Origin: Umbilicaria muhlenbergii
Lineage: Eukaryota; Ascomycota; Lecanoromycetes; Umbilicariales; Umbilicariaceae
Direction of reading: 5' to 3'
Length of the DNA: 64,000 nucleotides
Assembly (NCBI GenBank): GCA_000611775.1
Contig: KK106981.1
Span: 2,103,507-2,167,506, forward strand
Below the pieces are notes generated by a model that had not been told where the DNA came from, did not search any database, and saw only the letters and a list, made by a program, of their open reading frames with translations. Made by a program: the position numbers and the translations under genes. Of the stretch, positions 1 to 64,000 are shown one piece after another. Each line of letters starts with the position of its first letter. Position 1 is the first letter of the stretch.

Positions 1-3000
1 TTAAATTTTAAGTTGTAAAAAGGTGTTCTTTTATTGTTTTAAACTATCTGATTTTATCACTCAAGGAGCAGGTGAGCAGGCTAAGCTTATTATAAATATG
101 TATGAATTAAATTTAACTTCATAATATTTTCATTAGTTTTTTGAAATTTCTGTTGTCCTCAACAGTGACATTTACATAGCAAACAAAGGTACTAAAGTCA
201 TAAATTCTCACTTAAACAGAGGCAGCTCACTCATTACTTTACTTAAAATTTTAATCCTCAGTTCTGCTTATGCTTCCCTCAGCTTTAAAGTTATGTTGAA
301 AATCTTTACTAAAAGTGATATCATAAGTAACTGTTTCACAGTTAGAACAATGTTGTGTCAACAGACATGAAATGAGTTTCACATCAGAGTCATCAGCTTT
401 ACAATGTGAGAAGCAAGGTGTTTAAGGACTTAAGAATGATGAAGAAAAAAAAGTCATCATGTCTGTATTAAGGTTGATGATCTTGAAGTGTTTCTTCATA
501 GCCTTGACTTGAGCTTGAGGTGATTGAGTTTGAACTTCAGTCAATCAGTGATAATAAAGTTTCTTTATGTAGATGATACTTCAGTTGTCATGATCTGATG
601 CTTCATTTAACCCTTTCTTTTGATTCTGCTGTAAGATGTTGATATAGGTCATATTGAATTGAATGCAGAAGTGAAACTACTTCATAAATGAAATCCTTCA
701 CTGTTGAAAAACTTTCATATATTTCACTTAACATGAATGCTTCACCTGATGACAGCGGCCTGAGACTGAATGATGTGAAAGTCATGATGTTGTAGTGAGG
801 AGGATTTCTTGTGTTGTTGTAATGAAGAATATTCTTTAACTGTGAGGCAAAAGTGAGCAAGTGATATAAGAGTCATCTGATATTACATTAAAGTTAAATT
901 ATTATAACCTGTAGGTTACTTCTGTAAAGGTTTGTCTTTGAATTTATCAGTGATAATCTTCTTCATCAGATCATGTTCTTTCTCATACTCTTTTATAAGA
1001 TTTTTTAAGTTTTGTAGTATGTCTTCCTCATATCATTAATCATGAACAGATGAGTAATCTTTTCATTTTATTAAGTACTTTATTATACTTTTTTCTTTTC
1101 TGATCTTTTAGTTTCATCTACTTATCAGTTTTTTTACCTCATAATCATGTCATTCTGAATTGAACTTTTTTACTGATGATGAGTTGTTTAATTAATCTGT
1201 ACATTTATAAAAGTTCTCCTCTTTAAGTACTGACTTCAACTGAGCTATGAACATCACTGAGTGTATTTTTCAGTTCACTGATATGTTTAAATGATAAGTG
1301 AGGAGGCTTATCTTCTTAATTATCTTAAACAGATCAGCCTGTTGATTGAAGAGCTTTCAATTCATTATAAATGAAAGCATATAACTTTTATGAAGCTTTA
1401 TGAAGACCGCATCTTCAACCTTCATTAATAATGAATGATGATGCTTATTGTATTGTATTTTCACTTAAAGGTTGATAAAATTTACTGCATCTTCAGCTTT
1501 CTTTCTTATAATCAACCTGTCTTTGATAAAATTTAAGTTCACTGATTCACTCTCTTCTCTTAGCATAAAGAGAGTGTCTCTCAGTTTGAACTCATATACT
1601 ACTTCATCTGAGGATAGCTCAGTTGAGGTGTTGACTTGCTTATTAAGCTCTGATCTCAACCTTGAAAGGTATTTCACTCAATTTGACTTAAGATTTTCAG
1701 TGAGGAAGTATGAGAGGATTATTTTTATCATTTAATTAATTCTTTCTGATTGTTCATCAGTCTGTGAATAATATGCTGTCAAGGTCAACATCTTTATCTT
1801 CAGTCTCATTGTTAATTCTTTTCAGAACTCTGACATAAACTTAAAGTTTTAGTTTGATATGATGATGTCTGAGACTCCTCAGTTTGTAAAACTTTTTAGC
1901 AGGACTCTCACTCAGTCTTTTATTATATATATACTTTTCTCTGAGAGTAAGATCACCTTCTTGAAGAACTTGTCTGTGATTAACAGCACAACATCAAACC
2001 CCTTTTTTATTATCAGCAAGGTTAAAATAAAGTTTATTGTAATAATTCTGAAGAAGATGTTTTTTATAATGATTGACATCATTGATTTGTATTCAGCATA
2101 CCTCTTGATTTGATTGAGTTGACATTAATAACAATGATTAATGTATCTCTTGAGCCGCCTAGATAACTTTCTTAAATAGAAGTTACTCATCACTGCATCA
2201 TACACTTGATGAAATTCACAGTGATGATTATCATCATGTTTTAACTCAAAGATCTTCTTCTTCAGTGTTTTTAAAATGCACAACTGTCTTCTCTCATCAA
2301 GTTCCTGATAGTAGATTAACTCGTCAACTCAATGAAATTAAATGTTTTTTGAAGACTCTGACTCTGCTGTTTTTTTTTGATCCTCAGTGTGCTTCTTCAA
2401 TGCACTCAGTATCTTGTTTTATTGCTTATCTTCTTCATACATTTTCTTCAGCTTAGCCTGATAGTTCTGTGACAGTTTCATCAAGCTTACTTGAAAAGTG
2501 AACACTTCATTAAGAGTGTCTTCATCTGATGATGTTTTAATCTGCTCATCAGCAGTCTTGCTCAGAAGTTTAAATAATGCATTTAATATGATGTGCTGCT
2601 TTCCTGATCAGAACCTGATGTTCAAATTGAAGATTAACACATATTGAGATGCTTGAATTAACTGTAGGTTGACTTTGTCTGTAGATGAGAAAAACAAGAT
2701 TGTTTATTTAATTATTAAAGTGATCACAGAGTGATTTGTATAAATTATGACAAACTTAATGCAGCTCTTCATCATGTGCCTTGTTTTTTAAAGTGTTTAT
2801 ATTAAAGCTGTTACTTTCAACTCTGTAAGTCAATAGCTCCTCTCAGTGTTGTTTAATAACTTGAATAGAAACATCACTGACTTGATGCTCTTTCTAGGGA
2901 AATCATTTCCCGGCAGGTCTCCTTTGACGTGATATATCATTATTTTAAAGCCTCATTGCTTAAAGCTGTTTAAATTAATGTATAATTACCTTAGCTGGTT

Positions 3001-4275
3001 GAAGAAGATGAGAAATGATGATTTCTTAAAGCATTTTTGAAGAAGCTTAAAGGATTCCCTCTCTGTGACTGTTGAGGTAATGATTATCTTCTTCATGTAA
3101 GCTCTTCAGCTGTGATCATCTTTCATTAAACAAAGTTGAAGGAGTTCTGTCTTTTGATGTTATAAAAACTCTACTATCTGAGCATAATAAGTTATATATT
3201 GTTGAAGTCATTCAGTCAGGCTCAGGTAGATCTTCAGTGCATTGAAAGTATCAAAAAACTTTAAGTTTTTTAAAGTCATTATCTTTTTCTTTGTCATGAA
3301 ATAACTGAATTCATTCACCTGTTGTTTTAACAAGGTCACACTGAGATATTTTATAAAGAACTTTATTTCTTTTAAGCTTATTCTCATGTCTTGAAAAAGT
3401 TTTAATATTATTTAAAGGTGTGCCGCGTGTTCTGCTAAGTGTTGAGAATAAATTATTATATCATCTATATACTCTTTTGACAAGATTTTAAATAAATGAA
3501 GCAAGTTGTTCATCTTCTGCTGTATGTAAGAAGGTGAGTTCTTGAACTTTATAATTATCACATTAAATCTCTCAAAGTCTCAGTGAGAGATCATTATCAG
3601 CTTATGTCAGTCTTCCTCTTTCACTGATCATTGATGAAAGAAACTGATGCAGTTCATAGTGCTTATGAACTTTAAATCATGTACAGCTGATATGATTTCA
3701 CTTTATAAAAGTATTAAGTAAGTATCTGTAGTTGTTATCTTATTCAAGCTGCAAATATTAATGATCACTTTTTCTTTCTTAGTAAGCTTTTTTTCTGAGC
3801 TGAAAAACACTGTTTTTCATACTACAAAGACTGAGAAGCTGAAAGGGGTAGATTCATTAAATCAGGATATTTTTTCTTACTTATGCATTTTATTGAACTC
3901 CTCATTTATGACTGCTCATTTATTCAGACCTGTTGAGTAAACTCAGTGAGAAAGCTTAACAGTAGTAGATGTATTTCAATTAATAATGAGAAGTATAAAC
4001 AAGTATTCCTCTGATGAAATATTGACTGTGTCTTCAGTGTCAGCTCAGATTCTAGAAAATGCATTTATAACTTCTGACAGTATCATTACTGTTTCTGCAT
4101 TCCTGTATACTGTGACTTCATTAAGAAGCTTGGTTTTTAATTTGTTTAAATTAACTTCAACTGATGTATACCTTGCTGTCAAAGAGTGAGCTTTCACATC
4201 AACTGAATAACACTTTTCTTCCTCATACTCAATGATGATTCTCATATGAGTGTGTCAGAGTAGTATTCTCTCTTT
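1..4275 (-). mobile_element. Ty3/Gypsy retrotransposon relic, truncated at both ends
   Basis: The minus strand reads as Gypsy pol. A reverse-transcriptase active-site motif of the YIDDI type lies near 3450-3470, with the conserved RT N-terminal approach just upstream in the reading direction. Near 4045-4245 is a stretch typical of the region before RT in one fungal Gypsy clade (a VYRN-like motif). Integrase-like fragments follow toward 600-1700. The left part runs off the window. The right part is cut by the 5' LTR of copy A at 4276, so no LTR of this element is visible. The whole stretch is AT-rich and depleted of GG, CC and CG. It is a fossil with many breaks; its family position comes from motifs only. 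Confidence 0.7.
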
Positions 4276-4560
4276 TGTCAGAGTTATCATATATATAGTA
4301 TAACAGTACAACACTATGATACAACATTATAATATGACACTATGATACGACACTATAGCTTAAATATGATGACTCAGCGCTTAGCACCTTGACATCAAGT
4401 GAAAACTCTTTACAAGAAGATGCAGAAACCTGCTTCCTTAATAATTAATTTTATCACTGAATAAAAGATGTATAATCACTGCATTAATCTCATCATGACT
4501 ATTGTCTACAACACCCTGTTCAATATTTATATGACAACATCATATACTTAATCTCTTACA
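4276..4560 (+). repeat. 5' LTR of Gypsy copy A
   Basis: It aligns with both LTRs of copy B (28185-28462 and 36276-36553) and shares the TG start, the CA end and the run of short TACAAC/TATGAC-like units near its start. Its AT content is higher than in the B LTRs. Confidence 0.85.
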
Positions 4561-7500
4561 TACTGATTACTCAGTACCTTCAGGTGAATGATCACATCAA
4601 AAGCAAATAAGACATGATGACATCAACACTTCAATCTCATCAAGTCAGTGAAACAGTCAATTAAGTTGAATCAAGGCTTTTAATTAATAAGTTTATATTA
4701 TTAATCATTGACACTCCTGCTTCTGACATCATCAATGACAATGATGAACATATTGATGCAGGTAACCTTGATGACTTCATTAATAATCTTGAAGCAGTCA
4801 CTGCTTATAATCAGGAAGTCATTGAGCATCAGTGATTATAATTATGACACATATGACAAGAAATTGAGTTTAAGGATAATAAAAGAGAGCTTCAGAAGCT
4901 TAATTAACACCTGTAAAAAAATTCTTCAATTATGATAAACTCAGGAAATGACGCAGGTTTATCACATGAATTATAATGTTAAGTTATGACAGACATCACA
5001 CCTCCCCCTTTTTAACACTTTATAAAGTCATGAGAGCCTCATCTCTATGCAGGAGGTGTTAAAGTCATGAGATGAAAACTTTAAGAATATCTGAATGAAA
5101 TCAATCAGAATCAGAAGCTGATGTCAGAGTAATTTTCTACTGAATGAGATTTCATCATCTGAGCAGGCACTTACCTTGAGAAAACAGTCATGAGTGACTG
5201 ATGAAAGTAAAAAGAGCAGCATGATCACACTTAAGTCATTTATAACAACTTTTTAAAGGTTTTAAAGAAGAACCTATCCTCTGATGAAGATATAAATGAA
5301 TGAAATATCATCATCTTCAATGCAGTTGAACTCTGCAGTCATGATATAATCATCTCTTGATATGATAAATTATTAAAACTCTACTGCTTCCTTTCAGCTT
5401 CACACAAGGAAATCAGTGAAACACTCATTTAAAATCACTGATGATCAAGGCTTCCTCATCATGTCTTGACTGAACTACAATGTTGAGATTCAATGCAGGT
5501 TGCAAGACAGTCAGTGCAAGAAATTTCAGCACATCTTGATGTCATCATCAATCATGAACTATTTCAAAGCCGTTCAAACATCAAAAAGGATCATTAAAAC
5601 AAAACTGACAATAACAATAAAAGTATGACACAGATGTCATACTATGACAGAAAAGAATTCCTCACTGAATAATAAACAATCTGCACTCAATTCACTCAAT
5701 TCAGTCATGAAAGAGGAAAAAACTCATGAGGTTTTTACTGTGAAAGTGACTGCAATCAGAGCCAGAATCTCAATCATATATTAATCACTGAAGAAGCAAC
5801 TACAATGATGACATGAATATTCACAACCCCCTCATGCTGACAAGGAGACTTCATCTCAAGGAATAAAATGAATGCATGAAGGTCAGCAGGTCTCTACATT
5901 AAATATGAAGTCATCAATCATTAAATAAATGATTATATGACTGAATGATCTACAGCTGTCTTCATCACAGTTAATGTGAATAAATGACTCACAGATCATC
6001 TTCAGTTTGCCTTATTATTAATTATTAATGATATCTCACGTCTGATATCAAGGCAACTAGAGGTGGAACTGCATATAATAACAATGAGTGATATGACAGA
6101 AAAATCCTCATGATATTCATATATTATCAACAACAGCAGTCAGGGCAATATGATCACACAAGATGTTGTTAATAAGCTGTCTCTGCTGATGAAATCTTAT
6201 GAAGCTCAAGACAATACATGAGGCAATGTGATTGAGCTATCAGAGTCTGTCATACTGATGATTACAGTGTATAACACTGATGATTAACTTTACCACTATA
6301 ACAATCACTTCTTTATTACATGAGACAACACATTAGCTTTATTTGTCCTCAGGTTATCATTTCTAATTCATGCAAACTCAAATCACTACTATGATATGAG
6401 TAAATTTCTATGAAGGAAGTTAAAACATACTACTGCATACTGTATATTCATCATCAGTGAAAAAAACGTGTTGAAAAATGTTTTATGTATAAACAACCTC
6501 ATCATTACTGATCACTTTATAGGGCTGATGAACCTAGTGACTGATATGAAAAAATATACCCTTCAGATAAACTCATTACAGTATGACAGAAGTAGCAATA
6601 TGTACAATACATTATCATCTGAATATCATGAGTATGTGAACATATTTCAAGTGACTGAGAAGCAGTCTCTGCTTAAGAGAGGTTCACATGATCATGTCAT
6701 TGACTTGAAACTGAGACAACAACCTTCATTCAGAAAATTATACTCAATGTTCTCAGCTGAACTTGATGTACTAAAGGTATATTTAGATGATGTTATGAAG
6801 GCAGACATAATTTGTAAATTAATATCACCTGCAGCTTCATCTGTCATGTTCATGCTTAAATCAGACAGAAGCCTGTGACTGATCATTAATTATAAATGAT
6901 TGAATGACATTATCATTAAGAATCATTATCCTCTATCACTCATAGCAGATATGTTGAATCATCTTTAAGAAGTTAAGAAGTTCATTAAGCTGAACTGCAA
7001 GAATGCATATAATTGAATATGAATCAAGGGTGAAGATGAGTGAAAAACAGCATTTCAAACATGATTCAACCTGTTTAAATATCTTATCATGTTTTTCAGT
7101 CTCACAAATGCTCCTGCTACATTTCAGGCTTTCATTGATAAGGTTTTTAATGAGTTTCTTGATATAATCTGCATGATTTATCTAGATAATATCCTGATCT
7201 TCAGCAAAGATGAATTCAAACATGAGAAGCATGTATGACAAGTATTAACTGTGTTATAATGCCATGATCTTCATCTTAAGATCAGTAAATGCTTTTTTAA
7301 TGCAATAAAAGTGAACTTCCTGAGGTTTAAGATTAATACTGAAGGTATACATATGAGTTCAGAAAGAATTCACGCTGTTGAAGAATGACTACTCTCAGAG
7401 AACATTCATGAATTGCAGATTTTTTTAAGCTTCATTAACTTCTTCTGAAGATTTATAAGAGATTATTCATGAATTACAGCATCACTGTTAAACCTTCTGA

Positions 7501-8344
7501 AAATAAGAAGGAATAAAAAAAAGATTAAAATTATATTAAATTTCTTTTCTTCTTGATGAACTGCTCCTCATCAAGATATAAAAGGAAAGCAGAGCAGCTT
7601 AATCTCATTGTAAAGATTTAACACAAGTTATTCAGCATGCAGTTCACAAATTAAAGAAGAGTTACAACAAGAAAACATCATATTTGCCTTTTTTTCACTT
7701 TCAAGAGTCATATTAAAAGTATTTAATGCTTTGAAGGAGACCTTCATGAGTGCTTCATTACTACACTACTTCAATGAAAATAAACTCATGAGGGTTGAAA
7801 TGAACGCCTCTGAATTCACAATTGAGGAAATATTGATGCAACACTTTGAGGTTGACAGTCAATTGCATTAATTATTAATCACATACTACAGCAAGAAGCT
7901 GTTAAATACTGAGACTTAATATGATATAAATGAACAAGAGCTCCTTGTCATTATAAAAGTCATGCATCATTGATGTCACTACTGTCAGGGTGTGAGACAT
8001 CAAATTGTCATACTGAGTGATCATGCAAACCTCATTTGGTTCATGACTACTTTAAACCTCACATGAAGGCAGCTTAAATGAGCTGAAAAGCTTGCTGAAT
8101 ATGACTTCAAAGTCATATATCAAGAAGGCAAGAAGAACCCTGCTGATGATTTATTAAAACAGCTTGATTATGAACTGCTGAAGACTTTCAGTATCTTAAC
8201 TGCTGCTGAAATAATGTGACAGTCCTTTCATTTAGGAAGCAAGGATTATAAGTCAGTGCAGAAGAAATTATACATGCTTACTGCAATGACACTGCAGTCA
8301 AGACGCTCAGTATGACAGAAGTTATGACAAGAGAATATTATATC

Positions 8345-8840
8345 TGTCACAATGAATATTATCAGTATGATGAACACTGAAGATGATGATCTCATTAAAA
8401 CATCAGTGATGTGAAATTTACCTGCTCAAGAAGAAGCAAGCTGTAATGAAAATGATGAAAGTGTCATGTCAGATGAAGTCAGTGATATCATTAAAACATC
8501 AACAGTGCATCACTTACTCAGAATGATGATCTCATTAAAACATCAGTGATGTGAACTTTATCTGCTTAAGAAGAAGCAAGCTGTAATGAACTGCAGTCAA
8601 GATGCTCAGTATGACAGGAGTTATAACAAAAGAATGTTATATCTGTCACAATAAATAATATCAGTATGATGAATATTGAAGTTGATGACATGATTAAAAC
8701 ATCAGCAGTTCATGACCTACATGCTTGAGAAGCAAGTCATGATGAATATATCAATATGATGAATATTGAAGTTGATGATATGACTGAAACATCAGCAGTC
8801 TGTGACTTATATGCTCAAGAAGCAAGCTGTGACTGAATAA
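8345..8840 (+). repeat. Degenerate repeat block between RNase H and integrase (copy A)
   Basis: The block holds repeated segments that correspond to the 30-residue repeat array of copy B at 32245-32523. Copy A has a longer, differently arranged block, in which parts of the unit and its upstream flank appear more than once. Array length therefore varies between copies of one family. Confidence 0.65.
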
Positions 8841-10552
8841 AAGAACTTAAGTATGCAGAATCTGAGCAGCACTTAATTAAAAATAATGCAGCAAGCACTG
8901 TAATTATGAATGATGATGTAAGTCATGTTTTTATTAATTTTTAAATTAAGGATAATGCTTCTTCTGTTAACACTGTTGAAGCGCTTCAGCTCATGTCTAC
9001 TCACTCACCTCTAAGTGAGGAGATAACAACTTATACAAGAATATTTATCAAACAACTTAAACATATGATTCATACTGAACAGTTGAAAGATGATTTGATA
9101 TGATGAGTATGACAGAGATTAACTACCTCTCTCAAGAATAAAAACAACTTGATCAGGTCAGAAATGACAAATATGATAATAATACTCTCTGATGTAATGA
9201 AATGTTGAGAGGAAATTGAGGATGTTGTATATTATGATGATAAAGTTTACATTTCACAGAACCCTGCCCTCTGCAATGCAGTGATCAGTTGATTTCATGA
9301 TGATGTCTTTGCAGGTCATTTCAGGAAGTCAAGAATTATAAAGTTAATGTGATGATTTTATGATTGACCTGATACTGTCAGAGACATATGATGTTACTGT
9401 CATGACTGTGTTGAATGTCAAAAGATGAAGTCAGCTCATCACAAATCATACAAGTTATTAAACTCATTATCAGTCTCAGAAGTGTCATGACATACAGTGA
9501 CAATGAACTTCATTACAAACTTATCACTGAGCAGCACATATGAAAGTACAACATGAGATTTAATCCTCATCATAGTTGATAAGTTGACTAAAATAACTCA
9601 TTATATTTTTATACAGAAGACAATATCAGTTGCTGCCTTCATTAAAGTGTTTATTCAGGACATTATTAAGCATCATGATGTGTCAAAAGTCTTAATCACA
9701 GATAGAGATAAACTTTTTACATTAAAGCAATGAATCAGCTTCTGCTTTCACATGTGATGTCATTATAACATGTTGACGGCTTTTCACCTGCAAACTGATG
9801 ATTAAATGAAGAGGCAGAATCAGTCCCTGAAGGTGTATTTATGCATATTCATTAATGAGCAGCAAAAGAACTGAGTGAAGCTCTTACTCTGCATGAAGTT
9901 CTCATACAACAACTTCATACATGCTGCTACAGGAAAGAGCCTCTTTCAGTTTAACTTAAAGTGAGATCCTCAGATGAACCTAAGTAAACTGCTTATACAG
10001 CACTCACATGAACAAATAAGATCTTATGCAGATGCACAGCAGCTTCAAGATTAAATTACAACAACTCAGAAGTGATTATGACAGATTAATGAAATGTATG
10101 TAAATTATTATAATCAGCACTGAATGAAGATAACATTCAAAGAAGGTGATTTAGTACTGATTAATGAAAAAAATGTGTCAATGAACAAGCAGATGAAGAA
10201 ACTGCATTGAAAAAAACTCAACTCATTCAAAATATAACATGTAATAAGTTAATCATCATATGAACTTGACCTCTCAGAGGATCAAAATATTTATAACATG
10301 TTCAATGTCACTTTATTGAAGTCATTTCAAGACACATGCTATGTGTCCTCTGCATTGACAGGAAAAAACCTACTACTTAACTGAGATGATGAGTGAGAAG
10401 TTAAGGCAATTGTGAATAATCATGTTCATGACAGCAGGCTTCAATATCTTATTAAATGAAAGTTGACAGATCAGATGTGAGATGACATATGAAAATCAAC
10501 ACACTTCATTCACAATGTAAAGACAAAAATGTGAAAATTTCATGCTGACAAC

Positions 10553-10759
10553 TGTTATGATTAATTATTTCACTTCATAAGCAGGCCTAGAACTGTTGCA
10601 AGAGGTGAATTATTTGAACTTAAAAAAGTACAAAGAAGAAAGCAGTCTTGTGAGTGCAGTCATAACATAAATGTCAAAGTGTCAAGATACACTAGTCTCA
10701 ATTTAATTTAACATCAGGTAGTTCTATATTCATCAGTATTAATTGATCATGTTGTAACA
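10553..10759 (-). repeat. 3' LTR of the 10.5-15.3 kb Gypsy
   Basis: It pairs with 15092-15292. The shared core includes a TAAGCAGGCCTA stretch and the ATTTGAACTTAAAAAAGTAC region. In the minus-strand sense this is the downstream LTR. Confidence 0.8.
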
Positions 10760-13700
10760 TCATTCTTCTTCAGACAGGAGGACTGTTTTCAGTTTTCATC
10801 TTAAATTTTTCATTTTGACTGCCTCTTGAATTCTTTATTGACTGTCATGTTGTTTTCATTTATCAGGTTCAGCTCTTCACCTGATTTGTAAATATTTAAT
10901 CAAACTTGTAGTCTCCTCAGTGGCTTCACTCTGTTCAGATAAGCATCATGATAATTCTTTATCTTTTAAGGTGATCTTATAAAGTTAACAGCATCATATC
11001 ATTCTGAGTTTAAATCATATCCCTCTCAAGTCACTTGATATTGCAAGATGTTGTTATGAATTCAGCTTGTTAAAATTTTTTTCACTGTGTACTCAGGCTG
11101 ATCATTAACTTCAGTCAGCAGCTTCAGGTCCTGAATTTGATTCAGCATTAAATCATTCATCACTTTCCTTAAATGATCAGCATGAAAAATGTTGTTCATC
11201 TTCATGTGTTCAGGTAGCTTCAGAACATAGAAGTGACTTTTCATGCTGAGAATTTAATAAAAGCTTGTCACTTGATGATTCAACTTTAAGTTAAATCTTT
11301 CAGTGATTCAACTCTTTCAAGTAACATAAACTCAGTCTTTGATGAAGAAGTTTAATTTTCTTCAGTGCTTATTTGCTTGATCTGTCATCTTATTTTAAGT
11401 CTGTTTCAGGTTTTTTTTTGCTCATTTAACTGCATCATGAGTTTTAATAATGAAGGTCTGAGCTTCTTCTCTTATCAATTGCTCCCTTACAGTGTTCAAG
11501 GATTGTGTTCACTCTTTTTAATGAAAGTGTAGATGAGGGGTCTGTCTCAACTTCAACTCATAAGATGATATGCCTGTGAACTCATGAGTGAGAACCACTT
11601 GAGTGAAATTCATTATCAGTAAAAGGTCTGATCAGTTGTTCTGAAAGTGATTTATGAAGGAGCAGAGCTGTTGATTAATGTATTAATTTAATATCTCAGT
11701 GCTTTCATTTATCTGTGAGTGATATGCTGTTGAAAGCTTTTGCTTTATCCTCACAAGCTTGCAGAGTTCATTCATGAATGCTGAGATGAATTAAGACTCT
11801 CAGTCTGATGTTGCTGTCTCAGGTGTTTCATAAATTCTTCAGATGTACTTATAATACAATTATGCAGCTTAAGCTGTCATAACTGTCTTCTGACATGACA
11901 GTGAGAAGGCCCTTTTTCTAAAGTGATTAATAATAATAAATATGTTATCAAAGCCTTTCTTGTCCTGTGAGAAGAATTTAAAGTTGAATGAAACATGCTG
12001 TCAGCACTTATCTTCAATTAATAACAGATGAAGTAAGCCTGAGGTTTTGTCTCAGAGTACATGCATTCAACAGCATGTTCAGCAGTTTGAAATAAAAACT
12101 GAACAGTCATTTGACAGACTTGATCAGTAATATTAAACTGATAATAACTTTGTTGTCTTGATCTTGCCTGAGTATGCTGTCACTGATGTTGAGTGAGCTT
12201 CATTAATCAAGTGAGTCTGCAAAGCATTCATGTTCAGCATCATGAGCTTTTTAAATCATGTAAGAAGATCATTTTAAAACTTTCAGTCTCATTTTTCTTT
12301 CCTTGCTATCTGATGATACTGATTCAGTAATTCATGAGAGTGATTGACCTGCAGAATCTGATTCATCAGCTGATAAGAATTTTTCATCTGTTTAATTTTA
12401 TTTAAAGAATCACTTTCAACATCTGCTGAATCCTCACCTATTGCAGTTATTATGCAATTAAGATTCAGAAATAATTATGTTCATGCAGTGATGTTCTTTT
12501 CTTTTTGAGTGATCAACTCATCATGTTTTCTTATCAGAGCATCAACAATGATGTTGACTGTTTCTGAGTGATAAGTAATCTTGAAGTTGTAGTCTGTCAC
12601 AATATCAGCTTATTTAGCTTGCCATGAATTAAGCAATCACTTAATGATAAAGTACTTTAAAGCATGATGATCTGTAATTGTGACAAAAGGGGCTGCTTGT
12701 AAGCTTAATAACATGTCATGTCATTCTTGAAGAGTTTTAACAACTGCTAGCATCTCTCTGTCATGAATCTCATATTGCATTTCCTCAGGTGACATTGTCT
12801 TTGAGAAGTAAATTGCAGATTTTCACTTGTCATCTTTTTGTTGCTGAATGAGCACTTCTGTAACAACTCTGCTGTTGACGTCTGTCTTCATTCAAGTTTT
12901 CAAATAGGGTGAATAATGAGCTTGAACAGTGTTTAACAGCACAAGCTCTTTTGCCTTCTTAAAACCTTGAATTTTCAACTCTTTTAAGAGGTGTCAGGCT
13001 CCTTTTGCAGTCAGCTTTATCAATGAGTGTACAACTCAACCTCATTTTTTCAATGAGCAACAATAGAAGTTGTAGAATCTCAGGAAGAACTGAATTTCCT
13101 TAATTAATTTCAATAACAGTTAATTCTTGATGACAGAAACTTTGTCTGAGTTTATTATAATATCTTCAGTGCTGATGATGAAGCTCAGAAACTTGATAAA
13201 TTAAATATTAAACTCACTCTTCTTTATGTCTGCTTATAAGCTTGCTTTCTTAAGGTGTTAAAGCATCTTTTTGACTTGAGCATCATGTTTCAATGAATCC
13301 TCTGAGTAGATTAAAATATCATTCACATAAGCTATGCAGAAATCATTCAGGTAATTGAATAAAATGTTGTTGATATATCTCTGAAAGAAGGCAGGTCTGT
13401 TGCAAAGGCTGAAAGATAAAATCTTATATTTGTAGAATTTGTACCTCATCTGAAAGATGATTAAATTCTTAATAAATTTCTTCATCTGTATTCAGTAGAA
13501 CACCTGCTTAACATTCAGCTTAATAAAAACCTTTGTTTTAATCAATCATGTTAAGGTCTCTTTAATTAAAGACAAGAGGTACTTATCCTTCTTAATGATT
13601 GCATTGAGCTTTCAGTAATCAACATAAAAACATCACCCCTCTTCAGGTTTCTTTGCAAAGAGAACTGATGACACATAAGAAGTGTCATTAAAGATTATGA

Positions 13701-15091
13701 AATTCTTCTTCAGATGATCCTTCAAGTAAGCTTTAATCAAATTTAACTGTTTCAGTGACATACTGTACAAGAGACTTGAGGTCAGATTGTTCTCATCTTT
13801 CAAGATGATATCATGATTCACTTTTTCTTTATGTAGAGGCAGCTGATTTGATGCTGCCTTGCTGAATACCTTCATGAACTTTTAATACTGATGAGGTAAT
13901 TTTTTCTTTATTCTTTGATTCAGCTTCACTTCATTCTGCAGCAGCAGACAGAGGTTTCTTCAGTTCTTTATTAAGTGATTGACCTCATGAATGTTAATGA
14001 CATTAATAATCACCTCTTTTCTTTTGATGTTGCGTAGGAAGTTTTCTGCTTTCAGAAGTGTAATATTCACTTCTTGATAAAAAGAAGGTTCATGATCCTT
14101 TGATTTCTTCATGTTTAATGAACTTTAATCTTCATTCATTGAACTGTCCTGAGGTTTGTATTCAGAAAAAGGTAGACGTCATCATTGCAGGCAAGGCTGA
14201 TGATATGAGATATTATACAAAAGACAGAATTAACATTGATAAAGAATGTATAAGTTTTCCTGCATGTTTATCAGGTTAATGAACACAATTTCTTAATAAT
14301 CACTTACAGTCTCTTGCACTTCTTGCAAGACTTAATTTGAGTGAGCTTCAGCTGTAAGGTGAGTGCCACTTCCTCAGTGTTCTTATTACACTGAATAAAC
14401 AAATTCAAGTCACAATAGATGATTTTAAGAAGAGTTTCAGATCAAAATTTAATGTATGCTGCAATCAGTAAAATCATTGTCAGCTGAATTTGTTGCTGTT
14501 TATAAGAGAAGGTGTTGATGTCTGTCACTTAATGACAATGCAGCAGCTTTACAAAATTTATTACATTCAAAAGAGACTTATCAGTTTCACTGTTGTTCAG
14601 CCTGTGCTCTTCAGTCAATGAACTGTTGATGAACTGTTTCAATGTTACTCATGTGTATATGAGCATCAACATGTGCATCTTCACTTACATTGTAAATTTT
14701 CTTCAAGGTCAACAGACTGACCTGTTGACCCTTTCATTTAATGTAAAGCTGACTCAATTGATGTCAGTAGGTCTTGACTGAACTGATTTTCTTGACAGAG
14801 TAGTTGTTACACATTCAATAAAAAAAGTTCTTGATTTGACCCTTCATCAACCTTTTGAGTGTATAATAGAGATCAATATTGACAGTGTCACAATACTTAA
14901 AGATTGAGAATTAACAATGTGAGCACAATGACTGTAAAAATCATGCTAAAGGTGGCTCACTCTCTTCATAAACCTTTGAGACAATCAATGTGTGAGTTAA
15001 TGACATTGGTGTAGAGAGTCATTAATTGATGACTTTTATTGATCTTTTCATATTGTGTGTTATAATATTCTTGAGCTGACAGCTGGCTTCT

Positions 15092-15292
15092 TGTTACAGT
15101 TAATTATTTCACAACATAAGCAGGCCTAAAACTGATGCAAGAAGTGAATTATTTGAACTTAAAAAAGTACAAGAAGAAAAGCTGATACAAAGAACACAGT
15201 TGCAACATGAATATCAGAGGTGTCAAGACACATTAATTTCAACTTAATTTAACAGTTTAACATCTGCTAAAGCTCATGTTCATGTTGTAACA
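15092..15292 (-). repeat. 5' LTR of the 10.5-15.3 kb Gypsy
   Basis: It pairs with 10553-10759 and has TGTTACA and TGTAACA as inverted terminal bases. In the minus-strand sense this is the upstream LTR. Confidence 0.8.
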
Positions 15293-15956
15293 CTTCTCTT
15301 GAACAGAGAGGCATGAGACAAGTTCACATTTTACTTTTAAGCATGTAACAGTGCTTTGCAATGAGTCATTACAGATGACAGTGAGAACAGTTGCCTGTGT
15401 GCAAAATGAATGAAGATGAGTTCTTAAAATTAGCAGTGAAAAGAGGAAAGTAAGTTGAGAAGAGAGCAAGATAAAGAGAGAGCAGAGAGTCATTTTTATT
15501 AAATGTCTGAAGCAGTTGAAGAGTCTTAATGTGTACATTTGATCTCTTCTCTCTCTTTTTCTTCTTATCTTTTTTCTTTTCATCTCTACACTGCCTGATC
15601 ATGCATTGAGGATTCAATGAGTGATCCATGATGAAGTGATGAAGATGATCAAAAAGATGCAGAAATGTGTTGACTTGATGCAATCAATTAATGTGCAAGT
15701 CTGCATACAGCTGTAAAGAGACACAGAGTGAAAAAAAGTGTGAGAGAAAGTGCATCAACTGTTCAGACAGTGTGATGTAAGCAAGAAGCCCTGATGCAAA
15801 AGATGCATAAAATGACAACTTAGTATGTCAAAAACAGCAGCCTTTTTACACTGATTCAGTTTAAAAGAAGAATATACTGCAGAATGTAAGATACTTCTTC
15901 TGCAGCAGAAAGAATCTATTACAATATACACTGTTAACTTTCAACAGTTAACATTG
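15293..15956. other. AT-rich decayed stretch, unrecognised
   Basis: No RNA gene or clear domain was seen. Frames here are broken or low in complexity (runs of Lys, Arg and Glu codons near 15420-15560). It may be upstream sequence of the LINE whose C-terminus follows, but I found no motif to show that. Confidence 0.3.
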
Positions 15957-16534
15957 TCAACAGAGTGAGACAATGCTGCTCTCATAACTCAGTTCAGAAA
16001 AGAAAAGCAAAGGGCTCAGTGCTGACAAGAGTGCCAGTGATAAAGAAGAAGATGAAATGAGCAGAAAAGAGAGTAAGAAAGCTGAGCACTGACAAGAAAA
16101 CAATGCTTAATGAGTGAAAAGTGCAGTGAGAAGGAACAACAAGGTCAAGATGAAGCATCACATTTAAAGCATTCTCAGACAAGTTTAAGCTCAAGATGCA
16201 TCAGAGATTAGTGAAGGCAAAGAGCTCAGTACTCATTTAAATGAAGACAGATATAATTGCCCTGAGACAGTACTTATGTCAGAGGAAAATGTCAGGGTTT
16301 GAGTCATCAGAGTGTAATTGTAATGATGAAGTAAAAACACTGAAGCATGTTCTAATTGTGTGCTCACACAAGAACAAAAGACATGTGTGAAGAAGAAATA
16401 CTTAATTCTCAGATTTAATAACAGACCCTCTCTTAATGAAAAGAACAGTGAACTGATTCATTCACAGTGATAGAATTAAGCAGTTTAAGCTGATTTGTCA
16501 CTTGCTGTATAATGACAGTGAGGTGAAGAAATAG
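15957..16534 (+). mobile_element. LINE (Tad1-like) 3' end: RNase H tail and CCHC-type region
   Basis: One plus-strand frame carries the usual C-terminal signature of fungal LINE polyproteins. A basic segment leads into an LRQYL motif with tryptophan expected just before, then ECNCN, a KHVLIVC block (compare the family's C-x-C...T-x-x-H-x-L-x-x-C), then a LITDP block and a hydrophobic tail ending at a TAG at 16532-16534. The frame holds about eight earlier stops, six of them TGA mostly at tryptophan positions and two TAA. There is no frameshift in this segment. Upstream LINE domains (endonuclease, RT) were not found, so the copy is probably 5'-truncated, as LINEs often are. No poly(A) tail is evident. 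Confidence 0.7.
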
Positions 16535-16667
16535 AGTGCTTGACAACAAGTGTAAAAAAGCAGATGAGTGATACATGACCTGTGTGAAAAACATAAAGTT
16601 GAAGGTTTTGCTTTTTCAAGTTTCTTCAAGAAGGTGCACTTTTGTGCAGTAGTTAATGCACTTCTCA

Positions 16668-16711
16668 TTCACAGCTTGTTCACAGCTTGTTCACAGCTTG
16701 TTCACAGCTTG
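16668..16711. repeat. 11-bp tandem repeat, four copies
   Basis: Four adjacent copies of TTCACAGCTTG, followed by a partial one. It lies between the LINE tail and the Helitron-type coding region. Confidence 0.9.
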
Positions 16712-17536
16712 TCACAGTTTAAGCCTGAATTTTAACCCTTTATACTGAGTTCAAAATGTGTTTGTAAGGCATCAGAGATTAAGTGCATATTACTTGTTTG
16801 AGCTTAGTTTCTACCTTTTTAGGCTTAAATTCATCATATAAGCTTTCAGAAGAACAAACTGCTGCAATTTATGTAATCTTTAAAGACTTTTCATTGTTAT
16901 GATGCTTTGCATTCATATGCATGTTTACTTAATATGAATCAATTATGTTTGTGTCTGACATGTAAAATCAGTCTCCTTACTCATAAGTTCAGTAGTGAGT
17001 TCAATGTGTTGAAGATCTGTTTTAATTACAGAGTATTTAATTCTGTTCTTACTTTCTCTGTCTATGCTATTCTGATCTCTGATCATCAAAAAAGAAACAA
17101 GCACTCTCATCATCATGCACATGTAATGAACAAAGGCAATTCACTGTGTGCAAAATGAGCATGCAGAACACTTAAGAAGCTTAATCTTAATATAATTTAC
17201 AATCATCATGAGGTGAAATTTACACAGATCTGCAAGAATTGCTGTGCTGCTGTTGTAAAAAAGAGATGTGCACAGAATCATTGAAGGCACAGTGAAAAGC
17301 TTACTTCATCTTCACTTAATTCTCAACAGTTTGAACAATCTGAACAGTTTAAACAGCAGTGATGTTGCTCTCACTGTCAAAATTATCAATCTTTAAATTA
17401 ATTTTTGCAAAGTCTTCCTTTCTCTGCAACATGCACTTGTTAAAATTACTTTAAGATCAGACACACTGTCTGTGATGAGTATGCACAAACACCTGTTTAA
17501 AGTTTCACTGCTGATGTTCAAAGTTCTGCTGCTGAT

Positions 17537-17673
17537 TGTTATGATATAACATGTAGCGTGGATTCACTACTCTATATATAGTAGAATAGCTTGCAGGTTT
17601 AACAACTTGTGATTATGTCTTTTGAGCCTGTTAACACTACTGTTAAAGCTATTCAAACTGGCTAACTGTTACA
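17537..17673 (-). repeat. Solo LTR of the TRIM-like element, with CTGAT target duplication
   Basis: This 137-bp segment is the reverse complement, with scattered transitions, of the TRIM LTR at 18314-18450. It is flanked by CTGAT at 17532-17536 and 17674-17678, the 5-bp duplication expected of LTR-element integration. It interrupts the seven-residue repeat region of the Helitron-type gene. Removing it with one duplicate restores continuous repeats on either side. Confidence 0.85.
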
Positions 17674-18116
17674 CTGATGTTGAGAGGTGCACTGCTGATG
17701 TTCAGAGTTTCACTGCTGATGTTCAAAATCTCACTGTTGATGTTCAGAATTCATTAACTTCTGTTCTGAAACTCAACCCTGCTCAGGCTGCAGCTACAGC
17801 TAGAGACAGTTTTCAAAAACCTGCTGTATTCAAAAAGCATTGAGTATATATAGTAGAATAGCTTGCAGGTTTAACAACTTGTGATTATGTCTTTTGAGCC
17901 TGTTAACACTACTGTTAAAGCTATTCAAACTGGCTAACTGTTACACTGATGTTGAGAGGTGCACTGCTGATGTTCAGAGTTTCACTGCTGATGTTCAAAA
18001 TCTCACTGTTGATGTTCAGAATTCATTAACTTCTGTTCTGAAACTCAACCCTGCTCAGGCTGCAGCTACAGCTAGAGACAGTTTTCAAAAACCTGCTGTA
18101 TTCAAAAAGCATTGAG
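17573..18116. repeat. Perfect 272-bp tandem duplication
   Basis: Positions 17573-17844 and 17845-18116 appear identical base for base. The unit spans the end of the solo LTR, its target duplicate and about 170 bp of Helitron-type coding sequence. Each copy gives the same 73-codon frame. It must postdate the solo-LTR insertion. Confidence 0.9.
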
Positions 18117-18602
18117 GCTACATCACTGATTTCTATGAGAGACTGCCTCAAATAAAGTGTGAAGAATGCATCATGTGCAATGAAAATTGATACAACTTTA
18201 AGGTTGAGAATGATGTGTGCAGTTGATGTCATCAACAGGCAAAGAAGAATTAATCTTCTTTGTTCACAGCTGTAAATCACTTGAATGTTAATGCTATTCT
18301 GCCTCATCTGCCTTGTAACAGCTAGCCAGTTTGAATAACTTTAACAGTAGCGCTAATGAGTTCAAAAGGCATAATCACAAGTCATTAAACCTGTGAGCTA
18401 TTCTACTATATATAAAGTAGTGAATTCACATTACATGTTATATCATAACATCATCCTCCTGCAGACTGACGCCCCTTCACTGATCTCAAGCAGATTTTAT
18501 GTTTATATATAATTAACCTCAATTCACAGCTGTTGTCAGTTAGCAGATTTCAGCTGAAAAAGTTCTCATCAACTCTGCACAAGATTAAACATGATAATCC
18601 TC

Positions 18603-19064
18603 TGTAACAGATAATGTTGTAGTGATGAAGATAATACAATCATTCAATGAACTATATCAACATTCATTTAACCACAGCACTTGATTCAATGAACTATTGA
18701 TCACATGTAGACTTGAATAAGCTGAAGGTTGCAGACTTATGAGATTGCATTTAATACATGAGTTGAGCATGAGCTCCTAACTATGAATCTACCTGTGATT
18801 ATATAAAACTTTAAAAGACTCATGTGTAACTGTACTGCTTGATGTGTGTAATCTCTCTGCTCAGAGTGCTCATGCTCTGAGCATCATGAGCAGTTGAGTG
18901 CTTGAGGTGCTCATGCCCTGAGCATCATGAGCAGTATCACATGTACACTTACTGCATGTATCAATCAAGTGCTCAGGGTGCTCATGCTCTGAGCATCATG
19001 AGCAGTACTACATGTACGCCTGCTACATGTATCAACCAGGTATCATTTAGCAAGAGGTGTAACA
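18603..19064 (-). repeat. 3' LTR of the nested Gypsy, with hairpin-bearing subrepeats
   Basis: It pairs with 24796-25257. From about 18860 to 19030 a GCTCATGCTCTGAGCATCAT-type inverted repeat followed by GAGCAG occurs three times at intervals of about 50-70 bp. Each can fold into a short hairpin. Confidence 0.85.
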
Positions 19065-19207
19065 TTAGCTTTCCTCTCAATATTTTCATTCTTGAAAACT
19101 CAACCTTCCTCATACCTTCATCTGATATCAGAAAGAAGAAGTCATCTACTTTTCATTGTTCTCATTTGACTGATTCAATCACTGAAAATGAAAGAATTAT
19201 CATGTGA

Positions 19208-19393
19208 ATGTGTGATTGCTGCTTGACTGATGACAAGGAGTGCAAGGTGTTAAATGATTATGATAAGTGTGATGCTTGCATTCAACTGAGCATCTCTTGT
19301 GACTTGTTCATCTCTTCAGAGGAGATCAACAAGGTGAGTGTAAAGATTCATCATCTGAAAAAGAAAAAGAATGCTGTCACAGCACAAAAGTGA
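19208..19393 (+). CDS. Antisense cysteine-rich ORF of the nested Gypsy (zinc-cluster-like)
   Basis: The 61-residue frame opens with CDCC, then a lone Cys after six residues, then CDAC and a final Cys, followed by a charged helix rich in Lys and Glu (HHLKKKKN). Paired cysteines followed by a coiled-coil-like tail resemble small zinc-cluster-like proteins. It lies between the 3' LTR and pol, on the strand opposite to pol. The same frame is open toward the LTR. Whether it was ever expressed cannot be told from sequence. It belongs to a fossil element and I assign no function. Confidence 0.4.
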   Translation: MCDCCLTDDKECKVLNDYDKCDACIQLSISCDLFISSEEINKVSVKIHHLKKKKNAVTAQK

Positions 19394-22300
19394 GAAATAA
19401 GGATGAAGAAAGAAAGACTTCACAAATAAATCACTTTTCTGAGGAAAAAACAGTCAGACTTGATCTGTACTGAACTTCAGAATATTGAAGAGCTGAAGAC
19501 AAATGAATGCATGACTGCTGTAACTGTTGATTCTTTTAATAAGCTTTCTCTCAACTTCCTCATACTTAAGACTTTCAGTTTTAATGATGTGAACTGACTT
19601 CCTGCAGGTTTCTTTGCTGAAATTGATGCAGTTTCACTGCACAATGAATAAGATTCTCTTCTGATTCTCATGTGTTTCCTTCATTATCATACCCTTTTCA
19701 TTTAATTAAATAATGTGACTCATCATTTATATCTTGCTGATTTAGAATTTCCTCTACCTTGAACTTGACATCTTGACTTTTCAGGTTGATCTCTGGCAGA
19801 TTTTCTTATATTGATGTTTTCAGGTCTGCTGATTCAAGTAGTGATACATGAAATACTGAATGTATTCACATAGTGAGTGAAAGCTCAAGCTCATAGTTGA
19901 TGCTTCTCTTAGTTTTAACAATTTGAAAAGGTCTCAACTTCATGTGATTCAATTTGTTGTTAAGTCACTTTGTTTAAATATTGTGATGCAGAAGATATAC
20001 TTTATCTCTCTCTTTAAGAGTAAGTTCTTTATCTCTCTTTTTATTATAATATACTGCTGATCTTTCTGAGGTGAATTTAATATTTCTTTGCAACATTTCA
20101 TGTAAGTTCTTGAGGTGATTCACTTGTATTCTTGTTCATTATGCTATCATTACTAGTCCCCTGACCTCATTCATAGCCGGGTTGAAACTGTAATTGATGT
20201 AGAATGATGATACTTCAGTTGTCTCTGTTGCTGTTGAATTGTATGTTAACTGAGCTATCAGTAAGAGTTTTACTCAATTAGTTTGCTGATAATTAACATA
20301 ACATCATAGGTACTGTTTCATAATCTGATTAAGTCATTCAGTCTGCCCGTTCATTTGAGGATGATATGATGTTGATAACTTGTGATGAATCCCTAATTGG
20401 TTCACTAATGATTTTCAGAACTTGAAGGTGAAGAGTTTGTTTTTATCAGAGATTATCTCTTTCAGCAGTTTATGATTGACTGTTATAATTCTTAAAAACA
20501 TATATGTGAGTTCCTCTGCTGATGATGCTTTATTGTAAGGTATGAAGTATTCATACTTCATGAATCTATTCATGATGATTAGTATTAAGTCATAAACTGC
20601 TTTCATCAAGGGTTCTTTCAACTTTGATAACTTAATTACAAAGTTCAGTGTGATGTTTACTCATGATCTCAGTGATGTCCTTGATGATTTAAGTAAATCA
20701 TATGATTTATGTTGATCTGCTTTGCTTTTTTAACAGATACTGCACTTTTAAATGATCTCTTTGATTTTCTTCCTCATGTGTAGGAAGTAATACATCCTTG
20801 TGAGTCATTTTATCATTTTGTTAATTCTCTGATGATCATGTGTCTTGTTGAAATGACTCTCCTCTATTAGCTTCTGTTGAAGATTAACAGAAACATAAAT
20901 CAAGCTTTAAAAAAATAATAAGCTTTTCTTCTTTTTGAAGCTTTCATGATCTTTAATATTCTGAAGAACCTGTTGTGTTAACTTGTTGTTCTTCAACACT
21001 TTTTAAATCTCATTTTTAAAAATGTCATCCTCTATCTGTATGATGAGGTTGAACTGTTTATTGAAAGACATGTTTCCTTGCTCATTCTTTCAAAGGATAA
21101 CATGACTGATGATCAGCTTATCTTGTAAGTAATCAGCTCATTGACTGAGAATGTTCACTTTAACATTCTTTGATTCTTTTTAATAATGAATCTTGAAATT
21201 ATACTGTGATAATTCTTCTGATCAATGCACTTGTCTTCAATTTAAGACTTTCATTGTCATAAAATACAACAGATTCTTATGATCTGAGTATACTTAAACC
21301 TCATGTTTAAGTTCTTTCAGATACACATGTCATTGCTTGAATGCATCAATAATAATTAACAGCTCCTTGTCATGTATCTCATAATTCATTTCAGTGCTTA
21401 TAAACTTTCTTGAATAGAAAGCTACTGAGCACAGACATCTCTTATCATCTGATTGATTAATGCATGCTTTTATAGCTTCATCTGACGCGTCTGTCTTGAG
21501 TGTAATAAGTTTCTCAGGGTCAAAACTCATGAGAATTAATTAAGAAGTGAATTTCTTCTTCAACTCATTGAAGGCTTTCTGTGCTTTAAATGATCACTTA
21601 AATTTCTGATCTTTCCTAATCAACTCTGTTAAAGGTGATGTGATTTTTAAATACTTCTCAATAAACTTTTTATAAAAGTTCATGAACTCAAGGAAGAACT
21701 GTACTTCCTTGATGTTCCTTAATACTGATCATTCAATCACAGATTATATTTTCTCAAAGTTCATTCATAACTCTTCTGATGTTACAATGAAGTCTAGGAA
21801 GTGTACTTCCTTGAAATGAAAAAAACTCTTCTCAAGCTTTACTCACAATCCTGCATCCTGAAGTGCTTATAAGACTTTGCAGACATGCTGAACATGCTGC
21901 TTCTTCATCTTGAAGTAAATCAGTATGTCATCAAGGTACATAATCATGAACTGATTCAAGTACTCTCACAGTACATTATTGATGAAAGCTTGAAATGTTG
22001 CTGACGTGTTTGTCAATCTGAAAGGCATTACTAGGTACTCATAGAGTTTGAATCTCATTCAGAACACAGTTTTTCATTCATCTCCTTTTTTAATATGAAT
22101 CTGGTTGAAAGCTCCTGAAATATTAAACTTGATGAATCATTATGCTCTCTGAAACTGATCCTGCAGTTCTGAAATAAGCAGCAAGAGGTAACTGTTCTTG
22201 ACAGTAATGTTGTTCAATGCTTGATAATCAACACATAACCTGAGTGAATCATCTGATTTTGACACAAACAGTATTGAATATCTGACTGAAGATTGTGATT

Positions 22301-24795
22301 CTCATATGAATTCTTTTTATAAGTTCTCCTTTAAGTATTCTCACAAAGTGTTTAACTTCTGAGGTGACAATGAGTAAATAAGTTGCTTCATTAGTGTGCA
22401 ACTTTTCATGATCTTGATTTCATGATCTCATTCTTAATGTTTCAGCAAGATGTTTTGATCCTTTACAGCTGTAAACAATTCCTTGAAGTCTTTATATTCT
22501 TTAGAGATAGATAACTTGATAACAGAGTCTCAGTCATCTTCAACTTGCCTGCTTCACAGTATCTTTATGTTGAGATTCTTCAGTTCCTCATGTGTTTCTT
22601 CTGTTGACATAATGAAGATCTTCACACCTTCAGGTGAGTTCAGGACTGAATATAATTTATTAAAATTATCACTCTTAACAAAGTATATCTCATTTTCAGC
22701 TCAATCAATCATTGAATTGACTGCTCAGAGTCATGATATTTCTAGGATTATATCACTTCCTGATTACTTTATTATGTTGAATTGAATCTTCTCTCAATAT
22801 CAACTTAAATGCATAGACGTGAGAACCATCTCTCAGTTTACTCATTCATCATTATGTTTCATAAAGATCTCATTAAACTCTTGAAGTTTAAAGAGATTCT
22901 GCTTTACCTGTGTTTGAATTACATGTTTTGCAGTAAATCCTGAGTTCATGAAGTTCCCTGTACAGTCACTGTCTATTAGCAGTCAGGCTGGCTGATCATT
23001 GACTTTAACTCAGACATGAAAATTGCTCATGTCTTCCTGTGCTGCAGTGATGAACTCTCTTTGTTGTTCACTGCTTGAAGACTTTAAAATAAGCATCTCT
23101 GAGAGCCTCTGACCTGAAGGGCCTTCTAGTTTTTTGAATTAAAAGAAGAGAACTTTAAGTTCTTCTTTATATATTTAAAGTCTTCTGAATTCACCTTCTG
23201 AGCTGAATGCTTACTTGAATCTCTTTTAAAGTATTCATTTCAGAGTTCTCATACTCTCATATGAAGTTCTCATAAGATGTGTGCTCTGTCAGAGGTAACA
23301 TATCCTCCTCTGATGATGAACTGAGAATCTTTCAGTGATGTCTCTTTGATTATATCTTGATAATTGATTTCTTCATGATCTTGTCTTTGTGTAAATGCAT
23401 CTTGAATAATGTAAAGAATTTAATCTTTTATCTTTTTTACCTGCTTCATGTACTCCTCTTTCTTGCTGAGGGCATTGAGTATTTCAGTATACATTTGAAT
23501 TCACCTTTCTTCATGAGTAAATAATCATTCATTATTATCTTCTTTCATAAGCTCTTCTGAGTCTTTAAAATTTATTACTTTCATGAAGTCTTCCTCCTCA
23601 CTAGATGAGGGTATTATATCATCACTGTTAATGTAATTATCTTCTTGACTGAACTGCTTTCACTTGACTTGATGTCTTTCCGCGTCTGTGACAGAGTCTC
23701 AGTGAGAGATTGCAGCATATTCTTTTATCTTCTTTGATTAACATGAAAATCATTCAGAGCTGTTTTTGTCACTCTGATGAATTATACAGCTGTCATCATA
23801 ACAAGCTGTTCAAGACATAACATTGTGCTGAACTGATTGCTTCAGTGCTGACTCTTTTAACACAGTGGCATATGTCTTCTTCTTCAGTGAAAAGACTTTT
23901 GTTGAGATTTAACAGTTACATGCAAAATGTCCTGACTTTCTGCAGTTATAACAATTTTCTTTGCCTCTGATACTCTTTGATACTTGCTTAATCTCTCTCT
24001 GAAATTGATTCCTGTGAAATGTTGCATTGATTTTCATTGACTGAGGGTTGTAATAAGGCTGATTGTTATACTGAGTGCTTTCATGAGGCTTATTCACCTT
24101 CAGTGATACATAATTCTTCTGGCTTTTCTTCATGAATCTCTCATATGCATGATTGTTGATGATGACTGACTTTTCAATCATTTTGACTAAGGTACTTGAT
24201 CACTTTAATTGAGAGATTTCATCTTTGATGAAGTCCTTCAAGTCTTTGTAGTACTGCACAGTCAAGGCAGTGTCATCTTAATTCATATACATGACATGTC
24301 TCTGAAAATTAACTGTGTACATCATGACAGCTTTTTTCTGCATAATGTTGCAGATTTCTCACTTCACAGTTCTTTCTTGATTAATAATCTTAAACATGAT
24401 TCTTATCTGCTTCTTGAACTTCTTTAAATTGATGAAGATTTCATTCATCTCATCATCATGATCCTTCTTCTCATTTTTCATATAATCTCAGAGGGTCAGC
24501 TCAAATCAATTAAGAACATCAGATCTTAAATAAGAAGATGCATACAATACTTTGTTAACTTTCTTCTTGAACATGATGTGATTGAGGTGAATGTAAGTAT
24601 TAAGCTGAGTGAGGAATGAACTCAACATTCTTCATTTTTTTAAGAACTTATCTGATGATGAAATCTTGATCTTCATCTCTGATGATGTTGAACTCTCAAC
24701 AACTGATGAATCACAACTGAAGGTTGTCATCCTTGTGAGGAACTCATGAGTCACAGTTCATTTCATGATTGATATTTTAAGAATGATACTCAAAG

Positions 24796-25257
24796 TGTAA
24801 CAGGTGATGTCATAGTGACAGAGATAATATAATCATTCAATGAATTATATCAATGTTCATTTAATCACAGCACTTGATTCAATGAACTACTGATCACATG
24901 TAGACTTGAATAAGCTGAAGGTTGCAGACTTATGAGATTGCATTTAATACATGAGTTGAGCATGAGCTTCTAATTATGAATCTACCTGTGATTATATAAA
25001 ACTTTAAAAGACTCATGTGTAACTGTACTGCTTGATGTGTGTAATCTCTCTGCTCAAGGTGCTCATGCTCTGAGCATCATGAGCAGTTGAGTGCTTGAGG
25101 TGCTCATGTCTTGAGCATCATGAGCAGTACCACATGTACGCTTACTGTGCATATCAATCAAGTGCTCAGGGTGCTCATGCTCTGAGCATCATGAGCAGTA
25201 CTACATGTACACCTGCTACATGTATCAATCAGGTATCATCTAGTGAGAGGTGTAACA
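24796..25257 (-). repeat. 5' LTR of the nested Gypsy
   Basis: It pairs with 18603-19064 and has the same length and the same three hairpin-bearing subrepeats (about 25050-25205). Confidence 0.85.
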
Positions 25258-25449
25258 CCTCTGCAGGCACTGAACTCAGAACTTAACAACTGAGGAACTT
25301 GTGATTCTATAACAGTTAATCAGTTTGAATAGCTTTAATGATAGCGCTAACAGGCTCAAAAGGCACAATCACAAGTTGTTAAACCTGTGAGTTATTCTAT
25401 TATATATAAAGTAGTGAATTCATGCTACATGTTATATCATAACATGCCT

Positions 25450-26259
25450 CAACTGACACAGATTGAAGAGCAATTAATAACTCAAGTTCATATGCATCTT
25501 CAGATCTGACAAATCAAGGGACAGCAGTACAGATACAAGCATCATATTGTTAACTTCATGCAGAACATCATAAAAATCTATAATAAACTCTTTCTGCTAA
25601 TCACTGATTTAAATGTAAGTCTCTGAAATTCTGTTCAAACTCTGTTCAAAAAGTATTCATGAATTAATTTGTGCAGATTATATTGCTTCAGCCTGCTTTT
25701 AACAGTGTGACATTTAATAAAATCATTGAGCAACACTTTGAAAGAACTTGCTGTGTGAGAAAACAGATGATGTTGAATTGACTTCATCATCTCTCTCATA
25801 ATCATTCTGATTATCAGTGTATGAATCTGTTCATGCAGAACTTGCATAATTTGTCTGTTGATGATTTTGTTCATACTCAGCTACCTATTCATGATGTCAT
25901 TTCATTTCACACATAAGTAGTAAATAAGAAAAGTAGTTCTGTTAATGTGTAACAGACTTCATACACTCTGTTGCTGCTGCTGCCCTCACTGTCACTGTCA
26001 CTGCTCAATTGACAATGTCTGCTCTTCATCATTAATCTCTTAATATGAGAGAGGTTTGTTGACATCTGTTTTGCCTCAACAAGGCTGTTGCCCTCTTCAC
26101 AGCTGAGTTTAAGGCTTGTTAATTGCATGTCAACAGTATCTGAAGCTTAACTGAGACCATGAGAATTGAGAAGGAATGAAGAACAGAGTACTTTAATTAT
26201 TACCTGCATCTGAAGAGAATTAAATACCTGAGTGAGAAGGAAAGAGAATTTGAGAGAGT
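25450..26259 (+). pseudogene. Helitron helicase-like domain, continuation after the TRIM
   Basis: The sequence begins QLTQIEEQLITQVHMHLQI, then QQYRYKHHIVNFMQN and an ITDLN motif. These match the opening of the Helitron helicase-like domain (family form LTQ-E-LIARVHP...GQQ-Y-GH-VNF...LP-L-DL). Farther on, in another frame, CVRKQMML...LHHLSHNHSDYQ and DFVHTQLPIHD fit the next conserved block (VRR-V--WL--L--NHP-Y ... LP). A GTAAG just after ITDLN could be an intron donor or could mark a frame change. Stops are mainly TGA at tryptophan sites. The reading breaks at the hAT-like MITE at 26260 and I could not follow the rest of the helicase beyond it. Confidence 0.65.
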
Positions 26260-27042
26260 TACAGTGACTGTTGAGACAGGACAGGATCAGATTTTTAATC
26301 TCTGTCTCATCTCAATCCTGTCTCATCTCAGTGATGAATTTTCAGTTCAATCTTGATCTTGTTGATTAAACAGGACAGGAATAGTCCTGTTGTCTCAACA
26401 CTATTGATATGTCATGATGATAATAACCTAAGCTTAACTTAAAGAGGCTTGATACAGTATCACATTAAGTTAGATGTCATCTAAGGAGTCATCAGTTTAC
26501 ATTTCATCATAAATTGTTACATTGAATTGTTAAAATTATTAATTTGAATCTCAACATCATGTAACAATCAGTTCACTGACTCTCAGTCACATTTTGAAAG
26601 CTGTTTTTTGAGGCTGTTCTTTGAGGCTGTTGTTGAAGCTGTTTTGAAAGCTGTTCTTTGAGGCTGTCATTGAGGCTGTTTTGAAAGTCATTTTTTGAGG
26701 CTGTTGTTGAAGCTGTTTTGAAAGCTGTTTTTTGAGGCTGTTGTTGAAGCTGTTTTGAAAGCTGTTTTTCAAGGCTGTCATTGAAGCTGTTTTGGAAGCT
26801 GTTTTTTGAGGCTGTCATTGAAGCTGTTTTGAAAGCTGTTTTTCCCTTTTCCATGTCCCAAAACCACTGACAGTCATATAAGAAGTCACGTGACCAGGAT
26901 CCTGCTGAGATCACAGGATGAGATGAGACAGGACTTCTATCTCAGTCTCAAAGGACAGGACTACTGCTTAATCTCATATCTCATCTCATCCCGTCTCATC
27001 CCTTCATCCTGAACCGGGACTCCCGTCCCGGCGGTCACCCTA
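26260..27042. mobile_element. hAT-like non-autonomous element (MITE) with tandem repeats
   Basis: The left end reads TACAGTGACTG and the right end, on the reverse strand, TAGGGTGACCG. The inverted repeats match over about 30 bp, almost all differences being transitions. Flanks are GAGAGAGT (26252-26259) and AAGAGAGT (27043-27050), an 8-bp target duplication with one transition, as hAT elements make. Subterminal TCTCATCTCATCC-like runs sit at both ends. The right end keeps GC-rich bases that the left end has lost. No transposase is present. Confidence 0.65.
26590..26845. repeat. Tandem repeat, about 33-36 bp units
   Basis: Units of the GAAGCTGTTTTGAAAGCTGT type, followed by TTTTTGAGGCTG-like spacers, repeat about seven times inside the hAT-like MITE. 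On the minus strand they give Ser/Lys/Gln-rich repeat frames, which look incidental. Confidence 0.85.
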
Positions 27043-28184
27043 AAGAGAGTCATAAATTCTTTTGAACTGTCATTGTGTGCCTGCAGACAATGCAGGTGAT
27101 TTGTCACATTACAGTAATAATTTTATTATCTCAAACAACTCATATAATGCAGCTGTTGAATGTGGCACTTTTCTCCTTTAGTAAAAGCCTATGATGATAA
27201 AGTTTCAGAGCTTTGTTCAGCTGAAATTGCTCATGTCATCAGAGCTCAATTTGTAGAGATATTTCATCATGCTTGACATCAAGATTTCACTTCTCAGAAC
27301 ATACATCAGGTCTTTAAAGCAGTGAAAATTATCTCATGAAATTTAACTAAGGTTCTAAATGCAGTCTCAAGTCTAGAAACCTCTAAAAGTTCATTATTAA
27401 TTGATTATTCTCTGAAGACAGCCCTCTATAAATATGTCATGTGATTGAGAAGAACTAAAACACTCTTTGAATCACTTAAAAGAAGGTGTTCAAGAGACAT
27501 CTTCACAAGTTCAAGTCTCAAAAATTGTGAAATATGTTGAGACAATTACAGATGAGAAATGTGATTAATAATGAATAAATTATGTATTTTATGAAGTGAA
27601 AAATCTGTCTTTACAAGCTTTCACTGCTCTGAATGATGTCAACTATATTCAGAGAGCATCTGAACAGCATGTGAAATCACATTCTTCTCAATTAAGACCT
27701 TTTCAAGACCTCTTGATGATCAGGAACAATGTTTGCCACATGTTTTTTATTCACTTATAAGCTCACAATCAGTTAAAAATGCTGTTGTGAAGCATCAGTT
27801 GACTCACTCTTTTGAAAGAGCAAGCTCACAAAATGTAGACAACTTGTGATGTCATAATTTTAACATTTTGTAAAAGAAACAGAAGCTATCACCTATAGCT
27901 CTCTTAATAAGTAAAGCATAAAAAAGAGTTTTTTAATTGTTCTTTAAAACAATTGAACAATATATTGACCTAGCAATGAGTCAATACAAATGAGTTGAAT
28001 GATGAGAAGCTTTTTTAGAATTACAGCTAGAATATTTTATACTCTGATCTTAATAATCAAAAAGGTTTATGAAAGCTTGCATCAGGCAAAAATAGACAAT
28101 ACAAATGAAGCATTAAATATCAAAGGTGATGAGGGAATACTACTGCTGTAATTAAGAAAGACTTCAGCAAGAAAATCATGAAGC
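27043..28184 (+). other. Decayed coding-like sequence after the MITE, unrecognised
   Basis: The plus strand has frames broken mostly by TGA, for example around 27180-27580, but I recognise no domain. It may be a later part of the Helitron-type element or a separate unit. The last 60 bp (about 28125-28184) are repeated near 37490-37552. Confidence 0.3.
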
Positions 28185-28462
28185 TGTCAGAGTCATCATA
28201 TAATAGTATGACAGTACAACAAGTACAACATTATAATACAACACTATAGTACAACATTATATAGACATGATGACTCAACGCTTAGCGCCTTGGCATCAAG
28301 TAAAACTCTTCACAAGGAGGTTCAGAAACCTGCTTCCTCAGTGATCAGTTTTGCCACTGAATAAAAGATGTATAACCATTGCATTGACCCTATCATGACT
28401 TTTGCCTATGACACCCCGTTCAAACACCACTATGATGACTGTCATACACTCACCCTCTTACA
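28185..28462 (+). repeat. 5' LTR of Gypsy copy B
   Basis: It runs from TGTCAG to CTCTTACA and is preceded by the GAAGC target copy. Confidence 0.92.
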
Positions 28463-31400
28463 TACTGATCACTCAGTACCTTCAGGTGAACGGTCATGTT
28501 GAAAGCAAATAAGACATGATGACACCAACGCTTTGATCTCATCAGGTCAGTGAAACAGTCAATAATCAAGCTGAGGCAGGCCCTTCAACTAACAGGTTTA
28601 CATTATCAGTCATTAATACCTCTACTTCTGACATCATTGATGATGATGAACATATCACTGCAGGCAACTTCAATGACATCATTGAAGATCTTGAGGCAGT
28701 CACTGCTCATAATCAGGAGGTCATTGAGCGCCAGTGATTATAATTATGATGCATATGACAAGAAATTAAGTTTGAGGACAATAAAAGAGAGCTTCAGGAG
28801 CTCAATCAACATCTGCAAGAAAGTTCTTCAATTATGATAAACTCAAGGAATGATGCAAGTTCATCACATGAATTATGATGTCAAGCTACAACAGATATCA
28901 CACCTTCCCCTTTTCAACACCTTATAAAGTCATGAGAGCCTCATCTCTATGCAGGAGGCATTAAAGTCATGAGATGAAAACTTTAAGAATACTTGAATAA
29001 AATCAATCAGAATCAGGAGCTGATGTCAGAGCAATTTCTTACTGAATGAGATTTCATCATCTGAGCAGGCACCTACCTTGAGAAAACAGTCATGAGTGAC
29101 TGATGAAAGCAAAAGGAGCAGCATGATCACACTTAAATCACTTATGACAACTTTTTAAAGATTCTAGAGAAGAACCTATCCCCTGATGAAGACATGAATG
29201 AATGAAATATCATCACCTTTAATGCAGTTGAACTCTGCAGCCATGATACAATCACCTCTTGATATGACAGATTATCAGAACTCTACTGCTTTCTTTCAAC
29301 CTCACACAAAGAGATCAGTGAGATGCTCATTTAAGACTGCTGATGATCAAGGCTTCCTCATCACATCCTGACTGAACTACAACATTGAGATCTGACGCAG
29401 GTTGCAAGACAGTCAATGCAGGAAATTTCAGCACATCTTGATGTCATCATCAATCATGAATCATTCTGAAGCCGCTCAGACACCAAAAAGGATCACTAAA
29501 GCAAAACTGACAATAATGACAAAAGTACAACACAGATGTCATACTATGACAGAAAAGAATTCCTCATCAAACAATAAACAACCTGCACTCAATTCACTCA
29601 ATTCAGTCATGAAAGAGAAAACAACTCATGAGGTTTCTATCATGAAAGTGGCCGCAATCAGAGCCAGAATCTCAATCATATATCAATCACTGAGGGAGCA
29701 ACTATGATGACAACATGAACATTCACAACCCCCTCATGCTGACAAGGAGACTTCATCTCAAGGAATGAAGTGAATGCATGAAGGTCAGCAGGTCTCTGCA
29801 TTAAATGTGAAGTCATCAGTCATTGAACAAATGATTGTATGACTGAATGATCTACAGCTGTCTCCACTGCAGTTAATGTGAATAAATGACTCACAGATCA
29901 CCTTCAGTTTGCCTCATTATTAATTATTGATGATATCTCACGTCTGATATCAGGGCAACTAGAGGTGGAACTGCACATAATGACAATGAGTGATATGATG
30001 AGCAAATCTTCACAATATTCATATATTATCAACAATGGCAGTCAGGGCAATATAATTACATGAGATGTTGTCAATAAGCTGTCTCTATCAACTGAATCCT
30101 ATGAGGCTCAAGGCAATGCATGAGGTAATGTGATTGAGCTATCAGAGTCTGTCATACTGATGATTACAGCATATGACATTGACAGTCAACTTTACCACTA
30201 TAGTAATTGTTTCTTTATCACACAAGACAACACATCAGCTCCTTTTGTCCTCAAGTTATCATTTCTAGTTCATGCAAACTCAAATCACTACTATGATACA
30301 GGTAAATTTCTATGAAGAAAGTTAAAACATACTACTGCATGCTGTATATTCATCATCAGTGAAAAGAAGGTGTTGAAGAATGTCTTATGTATGAACAACC
30401 TCACTATTATCAACTGCTTTATAGGGCCGGCGGACCTAGTGACTGATATGGAAAAATATACCCTTCAGATGAACTCATTACAGTATGACAGAGGTAGAAA
30501 TGTGTATGACACATTATCACCTGAATATCATGAGTACATGAACATATTTCAGGCAGCTGAGAAGCAGTCTCTGCTTGAGAGAGGTTCACATGATCATGTC
30601 ATTGACTTGAAATCAAGGCAGCAACCTTCATTCAGAAAGTTATACTCAATGTCTTCAGCTGAGCTCAATGTACTGAAGGTATATTTAGATGATGTTATGA
30701 AAGCAGGCATAATTTACAAATTAATATCATCTGCAGCTTCACCTGTCATGTTCATGCCTAAATCAGATGAAAGCCTGTGACTGGTCATTGATTATAAGTG
30801 ATTGAATGACATTATCATTAAGAACTGTTATCCTCTATCACTCATATCAGATATGTTGAAAAATCTTCAAGGAGTTAAGAAGTTCACTAAGCTGAACTGC
30901 AAGAATGCATATAATTGAATATGAATCAAGAGTGAAGATGAGTGGAAAACAGCATTCTGAACACAGTTCAGCCTGTTTAAATATCTTATCATGTCTTTCA
31001 GTCTCATGAATGCTCCTGCTATGTTTCAGGCATTCATTGATAAGGTTCTTAATGAGTTTCTTGATATAACTTGTGTGATTTATCTAGATGATATCCTGAT
31101 CTTCAGCAAAGATGAATCTGAACATGAGGAGCATGTACAACAAGTATTAATTACATTATGACATCATGATCTTCATCTTAAGATCAGCAAATGCTCCTTT
31201 AATGCAACAGAAGTGAACTTCCTGAGGTTTAAGATCAATACTGAAGGCATACATATGAGTTCAGAAAGAATTCACGCTGTTGAAGAATGACTATCATCAG
31301 AGAACATTCATGAATTGCAGGTCTTTTTAAGCTTCATTAACTTCTTCTGAAGGTTTATAAGAGATTATTCATGAATTGCAGCATCACTGTTAAATCTCCT

Positions 31401-32244
31401 GAAAACAGGAAAGAATAAAAAGAAGACTGAGGATACATTATTCTCTCCTCTTCAGTCTCAACAGACTGTTACTAAAAGAAAGCAGAACAGCCTGATCTCA
31501 TTGTAAAGATTTAACACAAGTTATTCAGCATGCAGCCTGTAAGTCAGAGGAGAGCTACAACAAGAAAATGTCATACCTGCCTCTTTTTCACTTTCAGGAG
31601 CTGCATTGAAAGTGTTTAATGCTCTGAAGAAGACCTTCATGAGTGCTTCATTGCTACACTACTTCAATGAAAACAAACTCATGAGGGTTGAAACAGACGC
31701 CTCTGAATTCACAATTAATGAAATCTTGATGCAACACTTTGAGGTTGACAGTCAATTGCACTGATTATCAGTTACTTACTACAGCAAGAAGCTGCTAGAT
31801 ACTGAGACCTGATATGATATAAATGAGCAAGAACTCCTTGTCATCATGAAAGTCATGCATCATTAAAAACACTACTGTCAGGGTGCTAGACATCAAATTG
31901 TCATACTGACTGATCATGCAAACCTTGTTTGATTCATGACTACCTCAAACCTCACATGAAGGCAGCTCAAGTGAGCTGAAAAGCTCACTGAGTACAACTT
32001 TAAGGTCACATATCAAGAGGGCAAGAAGAACTCTGTTGACAGTTTGTCAAGATGACCTGATTATGAACTGCTGAAGGCTGTCAGTACCTCAACTGTCACT
32101 GAAATAGTGTGACAGTCCTTCCATTTAGGAAGCAAGAATTATAAGTCAGTGCAGGAGAAATTATACATGCTTGCTGCAATGATGCTGCAGTCAAGACGCT
32201 CAGTATGACAGAGGTTATAACAAGAGAACATCATACCTGTCACA

Positions 32245-32523
32245 ATGAATACTATCAGTATGATGAACACTGAAGATGATGATCTCATTAGAACATCAGT
32301 GATGCAGAACTTATCTGCTCAAGAAGAAGCAAGCTGTGATGAATATGTTAATACAATGAATACTGAAGCTGACAGCATGACTGAAACATCAGCAGTTTAT
32401 GATCTACATGCTCAAGAAGCAAGCTGTGATGAATATATTAATACAATGAATATTGAAGCTGATGATATGATTGAAACATCAGCAGTCCGTGACCTACATG
32501 CTCAAGAAGCAAGTCATGACTGA
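32245..32523 (+). repeat. 30-residue repeat array between RNase H and integrase (copy B)
   Basis: A 92-codon open stretch holds two clear 90-bp units (EASCDEY...DLHAQ) after a more divergent first unit. The units keep frame. Copy A has the same repeat in a different arrangement at 8345-8840. The acidic, low-complexity composition suggests a linker rather than a folded domain. Confidence 0.75.
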
Positions 32524-34331
32524 ATAAGAGAACTTAAATATGCAGAGCTTCAGCAGCACTCAATCAAGGATAACTCAACAAACACTGCAGTTATGAACAA
32601 TGACACAAGTCATGTTTCTATTAACCTTTAAATTGAGGATAGCACTTCTGCTGACACTGTTGAAGCGCTTCAACTTGTGTCTACTCACTCACCAATAGGT
32701 GAGGAGATAACAGCTTATATAAGAATGTTTATCAAACAACTCAAACATGCAATTCATACTGAGCAGTCAAAAGACAGTTTGATATGATAAGTATGACAGG
32801 GATTAACTACCCCTCTTGAGGATAAAAACAACTTGGCTGAGTTTAAGATGATAAATATGAATATAGACATGAACCCTGAGATGATCATGACATCAGAGAT
32901 GCAGTCAAATATGGCATCTATATTGCTGAATATATGAAAATGTTGGCAAGAAATAGATGATGTTGTACATTATGATGATAAGATCTACATTCCACAGAAT
33001 CCTGCCCTTCACAATGCAGTGATCAGTTGATTTCATGATGATGTTTTTGCAGGCCATTTCAGGAAGTCAAGGATCACAGAATTAATGTGATGATCTTATG
33101 ACTGATCTGATGTTGTCAGAGACGTACAATGTTACTGTCATGACTGTGTTGAATGTCAAAAGGTGAAGTCAGCTCATCACAAATCATACAAGTTATTAAA
33201 CTCATTGTCAGTCTCAACTGAGTCATGACATACAGTGACAATGAACTTCATTATGAATTTATCACTGAGCAGCACATATGAAAGTATGACATGAGATTCA
33301 ATCCTCATTGTAATTGATAAGTTGATCAAAATGGCTCACTATATTTCAGTATGAAAGACAATGTCAGTTGCTGACTTCATTGAAGTGTTTATTCAGGACA
33401 TAGTCAAGCATCATGACATGTCAGAAGTTCTAATCACAGACAGAGATAAATTGTTTACATCAGAGCAGTGAATCAGCTTCTGCTTTCACATGTGATGTCA
33501 TCATAACATGTCAACAGCTTTTCACCTGTAAACTGATGATTAAACAGAGAGGCAGAATCAGTCCCTGAAGACATATTTACACATATTCATTAATGAGCAA
33601 CAAGAGAACTGAGTGAAGCTTTTACTCTGCATGAAGTTCTCATACAACAACTTCATACATGCTGCTATGAGAAAGAGCCCCTTTCAGCTTAATTTAAAGT
33701 GAGACCCTCAGATGAGTCTAAGTAAGTCACTTATACAGCACTCACATGAATAAATAAAACTTTATGCAGATGCACAGCAGCTTCAAGATCAAATTGCAAC
33801 AACTCAGAAGCAATTATGACAGGTTAATGAAATGTATGCAAATTATTATAATCAGCGCTGAACAGAGATAACATTCAAAGAAGGTGATTTAATACTGATC
33901 AATGAAAAGAATGTGTCAGTGAACAAACAGATGAAGAAACTGCATTGAAAAAAGCTCAGCTCATTCATGATACAACATGTGATAAGTCAATCATCATATG
34001 AACTTGATCTCTCAGAGGATTGAAACATCTATAATGTATTCAATGTCACTTTATTGAAGTCATTTCAAGACACATGTCATGTGTCTCCTGCATTGACAGG
34101 AAAAGACCTACTACTCAACTGAGATGATGAGTGAGAAGTCAAGGCAATTGTGAATAACTGCATTCATGATGACAGGCTTCAATACTTCATCAAATGAAAG
34201 CTGACAGATCAGGTGTGAGATGACACATGAGAGTCAACACACTTCATCTGCAATGCAAAGACAAAAATGTGAAAATTTCATGCTGACAACTTTGATAAAC
34301 TGAAATCTGAGTGAGTTGTACAACATGACCT

Positions 34332-34440
34332 TTCAAGGTTGATTGAGAAGCTGTTGCAAAAGTCATGAGCCTTAAGATGTGACTCTTCAAGGTTGATTGA
34401 GAAGCTGTCACAAAAGTCATGAGTCTTAAGAATTGAAAAC
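34332..34440. repeat. 54-bp direct repeat in the 3' region of copy B
   Basis: A CAAGGTTGATTGAGAAGCTG-type block occurs at 34334 and 34388 with the same downstream CAAAAGTCATGAG. It lies just after the chromodomain-like segment. Confidence 0.8.
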
Positions 34441-35152
34441 TTTGTCAGCTTTGTTAACCTGATCTCTTATGACAGAGCCTGTGCCTTATGACAAGTATGA
34501 CAAAGGCTATGATGCTACAATGCTACAACAGGATCTTTAATAGGATTATTGCATGAACTACATTATCACTGACATGTCACATTGCAGAGAACCAGAGAAC
34601 ACTCAAGCACAGAAACATTTCATTTCAAGTCTGAAGATTAAAATGAATCTGAGGTCAACACCTTGCACTCAACCTCTCATCAGTGTCATGTCAAGTCATT
34701 CTCATTTATTTACTTGTCTTCTGTTGTCTTAAATTCTTCTTCATTATTTGATGAAGCCTTTGACCTCATCTCCTCAACATGATGCTGCTTACAGAGTTTG
34801 ATATACTCTTGATGATGATGAGATTGATGAGTGTTGAGGATGCAAAGAGCGTGAGCAGTGCTTTTCAATAAAACAGCAAGAGCTTGAATGAGCTCCTCAA
34901 GATTATTAAATTAACATTAATCACCTCATTATGAATGCCGTGAGACTCATGTTGAGGAGTGACTGCAGGGGGCGTGAAGGGTGCTGATAATGATTGATAA
35001 AAGACAGCAGCATGAGGATCTGATGATCAGTCATTGAATGCTATGATTAGTTAGCAATGCAAAAGTATGACATAAAGTACAACAAAAGTATGACATAAAG
35101 TATGACACTTTGTTGTACTAAACAAAACAAAAGGGGATTAAAGAAGGCAGAC

Positions 35153-35374
35153 TTATGATGTGCTGTCACTTCTCTGATCATCATAAACATGCACTGAGAC
35201 AACAACATCAGAGCTCTCAGAGTCAAGAGCAGTGATGATCAGAGACTCTGTCATGCATTGCTCATGAGAGTTACAGAGAGATATGCAACATGTGCAGGCT
35301 TCTCTGTCTGACACAAAGCAGTGATCAACTTCAGCTCTTATACAAGAGCCACAGTGAGCAGTACCTGACAACAT
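35153..35374 (-). CDS. Antisense cysteine-rich ORF of copy B (zinc-cluster-like)
   Basis: The 73-residue frame has CGSC, then Cys after seven residues, Cys seven residues later, a C-x-C-C cluster and two further spaced cysteines, followed by an acidic Ser/Asp-rich tail. It lies between pol and the 3' LTR and reads away from that LTR, against pol. This is the same position and orientation as the plus-strand ORF at 19208-19393 in the other Gypsy. The spacing recalls zinc-binding clusters but fits no family I can name. It is part of a fossil element. Confidence 0.4.
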   Translation of the reverse strand: MLSGTAHCGSCIRAEVDHCFVSDREACTCCISLCNSHEQCMTESLIITALDSESSDVVVSVHVYDDQRSDSTS

Positions 35375-35539
35375 GTGACTGAGGTTCTCTTAAATCACAT
35401 GCTCATGATGATGAGCCTGCTGCATGTGAGCCAGCAGTGAGGTATCATCATGACATCACACAGAGCAGGAACTGCTGCTGAAGACATCACTCAGAGATAA
35501 ACACTTGACTCTCTTTGAGTGCTGAACAGTCAGTTTTAT

Positions 35540-35735
35540 CATCCTGTTTCCTCATCTCTTTCTGAAGGTGTTGATCATCACAGTTTCACTTGCTGACTCT
35601 GACTCAGAGCCCTCCTCATCACACTGAGCTCAGAGATCATCATCCTGTTTCCTCATCTCTTTCTGAAGGTGTTGATCATCACAGTTTCACTTGCTGACTC
35701 TGACTCAGAGTCCTCCTCATCACACTGAGCCTGAA
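35540..35735. repeat. 101-bp tandem repeat, two copies
   Basis: Copies starting at 35540 and 35641 are almost identical over the first 90 bp. They lie in the 3' non-pol region of Gypsy copy B. Confidence 0.85.
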
Positions 35736-36275
35736 GATTGACAGGCTTCCCTGGCGGAGGCAGGTCTCCACCATTGTTCATGACCGTGAGTTTGAGAGTT
35801 TGATTATTAATTGCTTATATATCATGTTAGCATTCATACGATGTATGACAGGAAGTATGACACTGCAAGAATGTTGAATCATGAGCTGCAAGCTTCATGA
35901 TGCTCCCTTCATGAGGTGAACACCTCTGCAATGAGGATGACGTCATGAAGTCATCAGGTCACTCAATGAGCTGTGAAAAAGCTGTGAGAAGTATGATGAC
36001 ATGTCATAAGAGAGATGATGAAGAAGAAACACAAGGGAAGGGCGTTTTGAACCTACAGTAAACATTTTAATTTTGATGTTTATGTTAGGAGGAACTTACT
36101 GCCAGGCGTGATATCATCACAATTAAGTGAGGCATGTGATCAGCCTTACCTTAACACAGTTTCACACCCTCACCCTACATGGTCAACCACTTATCAGGCC
36201 ATCATGGTGATGTCTATGATGATGAATTCAGAGTCAATTGGCCCCGGGGACGGCGCCATGAGAAGGGGAATGCTG

Positions 36276-36553
36276 TGTCAGGGTCATCATATAATAGTAT
36301 GACAGTACAACAAGTACAACACTATAGTACAACACTATAGTATGACATTATATAAACATGATGACTCAGCGCCTAGCGCCTTGGCATCAAGTAAAACTCT
36401 TCACAAGGAGGTTCAGAAACCTGCTTCCTCAGTGATCAGTTTTGCCATCAAATAGAAGATGTATAACCACTGCATTGACCTTATCATGACTTTTGCCTAC
36501 GACACCCTGTTCAAACATCACTATGATGATCATCATACACTCACCCTCTTACA
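36276..36553 (+). repeat. 3' LTR of Gypsy copy B
   Basis: It pairs with 28185-28462, follows a purine tract and is followed by the GAAGC target copy. Confidence 0.92.
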
Positions 36554-37660
36554 GAAGCCTGTTTAATCTGTGATTAACATTGTCTCAGAATCTGAATCAA
36601 GATCTGGCAGTATGAATCTGTAGTTGAGTGTGTCAACTGAGTCACTGCTTTAATTTCTGTGATGTCATCAAGCTGCCTTTTCTGAACTGACATCTTGAAT
36701 ATATGAAGCATATGAGGGTGAAGAAGTCTAGTTAAAGACTAAATGAGTGTAATATTAAACTATTAAACTAGACTAATGAATAAAAAAAATTTGTAAATCA
36801 GAAAGAAATGAGCATCTGTACATACTTAAAAATGCTCACTTAAGTTGATGTCAGAGCAATGACAAGTCTCTGACAACATAAACTCAGCTGAATTTCACTT
36901 CACTCATGTGACTGCTTTTTTAAGGTTGAAGTGAATGAACCATACTCTGCATTCAACACAACATATGTAAACCCTCAGTGCTCTTTTTACAGCCTGTTAT
37001 GATAAACTGAATTGCAGCTTGTTGCATTTAAAAGATATCATCAGACTCAGTTGCTGCTCTGAAGTTGACTGCAATGAATATAAGCCTTTTTTAAATCTGC
37101 ATATGTAAATCTTCTGTGCCTTGTTTGCAGCCTGCTATGATAGATTCAATCTCAGCTCATTGAACTTGAAAAGTATCTTTGAGCTCATTTACTGTTGTGA
37201 AGTAAGTTGTAACAGAATCTCTCACAATAAGCTTAATCATCACTCATAAGTCTGAGCTGCTTGACAGCTGCTGTAGCTGAGTACAAATTAAGTAGCTTAA
37301 ATATCTGATCTTGATAAATGATCTGAAGATTGATGATGACAATGTGAGAGTTTGCTGTTGATTGTAATCTGCAGTGTAACAGTCAGTGCAAGGCTTTTTC
37401 AAACTGTTATGTAGGTAGAAGGCTTCTGAAGAGGCTGAAGATGAATATTTATATGATTTCAAAAGACTCAGTGACTTCAGTCTGACAGTGAGAGCATATT
37501 GCTGCTATAATTGAGAAAGATGCTGATAAGAAAATCATGAAGCCTGTTCAATCTGTGACTAACATCATCTCAGAATCTAAAGTCAAGGTCTGACAGTATG
37601 AATCTTTAATTGAGTGTGTCAATCAGGTCATCTGATGAAGTTGTGATTAATTAAGCTTCT
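36554..37660 (+). pseudogene. Decayed repeated coding-like sequence, target of copy B
   Basis: Across the copy B insertion, the joined flank (end of 28184 and start of 36559) matches 37490-37650 over about 150 bp, so the target lay in one copy of a direct repeat. Within it, about 36960-37065 and 37098-37203 are a second direct repeat, offset about 138 bp, that keeps a reading frame (a CYD...L-LK motif in each). One frame from about 36960 to 37660 is broken mainly by TGA. I recognise no family. Confidence 0.4.
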
Positions 37661-39590
37661 TGATGTCTGTGTTGAGTATTCTGCTAAATCTGATGATTTT
37701 GTACACAATGTTGAGAGCTTGTTCAGAGAAAGTGAATGTTTTTTTAATAACATTATCTCTTCACTCTTCTGATGACTGTCAACTTTCAGAACATGTGAAA
37801 ATCTTCTACTTATCTTTGCAACCTCTGAGCAGAACAATTTTAGTCTCAACTGCAGTGATCTCAAAGTTCATCAGTGTGTTTTCATAACTGCTGTAAGAAT
37901 TTTCAATTTCTGTTTTGAGCATCACACTTCTTCACACTTCATTGTCTTCACTCTGAGCCTTTATGTCATAGCTGTGCAATGATAATGCTTCAGTTGATCT
38001 TGTGTCTCTGATTTTGCTTGTTTATGCTTGAAGTATGATGTGCATTGAAAACACTTTGAATATCACAGTAGCTCAGTGCAAATCACTTGAGAATAAACAT
38101 AGAGCAAAACACTGCTCAAGATTTTATATATGCCTTGAAGGTCTTGATAAGACCTTGTAATCAAGATGAAAAGATTCAGTAAGATTCAGATGAGTCTCAG
38201 TATGAAGTGTTTTCCTCTCTTTTTGTTGATAGAAACACAAATTCTTTTGTTATGAAGAATCTTCTCCTTCAAAGTGACTTTGATAACTCATAACTTCAAT
38301 TATAAGAAAAGGAGGCTCATTGCTTCTGTAGTGTGTTTCTCAAAGAATTTGATTTCATTCAAATCCCACAATCTTGTTAATTGTTAATAGATATTTAATT
38401 TTTATACATATTTTGAATCAAGTTTCTGTGAGTGAGATGTGCTAAGTTTTCATTATAATCTTCTGAGACCTTACAGTTAGTGATGACTGTGAGTGAAGTA
38501 AAGTGTATCTTACTATTCTGAAGAACTTGGTTTGAATTTTTGTGCCTGAGTTCAGATTCTGCTGTACACTTTCACATTTCTGCTGTGAAGGTCTATTCTC
38601 ACCTCTTCAGAACTGATTACTTGTGCAAGTTATAATTTGTATGACTGTGATTGTGCAGCTCAGTGAAACTGTCATGCTCTTTCAGTTCAGTAGCAGGATC
38701 ACTGAATTCTGTCATAACAAGCTTTAAACTTTCATTTTTAATTTTAATGATTTTTTGTAATGAGTTCAAATTCATCACTTCTGTATCACTTTAAATCAGT
38801 TTCAGCCATTTCACCTGATGCTCAGGTTGATCACTATCTGTGACAAGTCATGATCAGACATTCATGATTACATTGTCAATATTAAACCTTGCAGCGCCTT
38901 TATAGACAGTGTAAGAGGCTGACTACTGAATACACTCAAGCGCTGAGAGATAATATTAAGGGTTATAAAAAAGATTGTGACTAGTTGAGAGTGCAAGCTA
39001 AAGGTCATCACTGCACTGAATGTCTGAATATGAATATTATGAAAATGAAGGCTGATGCTGTCAGATATTGTTTAAGTTGAAAGCTCAGTCTGTGCAATTA
39101 TTTGCTCTGAAAATTTAATCTGAGATTGCAGAATCCTGCACAATTTGAATCACATAAAAAGAATTGACAGTTTCAAGCTGAGTCTCAGAAGGATTAGAAC
39201 TCAGATGCACATTTGAACAGAAGAGATCAAGAAGATTCTGATGAATCAAGTGCAGAACACTGAACAGACTAAAAACAGTGTCTACACACAAATGAGTATA
39301 AAGTGTTGATGTTGACAATATATAAGAATGAATGATGACAAGGATAAAAGAAAAGCTTATACAGCTTTAAGTATAGAAGAAGATGAGTGAGGCTGAGATG
39401 TTATCAGTATAAATGAGTGATCTGTAAGAAAGATGAATTTCAGAGCTTGAAAATTTCTTTTGTAGTCTGAAGTGAAAGGAAAGAGTGTATTCAAGATAAG
39501 TCAGTGAAAGTGAAAGGAAGAAGTGAATTCACAATAAGTTAAGTGATAGATGATGTGCTGTGATGTGTTATCAGCCTTCAGAATAATTCA
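37661..39590. other. AT-rich decayed DNA, no recognised gene
   Basis: No domain, RNA gene or terminal repeat was identified. Short frames occur on both strands. Base composition (few GG, CC or CG) matches the mutated transposons. Confidence 0.4.
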
Positions 39591-40200
39591 CTGGTCAAGG
39601 AAATGCCATAAAGCTTTGCCAGTGAGGCTAGATGCAAATCCATCTGCATGAACACAGCTTGAGGTACTATAGTGAAGGTTCATTGCAATGTCAGAGTGAA
39701 GCCAAGGAGTGTGTCTTAATGATGAAGACGTTCTAAAGCAGTAGATCAGAGTATTATGGTGTTAGCTGATGAAGAAATGAGGTATTACTGAAGTTTGCAA
39801 TGTCAGCGGCAATAGGTGGCAAAATGTGAATTGTGCATTCTTTTCAGTGAGGCAAGTGAGGTCAGTGAGCTCAAGGCGCTCCTTCCTATGAAGGGGTACT
39901 GAAGGCTCTGGCAGGGTCATTTCAGCTTGCCAGCCAGTAAGTCTCAACCCAGAGGCATGCCGCCAAGTCAATGACGCACAGACTGATGAGCTGACTGAAA
40001 TTGAGCAGCACTTCATTGCCTGAGGCCTACCTATACTTTTGGGGCGGGGGGTCGCAGTGGTGGTGACGACAGCAGCGTTGACGCATCTGCTGTTATGTTT
40101 GGGGCCGGGGGGGGAAAAAGGGGGAGGAAGGCGAAAGCAGCAGCAGCAGCAGTGGTGAGGATGAGTTGGCGGCAGCGGCGAGGCGGAGATCTCTGTAGGC
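39591..40200. other. Transition into GC-balanced island, with G-runs and CAG repeat
   Basis: GG and CG return abruptly from about 39590 and fully from 39900. G-runs lie at about 40042-40050 and 40102-40125, and a (CAG)5 tract at 40138-40152. A 146-codon minus frame exists here but is low in complexity (Pro/Cys runs) and is not called as a gene. Confidence 0.6.
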
Positions 40201-40467
40201 ATGTTAATTAGAAAGCCACATCACGAATTACCTACAAATTGAACGTTCAATACGAGTCGTTCTGAATGGCCGAAATTTGGCCGAAAATCGAAACACGTTG
40301 AAAATTCAAGGCCGTGTGGCGACGCTAGTTGCCTAGTAATTTTTTGCTAGTTATATAACCTGTCCCAAAACGTACGACCTTCTTATGGTATGCAACGCAG
40401 GTATTAGCCAGTTCAACAGTTTCTGCGATAATGGACATGACCTACAATCCCACCACGGGATTCCTGC

Positions 40468-42105
40468 CTACTCGATATGCAGATCCCACCCGCCATCATG
40501 TGCCAGATCACGCATCCCCTCCCCATCCATCAAGCCATGGACATACGCTTCGCCCACGATTGTGAAATGTCTATCATTTGGGTCGTCGCCAAGCGGTCTC
40601 AGCACAAACGGGACGTTGGTTCCATAGATCAGGTAAACAACATCGCCCTGTTTCACGCCGCGCGCCGTGATGCCCATTCGCTGGTCTTCAGTGACGAAGA
40701 ACAGTCTCTGCCAGATAGAATTATGCAAAGCGGAGAAGAATGGCGGAACAAGCTTTAACGAGTCCAGTATTTCGCTGTTTGTGGGGCGGTTTTCAACATA
40801 TGCACCTAACCCGTGAAACTTTTGCCACGCATCAAAGGACTTCTTCATTCCCGTCTGTGGCAACCGCTGAAGGCCATTGCGATTGGCAACCAGAGTTTGC
40901 CAGTAGGCATCTTCTCGGTGCTCACGAGTATGGTGATATCGTTGCGGCAGGGCCTCCGCCATCCGTTGCCAAGATAAGTATTGCCGCCCCCGTGCGGCCA
41001 TCTGTGCCGCTATACTCGTCTGCGCACATGATTCGGTATGCAGATCGACTCCGACTTCAATGATACGGTCAACTTGGAAGCCTTGGATGGTCAAAACCTT
41101 GTTGTCATTTGAGACCTCGGGGAACAGAGGCGTGAACATGCGTAAGGTGGCGTTGAAGCTGTAGCCCACGTCTGTAATATCTTCCAATGGCACACGAGGG
41201 CGTCGATCGCTGTCGACTGTCCAATCAGGGACCCAAGAGGGCATCTCGCGCAGTCGTCTCAACTCATCGTTTTTGGCTTTGGGCCTAGCCCCATCGTGGA
41301 TTGGATATAATTCTTGTGTCGCTCGATAGCATAATGAGAGTAATTTCAACGGCAAGTCTCTCGGTTCATTTCTTGTAAGAAGAAATCTCGCAAAATCTGT
41401 GTAAACACAGGCAGCAGAAGTTTCCCCATATCGGATTTCTATATCGCCCTCTCGCAAATCTGTTGCCATACCTAGAAAGCCATATATTTTGTCTCTTGAA
41501 TCGGTCATGAGTTGGTTCCGGAACTCGTACACTAGATTTCTGATCGCCGCTCAACGCTTTTGATAGGTTGAAGGCGAAGTTTGAGGACGTATCATCTCCC
41601 ATGCACTCCGATCGAGATATATCCCCCTGTCACCAAAAGCTGTCAGTCCAGACAGCCGTGGAAGGAGAGGTCCCCAGTCATGGCGGAGCATAGCTCCTCG
41701 CAAAGCCATAAATTGGCCCCACGTCACGCTTTCATGTCCGCAGACGAAGCTTTTACTACTTTCAGGCAAAGAACCTTCTTGTATGATCCATCCTCGCCCA
41801 AATCAGGGCCGGTGGAACAAACTCATGAACGCTATCCACGGAGCTAGCTGCTCATCAGAAGCGTCCTGCGGAGGAGCTCTCACCTCATCACTATCATTCA
41901 AGTGAGCCCTGTCCCCTCTTTCTAGCGCCCTCAGTTTCAAAGCTGCATCAACTGACGTTATGAGAGCCATGGCAGAGTTGCTCTTTGCATCTGCTGGGCC
42001 AAGCCAGATGATCAAATGGGTGGTATCATGATAGACCTCACTCATGAGCGCAACCTGCCGTGCCTTCTCCGCTCCGTCGGACTGGTTGATGCAGATCCAT
42101 ACGAT
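40468..42105 (-). pseudogene. HET-domain (heterokaryon incompatibility) gene with two in-frame TGA codons
   Basis: HET proteins trigger incompatibility-linked cell death in filamentous ascomycetes. The single frame encodes ICINQSD, then SEVYHDTTHLIIWLGPAD, LFHRP, FGRGWIIQE, FVCGHESVTW, DKIYGFLGMA, and a C-terminal VPFVLRP...GEAYVHGLMDGE block. All are typical HET-family landmarks in order, over about 545 codons ending at TAG. The part before ICINQ must lie upstream: a good intron (GTATGT donor, TTTTCAG acceptor) spans 42106-42166, but I could not fix the first exon. Two TGA codons, at 41803-41805 (LFHRP-W-FGRGW) and 41551-41553 (YQKR-W-AAIRN), stand where tryptophan is expected; the frame is otherwise intact. 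Mild RIP-like damage is the likeliest cause. The gene may have died recently. Confidence 0.85.
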
Positions 42106-42166
42106 CTGAAAAGGGACCATCAGGTTAATTTAATGGCAGAACCCTGGGATCCACGTGACCACATAC
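42106..42166 (-). other. Predicted spliceosomal intron of the HET gene
   Basis: Read on the minus strand it starts GTATGTGG, has a TTAACCTGA-like branch site and ends TTTTCAG, for a length of 61 nt. Splicing joins an upstream exon to ATCGTATGGATCTGC (IVWIC). Confidence 0.6.
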
Positions 42167-43199
42167 CGTCATATTACCGCTAGTCCCTTCTCAGCTGTCA
42201 AGGAACATCAAATACATATCCTGCGCTGAACCTGCTCACTCGCGACTTTCTTCCCATCACAAACCGACCCTTCCGCCATTCATGCTGCTACCGCACTGCT
42301 ATTGCCTTAGCGCCTGTACGATGCCCGCCGTAGTTTCAACTGACGCTATGGCAGCAAAGGATTATGGGTGCGACTATGCCCTCTGCCGTCGTGGGCAGCT
42401 GCCCCCAAGTGTCGCCAAATTGTTCATAACGCATCTCCGACAGCCCCTTCTCTTCAATCTTAATTCCCATACTGTCCAAGAAAAGCATCCCATCGCGTGT
42501 TTCTTTCCAGGCCCAGCCGTCTTTCACATTCCACCTCTTATCAAAGACTTTCTTTTCCAGAGGTGTTCGTGACGGAGGAAACCGTCTGCCAGTAAAGTTA
42601 AACGGCTGCCGTGCACCATTTCCCCTTGTCGCATTCTTGGAGACTTTGCAATAGCGGTAGATTATAGAGTGAAATCTACTCTCACATAAAGCTCTTTCTG
42701 GATTTGAACCTGAATTACGCAGGGGTAGAACGTAAGCAATGAGTAAGCAGCTTGAGCCGTGGCTGAGCAAGACTGAGCTTGCCCTAAGCAGACTTGAGCC
42801 AACAAGATTATGCTTGAGTAGAGCCTGAGCTGGCTTGATCAGCGCCTGAGCAATCCCGGTTAATGCTTGAGTGATCTTGATATTGGGCCCTTTACCTGGC
42901 AGGGATATGCTCACTAAGACTGACTGGTCCCATTTCTGGGCTCTTTCATTGAAAGGACTGGAAATGAACTCCCCCGGCAATACCTGCCCTTCAGCAAAAA
43001 TTCATGAGGAATTCATCATGCTGATCCTCCATGATTGTGATTGAACAAGTTGTGCATCTGGCCTGCAAAAACAAAGCAGTATCACGTGACACTTACCCCT
43101 CACCAGGCTGAGAACTTCGCTCACGATAAACTGACCACATGACTGACAATCTCCAAGACCTAGGCAAATCAAGCCATCTATTAAAGTCATCTATTAAAG
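42167..43199 (-). other. Presumed 5' part of the HET gene and an unassigned 214-codon frame
   Basis: A minus-strand frame at 42336-42980 contains a repeated AQAL/PAQALL motif, from GCTTGAGC-type DNA repeats at about 42740-42880, and a more protein-like end (FLDSMGIKIEEKG, FGDTWGQLP). It could hold an N-terminal exon of the HET gene or a separate gene. I see no family match and no convincing start. Confidence 0.3.
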
Positions 43200-43265
43200 C
43201 CTTCTTCTTCTTCTTCTTCTTCTTCTTCTTCTTCTTCTTCTGCTTCTGCTTCTGCTTCTGCTTTG
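43200..43265. repeat. (CTT)n/(CTTCTG)n microsatellite
   Basis: About fourteen CTT triplets are followed by four CTGCTT units, just upstream of the ankyrin/NTPase fossil. Confidence 0.95.
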
Positions 43266-43294
43266 TTCAGCTCCCCCTCAGGACAGTCTCCTAT

Positions 43295-46200
43295 CATGAT
43301 GAAATGACAATCCTCTGAGGAGTTTGCCCTCTGGAGGCTAGTCCAGAACTACTACAATGAACACTACTGCTTCAGTGGCTATGAAAGTGAAATTGACTCA
43401 TTCATCCCAACAGGTTCCCTTCTTAATGATTGTTGCTCAATCATAATGGCGGTCCTTGGCGATAGGATTCATGAGGCAAATGTGATCCTCGCCAGGCGCT
43501 CAGGAGACGAAGGTGTTCACCCTTGCCTCCTTTGGTGTGGTCTTCATACAAACATCGCCCTGGTGAGATATATTGTGGAGCAAGCGGAAGAGCCTTGTAT
43601 ATCATTAATCACATTGTTGAACTCTGAATGTTACTACAATCATCGTGGGGAAAACTCTCTACATATAGTCATAGACAATGGCCAAACTGAAACCGTCCAT
43701 TTCTTGCTCAAAGAATGGACGTTGAGGCCGGTAAGGATGCTCATACAGCACAGCAGCATTCTTCCGCAATCCCCTCTTCAGAATCACGCTGTTTCACAAA
43801 TTGAGTTATTATTCCTCATGCTAATTTACACTCTTCCAGTTGGCAAATTTGAACCAGAACCAGAGCTCATTGTACACTTCAAAGCTTGATCTTGATACTG
43901 CGCTACAGTTCGATGGCTCAAAATACTTTGAAAGTATCAGAATTTCGCATCTAAGAGCCCTCAATTCAAAGTCAGATATGTTTCCTGATCAGTGTAGCTG
44001 GTATTTTCTCAAAAGAATGCAGCAGCGCTGGGTGCGAACCAAACTACTTAGTGAGTGGACGTCAGAAGGTAGGCTAGACTGAACATGAGATCAGGTTATG
44101 TACCAAGTGTACGCTGACAGTCTAATCTCAGATATTTTGCATGCCATGTACGAGGATGAGGAATTCTACAGTGTTTGTCTTCGACATGAGGAAATTCTTA
44201 ATCTAAATCCGCTATGGGAAGTATACGGACACGAGCCCAAGTTGTTCCATTTCATGGCGGACTGAGCAGCGTCTGTGGACGCTCACTTCTTTTTTAATGA
44301 AGCCTTCCTTGAGGCCCAAGCATTAAATCAGAGTGCCAACTACTCAGATATGCTCAATCGTTGGTCACGCTCCTTCAACTCAAAGCTAGTACACACGTCA
44401 TTATTCCTGAAGAGGCTGCAGCGAGACTGGAATTTGATGCAGCAAAACTGGCTGTATTCAAAAAAGAGTGGCAGACACCTGTTTTCATCAGGCTTCACTC
44501 ATATCTGTAAGCGCCTAGGCCCTGTTGTGATAGTGAAAGAAGCTGCTGCTGTCAAAGAGGTCTTGTTGCATCTCACTCAACCACATGAACTTACGACTAG
44601 ACCTGAAGTCCCTATTATCAACAAAGATGTGGCTCCCGAAGAAGAGCCTTCTGGGCCAGGTTCAAGGGTTTATAGAAAACCAACCCTGACTTGTCACTAT
44701 TTGCTTGCCTCCGCTGGATCTGGTAAGACGCATCATCTGATGAGTGAACTTTTGAAGAGATTTGGGTTCTACCTCACTTCCGGAGCTATTATAGCCACTT
44801 CAGCTCACTCAAATGGAGAAGAACTCTATCAGCCTTGAGTGATTGAGTCATCGCAAGACACGGCATTGCTGTATCAGTCAACTCAGGCTTATTGGTTAAG
44901 AAGAACAGGGAGTATCGAGGTCAGTAGCTTTCGGTGGAAATGTGAATATTTGGTCAGATGCTGAGTGGAACTGCTTCATTGAGTCGCAGAGTTAGCTCAA
45001 TTGAAAAGACAGGGTTTTGATTTCACTCTGCAGATGTGACTTCAATATCAGCTTTCCTGTTGATCGGGACAAGATTCCTTCGCAAGGCTCTTCAGGTTCT
45101 CAATGATCGCGGGCTCAGTCTTTATGAAAGTGATAGAAAGCCTAAACAAGATTGAGCCGAAAAGCCTTTTCGGACAGACCCAACTACTGTGGTGTTTTGA
45201 TGAGGTTCAATGTGATTTGGTGGCGCTGACTCTGTCGCCTCCGAACCGCCACGGCTCTACAACAATTTTGAAAGGTTTGCTGGAGGGTCTGAAGAGCTCA
45301 CTGAGGACTGATTTCACCTTCTCTGAGCTCGACGGAATCGTCCTTCTGTCTGGGACTGCGCTCAATATCGACAAAGTTAGAGCCGCGGTGCATAGCACAG
45401 CCTTGAATCGTTGGTCCTACAAATCTGCAGAGATATTCAATCCGCCATTTTCTTTGCTGACCGGTCAGAAGGATTTCGAGGCTATCTTTGTTGATCGCGT
45501 AAAGGAACTTCTTACCATACTACAAAGCTTGAGCTCTGGAGAGAACTTTATCCAAAATTGTGGCAAGAAAACATTTCTACCTGCCAATGAGCAGAACGTC
45601 ACCAATCCGCGTTTATTCAAAGACTACGAGAGCTACTGCGGCAGCTTTAAAGGTGACCGGCGAGAGGCAACTGAAGCACTAGCAGAGCTAATGGTGACCT
45701 TCAAGTCACATATAGCCCAGCGTAGTGTTAGATTTCGTGGACGCTACCGGTGGTCAGTATACTACACTGAGAAATTACTTGAACAATGCGTCAAGAATGG
45801 GACCCTCACTATTCAAGCTATCAACATGGTTGTTGATGATGTCAAACGTACCCTCAAGGCTCCTCTCAAGAGGCGACTAAAATGTCTGTCAACAATGCCG
45901 GAGAAGAGCTCGATGATGAAAGACGTAATCAACATGACACTTGACGCGGATCTCCTTGAGCGCTCTCGTATACTTGCTTCTACAAGCAGCCCCGTTCTCA
46001 TAGAGCAAGCCCTGGGCTACGTTGAGTTAGCGGTGAGTGGAGGCGTTGAGGCTGTCAAAGTCAGCTTTGCTGAAAGACTGGTAGTAAACGCGGTTATGGA
46101 ATATTTGAAAGAAAACGGAGGAGATGAGAAATTTATCAATGACTACCTGCACGCAACACAGTTTCATGAAGACGCATTTGATGATGCATCAGAGTTTGGC

Positions 46201-47430
46201 CTCGCTGCTTCAATCACCTGACTAAGCAACACAGCACTACCGCAACGAGAGCAGTTCTTGGCTGCTTTCAATAATGCATACAAGATCTCAGCAAGCGGTT
46301 GTGCCTTGGATGCTACCCTCAACTTGCAAAACTTCATGTTAGAAACCGGTGACTATCTGTCAAGAGACTATTTACCCGCGGATGGCGGACCCTTACGTTT
46401 AACAACGTGGCTTGGGAAAGTTAGGGAGGAAGCGCCTCGCCCTACTTTCCTTTTCCCAGAGCAAGCTGCCGGCCCGGACCTCATGTTTGTGTACAGAGAG
46501 AAAGACAAGGAAAATCCTAAATGAATGGTATTCGTGATTCAGGTATTTACCACACTTTACCTACATATACGCGTTCAACAGGTATGCTAACTTCTACTGT
46601 CATCTAGCTCAAGACAGGGCACGAAAACGCAAACTCTGACTCAATCTTAAATACCATGGATCCTGATCGATGGTTCACTTCAAAGCCCGCAGATCAGCAG
46701 ATCTTCCGACGGGAGCTGAAAGCATGCAGATATACTGAAACAATCAAGTTTGTAAGTGTACTTATTATGGCTTCATCCGCAACAAATCATCTCACGGAGC
46801 ATGCTACGGCAATTCGTTACATGGAGGAGCGTAGAACCATTTTGCAAGAGTGAAAAAAGGAGTTCAAAGAGGCAACTGGAAGCTTCCGGGAGGCATATAA
46901 TCATTATCAAGCCCAGCCACCGACAGCAGAGACGGAAGCCGCGTTTCAGGAGGCAAAAGCTACCTTAGAAGACGTGCAGAATAGATTTCCGCTTGAGCAG
47001 AAAGAGAAAGTGAATGTGGCACAATCACCTTGAGCAACCAAACCTACCTGGAAAGACCAGTTCACCAAGCTTTCAGAGGACTTCAAGAACAAGCGGACCA
47101 AGTACATGAAGATTCATACCAACATCATGAAGTCTGTTCAAGACTCTCTTGACCAAGCTGAAAAGGCACTGAGCGATCTGGAAACGGCTCTGCTAAAGGA
47201 TCAGAATATGAGAGCAGCCCTAAAGTCTGCAGGTAAAGCTTCTGGCTTCAAGTTGCCTGCAGCAGGGCCGCCGGAGGTGAGTGGTTCAACAGATTACTTT
47301 TTCCGGATACTAGGAGATGATTCGGTGGAGGTGATCTTTGGTCGTGTGTTCGCGAGACTTATTTGAGGCATAAAGAGCAAAAGGCCGTACATTCCTGTCT
47401 CAAGAGTTGATGATGCAGACAGCAGTGATG
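43295..47430 (+). pseudogene. Decayed ankyrin / P-loop NTPase / nuclease-like gene (Crinkler-type architecture)
   Basis: An N-terminal ankyrin-like region lies about 43440-43730 (NSLHIVIDNGQTETVHFLL). A P-loop (ASAGSGKTHHL) follows near 44700-44735, then a Walker-B-like CFDEVQ near 45195, and LLSGTALNI near 45345, in the style of NTPases that pair with a nuclease domain. A GPDLMFVY segment near 46475 leading to VFVIQ resembles the restriction-endonuclease-like domain found C-terminal to such NTPases in Crinkler-type effectors. A coiled-coil-like tail runs about 46860-47370. Candidate introns (43731-43839 and 46543-46607, the latter with GCTAAC branch and TAG end) look normal. Composition is host-like. 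It is a fossil with several breaks. The family assignment is inferred from motif order. Confidence 0.6.
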
Positions 47431-48072
47431 GATGACCTTAGACACTGGTGAGGCAGAGGTGGTGCATGAAGGAATCGAGTGCTGGTATATGGTAAGGTAC
47501 ATCAATTATGCGGTTGTACAAGCACGGCAAGGTATGGGCAGATTCAGATACATGTAATGTAATTTGCTATAAGCCAACATGATATAAGCCTTCCTTTAAC
47601 CGACCCATCAAAAACTATGATATAGAAATTGTCAAAGCATATCACAGCACGTATAATCAGAATATGAATGTGTGAAGGAGGTGAGTCTCGAAACCAGATT
47701 CCTCTAAAAAGTATAATTGTGTTTATTCATGCAATCGAGTCCCTTAATCTTCTGCCAGGTAAAACGCGCTGTATTGCTGATCTTTTTACTTGAGCGCTGA
47801 CAAACTAAAGCAGGTATAAATAGCAGCGTAGGGCCATCAGTGGGAGTAGAAGCGCCAAAGATTGCACATGTTGAGAGTATGAAGAAGCCGAAACTCAGCG
47901 CATGTAGGCTCATTCATAAGCTCTTTCAGTAATTATTGAAGCGCAGGCTGAGGAATAGCTGTTTAATTGAGACGTGTTATTTTGGAAGCATGATCTGTAT
48001 GATAAATGATTCCTAGTCAGAAGTCTGGGCACAGTGTTTTCTGTTGAATATGCAGCTTTCGGGACTCGGCGA
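47431..48072. other. Island sequence before the 48-kb Gypsy; possible small secreted-protein frame
   Basis: The minus strand at 47704-47913 gives 69 codons with a hydrophobic start (SLHALSFGFFILSTCAIFGA), which looks like a signal peptide, then a basic tail. Nothing else supports a gene. The rest holds no recognised feature. Confidence 0.25.
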
Positions 48073-48257
48073 TGAAGAAGGGCGATTACGGATGGGTTCA
48101 ATTCAGTCAATTACTTGAATAGGGACCATTAGCAAAGAAGTGCTTCATTCAACTTGCTAACTGGTGGTTAGGAAAGCTCGAAGCAAAGCTCAAGAAAACT
48201 TCAAGAAAACTCCTGTTTTGACACTAATGTGCCAAGGCGCTGACTAACCCCTTGACA
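48073..48257 (-). repeat. 3' LTR of the 48-57 kb Gypsy
   Basis: It runs from TGAAGAAGGGCG to CTTGACA. It still contains GG and CG and is 98% identical to 56670-56854. Confidence 0.93.
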
Positions 48258-48450
48258 GGCTCCCCCTCCCTGAAAAGATCACCACCCTCAGCGGTGCTCA
48301 CATTTGCCAATTGGACCAATCAAACTACCCTTTTCATGTGGCACTATCTTTGCTAGCTTTCACCACAACCACAACTGTCTGATCCAGTACTTGGTTCAGA
48401 ACAATCATGTACTCATTAACTGCCTTCAGCTGCTCAGCTTCTGACAAGCT

Positions 48451-49569
48451 TCATGCTGCCTCTGCTGCACGTCTGGTCATGGTTAGCTTGGTCACCAGCG
48501 GGGCAATCTGAGTATAGGTTGCAACAACATAGTTGATGACAGCGGCCCCTGTAATCTTTTGGCGTTTGAAGATCTGAGCTGGTTCATAAGCCTCTTCTTC
48601 AGTCTCATGATGTAAGTGCTTCTTGAACTCATTCAACTGCTCTCTTCACTGCTTTGAGGAAATCATATGATGAAAGTCATGATATCCTCATCCTGATGTT
48701 CAGCCTTTTTTGCTCATTTTCTTAAAGATGAGTGCTTCCTCCCCTTGTTCATCTCTGAGTGCATTAACTCAATTCATGCAGTACTCTATATCCTCACGTC
48801 TGATTGTAGATTCACAGGTCTGAAGATAATTCAGATCAGTTGTCTTGTGAATCTTCACACTGTTAATGTTGTAATCAATGAGGTGATGCATGATTAACTC
48901 ATTCTTGTTAAAGGACCTGAGAACAACATGCTTAAGTTCTGAGTTTAATCTCATGATCCTCAAGATCACTCTCTTTTTCAAGTTACCCTTGAAAAATATA
49001 ATCTTCAAGTTCATTAATGCTGAGGTCTTGAGTTCCTCTGAGTTGAATGAAGCAGCATGATGAGAGTTGATCAATTTAAGCACTGCTTTAGTGATGTTCC
49101 TCACAAGCTTATCAGTGTTCTTTGCAGTCTTGATCACTGCTTCCTTTGCTGCTTTTGCTTCATCTGAAACATCAGGCCCGGTTCCTTTCTTGATATGATA
49201 AGTGTTCAAGTCAGGGGACAATGAGTCATTCATCACATACTCAAGAATCTCCCTAATTTAGTCAGAGAAGTGAGTGAAGTACTCATGATGTTCATCCTCA
49301 CGTGTCAGGATATTAAAGCAGGATGTTAAGTATTTGATGTGCTTAATGTGAATCACCTTCTCCTGCTCAGTGAGATTTCTGACTGAAGCAGAGTTCATGA
49401 GGGTGTCTTTATGACATTGAATCAATTCTGTTAAGTCAGTCTTATCAGTGGCGTTCATAACAGTGAAGCAGTTGATGAACTTTGCTCTGCTGACTGAAAG
49501 TTTATTCATTGAAGTGTTGCTCACAGAAGCACCTGAGGCGCGGTTCATCAAGATGAAGCTCAACATCAT
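48451..49569 (-). CDS. Post-pol ORF region of the 48-57 kb Gypsy
   Basis: Downstream of integrase in the minus-strand sense, a single frame stays mostly open over about 370 codons, in three long open pieces (49569-49258, 49236-48769, 48636-48451). Composition is Lys/Glu/Asn-rich and helical. I see no transmembrane segment or signal peptide, so nothing suggests an envelope protein. I recognise no domain; it could be a C-terminal polyprotein extension or an accessory ORF. It is part of a fossil element. Confidence 0.4.
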
Positions 49570-52500
49570 AAATCAATTGAGTTAATCTGATGAAAGCATA
49601 TGACTCATAAGTTGATGATGATTATTTCTGAATTTAAGCAACAACTTCTTTTATCTGGTTGAATCAGAGCATCTATGTTAGACGTTTCTTTAATGATGTG
49701 AAGTGAGATGAGGTGAGGTTTGAAGGCAGGTTTTGAAGAAGAGTTTGAAGTGAGATTTTCACAAGCTCAGAGACTGATCTTTGAGTGAGTTTAAGATGAA
49801 ATCATTGTCAGAAGTGACCTAGGGCTTGATGACTTAAGACTTTAATGATTAAAGGGTGTTGTGAGCTTATTTGTAAGTCATGATGACTGATTATGATGAA
49901 GAAATGATGATGAAATGATGATTGTAGAAGTCAGATTTAAATTATCATCACCTCATCATTTGAATCACCCTAAGTGAGGTAAAGCTGAGAGAACTTCATC
50001 TTCAGACATTATATGAGAGAACTTCATCTTTAGATGTCATATGAGAGAACTTCATCATCAGATGTCATATCAGATCTGATTAAGTAAGATTAAACTCCTC
50101 TGCTGTGATTTCTGAATGTAAAAAGTAATGATGTGATAGTTCTATTAATGCAATGAGCTCATATTAGCATGAATGCCAGGAGCTCAGTCAGGAGCTCAGT
50201 TTAATGATAAGTAAGTATAAGTAATCATGAGCAGCAATCATGAGCATGAGCAATCATTATATTAAGGGCATTCATGGTAGCATCACCCCCTCATTATCAT
50301 GAAATACTGAGCTCACTCAGTATGTTGTCATTGACAGTATCACTGCCCTTTGACTCAGTACTCCTGCATACTTCATTTCAGTTTGTTCCGTTTGAACAGT
50401 AGAGGTGATGTCATAGAATGAATGTGACAAGGTTGTCATTGCTGTTTCATTCATGAGCTTTGAATCATCTTGATTATCATCATTTAATGACTCATATGTT
50501 TGAATCTCTTCTTTCTTTTCAGCTTGAAGTCAGATTATGTACTTCTTCATGTTCTGCATATGATATCTCTTGAGCTTCTCATCACTGTAAAGTATCTTTA
50601 TTCAGTCATTGAGATTCTCTTTTGTTGTTTAAATCAGTATCTTCAGTTCTTTTCATCTTGCTTTCAATTTCCTTCTTCATTGATTATTTAACTGAGTATT
50701 CCTCATTAACATCAGATCCTCAGCTTTGAGTAATTCCTGAGTTGTAGTTCACATTGCTTCATTCTTTCCTTGATGCATCATTAATGAGTTGATAGCACAT
50801 CCTCAGTTTTCATCCTTAATAGCCACATAGAGGTCATGAGCTTTGTTCACTTTCACTTTCATTTTATCAGTTCATGTTGATAGCTTAAACAGATATGTGT
50901 TGAAATGAATTAATCTCAGCTTATATTTTAAAAGAAGTTCAGCTGAACTGTACCTGTGAACTTGAATCAATCAGGTGTTGATGCTCAGTGTGATTTCAGA
51001 TATATACTGAGATCAGGTGTTTGATGTTGCTGCATTTATGCAATTCACTCATAATTGAGATAGCATCAATTGAACATTTCATTCAATCAGTTTGATTGAT
51101 GATGAATGAGTTACTGATGCTGTCATATGAGTTACTTCATGAGCTTTGAATATCACCTTGATATCTTTCTCAGTAAAGTGAGATTCATTGTTGCTATAGA
51201 TCACCTTTGCTCATTTAAATATGAGAATAATGTGATTACAAAGAAGGTCAGCAACTTCTGCTTATGTGCAGAACTTGTATGACATCAATCAAACAAATCA
51301 AGTATAATAATTGATCATCAGAAGGATGTATTTATGCTCAGTAGTACTGCAGATCAACTTGATTAATTTAAGAAAATTAATACTTATCATTAACATGAGT
51401 TCAAACTGCTGCAGATGCCTTAATTCCTCTTTCTCAATTTTATGCTCCTTGAGTTGACAAGTTGAACAGGAGCAGCATCATGCCCTGACATCATAAACTC
51501 AAGTCAGTCAGTATGCTTCATTAATTAACCTGTTCAAGGTGATCAAATCACTGTAGTGCTCACAGGTGTCATGCATGTATGATAAAATTTTAAGAATTTC
51601 CTCTTCAATCAGGCACAGTGACTTAATCTCATTTACTTTTGTATAAAGCAGGTGATCTGATCTGTCTGTGAAACTGTATCTTGAAATCTTCCTCATAAGT
51701 GCATGCAGTTCAGTTCAAGGAATTTCTCTGAGACCTTTCCTTTTGAACCTCAGGTATTGAATTATTCACTTCATTAATTTTGACTCATTGAACTTTTGTC
51801 ATTCCTTTTTCACATATTCATCAATCAACAGTCTGGTATTGATGTGTGTGGTTCAATCATCAGAGAGTATGAGCATGATCATGTATGAAAAGTCTTTCAG
51901 GGTGAATTCATTCATTAATTCAACTGATAATCAGCTCAATTCATCTGTAATGCTTATCATTGAATTGCTGACCTGCCGGTGGTGAATGATGTAGTCATAC
52001 TCATTCAATTAATCTTGTCATGCTGTTATGCATTCATGACCGTCTGTTCCTTGAGTGAGTATAGACTTCAACGCTTGATGATCAGTATAAATCATTACAG
52101 GAGATTTGTTACTTATAATTAATCATTGAACTTCTGTTAAGCACCTCACTACTGTCAAACATTCTCTTTTCATGTTTGAATAGTGAGTTTCAGTGTCATT
52201 CAGTTGATATGACAGGAACATTATGATCTTGACTTTTACTCAATTTTTTAATGTTAAATCCTCATTCATTGAGGTGTTCTGCAATTGAAACAATACCCCC
52301 CTGATACAGTTTTTGCTTGCATCAATTGTGAGGTGATACTGAACCTTGAGGTTCACTTCAGTCATGACATTGAATAATATGCTCTGCTTGATGTGATTAA
52401 AGGATTTCTGCTGTTCCTCCCCTCATATGAAATCATTTGAGTTTATTCATTTCACTCATTTTTTTCATATGATGATATGGTGCAATCTTTTCAATTAAGT

Positions 52501-55500
52501 GAGTTTTGTGAGATCTTCATCACAGTTCTTAATATCAGGTTTCACTTTCTCTTTAACTGAGTCTGCAGTTACCTGCTTCAGGTATGCTTGCTTCATTATG
52601 AGTACATGCTTCACTCATCCTGATATGAAATTTCAGAGAAAGAGGGTTAAATAAAAAAACTCATTCAGTTGCACCTGATTCTGTGATATTGATTAATTTA
52701 AAATTTTCTCATGATGCTTTATAGAGGGTCTGATATTTTCAGGCTCACTGATGAAGCTCAACAGATTCAAGTTATCAGTAAATATGATGATCTTGAGAGG
52801 ATTGAGGTATATCAGTCTGAATGCTACTCTCAGAAAGTAGCTGAATTTCAGAAATTAATAAAGGATTTTAAAGTCAGTGACTGATGCTGCATGATCATTC
52901 ATAAATGAGATCATTACTACATTCTCATGATTTCTGATAATAGTTGACATTCTGACCTCCTTGATGCATTCATTTTAAGATATTGACCCAAAAACCAAGT
53001 CTGTAAACTGAGAGTAGGTGTGCAGAGCACCTTTGAGGCCTTGACTCATTCATCAGTATGCATATTAATCATGTGAGGTGATGATGCCGGCCTTATACTC
53101 ATCTTCAGGTTTAATTGAAACGGCTTAATAACTGTTTGAAGCGTCAGTGCTGAAATAGCAGGAAGATTTCAGCTTGATCAGAGTTTTCAACACTTCTTTC
53201 AACTGATGCATCAGATATTCTGACTTGATGATGCATTTGTTGACTGAGATGAAGTTATGTATTACTTTAAGCTGATCAGATTCTTTCTTCTTTGAGGGGA
53301 ATTTAATTCTTGCTGCTCAATTACTACTCATTCAAGCAATAATGCCTGCCTCCTTTAATTCTGAGAAGATTTAATTTGTGAATTCCCTCTCTTGTGAGGT
53401 ATATTGAGGTAGTTTCTCTCTGCATGACTTCACATCAGGGGTCAAGTTGATTGAATGCTTTATTAAATCAGTTGATCAGATTTCCTGCATGATGATGACA
53501 AAGCAGTTCTTTCAGGTATACAGCAATCACTTAACTTTAAACCTCTGCTTTATTATTTTCACTTTTGATCCTATGAAGATGCCTGATTCATTGAATTAAT
53601 TCATGATTGTTTCCTCACTTTCCTCACTTAGCTGTCTTGATTGTGATCATCTTGTTATAAGAAATCATTTAATGATCTGCAATGAGAATGAGGTGTGATA
53701 CTCATCTTGAGATTCTTACTTTGCTGATTCATTTCTCTCATGTTCCTTTAAGGTTTCATTCTTCAGTGTCAGAGCTATCATTCTTGAGGAATCCTCATCA
53801 TCATAAATTTTATCTTTTTATTCAGGTGATTCATCTTCTTCCTTGATTTCTTCTCCTCAGATTAACTCTGTGATTATTAATCTGAGGGCTTGACACTGAT
53901 TTGCTTTGCTTGCCTCTTTCATATCAGGGTCAGATTTGCACTGATGAGGGCTTGAATCTCTGCTCAGTGCTGATCTTTTTCTGATTCATTAAGGATTGAT
54001 TCAATGAGGTCATTCTTGTTGTCATCATCATCTTCCTCCCTTATCTCAACAATGAGGACTTGCTTAAGGACCTTGATTGAGATTATTTAATAATCAATCA
54101 TTACTGTCTTTTCATTGATACCCTGAATAAACACTTTTTTCTCACTGAAGTTGATGTTCATCCTCACTTGTCTTTGTCATTTAAGGCTTAATAACAAGTC
54201 ATATGTGATAACTGAGAGAATGTAGACCTGAATCATCATCTTCACCCCTCTCACATTGACGTCTAGTCAAGTATAGTTGTGAAGAGTGCACTTGTTGTCA
54301 TCAGTCAAGTTGATATTGAGGTGCTCATCTGAATGAATCAACTGCTTGAGTAGTTGATTCAACATGCGTTCACTTACAATGTTCACAATGAAATCAGTAT
54401 CAATCAAGGTTTTTGAGGCTTTTATTAATTTGAGTCAGATGATACAAAACATAAAGGATGCTTCTTCATCATCTGACAAGATCATGTTAATGACTGTTGA
54501 AAGTGATGAGTCATTGTCATGCCTCATTGCTGCTTCAGATATGATTGATTCCTTGATTGCTCTCTTCACCTGATATCTTGATGTAGATGACTGAAGGTTA
54601 AAGGTGAATTTTCTTCAGAGTTGTTGTGATTCATTAAGCAATTAACTCAATGAGAGAATTACTTTCAGACTCATAACCTGATGAATGTTGAATTGTTGAT
54701 CACCTTTTATGACTCAGATAAGATTCAGCACCTTGATTTGCCTTGAGTGAATTAATTTTTTTACATGATTATTTTCAACCTTCACCTGAGGCGCTCTCAT
54801 AACAGAAAACTCAGAAGAGTATTCATACTTCTCTTCAACTGTCATGTTTTGTGACTGTGCTGAATCACTCAATGATGACAGGTTTTCATTATTCAAGCGT
54901 CTGCTTAAGTGTTGATTGAGGATTATCAGAGGTTGAGCGTGAGCACTGACAGGCTGTTGAGACTGTTGATATTCATTGTTGATTCAGGCATTTCATTGAT
55001 TCATAGCTTTTTCTTGTGTGATCTGCTGTGTCACATCCTTTTTTTAAATTCTACCTTCATGAGTAACTGCTGTCAGAGCTGAGTTCAGTGCTGATGTCAA
55101 CATTAATGACATCAGCAGGAATGCTGCAATTGAGTTATACTTAAATTCTTGATTCTCTTGATCATAGTATGAGTAATCATCAGATGATGAATCACTTCAT
55201 TGATCTTGCTGATATTAAGAATTATAATCATCTGAGAGAGCTGCTCTTGTCATGATTATTGAAAAAGCTGTGAAGGAGACGTTTTAACTTAAAACTCTGA
55301 ATTATTGATTTAAATAAAAGCAAGATGATGAGTAGTGATCTTTCTCCTCACATGTGAAACATTTTATATTTAAGTTAATCTTTTTAACTTCTTCTCAGTT
55401 TCCTTCATGCTCATCTTTATAGTTCTCTTGTCCTCTGAATGATAAAGCATTACCTTGATTGAATGATCTGATCAGGATGTTCATGATGATCTCACTCTGT

Positions 55501-56651
55501 GTAACTAAAGCTCACATTCCTTGTAGAATGAAAGAAAGTATTTGCTGATTTCAGTTCTCTTCAATAATTTTAAATAATTTAATTGAGGCTTCTGAGAGTC
55601 CTGTTGATTCAGTGTACTCTGCATTGAATGAGTTATTCTGATCAATAACTTAATAAGCTGTTATGATATTCTTCTTAACTTTCATGAAGGTATAATCTTG
55701 ATCTTTGACGCACTTGAAGATTATTCAGCTTCATTCATTCAGATCTCACATTCCCTGCACTACATTGAAACTTATGATAAAGAGATAAGCAGACAGTCTC
55801 CTGAAAAGGTCCTCTGCTCATTTAAGGTATGCTGTTATGATCTCATCATCTGATTAACTCAATGAGGAGACTCACTGTCAGAGCATGAAAGTCTTCATCT
55901 TCTTGTCATCCTTCAGTTTGTAGTCTTCTTGAAACATTTGCTTCAATACAGTTCAGTCTCCCTTTGTGGCCTTAGATAAGTTGAAGTATCATTTAACTGC
56001 ATCACTCTTGAGGTGCTGATGAAAGAGTACTCATGAGGTGATCTCTTTATGATTTGATTCATTTGAGACTTTTGAGTCAGTGTAATCATTGTTGTAGAAG
56101 AATTTCACATTCTTCAGATATTCCTCTGAGTCTTTCTTGTCATCTCAAAGGCTGTGAAATGACTTAATTATGAAATGACTCATCCTTGCTGTATGCATTG
56201 AATCTGACGGGGAGGTCTGTGGATTGAAGCTCTTCAGGTGTAAAGGTAGATTCAATGAGAGTTGATATTAATGAGAGGTCTGCTCAGATTGTTCTATAGA
56301 TGATAATCATCCCTTGATCATGAATTAGAATAGGGTTCTCTCTATTTCAATATCTGAGAGGTGAGGAGAATATTCAGTGACATAACTCACTGACGTGTCT
56401 TGAAGAAAAGAAAAGGAGCTAATGATGCTTCAGGTATTAAATATATTGACTCAATGAGGACTGTCACAGTTCATCAGGTCTCTCTTAAACTCAGTTTTTT
56501 GATGAATGATGCCTTGTTCCTTTAAGGTCTTCACATTGTTGATGAGTGCCTTGTTCCTTTAAGGTCTTCACACTGTCTCAGTCCTTCAAGACCTTCTCAG
56601 TCCTTCAGGGAAAATTGAATGTATTAGCCTATTTGATGTTGGCGTTGACAG

Positions 56652-56668
56652 CCCCGCCTTCGGCTCCA
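56652..56668 (-). promoter_or_regulatory. Primer-binding site of the 48-57 kb Gypsy
   Basis: On the minus strand, one base after the 5' LTR, it reads TGGAGCCGAAGGCGGGG. This is complementary to a tRNA 3' end of the form CGCCTTCGGCTCCA. The tRNA species was not identified. Confidence 0.65.
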
Positions 56669-56669
56669 A

Positions 56670-56854
56670 TGAAGAAGGGCGATTACGGATGAGTTCAATT
56701 CAGTCAATTACTTGAATAGGGACCATTAGCAAAGAAGTGCTTCATTCAACTTGCTAACTGATGGTTAGGAAAGCTCGAAGCAAAGCTCAAGAAAACTTCA
56801 AGAAAACTCCTGTTTTGGCACTAATGTGCCAAGGCGCTGACTAACCCCTCGACA
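56670..56854 (-). repeat. 5' LTR of the 48-57 kb Gypsy
   Basis: It pairs with 48073-48257 and is followed by GCGAT, matching the left flank. Confidence 0.93.
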
Positions 56855-57000
56855 GCGATCGCGTATATGGTCGCCTATCGGCGTGGGATTTCAGGGTCCA
56901 GGCAGTCACGTCAGGGCCCTTTAATTAGAGATTTCCCACTTGTTTTAGGGGTTAGTCGATCCGTTGGATTATATTCAACATTTTCAATAGATCAGACCGG
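56855..57000. other. Host-like flank between the Gypsy and the hAT element
   Basis: Normal GC and CG content, including GCGATCGCG. Together with the sequence left of 48073 it is the original insertion target. No gene was recognised. Confidence 0.5.
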
Positions 57001-59630
57001 TCTACATACCGGTCTGGTCTGGTCTACATAGACCAGACCAGACCAGCTAATCAGGTGGTCTAGACCAGATCAGACTGAGGGGTTGGTCTGGTCTAGACCA
57101 GCGTGCAGACAGCAGGGGTCTACACGTGAGGAATGCTGCCGTGTTTTGTACGCGTTGTCCATAGTAAAAATAATATTTTCTCTGCTCCATTGCCATCATG
57201 TTCGTGAATTTTATGCTTCAACGCTGAGATCCAGTTGCGACGTTTATCATGTCTGATATAGATAGTGATTCAGTTCACCCTGAAAGCAGCATATCTATAC
57301 CAACCTCTCTTCCTTCAAACGTCGAGTCTCATACCGTTGACACGCGCCTCTTGGAGGCCTCACTGGCCAGTACAGATCCTGCAGACCGAGTTCACTATGA
57401 CAAACACGACTATATCAAGGCGGCTTCCATCTTTCGGAAAGGCGCCCAAGCGAAGACCTCCGTGATCTGGAAGTACGACAATGGATCTGAATGGATCCAG
57501 ATTCAGAACAAGAAGGCATACTGGCGGTGCAAGCATTGCCACAGGAGAAAGAGGACTATTTTCTTGCAGTCATCATCAACTGATCATGCTTTCAGGCATC
57601 TGTCATCAGTGCATCAAATCAGTTCAAATGGACTTCCGAATGAAAGATTCAGTAATGTTATGCAGCAATTGAATGCTGTAAGGTCTACTGCTACAGGACT
57701 TACAACACAAGTTGATAAAGATTGATTTAAGACTGCTTTGATTGAGTGGATCGTATGTCTGCATCTTGCATTCAACATGGTTATGAATGTCTATTTCTGA
57801 ACGTTCTTGGAGGTTTGTTCCGTGACGGCTCTGAGTCTTTTGCCAGATAGTCAGAACACTATAAGAGCTTGAATGATGAACGCTTTCAATACTAAGAAAC
57901 AGCAACTCATGAACAAGATGCATCAAGCAAAAGGTTTGGTTCATATATCATTTGACCTTTGAACGTCACCCAACTCCCTTGCATTTGTAGGGGTTGTTGG
58001 ACACTGGTTTAATGGACAAGCGGTTAAGGCAACACTTCTTGAACTCCGCCGTATCAGAGGCAGTCATTCAGGTGAGAATATCACGGAGCAGGTGATTGCT
58101 GTGATTCATGATTATGAACTTGAGTCTCAACTTGGGTATTTTGTCTTGGACAATGCTGATACAAATGACATCTGCGTGGCTACAGTTTTAGAGACCATTT
58201 GACCAGATTTAAAGCCAAAAGAACGACGTCTTCGCTGTCTTGAACATATCATCAATCTTGCGGCGACAGCGCTGCTTTTTGGCACTGATGCTGAAGCATT
58301 TGAGCTTGAAGTTCTTGGTGCTGAAGCTCTAGAAGAAGAGATAAAAGAGCTGAATCTTTGAAGAAGAAAGGGACCAGTTGGAAAACTTCACAACATCATG
58401 AAGTTCATTCTGAGAACCCCTCAAAGACGAGAGGAGTTTCTCAGTCTCAAACTCAACCTTGACACCAATCTTGAGCATCTACAGGTAGTTAGCGATCAAG
58501 CTACGCGGTGAAACTCCGCCTATCATATGATTCAGCGTGCTATTAAGCTCAGGGATAAGATAGATCTTTTTGTTTGTCAACATCAGCAACCTGCAAAGCG
58601 AAAACGGGACGGAACAACGGAAGAAGTCTCCCTTCAACAAGACACTTTAAGTACCAATGATTGAGGTGTCCTGACAGACCTTTTAGAACTACTAGAACCA
58701 TTTCATACGCTTACTGTTCACATGCAAGGATACGCCACTAAAGCTGAGCGTGGCTCTTTATTTGAAGTCATGCCTTCTATCATGATTCTTTTAGATCACC
58801 TTGAACAGAAACGGGATCACTACGCCACACTAAATGACAGTGAGTTCTACGGACAGAATTTTACTTGGAAGCATCTATCTACAGCTACCAACAACGCGTG
58901 GGCCAAACTCTGAAAGTATTATATGCTATGCGATGATTCTTCAGCTTACGCCGCTTCCTTAGTAATGAATCCACGCTGCAAGTGAAAAGCGTTGAAATCA
59001 AAATGGTTTAGTGATCCAGAATGGATAGGACCTGCAAAGAAAGAGGTGGATATGCTATGGCGGAAGTGCTATAAGAATCTGGTAAATGCTGAACCACCTC
59101 AAGATTCAAGCGCAAAAGCCACTGAACCGGATATATTCAATAAATTTCTAGCTGTGAATATATCTTCGCATTTTAATATCGACCAGTATCAGCAATACTG
59201 CGATTGATCAACTGAGCAGGTCTCTGATATAGTGGACTGATGGCGTGTACAGGAATCACAGTCACCGCAATTGATGCAGATGACCTTGAATTTACTCTCA
59301 GTTCCTGTCATGTCTGCAGAGTGTGAGTGAGTCTTTAGCAGTGCTAAACAGCTGCTTTCTGATTGCAGAAATCACCTGAAAGCAGACATTATTGAGGCCA
59401 ATGAATGCTTAAGAGCTTGGATAATGCAAGGTTATTGAACATGTTAGCTGAAATTCAATTTGCGTGCCACAGCTTTGCTAATTGTGCTACAGATCTATGA
59501 AGCTATACCAAGGTCTTGGCAGACGGTCTGCAGACTGTCTAGATCAGATCAGACTGAAGATCTCAGTGATCTAGACCAGATCAGACCTGATCATCAGTCT
59601 GGTCTGGTCTGGTCTGATGAAAACACAGAC
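57000..59630 (+). mobile_element. hAT-family DNA transposon with GGTCTGGTCT subterminal repeats
   Basis: Clusters of GGTCTGGTCT and AGACCAGACC, partly palindromic (TAGACCAGACCAGACCAG near 57030), lie at about 57000-57105 and in inverse order at 59535-59620, flanking a transposase frame. The exact ends and the 8-bp target duplication are not certain; TTTTCA occurs at both candidate ends in inverse orientation. The element looks almost whole apart from point changes. Confidence 0.8.
57249..59438 (+). pseudogene. hAT transposase, 730 codons, broken only by TGA
   Basis: It starts MSDIDSDSV. A BED-type zinc finger follows (YWRCKHCHRR ... HAFRHLSSVH, residues about 96-122). Next come the RNase H-like core with FDL-TSPNSLAFVGVVGHW (about residue 237) and FVLDNADTND, the CLEHIINLAA helix, and the C-terminal hATC dimerisation block (PVMSAECE, VFSSAKQLLSDCRNHLK, ANECLRAWI). 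The frame has no indels. Thirteen premature stops occur, every one TGA at a position where tryptophan is expected (first at 57723, last near 59328), while twelve TGG codons survive. The final TGA is at 59436-59438. Length and domain order are normal for hAT. Confidence 0.88.
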
Positions 59631-59639
59631 TGGGCATTT

Positions 59640-60016
59640 GCAATATGAAATGAATCATGAATCATAGAGGAAGTCAATAGCTACATGATTTTCAGAGGTG
59701 ATTACAGTATATTTATATGTAGCCTTATCAGTATCAGAAGTCTGCAGGAACTCAGTTTCACACAAATGCTGTTCAACTTCACAATTTTTGTTACTTTATC
59801 ATCACTTCCTCTTTAGTTGTTCATCACTTCTGAGCCACTGGGCCATTACTGAAAGCATTCATCACTGCAACATCATCTCATTCACTTCTATTACCATATA
59901 ACCTTGTTGTTCATAAATCATGGTTTCTGTATTTCTTCACTGTGTGAGTTGGCAGTAGTATTAAAGCTAACACATCACAGCTGCAGCTACAGTGATCTAC
60001 AATTGATCACAAAAGA
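59640..60016. other. Unassigned AT-rich gap
   Basis: A 67-codon plus frame at 59698-59901 shows no family features. Mutation-type composition resumes right after the hAT element. Confidence 0.35.
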
Positions 60017-61561
60017 ATGATAATCTGAACCTGTACTCTCTGCTCTGTCACAATGCAGATACAGAGCTAGGAGTCTCATCTTCATGAAAAGCTGCATGCA
60101 GCTCAAGTCATTCAAGCTCACAGTGCTGATGAAGATGTGAACTCTGAATGAGTCTGTTTAAATGATCAAGTTGAAACTATCAAACTGTCTGCTAAAACTG
60201 CAAAATAATTATTTCTGATAACTACTGCTTCTTCACAGAATTGAACTGATAGATCCTTGTCATCAGATAACAAGAAGTCATTATGAACTGCTACATACAA
60301 TACTGAAAGAGTTCAAGTGATCACTCAGCAATGTAAAGTCAAGAATAAAAATGAACATACTACTATCTCAGCAGATCACTGAGCAAGCCTCATTTAAGAT
60401 TCTCTCACAACTTCTCAAATCAATACATGCACTATACCAAACACAGCTGAACTTTCAGAATACATAACAATATTGAGCATTTTTAATACTGTTCTGTGAA
60501 AATGCACACTGTGCAACCTGTATATGTTTTCAGCTTCAGGCTCAGCTCATCTCATCTGCAAAGCACATATAGAGAGGCTGTTATGTTCAGTCATGATATC
60601 AGACTCTGTACTTTCACAAGAGCAGAATAAAAGACGTTTACAAGAGCTGAAGTGTGAGTCACAGATGTTGCAGACTTCAAATGCAATGATCTGTTCCTCA
60701 GTATTAATTTTTCTGATTGTACAGCAGAGCAATGACACTGAGTTTCAGAGATCAGTGTACAACACTGAAACTTTAAAAATGTTGAACTCATCATCTGTCA
60801 CTTTCTCTGACATAATATTAAATTTAAAATCTACAGTACACTTCTGAACCTGTCAGCACTGCAGCACTGAAGTTGATATTCATCTGAATCACATGCATCA
60901 CTGCTGTGCATTCAAGCCTAGTGTGTCTTCTTTTGTTGACAACTCACTCAATTATTTTTTCTACTGCTTCTCTAAGTTTCTCTATGATGCCAGTATACCG
61001 CCGGCCACATTATACCAAAAGCTTTGAGCACAATTAACAAGATGGCATGACTGAGATGAAAACCAACCAGAAACATGAAAGGAATATTAAGAAGAAGTTC
61101 ATGCACAATATCAGACAGCACTAATGCACAAGTTTAACCTCTGATTTGGCACTGAGGACAATTTAAAGTCATGACATGCTCTCTGCTGAGCTGTCAGAAT
61201 CACACCCCTCTCACTCACATGTGAGAAATGTTAATCAGTAAGTTCATTCAACTACATCATTCATATATATATGCAAAGGTCTAGAAGACCTGAGACACCG
61301 TGTAAATGAACTGACATGATATGAGAATACATGCAGGTTATTCATGATCAACATGTCAACATTGTTGATCTGATTCAATGAGCTAGGCAGGGAAAGACAG
61401 AAGCAGTGCAGATTTTCAGTACAATGAAGAAGTTGAGTGATTATAGTTATGATCAGGACAAGATATATAACAGGAATCAGCTGAGTTCAGAAGTGATGCT
61501 TAAACATCTTTTGCATATGTTAAAAAAAGCTCACAAAAAAGCCTTAGATAAGGATTTTTAA
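60017..61561 (+). pseudogene. Decayed multi-C2H2 zinc-finger gene, fungal type
   Basis: One plus-strand frame of about 515 codons carries zinc-finger-like modules. TCTLC...ESHLHEKLH lies near the start (60029-60105), KCTLC...SAHLICKAH near 60498-60570, and TCQHC...HLNHMHHC near 60848-60905. A C-terminal region follows: YFFYCFSKFLYDASIP, QLTRWHD, HKFNL-FGTEDNLKS, HALC-AVRITP and HVNIVDLIQ (to about 61400). This order resembles a conserved but unnamed fungal zinc-finger protein whose C-terminal part begins FF--F--F-Y-P. There is no frameshift. About 21 in-frame stops occur: 16 TGA, 4 TAA, 1 TAG. Function is unknown; nucleic-acid binding is inferred from the fingers. The start is the ATG nearest before the first finger. 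Confidence 0.6.
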
Positions 61562-64000
61562 AGAGATATGACTGATGTACAAGAATGAGAAAAGGAGCTT
61601 TTTGTGCTTGCATTTTTTTTAAGCTGAGTTCTTGAGATTGATAGTCAGGTTCTTGTACATCTTACTAAAGCATCTTCTTGAAGCTGTTGTCTAGAAGCAT
61701 ATTCTGTGAATAATATCTTGCAGTCACTCTGAACTCAATACTTCATCTAGTTCATGCAATGCACAGGATTCATTCAGTGACCTTTAAACTGCACTTACTA
61801 CTTTATATTTCATACCTCTACTGAGGTTGTCAACCTTTGAAGGTGTTGATCAGCAATCTCAACAGGAAAGTTGACAGGAACTAACTTGAAGATTGAGCAG
61901 ATGATTTTTATACTGTGATTATAATAATATGAGTAGTTTCTGTGAATAAGTCAGTACTAGAAATAGAGAGGGTTCAACAGCCACAAAGGGTTCAATAGTC
62001 ACAAAGAGCTCAACAGTCACACTATGTGATAATGACTGAGTCTCATCAAGTGTACTCTGTGTCACATGCAAAGAGATCACCTGCTGAGCTCTAAATTAAT
62101 GCAGGCTTTTTAACCCCGCATCAGAAATGTTGAGATTATGTCATTCAACTCAACAAGAACATTGTTTAAAAGGTTCATTACTCTTAAGAGAAGTCAAGTA
62201 ATTAATTTTCTTGCACCCTCAAGAAGCTTCAGTAATTCAGCATCATGTTTACTGTCTTTTGCTGCTTGTCTATAAGTCTGTACTGCTCAAGGCAACTTGA
62301 TCATGAGGTTAAGTTTAAGACCTTTATGTGTTGAGCTGACCTTCAAACAACTTCTTCAGTTTCAGTTGACAGCTCACTCATCAGCAGTGCATCATACATG
62401 ATTCAACTTGTGAGGCAGATCAATTATGAACTGCAGAAGTCAATTAAATACTTTGTTTTAATGAGCAACAGCTCTGATTTTGCTGAGGTCACTGAGGACA
62501 ACCTTCTCAAATTGAATTTCAATAAACTGAACTTGTGTTTGATCATGAACAATCTCACAAGTTACAGATCCTGTACTAACTATTAAAGCCTGCAGGTGCA
62601 AAAAGCACAACAAATTTTTTAAAATCAACCTCTATCAAAAGAACCCTATCAGTGTGCATCATTAACAGGTCAACCTCATGTGACTGTTAAGAAATATTAA
62701 TTTAACATCTCAACAAAAGGGCTCTGAAGTGGAGTCAAGTAACAAAGTAAAGAAATTGACAGAACAAGAGAAGCAGGAACTTTTATCTTCTGATATATAA
62801 GATAAAACTTCATTTCTGAAGTTACACATTTCACTCTTACAAGCTCTTGAGGTACTTAATATTACAGACTTTAAGAAATCTTTCTGACTTGAATTAAAAA
62901 ATGAATAAAGCACCTGCAAATCAGTCAGACATTGTGACTCTGAAGAAAGTTCTTCAATTTCTACTCCTCAAAGTCAGAACAAGTCTTGATATGAGCTGCC
63001 TTTTAAGCCTGCTATCTTTTGATTGAGTTAACACAGAACTGAACCTTGATCTTGAGTTTAAAAGTCTTTGAAAGGCTGAATTAATCAGCTCAAATATTGT
63101 CTTATTTTTGTGCAATTATCTTATTGATACGTCTTCTGATGTGAAAGTCAATCTTAAAAAGATTGAAGATTTAGTAATCTCTGCAATGCGTCACATCAAA
63201 TTGCACAATAAACAGCAACTCACAGAGCAAGTCAGACTTCATGAAATTATTAACAGAGTACTTGAGTTTAGCTGTACATTAAATTGAGTGTCTGTGTATA
63301 AAGGCAGCATTGTGCATGTGTTTAAGTCTGGCCCTGGTGAACTTCTCAATTGCTGTCAGTGCAAAAATGACTGCCTTCAACAAAATTGAAGCAATTGACA
63401 TACTGAGAAGTCTCATCATACTCAAAGCAAGAAGGTACTAGTGACACTGAAACTGTCAATGTGTAGTATTATCACTGATTGATTGTAATAAGTCAGTAAG
63501 GAGTTCATGTCATGAATGAATCAAAGTGAATGTAACAACTATGATCTTGACTATGATGATCATGACTTTGATTATGATCATGAACTCATGAAAGACCTCA
63601 CAGCTTGCAATAAGAAGTGCAGATATTACAGAAACTGTGATTATTAAGATGATTAATGAACACTCTTCAATGCTTCTCAAAGGTTGATGAAGTTTAATGT
63701 ATTTACTGAGGCATTATTCTGATCAAACTGAATGTTGAGAAGCTTGAAAGATTAAGCTTTCTTTGATTGTCTTTTCTCTGTCATTTAGATGATGTAAGAA
63801 TCAGGTCTGATAAAGGAAATCTATGTGTGATAAAAGATTCTTTTCACTCATAAAGATCAGCTGCAATTGTGTTAACACAATATGTCTAGATATAATTTAA
63901 AGCATTACAGAGATGCTTGAAGATAATCTGTCTCTTTTTATTCTTAAAATTTCAGCCTCAGGTGTTGTTCTTCTCTTTTTCATGATTTTATCTTTTTTTC
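61562..64000. other. AT-rich decayed DNA to window end, unrecognised
   Basis: Plus-strand frames are broken chiefly by TGA, as in the neighbours. The longest open piece is 62398-62586. A short direct repeat of the CACAAAGGGTTCAATAGT type occurs about 61975-62025. An Asp/Tyr-rich stretch lies near 63540-63600 (CNNYDLDYDDHDFDYDHE). No domain, LTR or RNA gene was recognised. Confidence 0.35.

Follow-up and report, generated by a model that had tools for sequence, protein, structure and literature searches.

Repeats on all seven contigs of the genome studied here (34,788,950 bases, from a fungus that is probably lichen-forming) have undergone a real process of C-to-T mutation. The changes run in one direction at conserved codons, have a characteristic sequence context and are concentrated in transposons relative to the few gene loci compared, and the genome carries genes for RID-like and DIM-2-like enzymes. 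We consider it likely that the changes are the product of a RIP-like mutation of repeats that reads a three-base target on the 3′ side, with a methyltransferase of the RID/DIM-2 type as its proposed agent.

A hAT relic interrupted only by TGA

The window, a stretch of 64,000 nucleotides on contig 1 (bases 2103507-2167506), contains the relic of a hAT transposase on the forward strand at 57249-59438. Its single 729-codon frame, in which TGA is the sole interruption, matches the hAT dimerisation domain of Pfam (PF05699, 58.5 bits). A recount confirmed the initial annotation: the frame has 13 internal TGA codons and a further TGA at 59436, no TAA, no TAG and no frameshift. All 38 CAA/CAG codons are intact, with none converted to TAA or TAG, and the remaining five reading frames have 37-60 stops each, with TGA, TAA and TAG all present. 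The annotation had also counted 13 of about 25 Trp codons as TGA. The sum stands, with 13 TGA and 12 TGG, but the attribution of every TGA to Trp does not. In an alignment with as many as 60 proteins, made up of 59 from databases plus L012 (a stop-free hAT relative), Trp was the commonest residue at just seven of the 13 positions (57870, 57960, 58359, 58509, 58662, 58983 and 59238) and Arg at three (57723, 57798 and 59328; 16/47, 42/54 and 59/59 homologues, respectively), and three positions were ambiguous (58200, 58911 and 59205). Trp is at least 85% conserved at five of the seven; it is found in 51/56 homologues at 57870-57872 and in 60/60 at 57960-57962, 58359-58361, 58509-58511 and 58662-58664. 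The TGA codons at 57798-57800 and at the invariant Arg of 59328-59330 are read as CGA-to-TGA changes. Since homologues show Trp at some TGA positions and Arg at others, both TGG-to-TGA and CGA-to-TGA changes have occurred. Sixteen Trp-commonest positions of the relic carry TGG or TGA; seven are TGA and nine TGG, the latter being nine of its 12 TGG codons. At Trp positions conserved at 85% or more, five hAT elements together carry 34 TGG, 30 TGA, one TAG, two TAA and two other codons. The window relic accounts for 7 TGG, 5 TGA, one TAC and one TTT, L012 for 13 TGG, L013 for 12 TGG and 2 TGA, L014 for one TGG, 12 TGA and one TAG, and L015 for one TGG, 11 TGA and 2 TAA. L012 has a 785-codon open frame with 43% protein identity to the window relic, and its DNA is 46-49% G+C.

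Across the window, 68 stop-to-stop frames reach 150 codons or more when TGA is read through, compared with 10 under the standard code and 12 each when TAG or TAA is read instead. Eight TGA-read frames reach at least 300 codons, against one such frame in one of 20 first-order Markov simulations, which rejects chance as their source. The HET-domain gene at 40468-42120 (reverse strand), noted in the initial annotation for its excess of TGA, has two TGA codons as its sole interruptions, and a 916-codon frame at 43840-46590 (forward strand) has ten; both are open only when TGA is read. The 916-codon frame had no Pfam match, and by eye it contains a P-loop-like stretch. The many frames opened by reading TGA would suit an altered genetic code in which TGA means Trp and nothing is broken. 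This explanation is almost certainly wrong: it is refuted by the TGA at an Arg invariant in 59/59 homologues and by L012, in which 13/13 conserved Trp codons are TGG, and it would not account for AT-rich DNA that lacks CCA and CGA trinucleotides in counts over all positions of both strands.

This AT-rich, hypermutated DNA occupies 1-38000, together with 49501-56500 and 60001-64000. Counting every position on both strands, we found a CCA/TCA ratio of 0.02, a CGA/TGA ratio of 0.00 and CpG odds of 0.07. The depletion of CG described by the initial annotation thus holds for the AT-rich parts but not for the hAT relic, whose CpG odds of 0.63 are close to the 0.69 of stop-free L012. Next to the relic, CCA/TCA is 0.02 and 0.09 (saturated) versus 0.38 inside it. 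Because the flanks are saturated and the relic is not, the element was probably inserted late into already mutated DNA and then lightly hit, as judged from these ratios. In a genome search, the DNA of the window hAT was found in full only once, so the repeat trigger for this element is not visible; this counts against the RIP-like reading. Immediately to the left of the relic lie direct repeats, 97.9% identical and 8.6 kb apart (48072-48258 and 56669-56855), which probably represent short LTRs flanking a retrotransposon. This repeat forms six or more same-strand pairs, the window pair included, at spacings of about 8.5-19 kb on contigs 1-4. The window also holds an older Gypsy-type LTR element at 4276-10553 (forward strand), which has an integrase zinc-binding match, and a second copy at 28185-34291 (forward strand) that is 84-86% identical to it. 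Elsewhere, an exact 272-base tandem duplication at 17573-18116 is recent or untouched by the mutator, as its copies show zero differences.

The mutated trinucleotides in repeat families

To polarise changes in a hAT family, we used as reference the positions at which L013 agrees with L016/L017 (97-98% identical, lightly mutated), and pooled both strands of five mutated copies (L014, L015, L018, L019 and L020). C-to-T changes were found at CCA in 152/199 sites, CGA in 58/87, CGT in 45/100 and CTA in 37/118. The other contexts were lower: CGG 13/57, CGC 11/51, CCG 12/57, CCT 40/230, CCC 7/116, CAA 42/259, CAT 20/260, CAG 10/234, CAC 5/154, CTG 25/245, CTC 18/238 and CTT 17/317. By the +1 base, the counts were 127/295 for G (0.43), 211/602 for C (0.35), 97/918 for T (0.11) and 77/907 for A (0.08), which makes CpA the least mutated dinucleotide per site and bears out the view of the initial annotation that this process is distinct from Neurospora-type RIP. 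With S standing for C or G, CSA (210/286) differs from CpA at p of about 3e-101 (Fisher), and A at +2 increases mutation in every +1 class (p ≤ 6e-7 each); the copies are related, so that the sites behind both comparisons are not independent. This context is more precise than the CpC/CpG preference proposed initially. The A at +2 decides, and a plain CpC preference is rejected, because CCC, CCT and CCG fall far below CCA. Likewise, the proposed origin of TGA from CCA on the opposite strand agrees with CCA being the most mutated context, but part of the TGA codons come from Arg CGA.

The base 5′ of the mutated C had almost no effect, with frequencies between 0.16 and 0.21 across the four −1 classes. 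DNA cytosine deaminases of the APOBEC/AID type read the 5′ base. Such an enzyme could produce a C-to-T excess on both strands, as seen here, but it is a very improbable agent, since +1 and +2 decide the outcome; the flat −1 position rejects APOBEC-like 5′ reading. Sensitivity to +1 and +2, coupled with near indifference to the 5′ base, suits a C5-methyltransferase.

The young changes have the same context. Among the 97-98% identical reference copies (L013 and L016/L017), C/T differences, the youngest in the family, were found at CCA in 14/84 sites, CGA in 10/40, CGG in 6/26, CGT in 2/36, CTA in 2/43, CCT in 2/82 and all CpA in 1/321. Lightly mutated L019 and L020 show CCA and CGA changes together (10/23 and 5/10, and 14/25 and 7/12, respectively). 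These data bear on whether two processes are at work, a CpG mutator tied to DNMT5 or DIM-2 and a separate C-N-A mutator, an explanation that overlaps with our preferred one and that we regard as unlikely. As a separate CpG mutator would predict, CGT is high although its +2 base is not A, and the early changes include CGG; however, CGA (58/87) exceeds the remaining CGN (69/208), and the light copies were mutated at CCA and CGA jointly, so a single target reading +1 and +2 fits.

The changes also run mostly one way. L015 has 282 transitions (267 C-to-T/G-to-A and 15 reverse) versus nine transversions in 2577 aligned bases, and 61 of its 68 CCA sites are changed. The older L014 has 313 transitions (253 C-to-T/G-to-A and 60 T-to-C/A-to-G) and 56 transversions in 2424 bases, with 52/66 CCA sites changed; its transversions and reverse transitions indicate that older copies are less pure. 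These counts bear on passive decay, in which repeats methylated by DIM-2 and DNMT5 lose 5-methylcytosine through slow deamination and the preference of methylation sets the context. In favour of this explanation, the genome has DIM-2-like and DNMT5-like genes. In Zymoseptoria tritici, methylation that depends on Dim2 favours CGA and CGC within the CG class; within CHH it favours CA first and CC second (PMC8016269). Mutated sites also lacked consistent strand clustering (nine of ten tests gave p ≥ 0.11 and one p=0.022), a result that favours passive decay, counts against the RIP-like reading and gives no sign of discrete mutation episodes. Nevertheless, we find passive decay quite unlikely. Changes at CCA in L015 exceed transversions hundreds-fold, whereas its poor-target cytosines are almost unchanged (CAC 1/52 and CAG 1/79), and such a gap is larger than is known for 5-methylcytosine decay. 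Simple deamination, confined to CpG and independent of +2, is not what we observed either, with CCA the highest context and CGA above the other CGN. C-to-T change that runs mostly one way, is concentrated in transposons and, at CCA in L015, exceeds transversions hundreds-fold fits active RIP better than slow decay of 5-methylcytosine.

The order CCA > CTA > CAA was repeated in the hAT-2, Gypsy and RVT_1 groups. For hAT-2, 15 of 19 matches were aligned, giving 748 transition and 10 transversion columns with two states and 30 columns with more. At strict sites, those with invariant neighbours, the T-fraction was 0.80 for CCA (17 sites), 0.45 for CTA, 0.18 for CAA, 0.15 for CCT and 0.002 for CAG. 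For Gypsy, an 1801-base piece of the copy at 28185-34291 has at least 43 genomic matches, itself included, with 40 of 264 candidates scored; 15 copies (13 fetched and the two in the window) gave 551 transition and 38 transversion columns with two states and 57 with more, and strict-site T-fractions of 0.86 for CCA (8 sites), 0.37 for CTA, 0.26 for CCT, 0.20 for CAA and 0.01 for CAG. The 16 RVT_1 copies, picked from at least 150 matches among those with a 184-codon frame, gave 156 transition, seven transversion and two more-state columns, and T-fractions of 0.83 for CCA (6 sites), 0.35 for CTA, 0.25 for CCT and 0.20 for CAA. Raw polymorphic columns by +1 base were 300/597 for A, 118/154 for C, 33/35 for G and 296/531 for T in hAT-2, and 263/391, 86/104, 10/12 and 191/293, respectively, in Gypsy. 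These raw counts put CpA first, with 300 of 747 columns in hAT-2 and 263 of 550 in Gypsy, since both families are saturated and have almost run out of CpC and CpG sites; per site, the share of CpA is the lowest or level with that of CpT, and the preference is one per site. Few CpG sites are left in these families, and the evidence for CGA accordingly comes mainly from the first hAT family and from depletion.

The DDE_1 family was less uniform. Eight of its 14 pieces, aligned without a reference, showed no clear context order. Seven copies compared with L109 gave CCA 30/34, CTA 33/49, CGT 13/20, CCG 11/20, CCT 30/77 and CAA 50/151, a comparison that rests on 34 CCA and 42 CpG cells (CGA 0), uses a reference that may not be ancestral, and leaves out L083 (the same match as L082) and six pieces at 76-79% identity. 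In the 97.6% identical pair L113/L114, C/T differences at sites with equal neighbours were found at CCA in 5/17, CGA in 1/1 and CAA in 1/15, with all other contexts at 0. L111, 81-82% identical to this pair, has a weaker signal, and in L112 (75%) the signal is not clear; between L111 and L112 (75% identical) there was no clear CCA excess (2/16). The TGA excess is not confined to the window: stops across all 43 DDE_1 matches are TGA 127, TAA 49 and TAG 4, and for RVT_1 (150 of 877 candidates scored) they are TGA 238, TAA 37 and TAG 5 in the first 50 of the 150 matches listed. As CpA is not the dominant target per site either, the core inference of the initial annotation withstands the refutation that it set for itself.

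Gene loci, as far as they have been compared, are spared. At three methyltransferase gene loci, CCA/TCA is 1.14 and CGA/TGA is 1.00, and a pair of DNMT5-like gene copies (L043 and broken L044, 79% identical) with 121 transitions and 55 transversions showed no CSA bias (CCA 6/37, CGA 7/28); few loci enter this comparison. The edges of mutation are sharp on a single side only, and only in L015 and L019. CGA/TGA is 0.53 in the left flank, 0.01 in the core and 0.00 in the right flank of L015, and 0.05, 0.06 and 1.33, respectively, in L019; in L014 and L018 both flanks are mutated.

Methyltransferase genes and a possible agent

The genome has four places that match PF00145 (L041-L044), and both RID-like and DIM-2-like genes are present (L042 and L041, respectively). 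L041, which we take to be DIM-2-like, has as its best solved relative 9bap, there named just DNA (cytosine-5-)-methyltransferase, and has a DUF7893 match and a BAH match slightly below the cut-off. L042, presumably RID-like, shares 69% identity with a protein of Lasallia pustulata; with one from Umbilicaria vellea it shares 59% over 56% of the query. Its first exon (625 residues) matches PF00145 and has no BAH domain; RID/Masc1 is described as a methyltransferase without BAH (PMC7862722). L043 is close to Rad8 (7r76), and Rad8 is of the DNMT5 type according to the same source (PMC7862722). By this likeness L043 would be a DNMT5-type methyltransferase, in a comparison that covers the part outside SNF2. 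L044 is a broken partial relative of L043 on another contig.

L042 departs from more distant relatives at six positions of the catalytic part, in each case from at least 90% of them. Two of these positions adjoin the Q-x-R-x-R motif: Tyr instead of Trp (112/112) and Gln instead of Ala (104/110). Both are common to L042 and the Lasallia protein, and each occurs in four of the five next relatives. These two residues may be a cause of the target shift, a candidate role that rests on correlation.

In the mechanism that we propose, the mutations would be driven by a C5-cytosine methyltransferase that senses repeats, belongs to the RID (or DIM-2) type and, on the 3′ side, has come to read C-S-A instead of CpA. 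C-C-A and C-G-A would be its best targets, followed by C-G-T and C-T-A, with CpA the poorest, and methylation would be an intermediate of the C-to-T change. A hit at CCA on the opposite strand would turn TGG into TGA, and one at CGA on the coding strand would give TGA directly, so that targeting of both would yield the TGA-dominated stops in coding frames. We infer that the process depends on RID or DIM-2 and acts premeiotically, in the sexual phase.

Comparison with known RIP systems

The process resembles Neurospora crassa RIP in its mostly C-to-T changes in repeats, the AT-rich repeat DNA, the RID- and DIM-2-like genes and the sparing of the gene loci inspected. Transitions of the C-to-T/G-to-A kind are overwhelming in hAT-2, Gypsy, L015 and L014, and L042 would be a gene of the RID/Masc1 type. 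The usual, though not universal, CpA preference of RIP is absent here, CpA being the lowest of the four dinucleotides. The order in N. crassa is CpA>CpT>CpG>CpC, and in Trichoderma reesei CpA is about equal to CpG and CpC lowest, in the sections of PMC5496416 that treat them. Here the order is CpG>CpC>CpT>CpA, with A at +2. T. reesei RIP is similar in having abandoned strict CpA and in including CpG, but CpA is lowest here, and CpC, last in both of those orders (PMC5496416), is not. A survey of ten genomes reports, in the part concerned, CpA, CpT and CpG signatures only (PMC4352252), and CpA is again the main RIP target in rDNA (PMC5555474, relevant section).

CpG/TpCpG hypermutation in basidiomycetes (Microbotryum and Rhizoctonia solani AG8) also involves CpG, and TGA is named as the chief stop that CpG-biased mutation produces (PMC4014442). 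The passages of that source on context give a 5′ T or plain CpG and mention no A at +2, and in R. solani genes and repeats are mutated at similar levels (PMC4014442), in contrast to the few gene loci compared here. By Table 2 of the same source, CpC changes in R. solani AG8 lie closer together than those of the other three single CpN kinds, a spacing not normalised to CpC abundance (PMC4014442).

RIP has been reported in Gyalolechia flavorubescens and Cladonia, fellow Lecanoromycetes if the class to which we assign the window is right. Cladonia rangiformis has RID and DIM-2 homologues (PMC12542154, relevant section), and the words CpA, CpG and dinucleotide are absent from the main text of that paper. 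The main text of the Umbilicaria pustulata transposon paper contains none of the words RIP, repeat-induced and methylation (PMC8773270). We found no C-S-A or C-N-A target in the accessible portions of the open-licence PMC literature on lichens or RIP sequence context, nor in those of PMC13207899 and PMC6180176. The Lecanoromycete RIP of PMC7882544 was, according to its relevant sections, detected by CpA-based indices, which fail on the AT-rich window DNA. The canonical indices are negative there (TpA/ApT 0.62, substrate index 1.69), and with survey cut-offs of >1.15 and ≤0.75 (PMC7882544) this DNA would be called unaffected. RIPCAL was, by a statement in its own description, not designed to detect trinucleotide bias (PMC2621366).

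RIP surveys rely on CpA/TpA indices, and standard tests would miss mutation at CCA and CGA. This genome, with its RID- and DIM-2-like genes, is a strong counterexample to such indices. From this one genome, we give an even chance to the broader reading that RIP has been re-aimed in the Umbilicariaceae, with a methyltransferase that reads C-S-A, sparing CpA and destroying CCA and CGA, and that other fungi scored RIP-negative by CpA indices may carry cryptic RIP. If this is general, counts of RIP have been too low, and what sets RIP specificity could be tested directly by matching RID proteins to the targets that are mutated.
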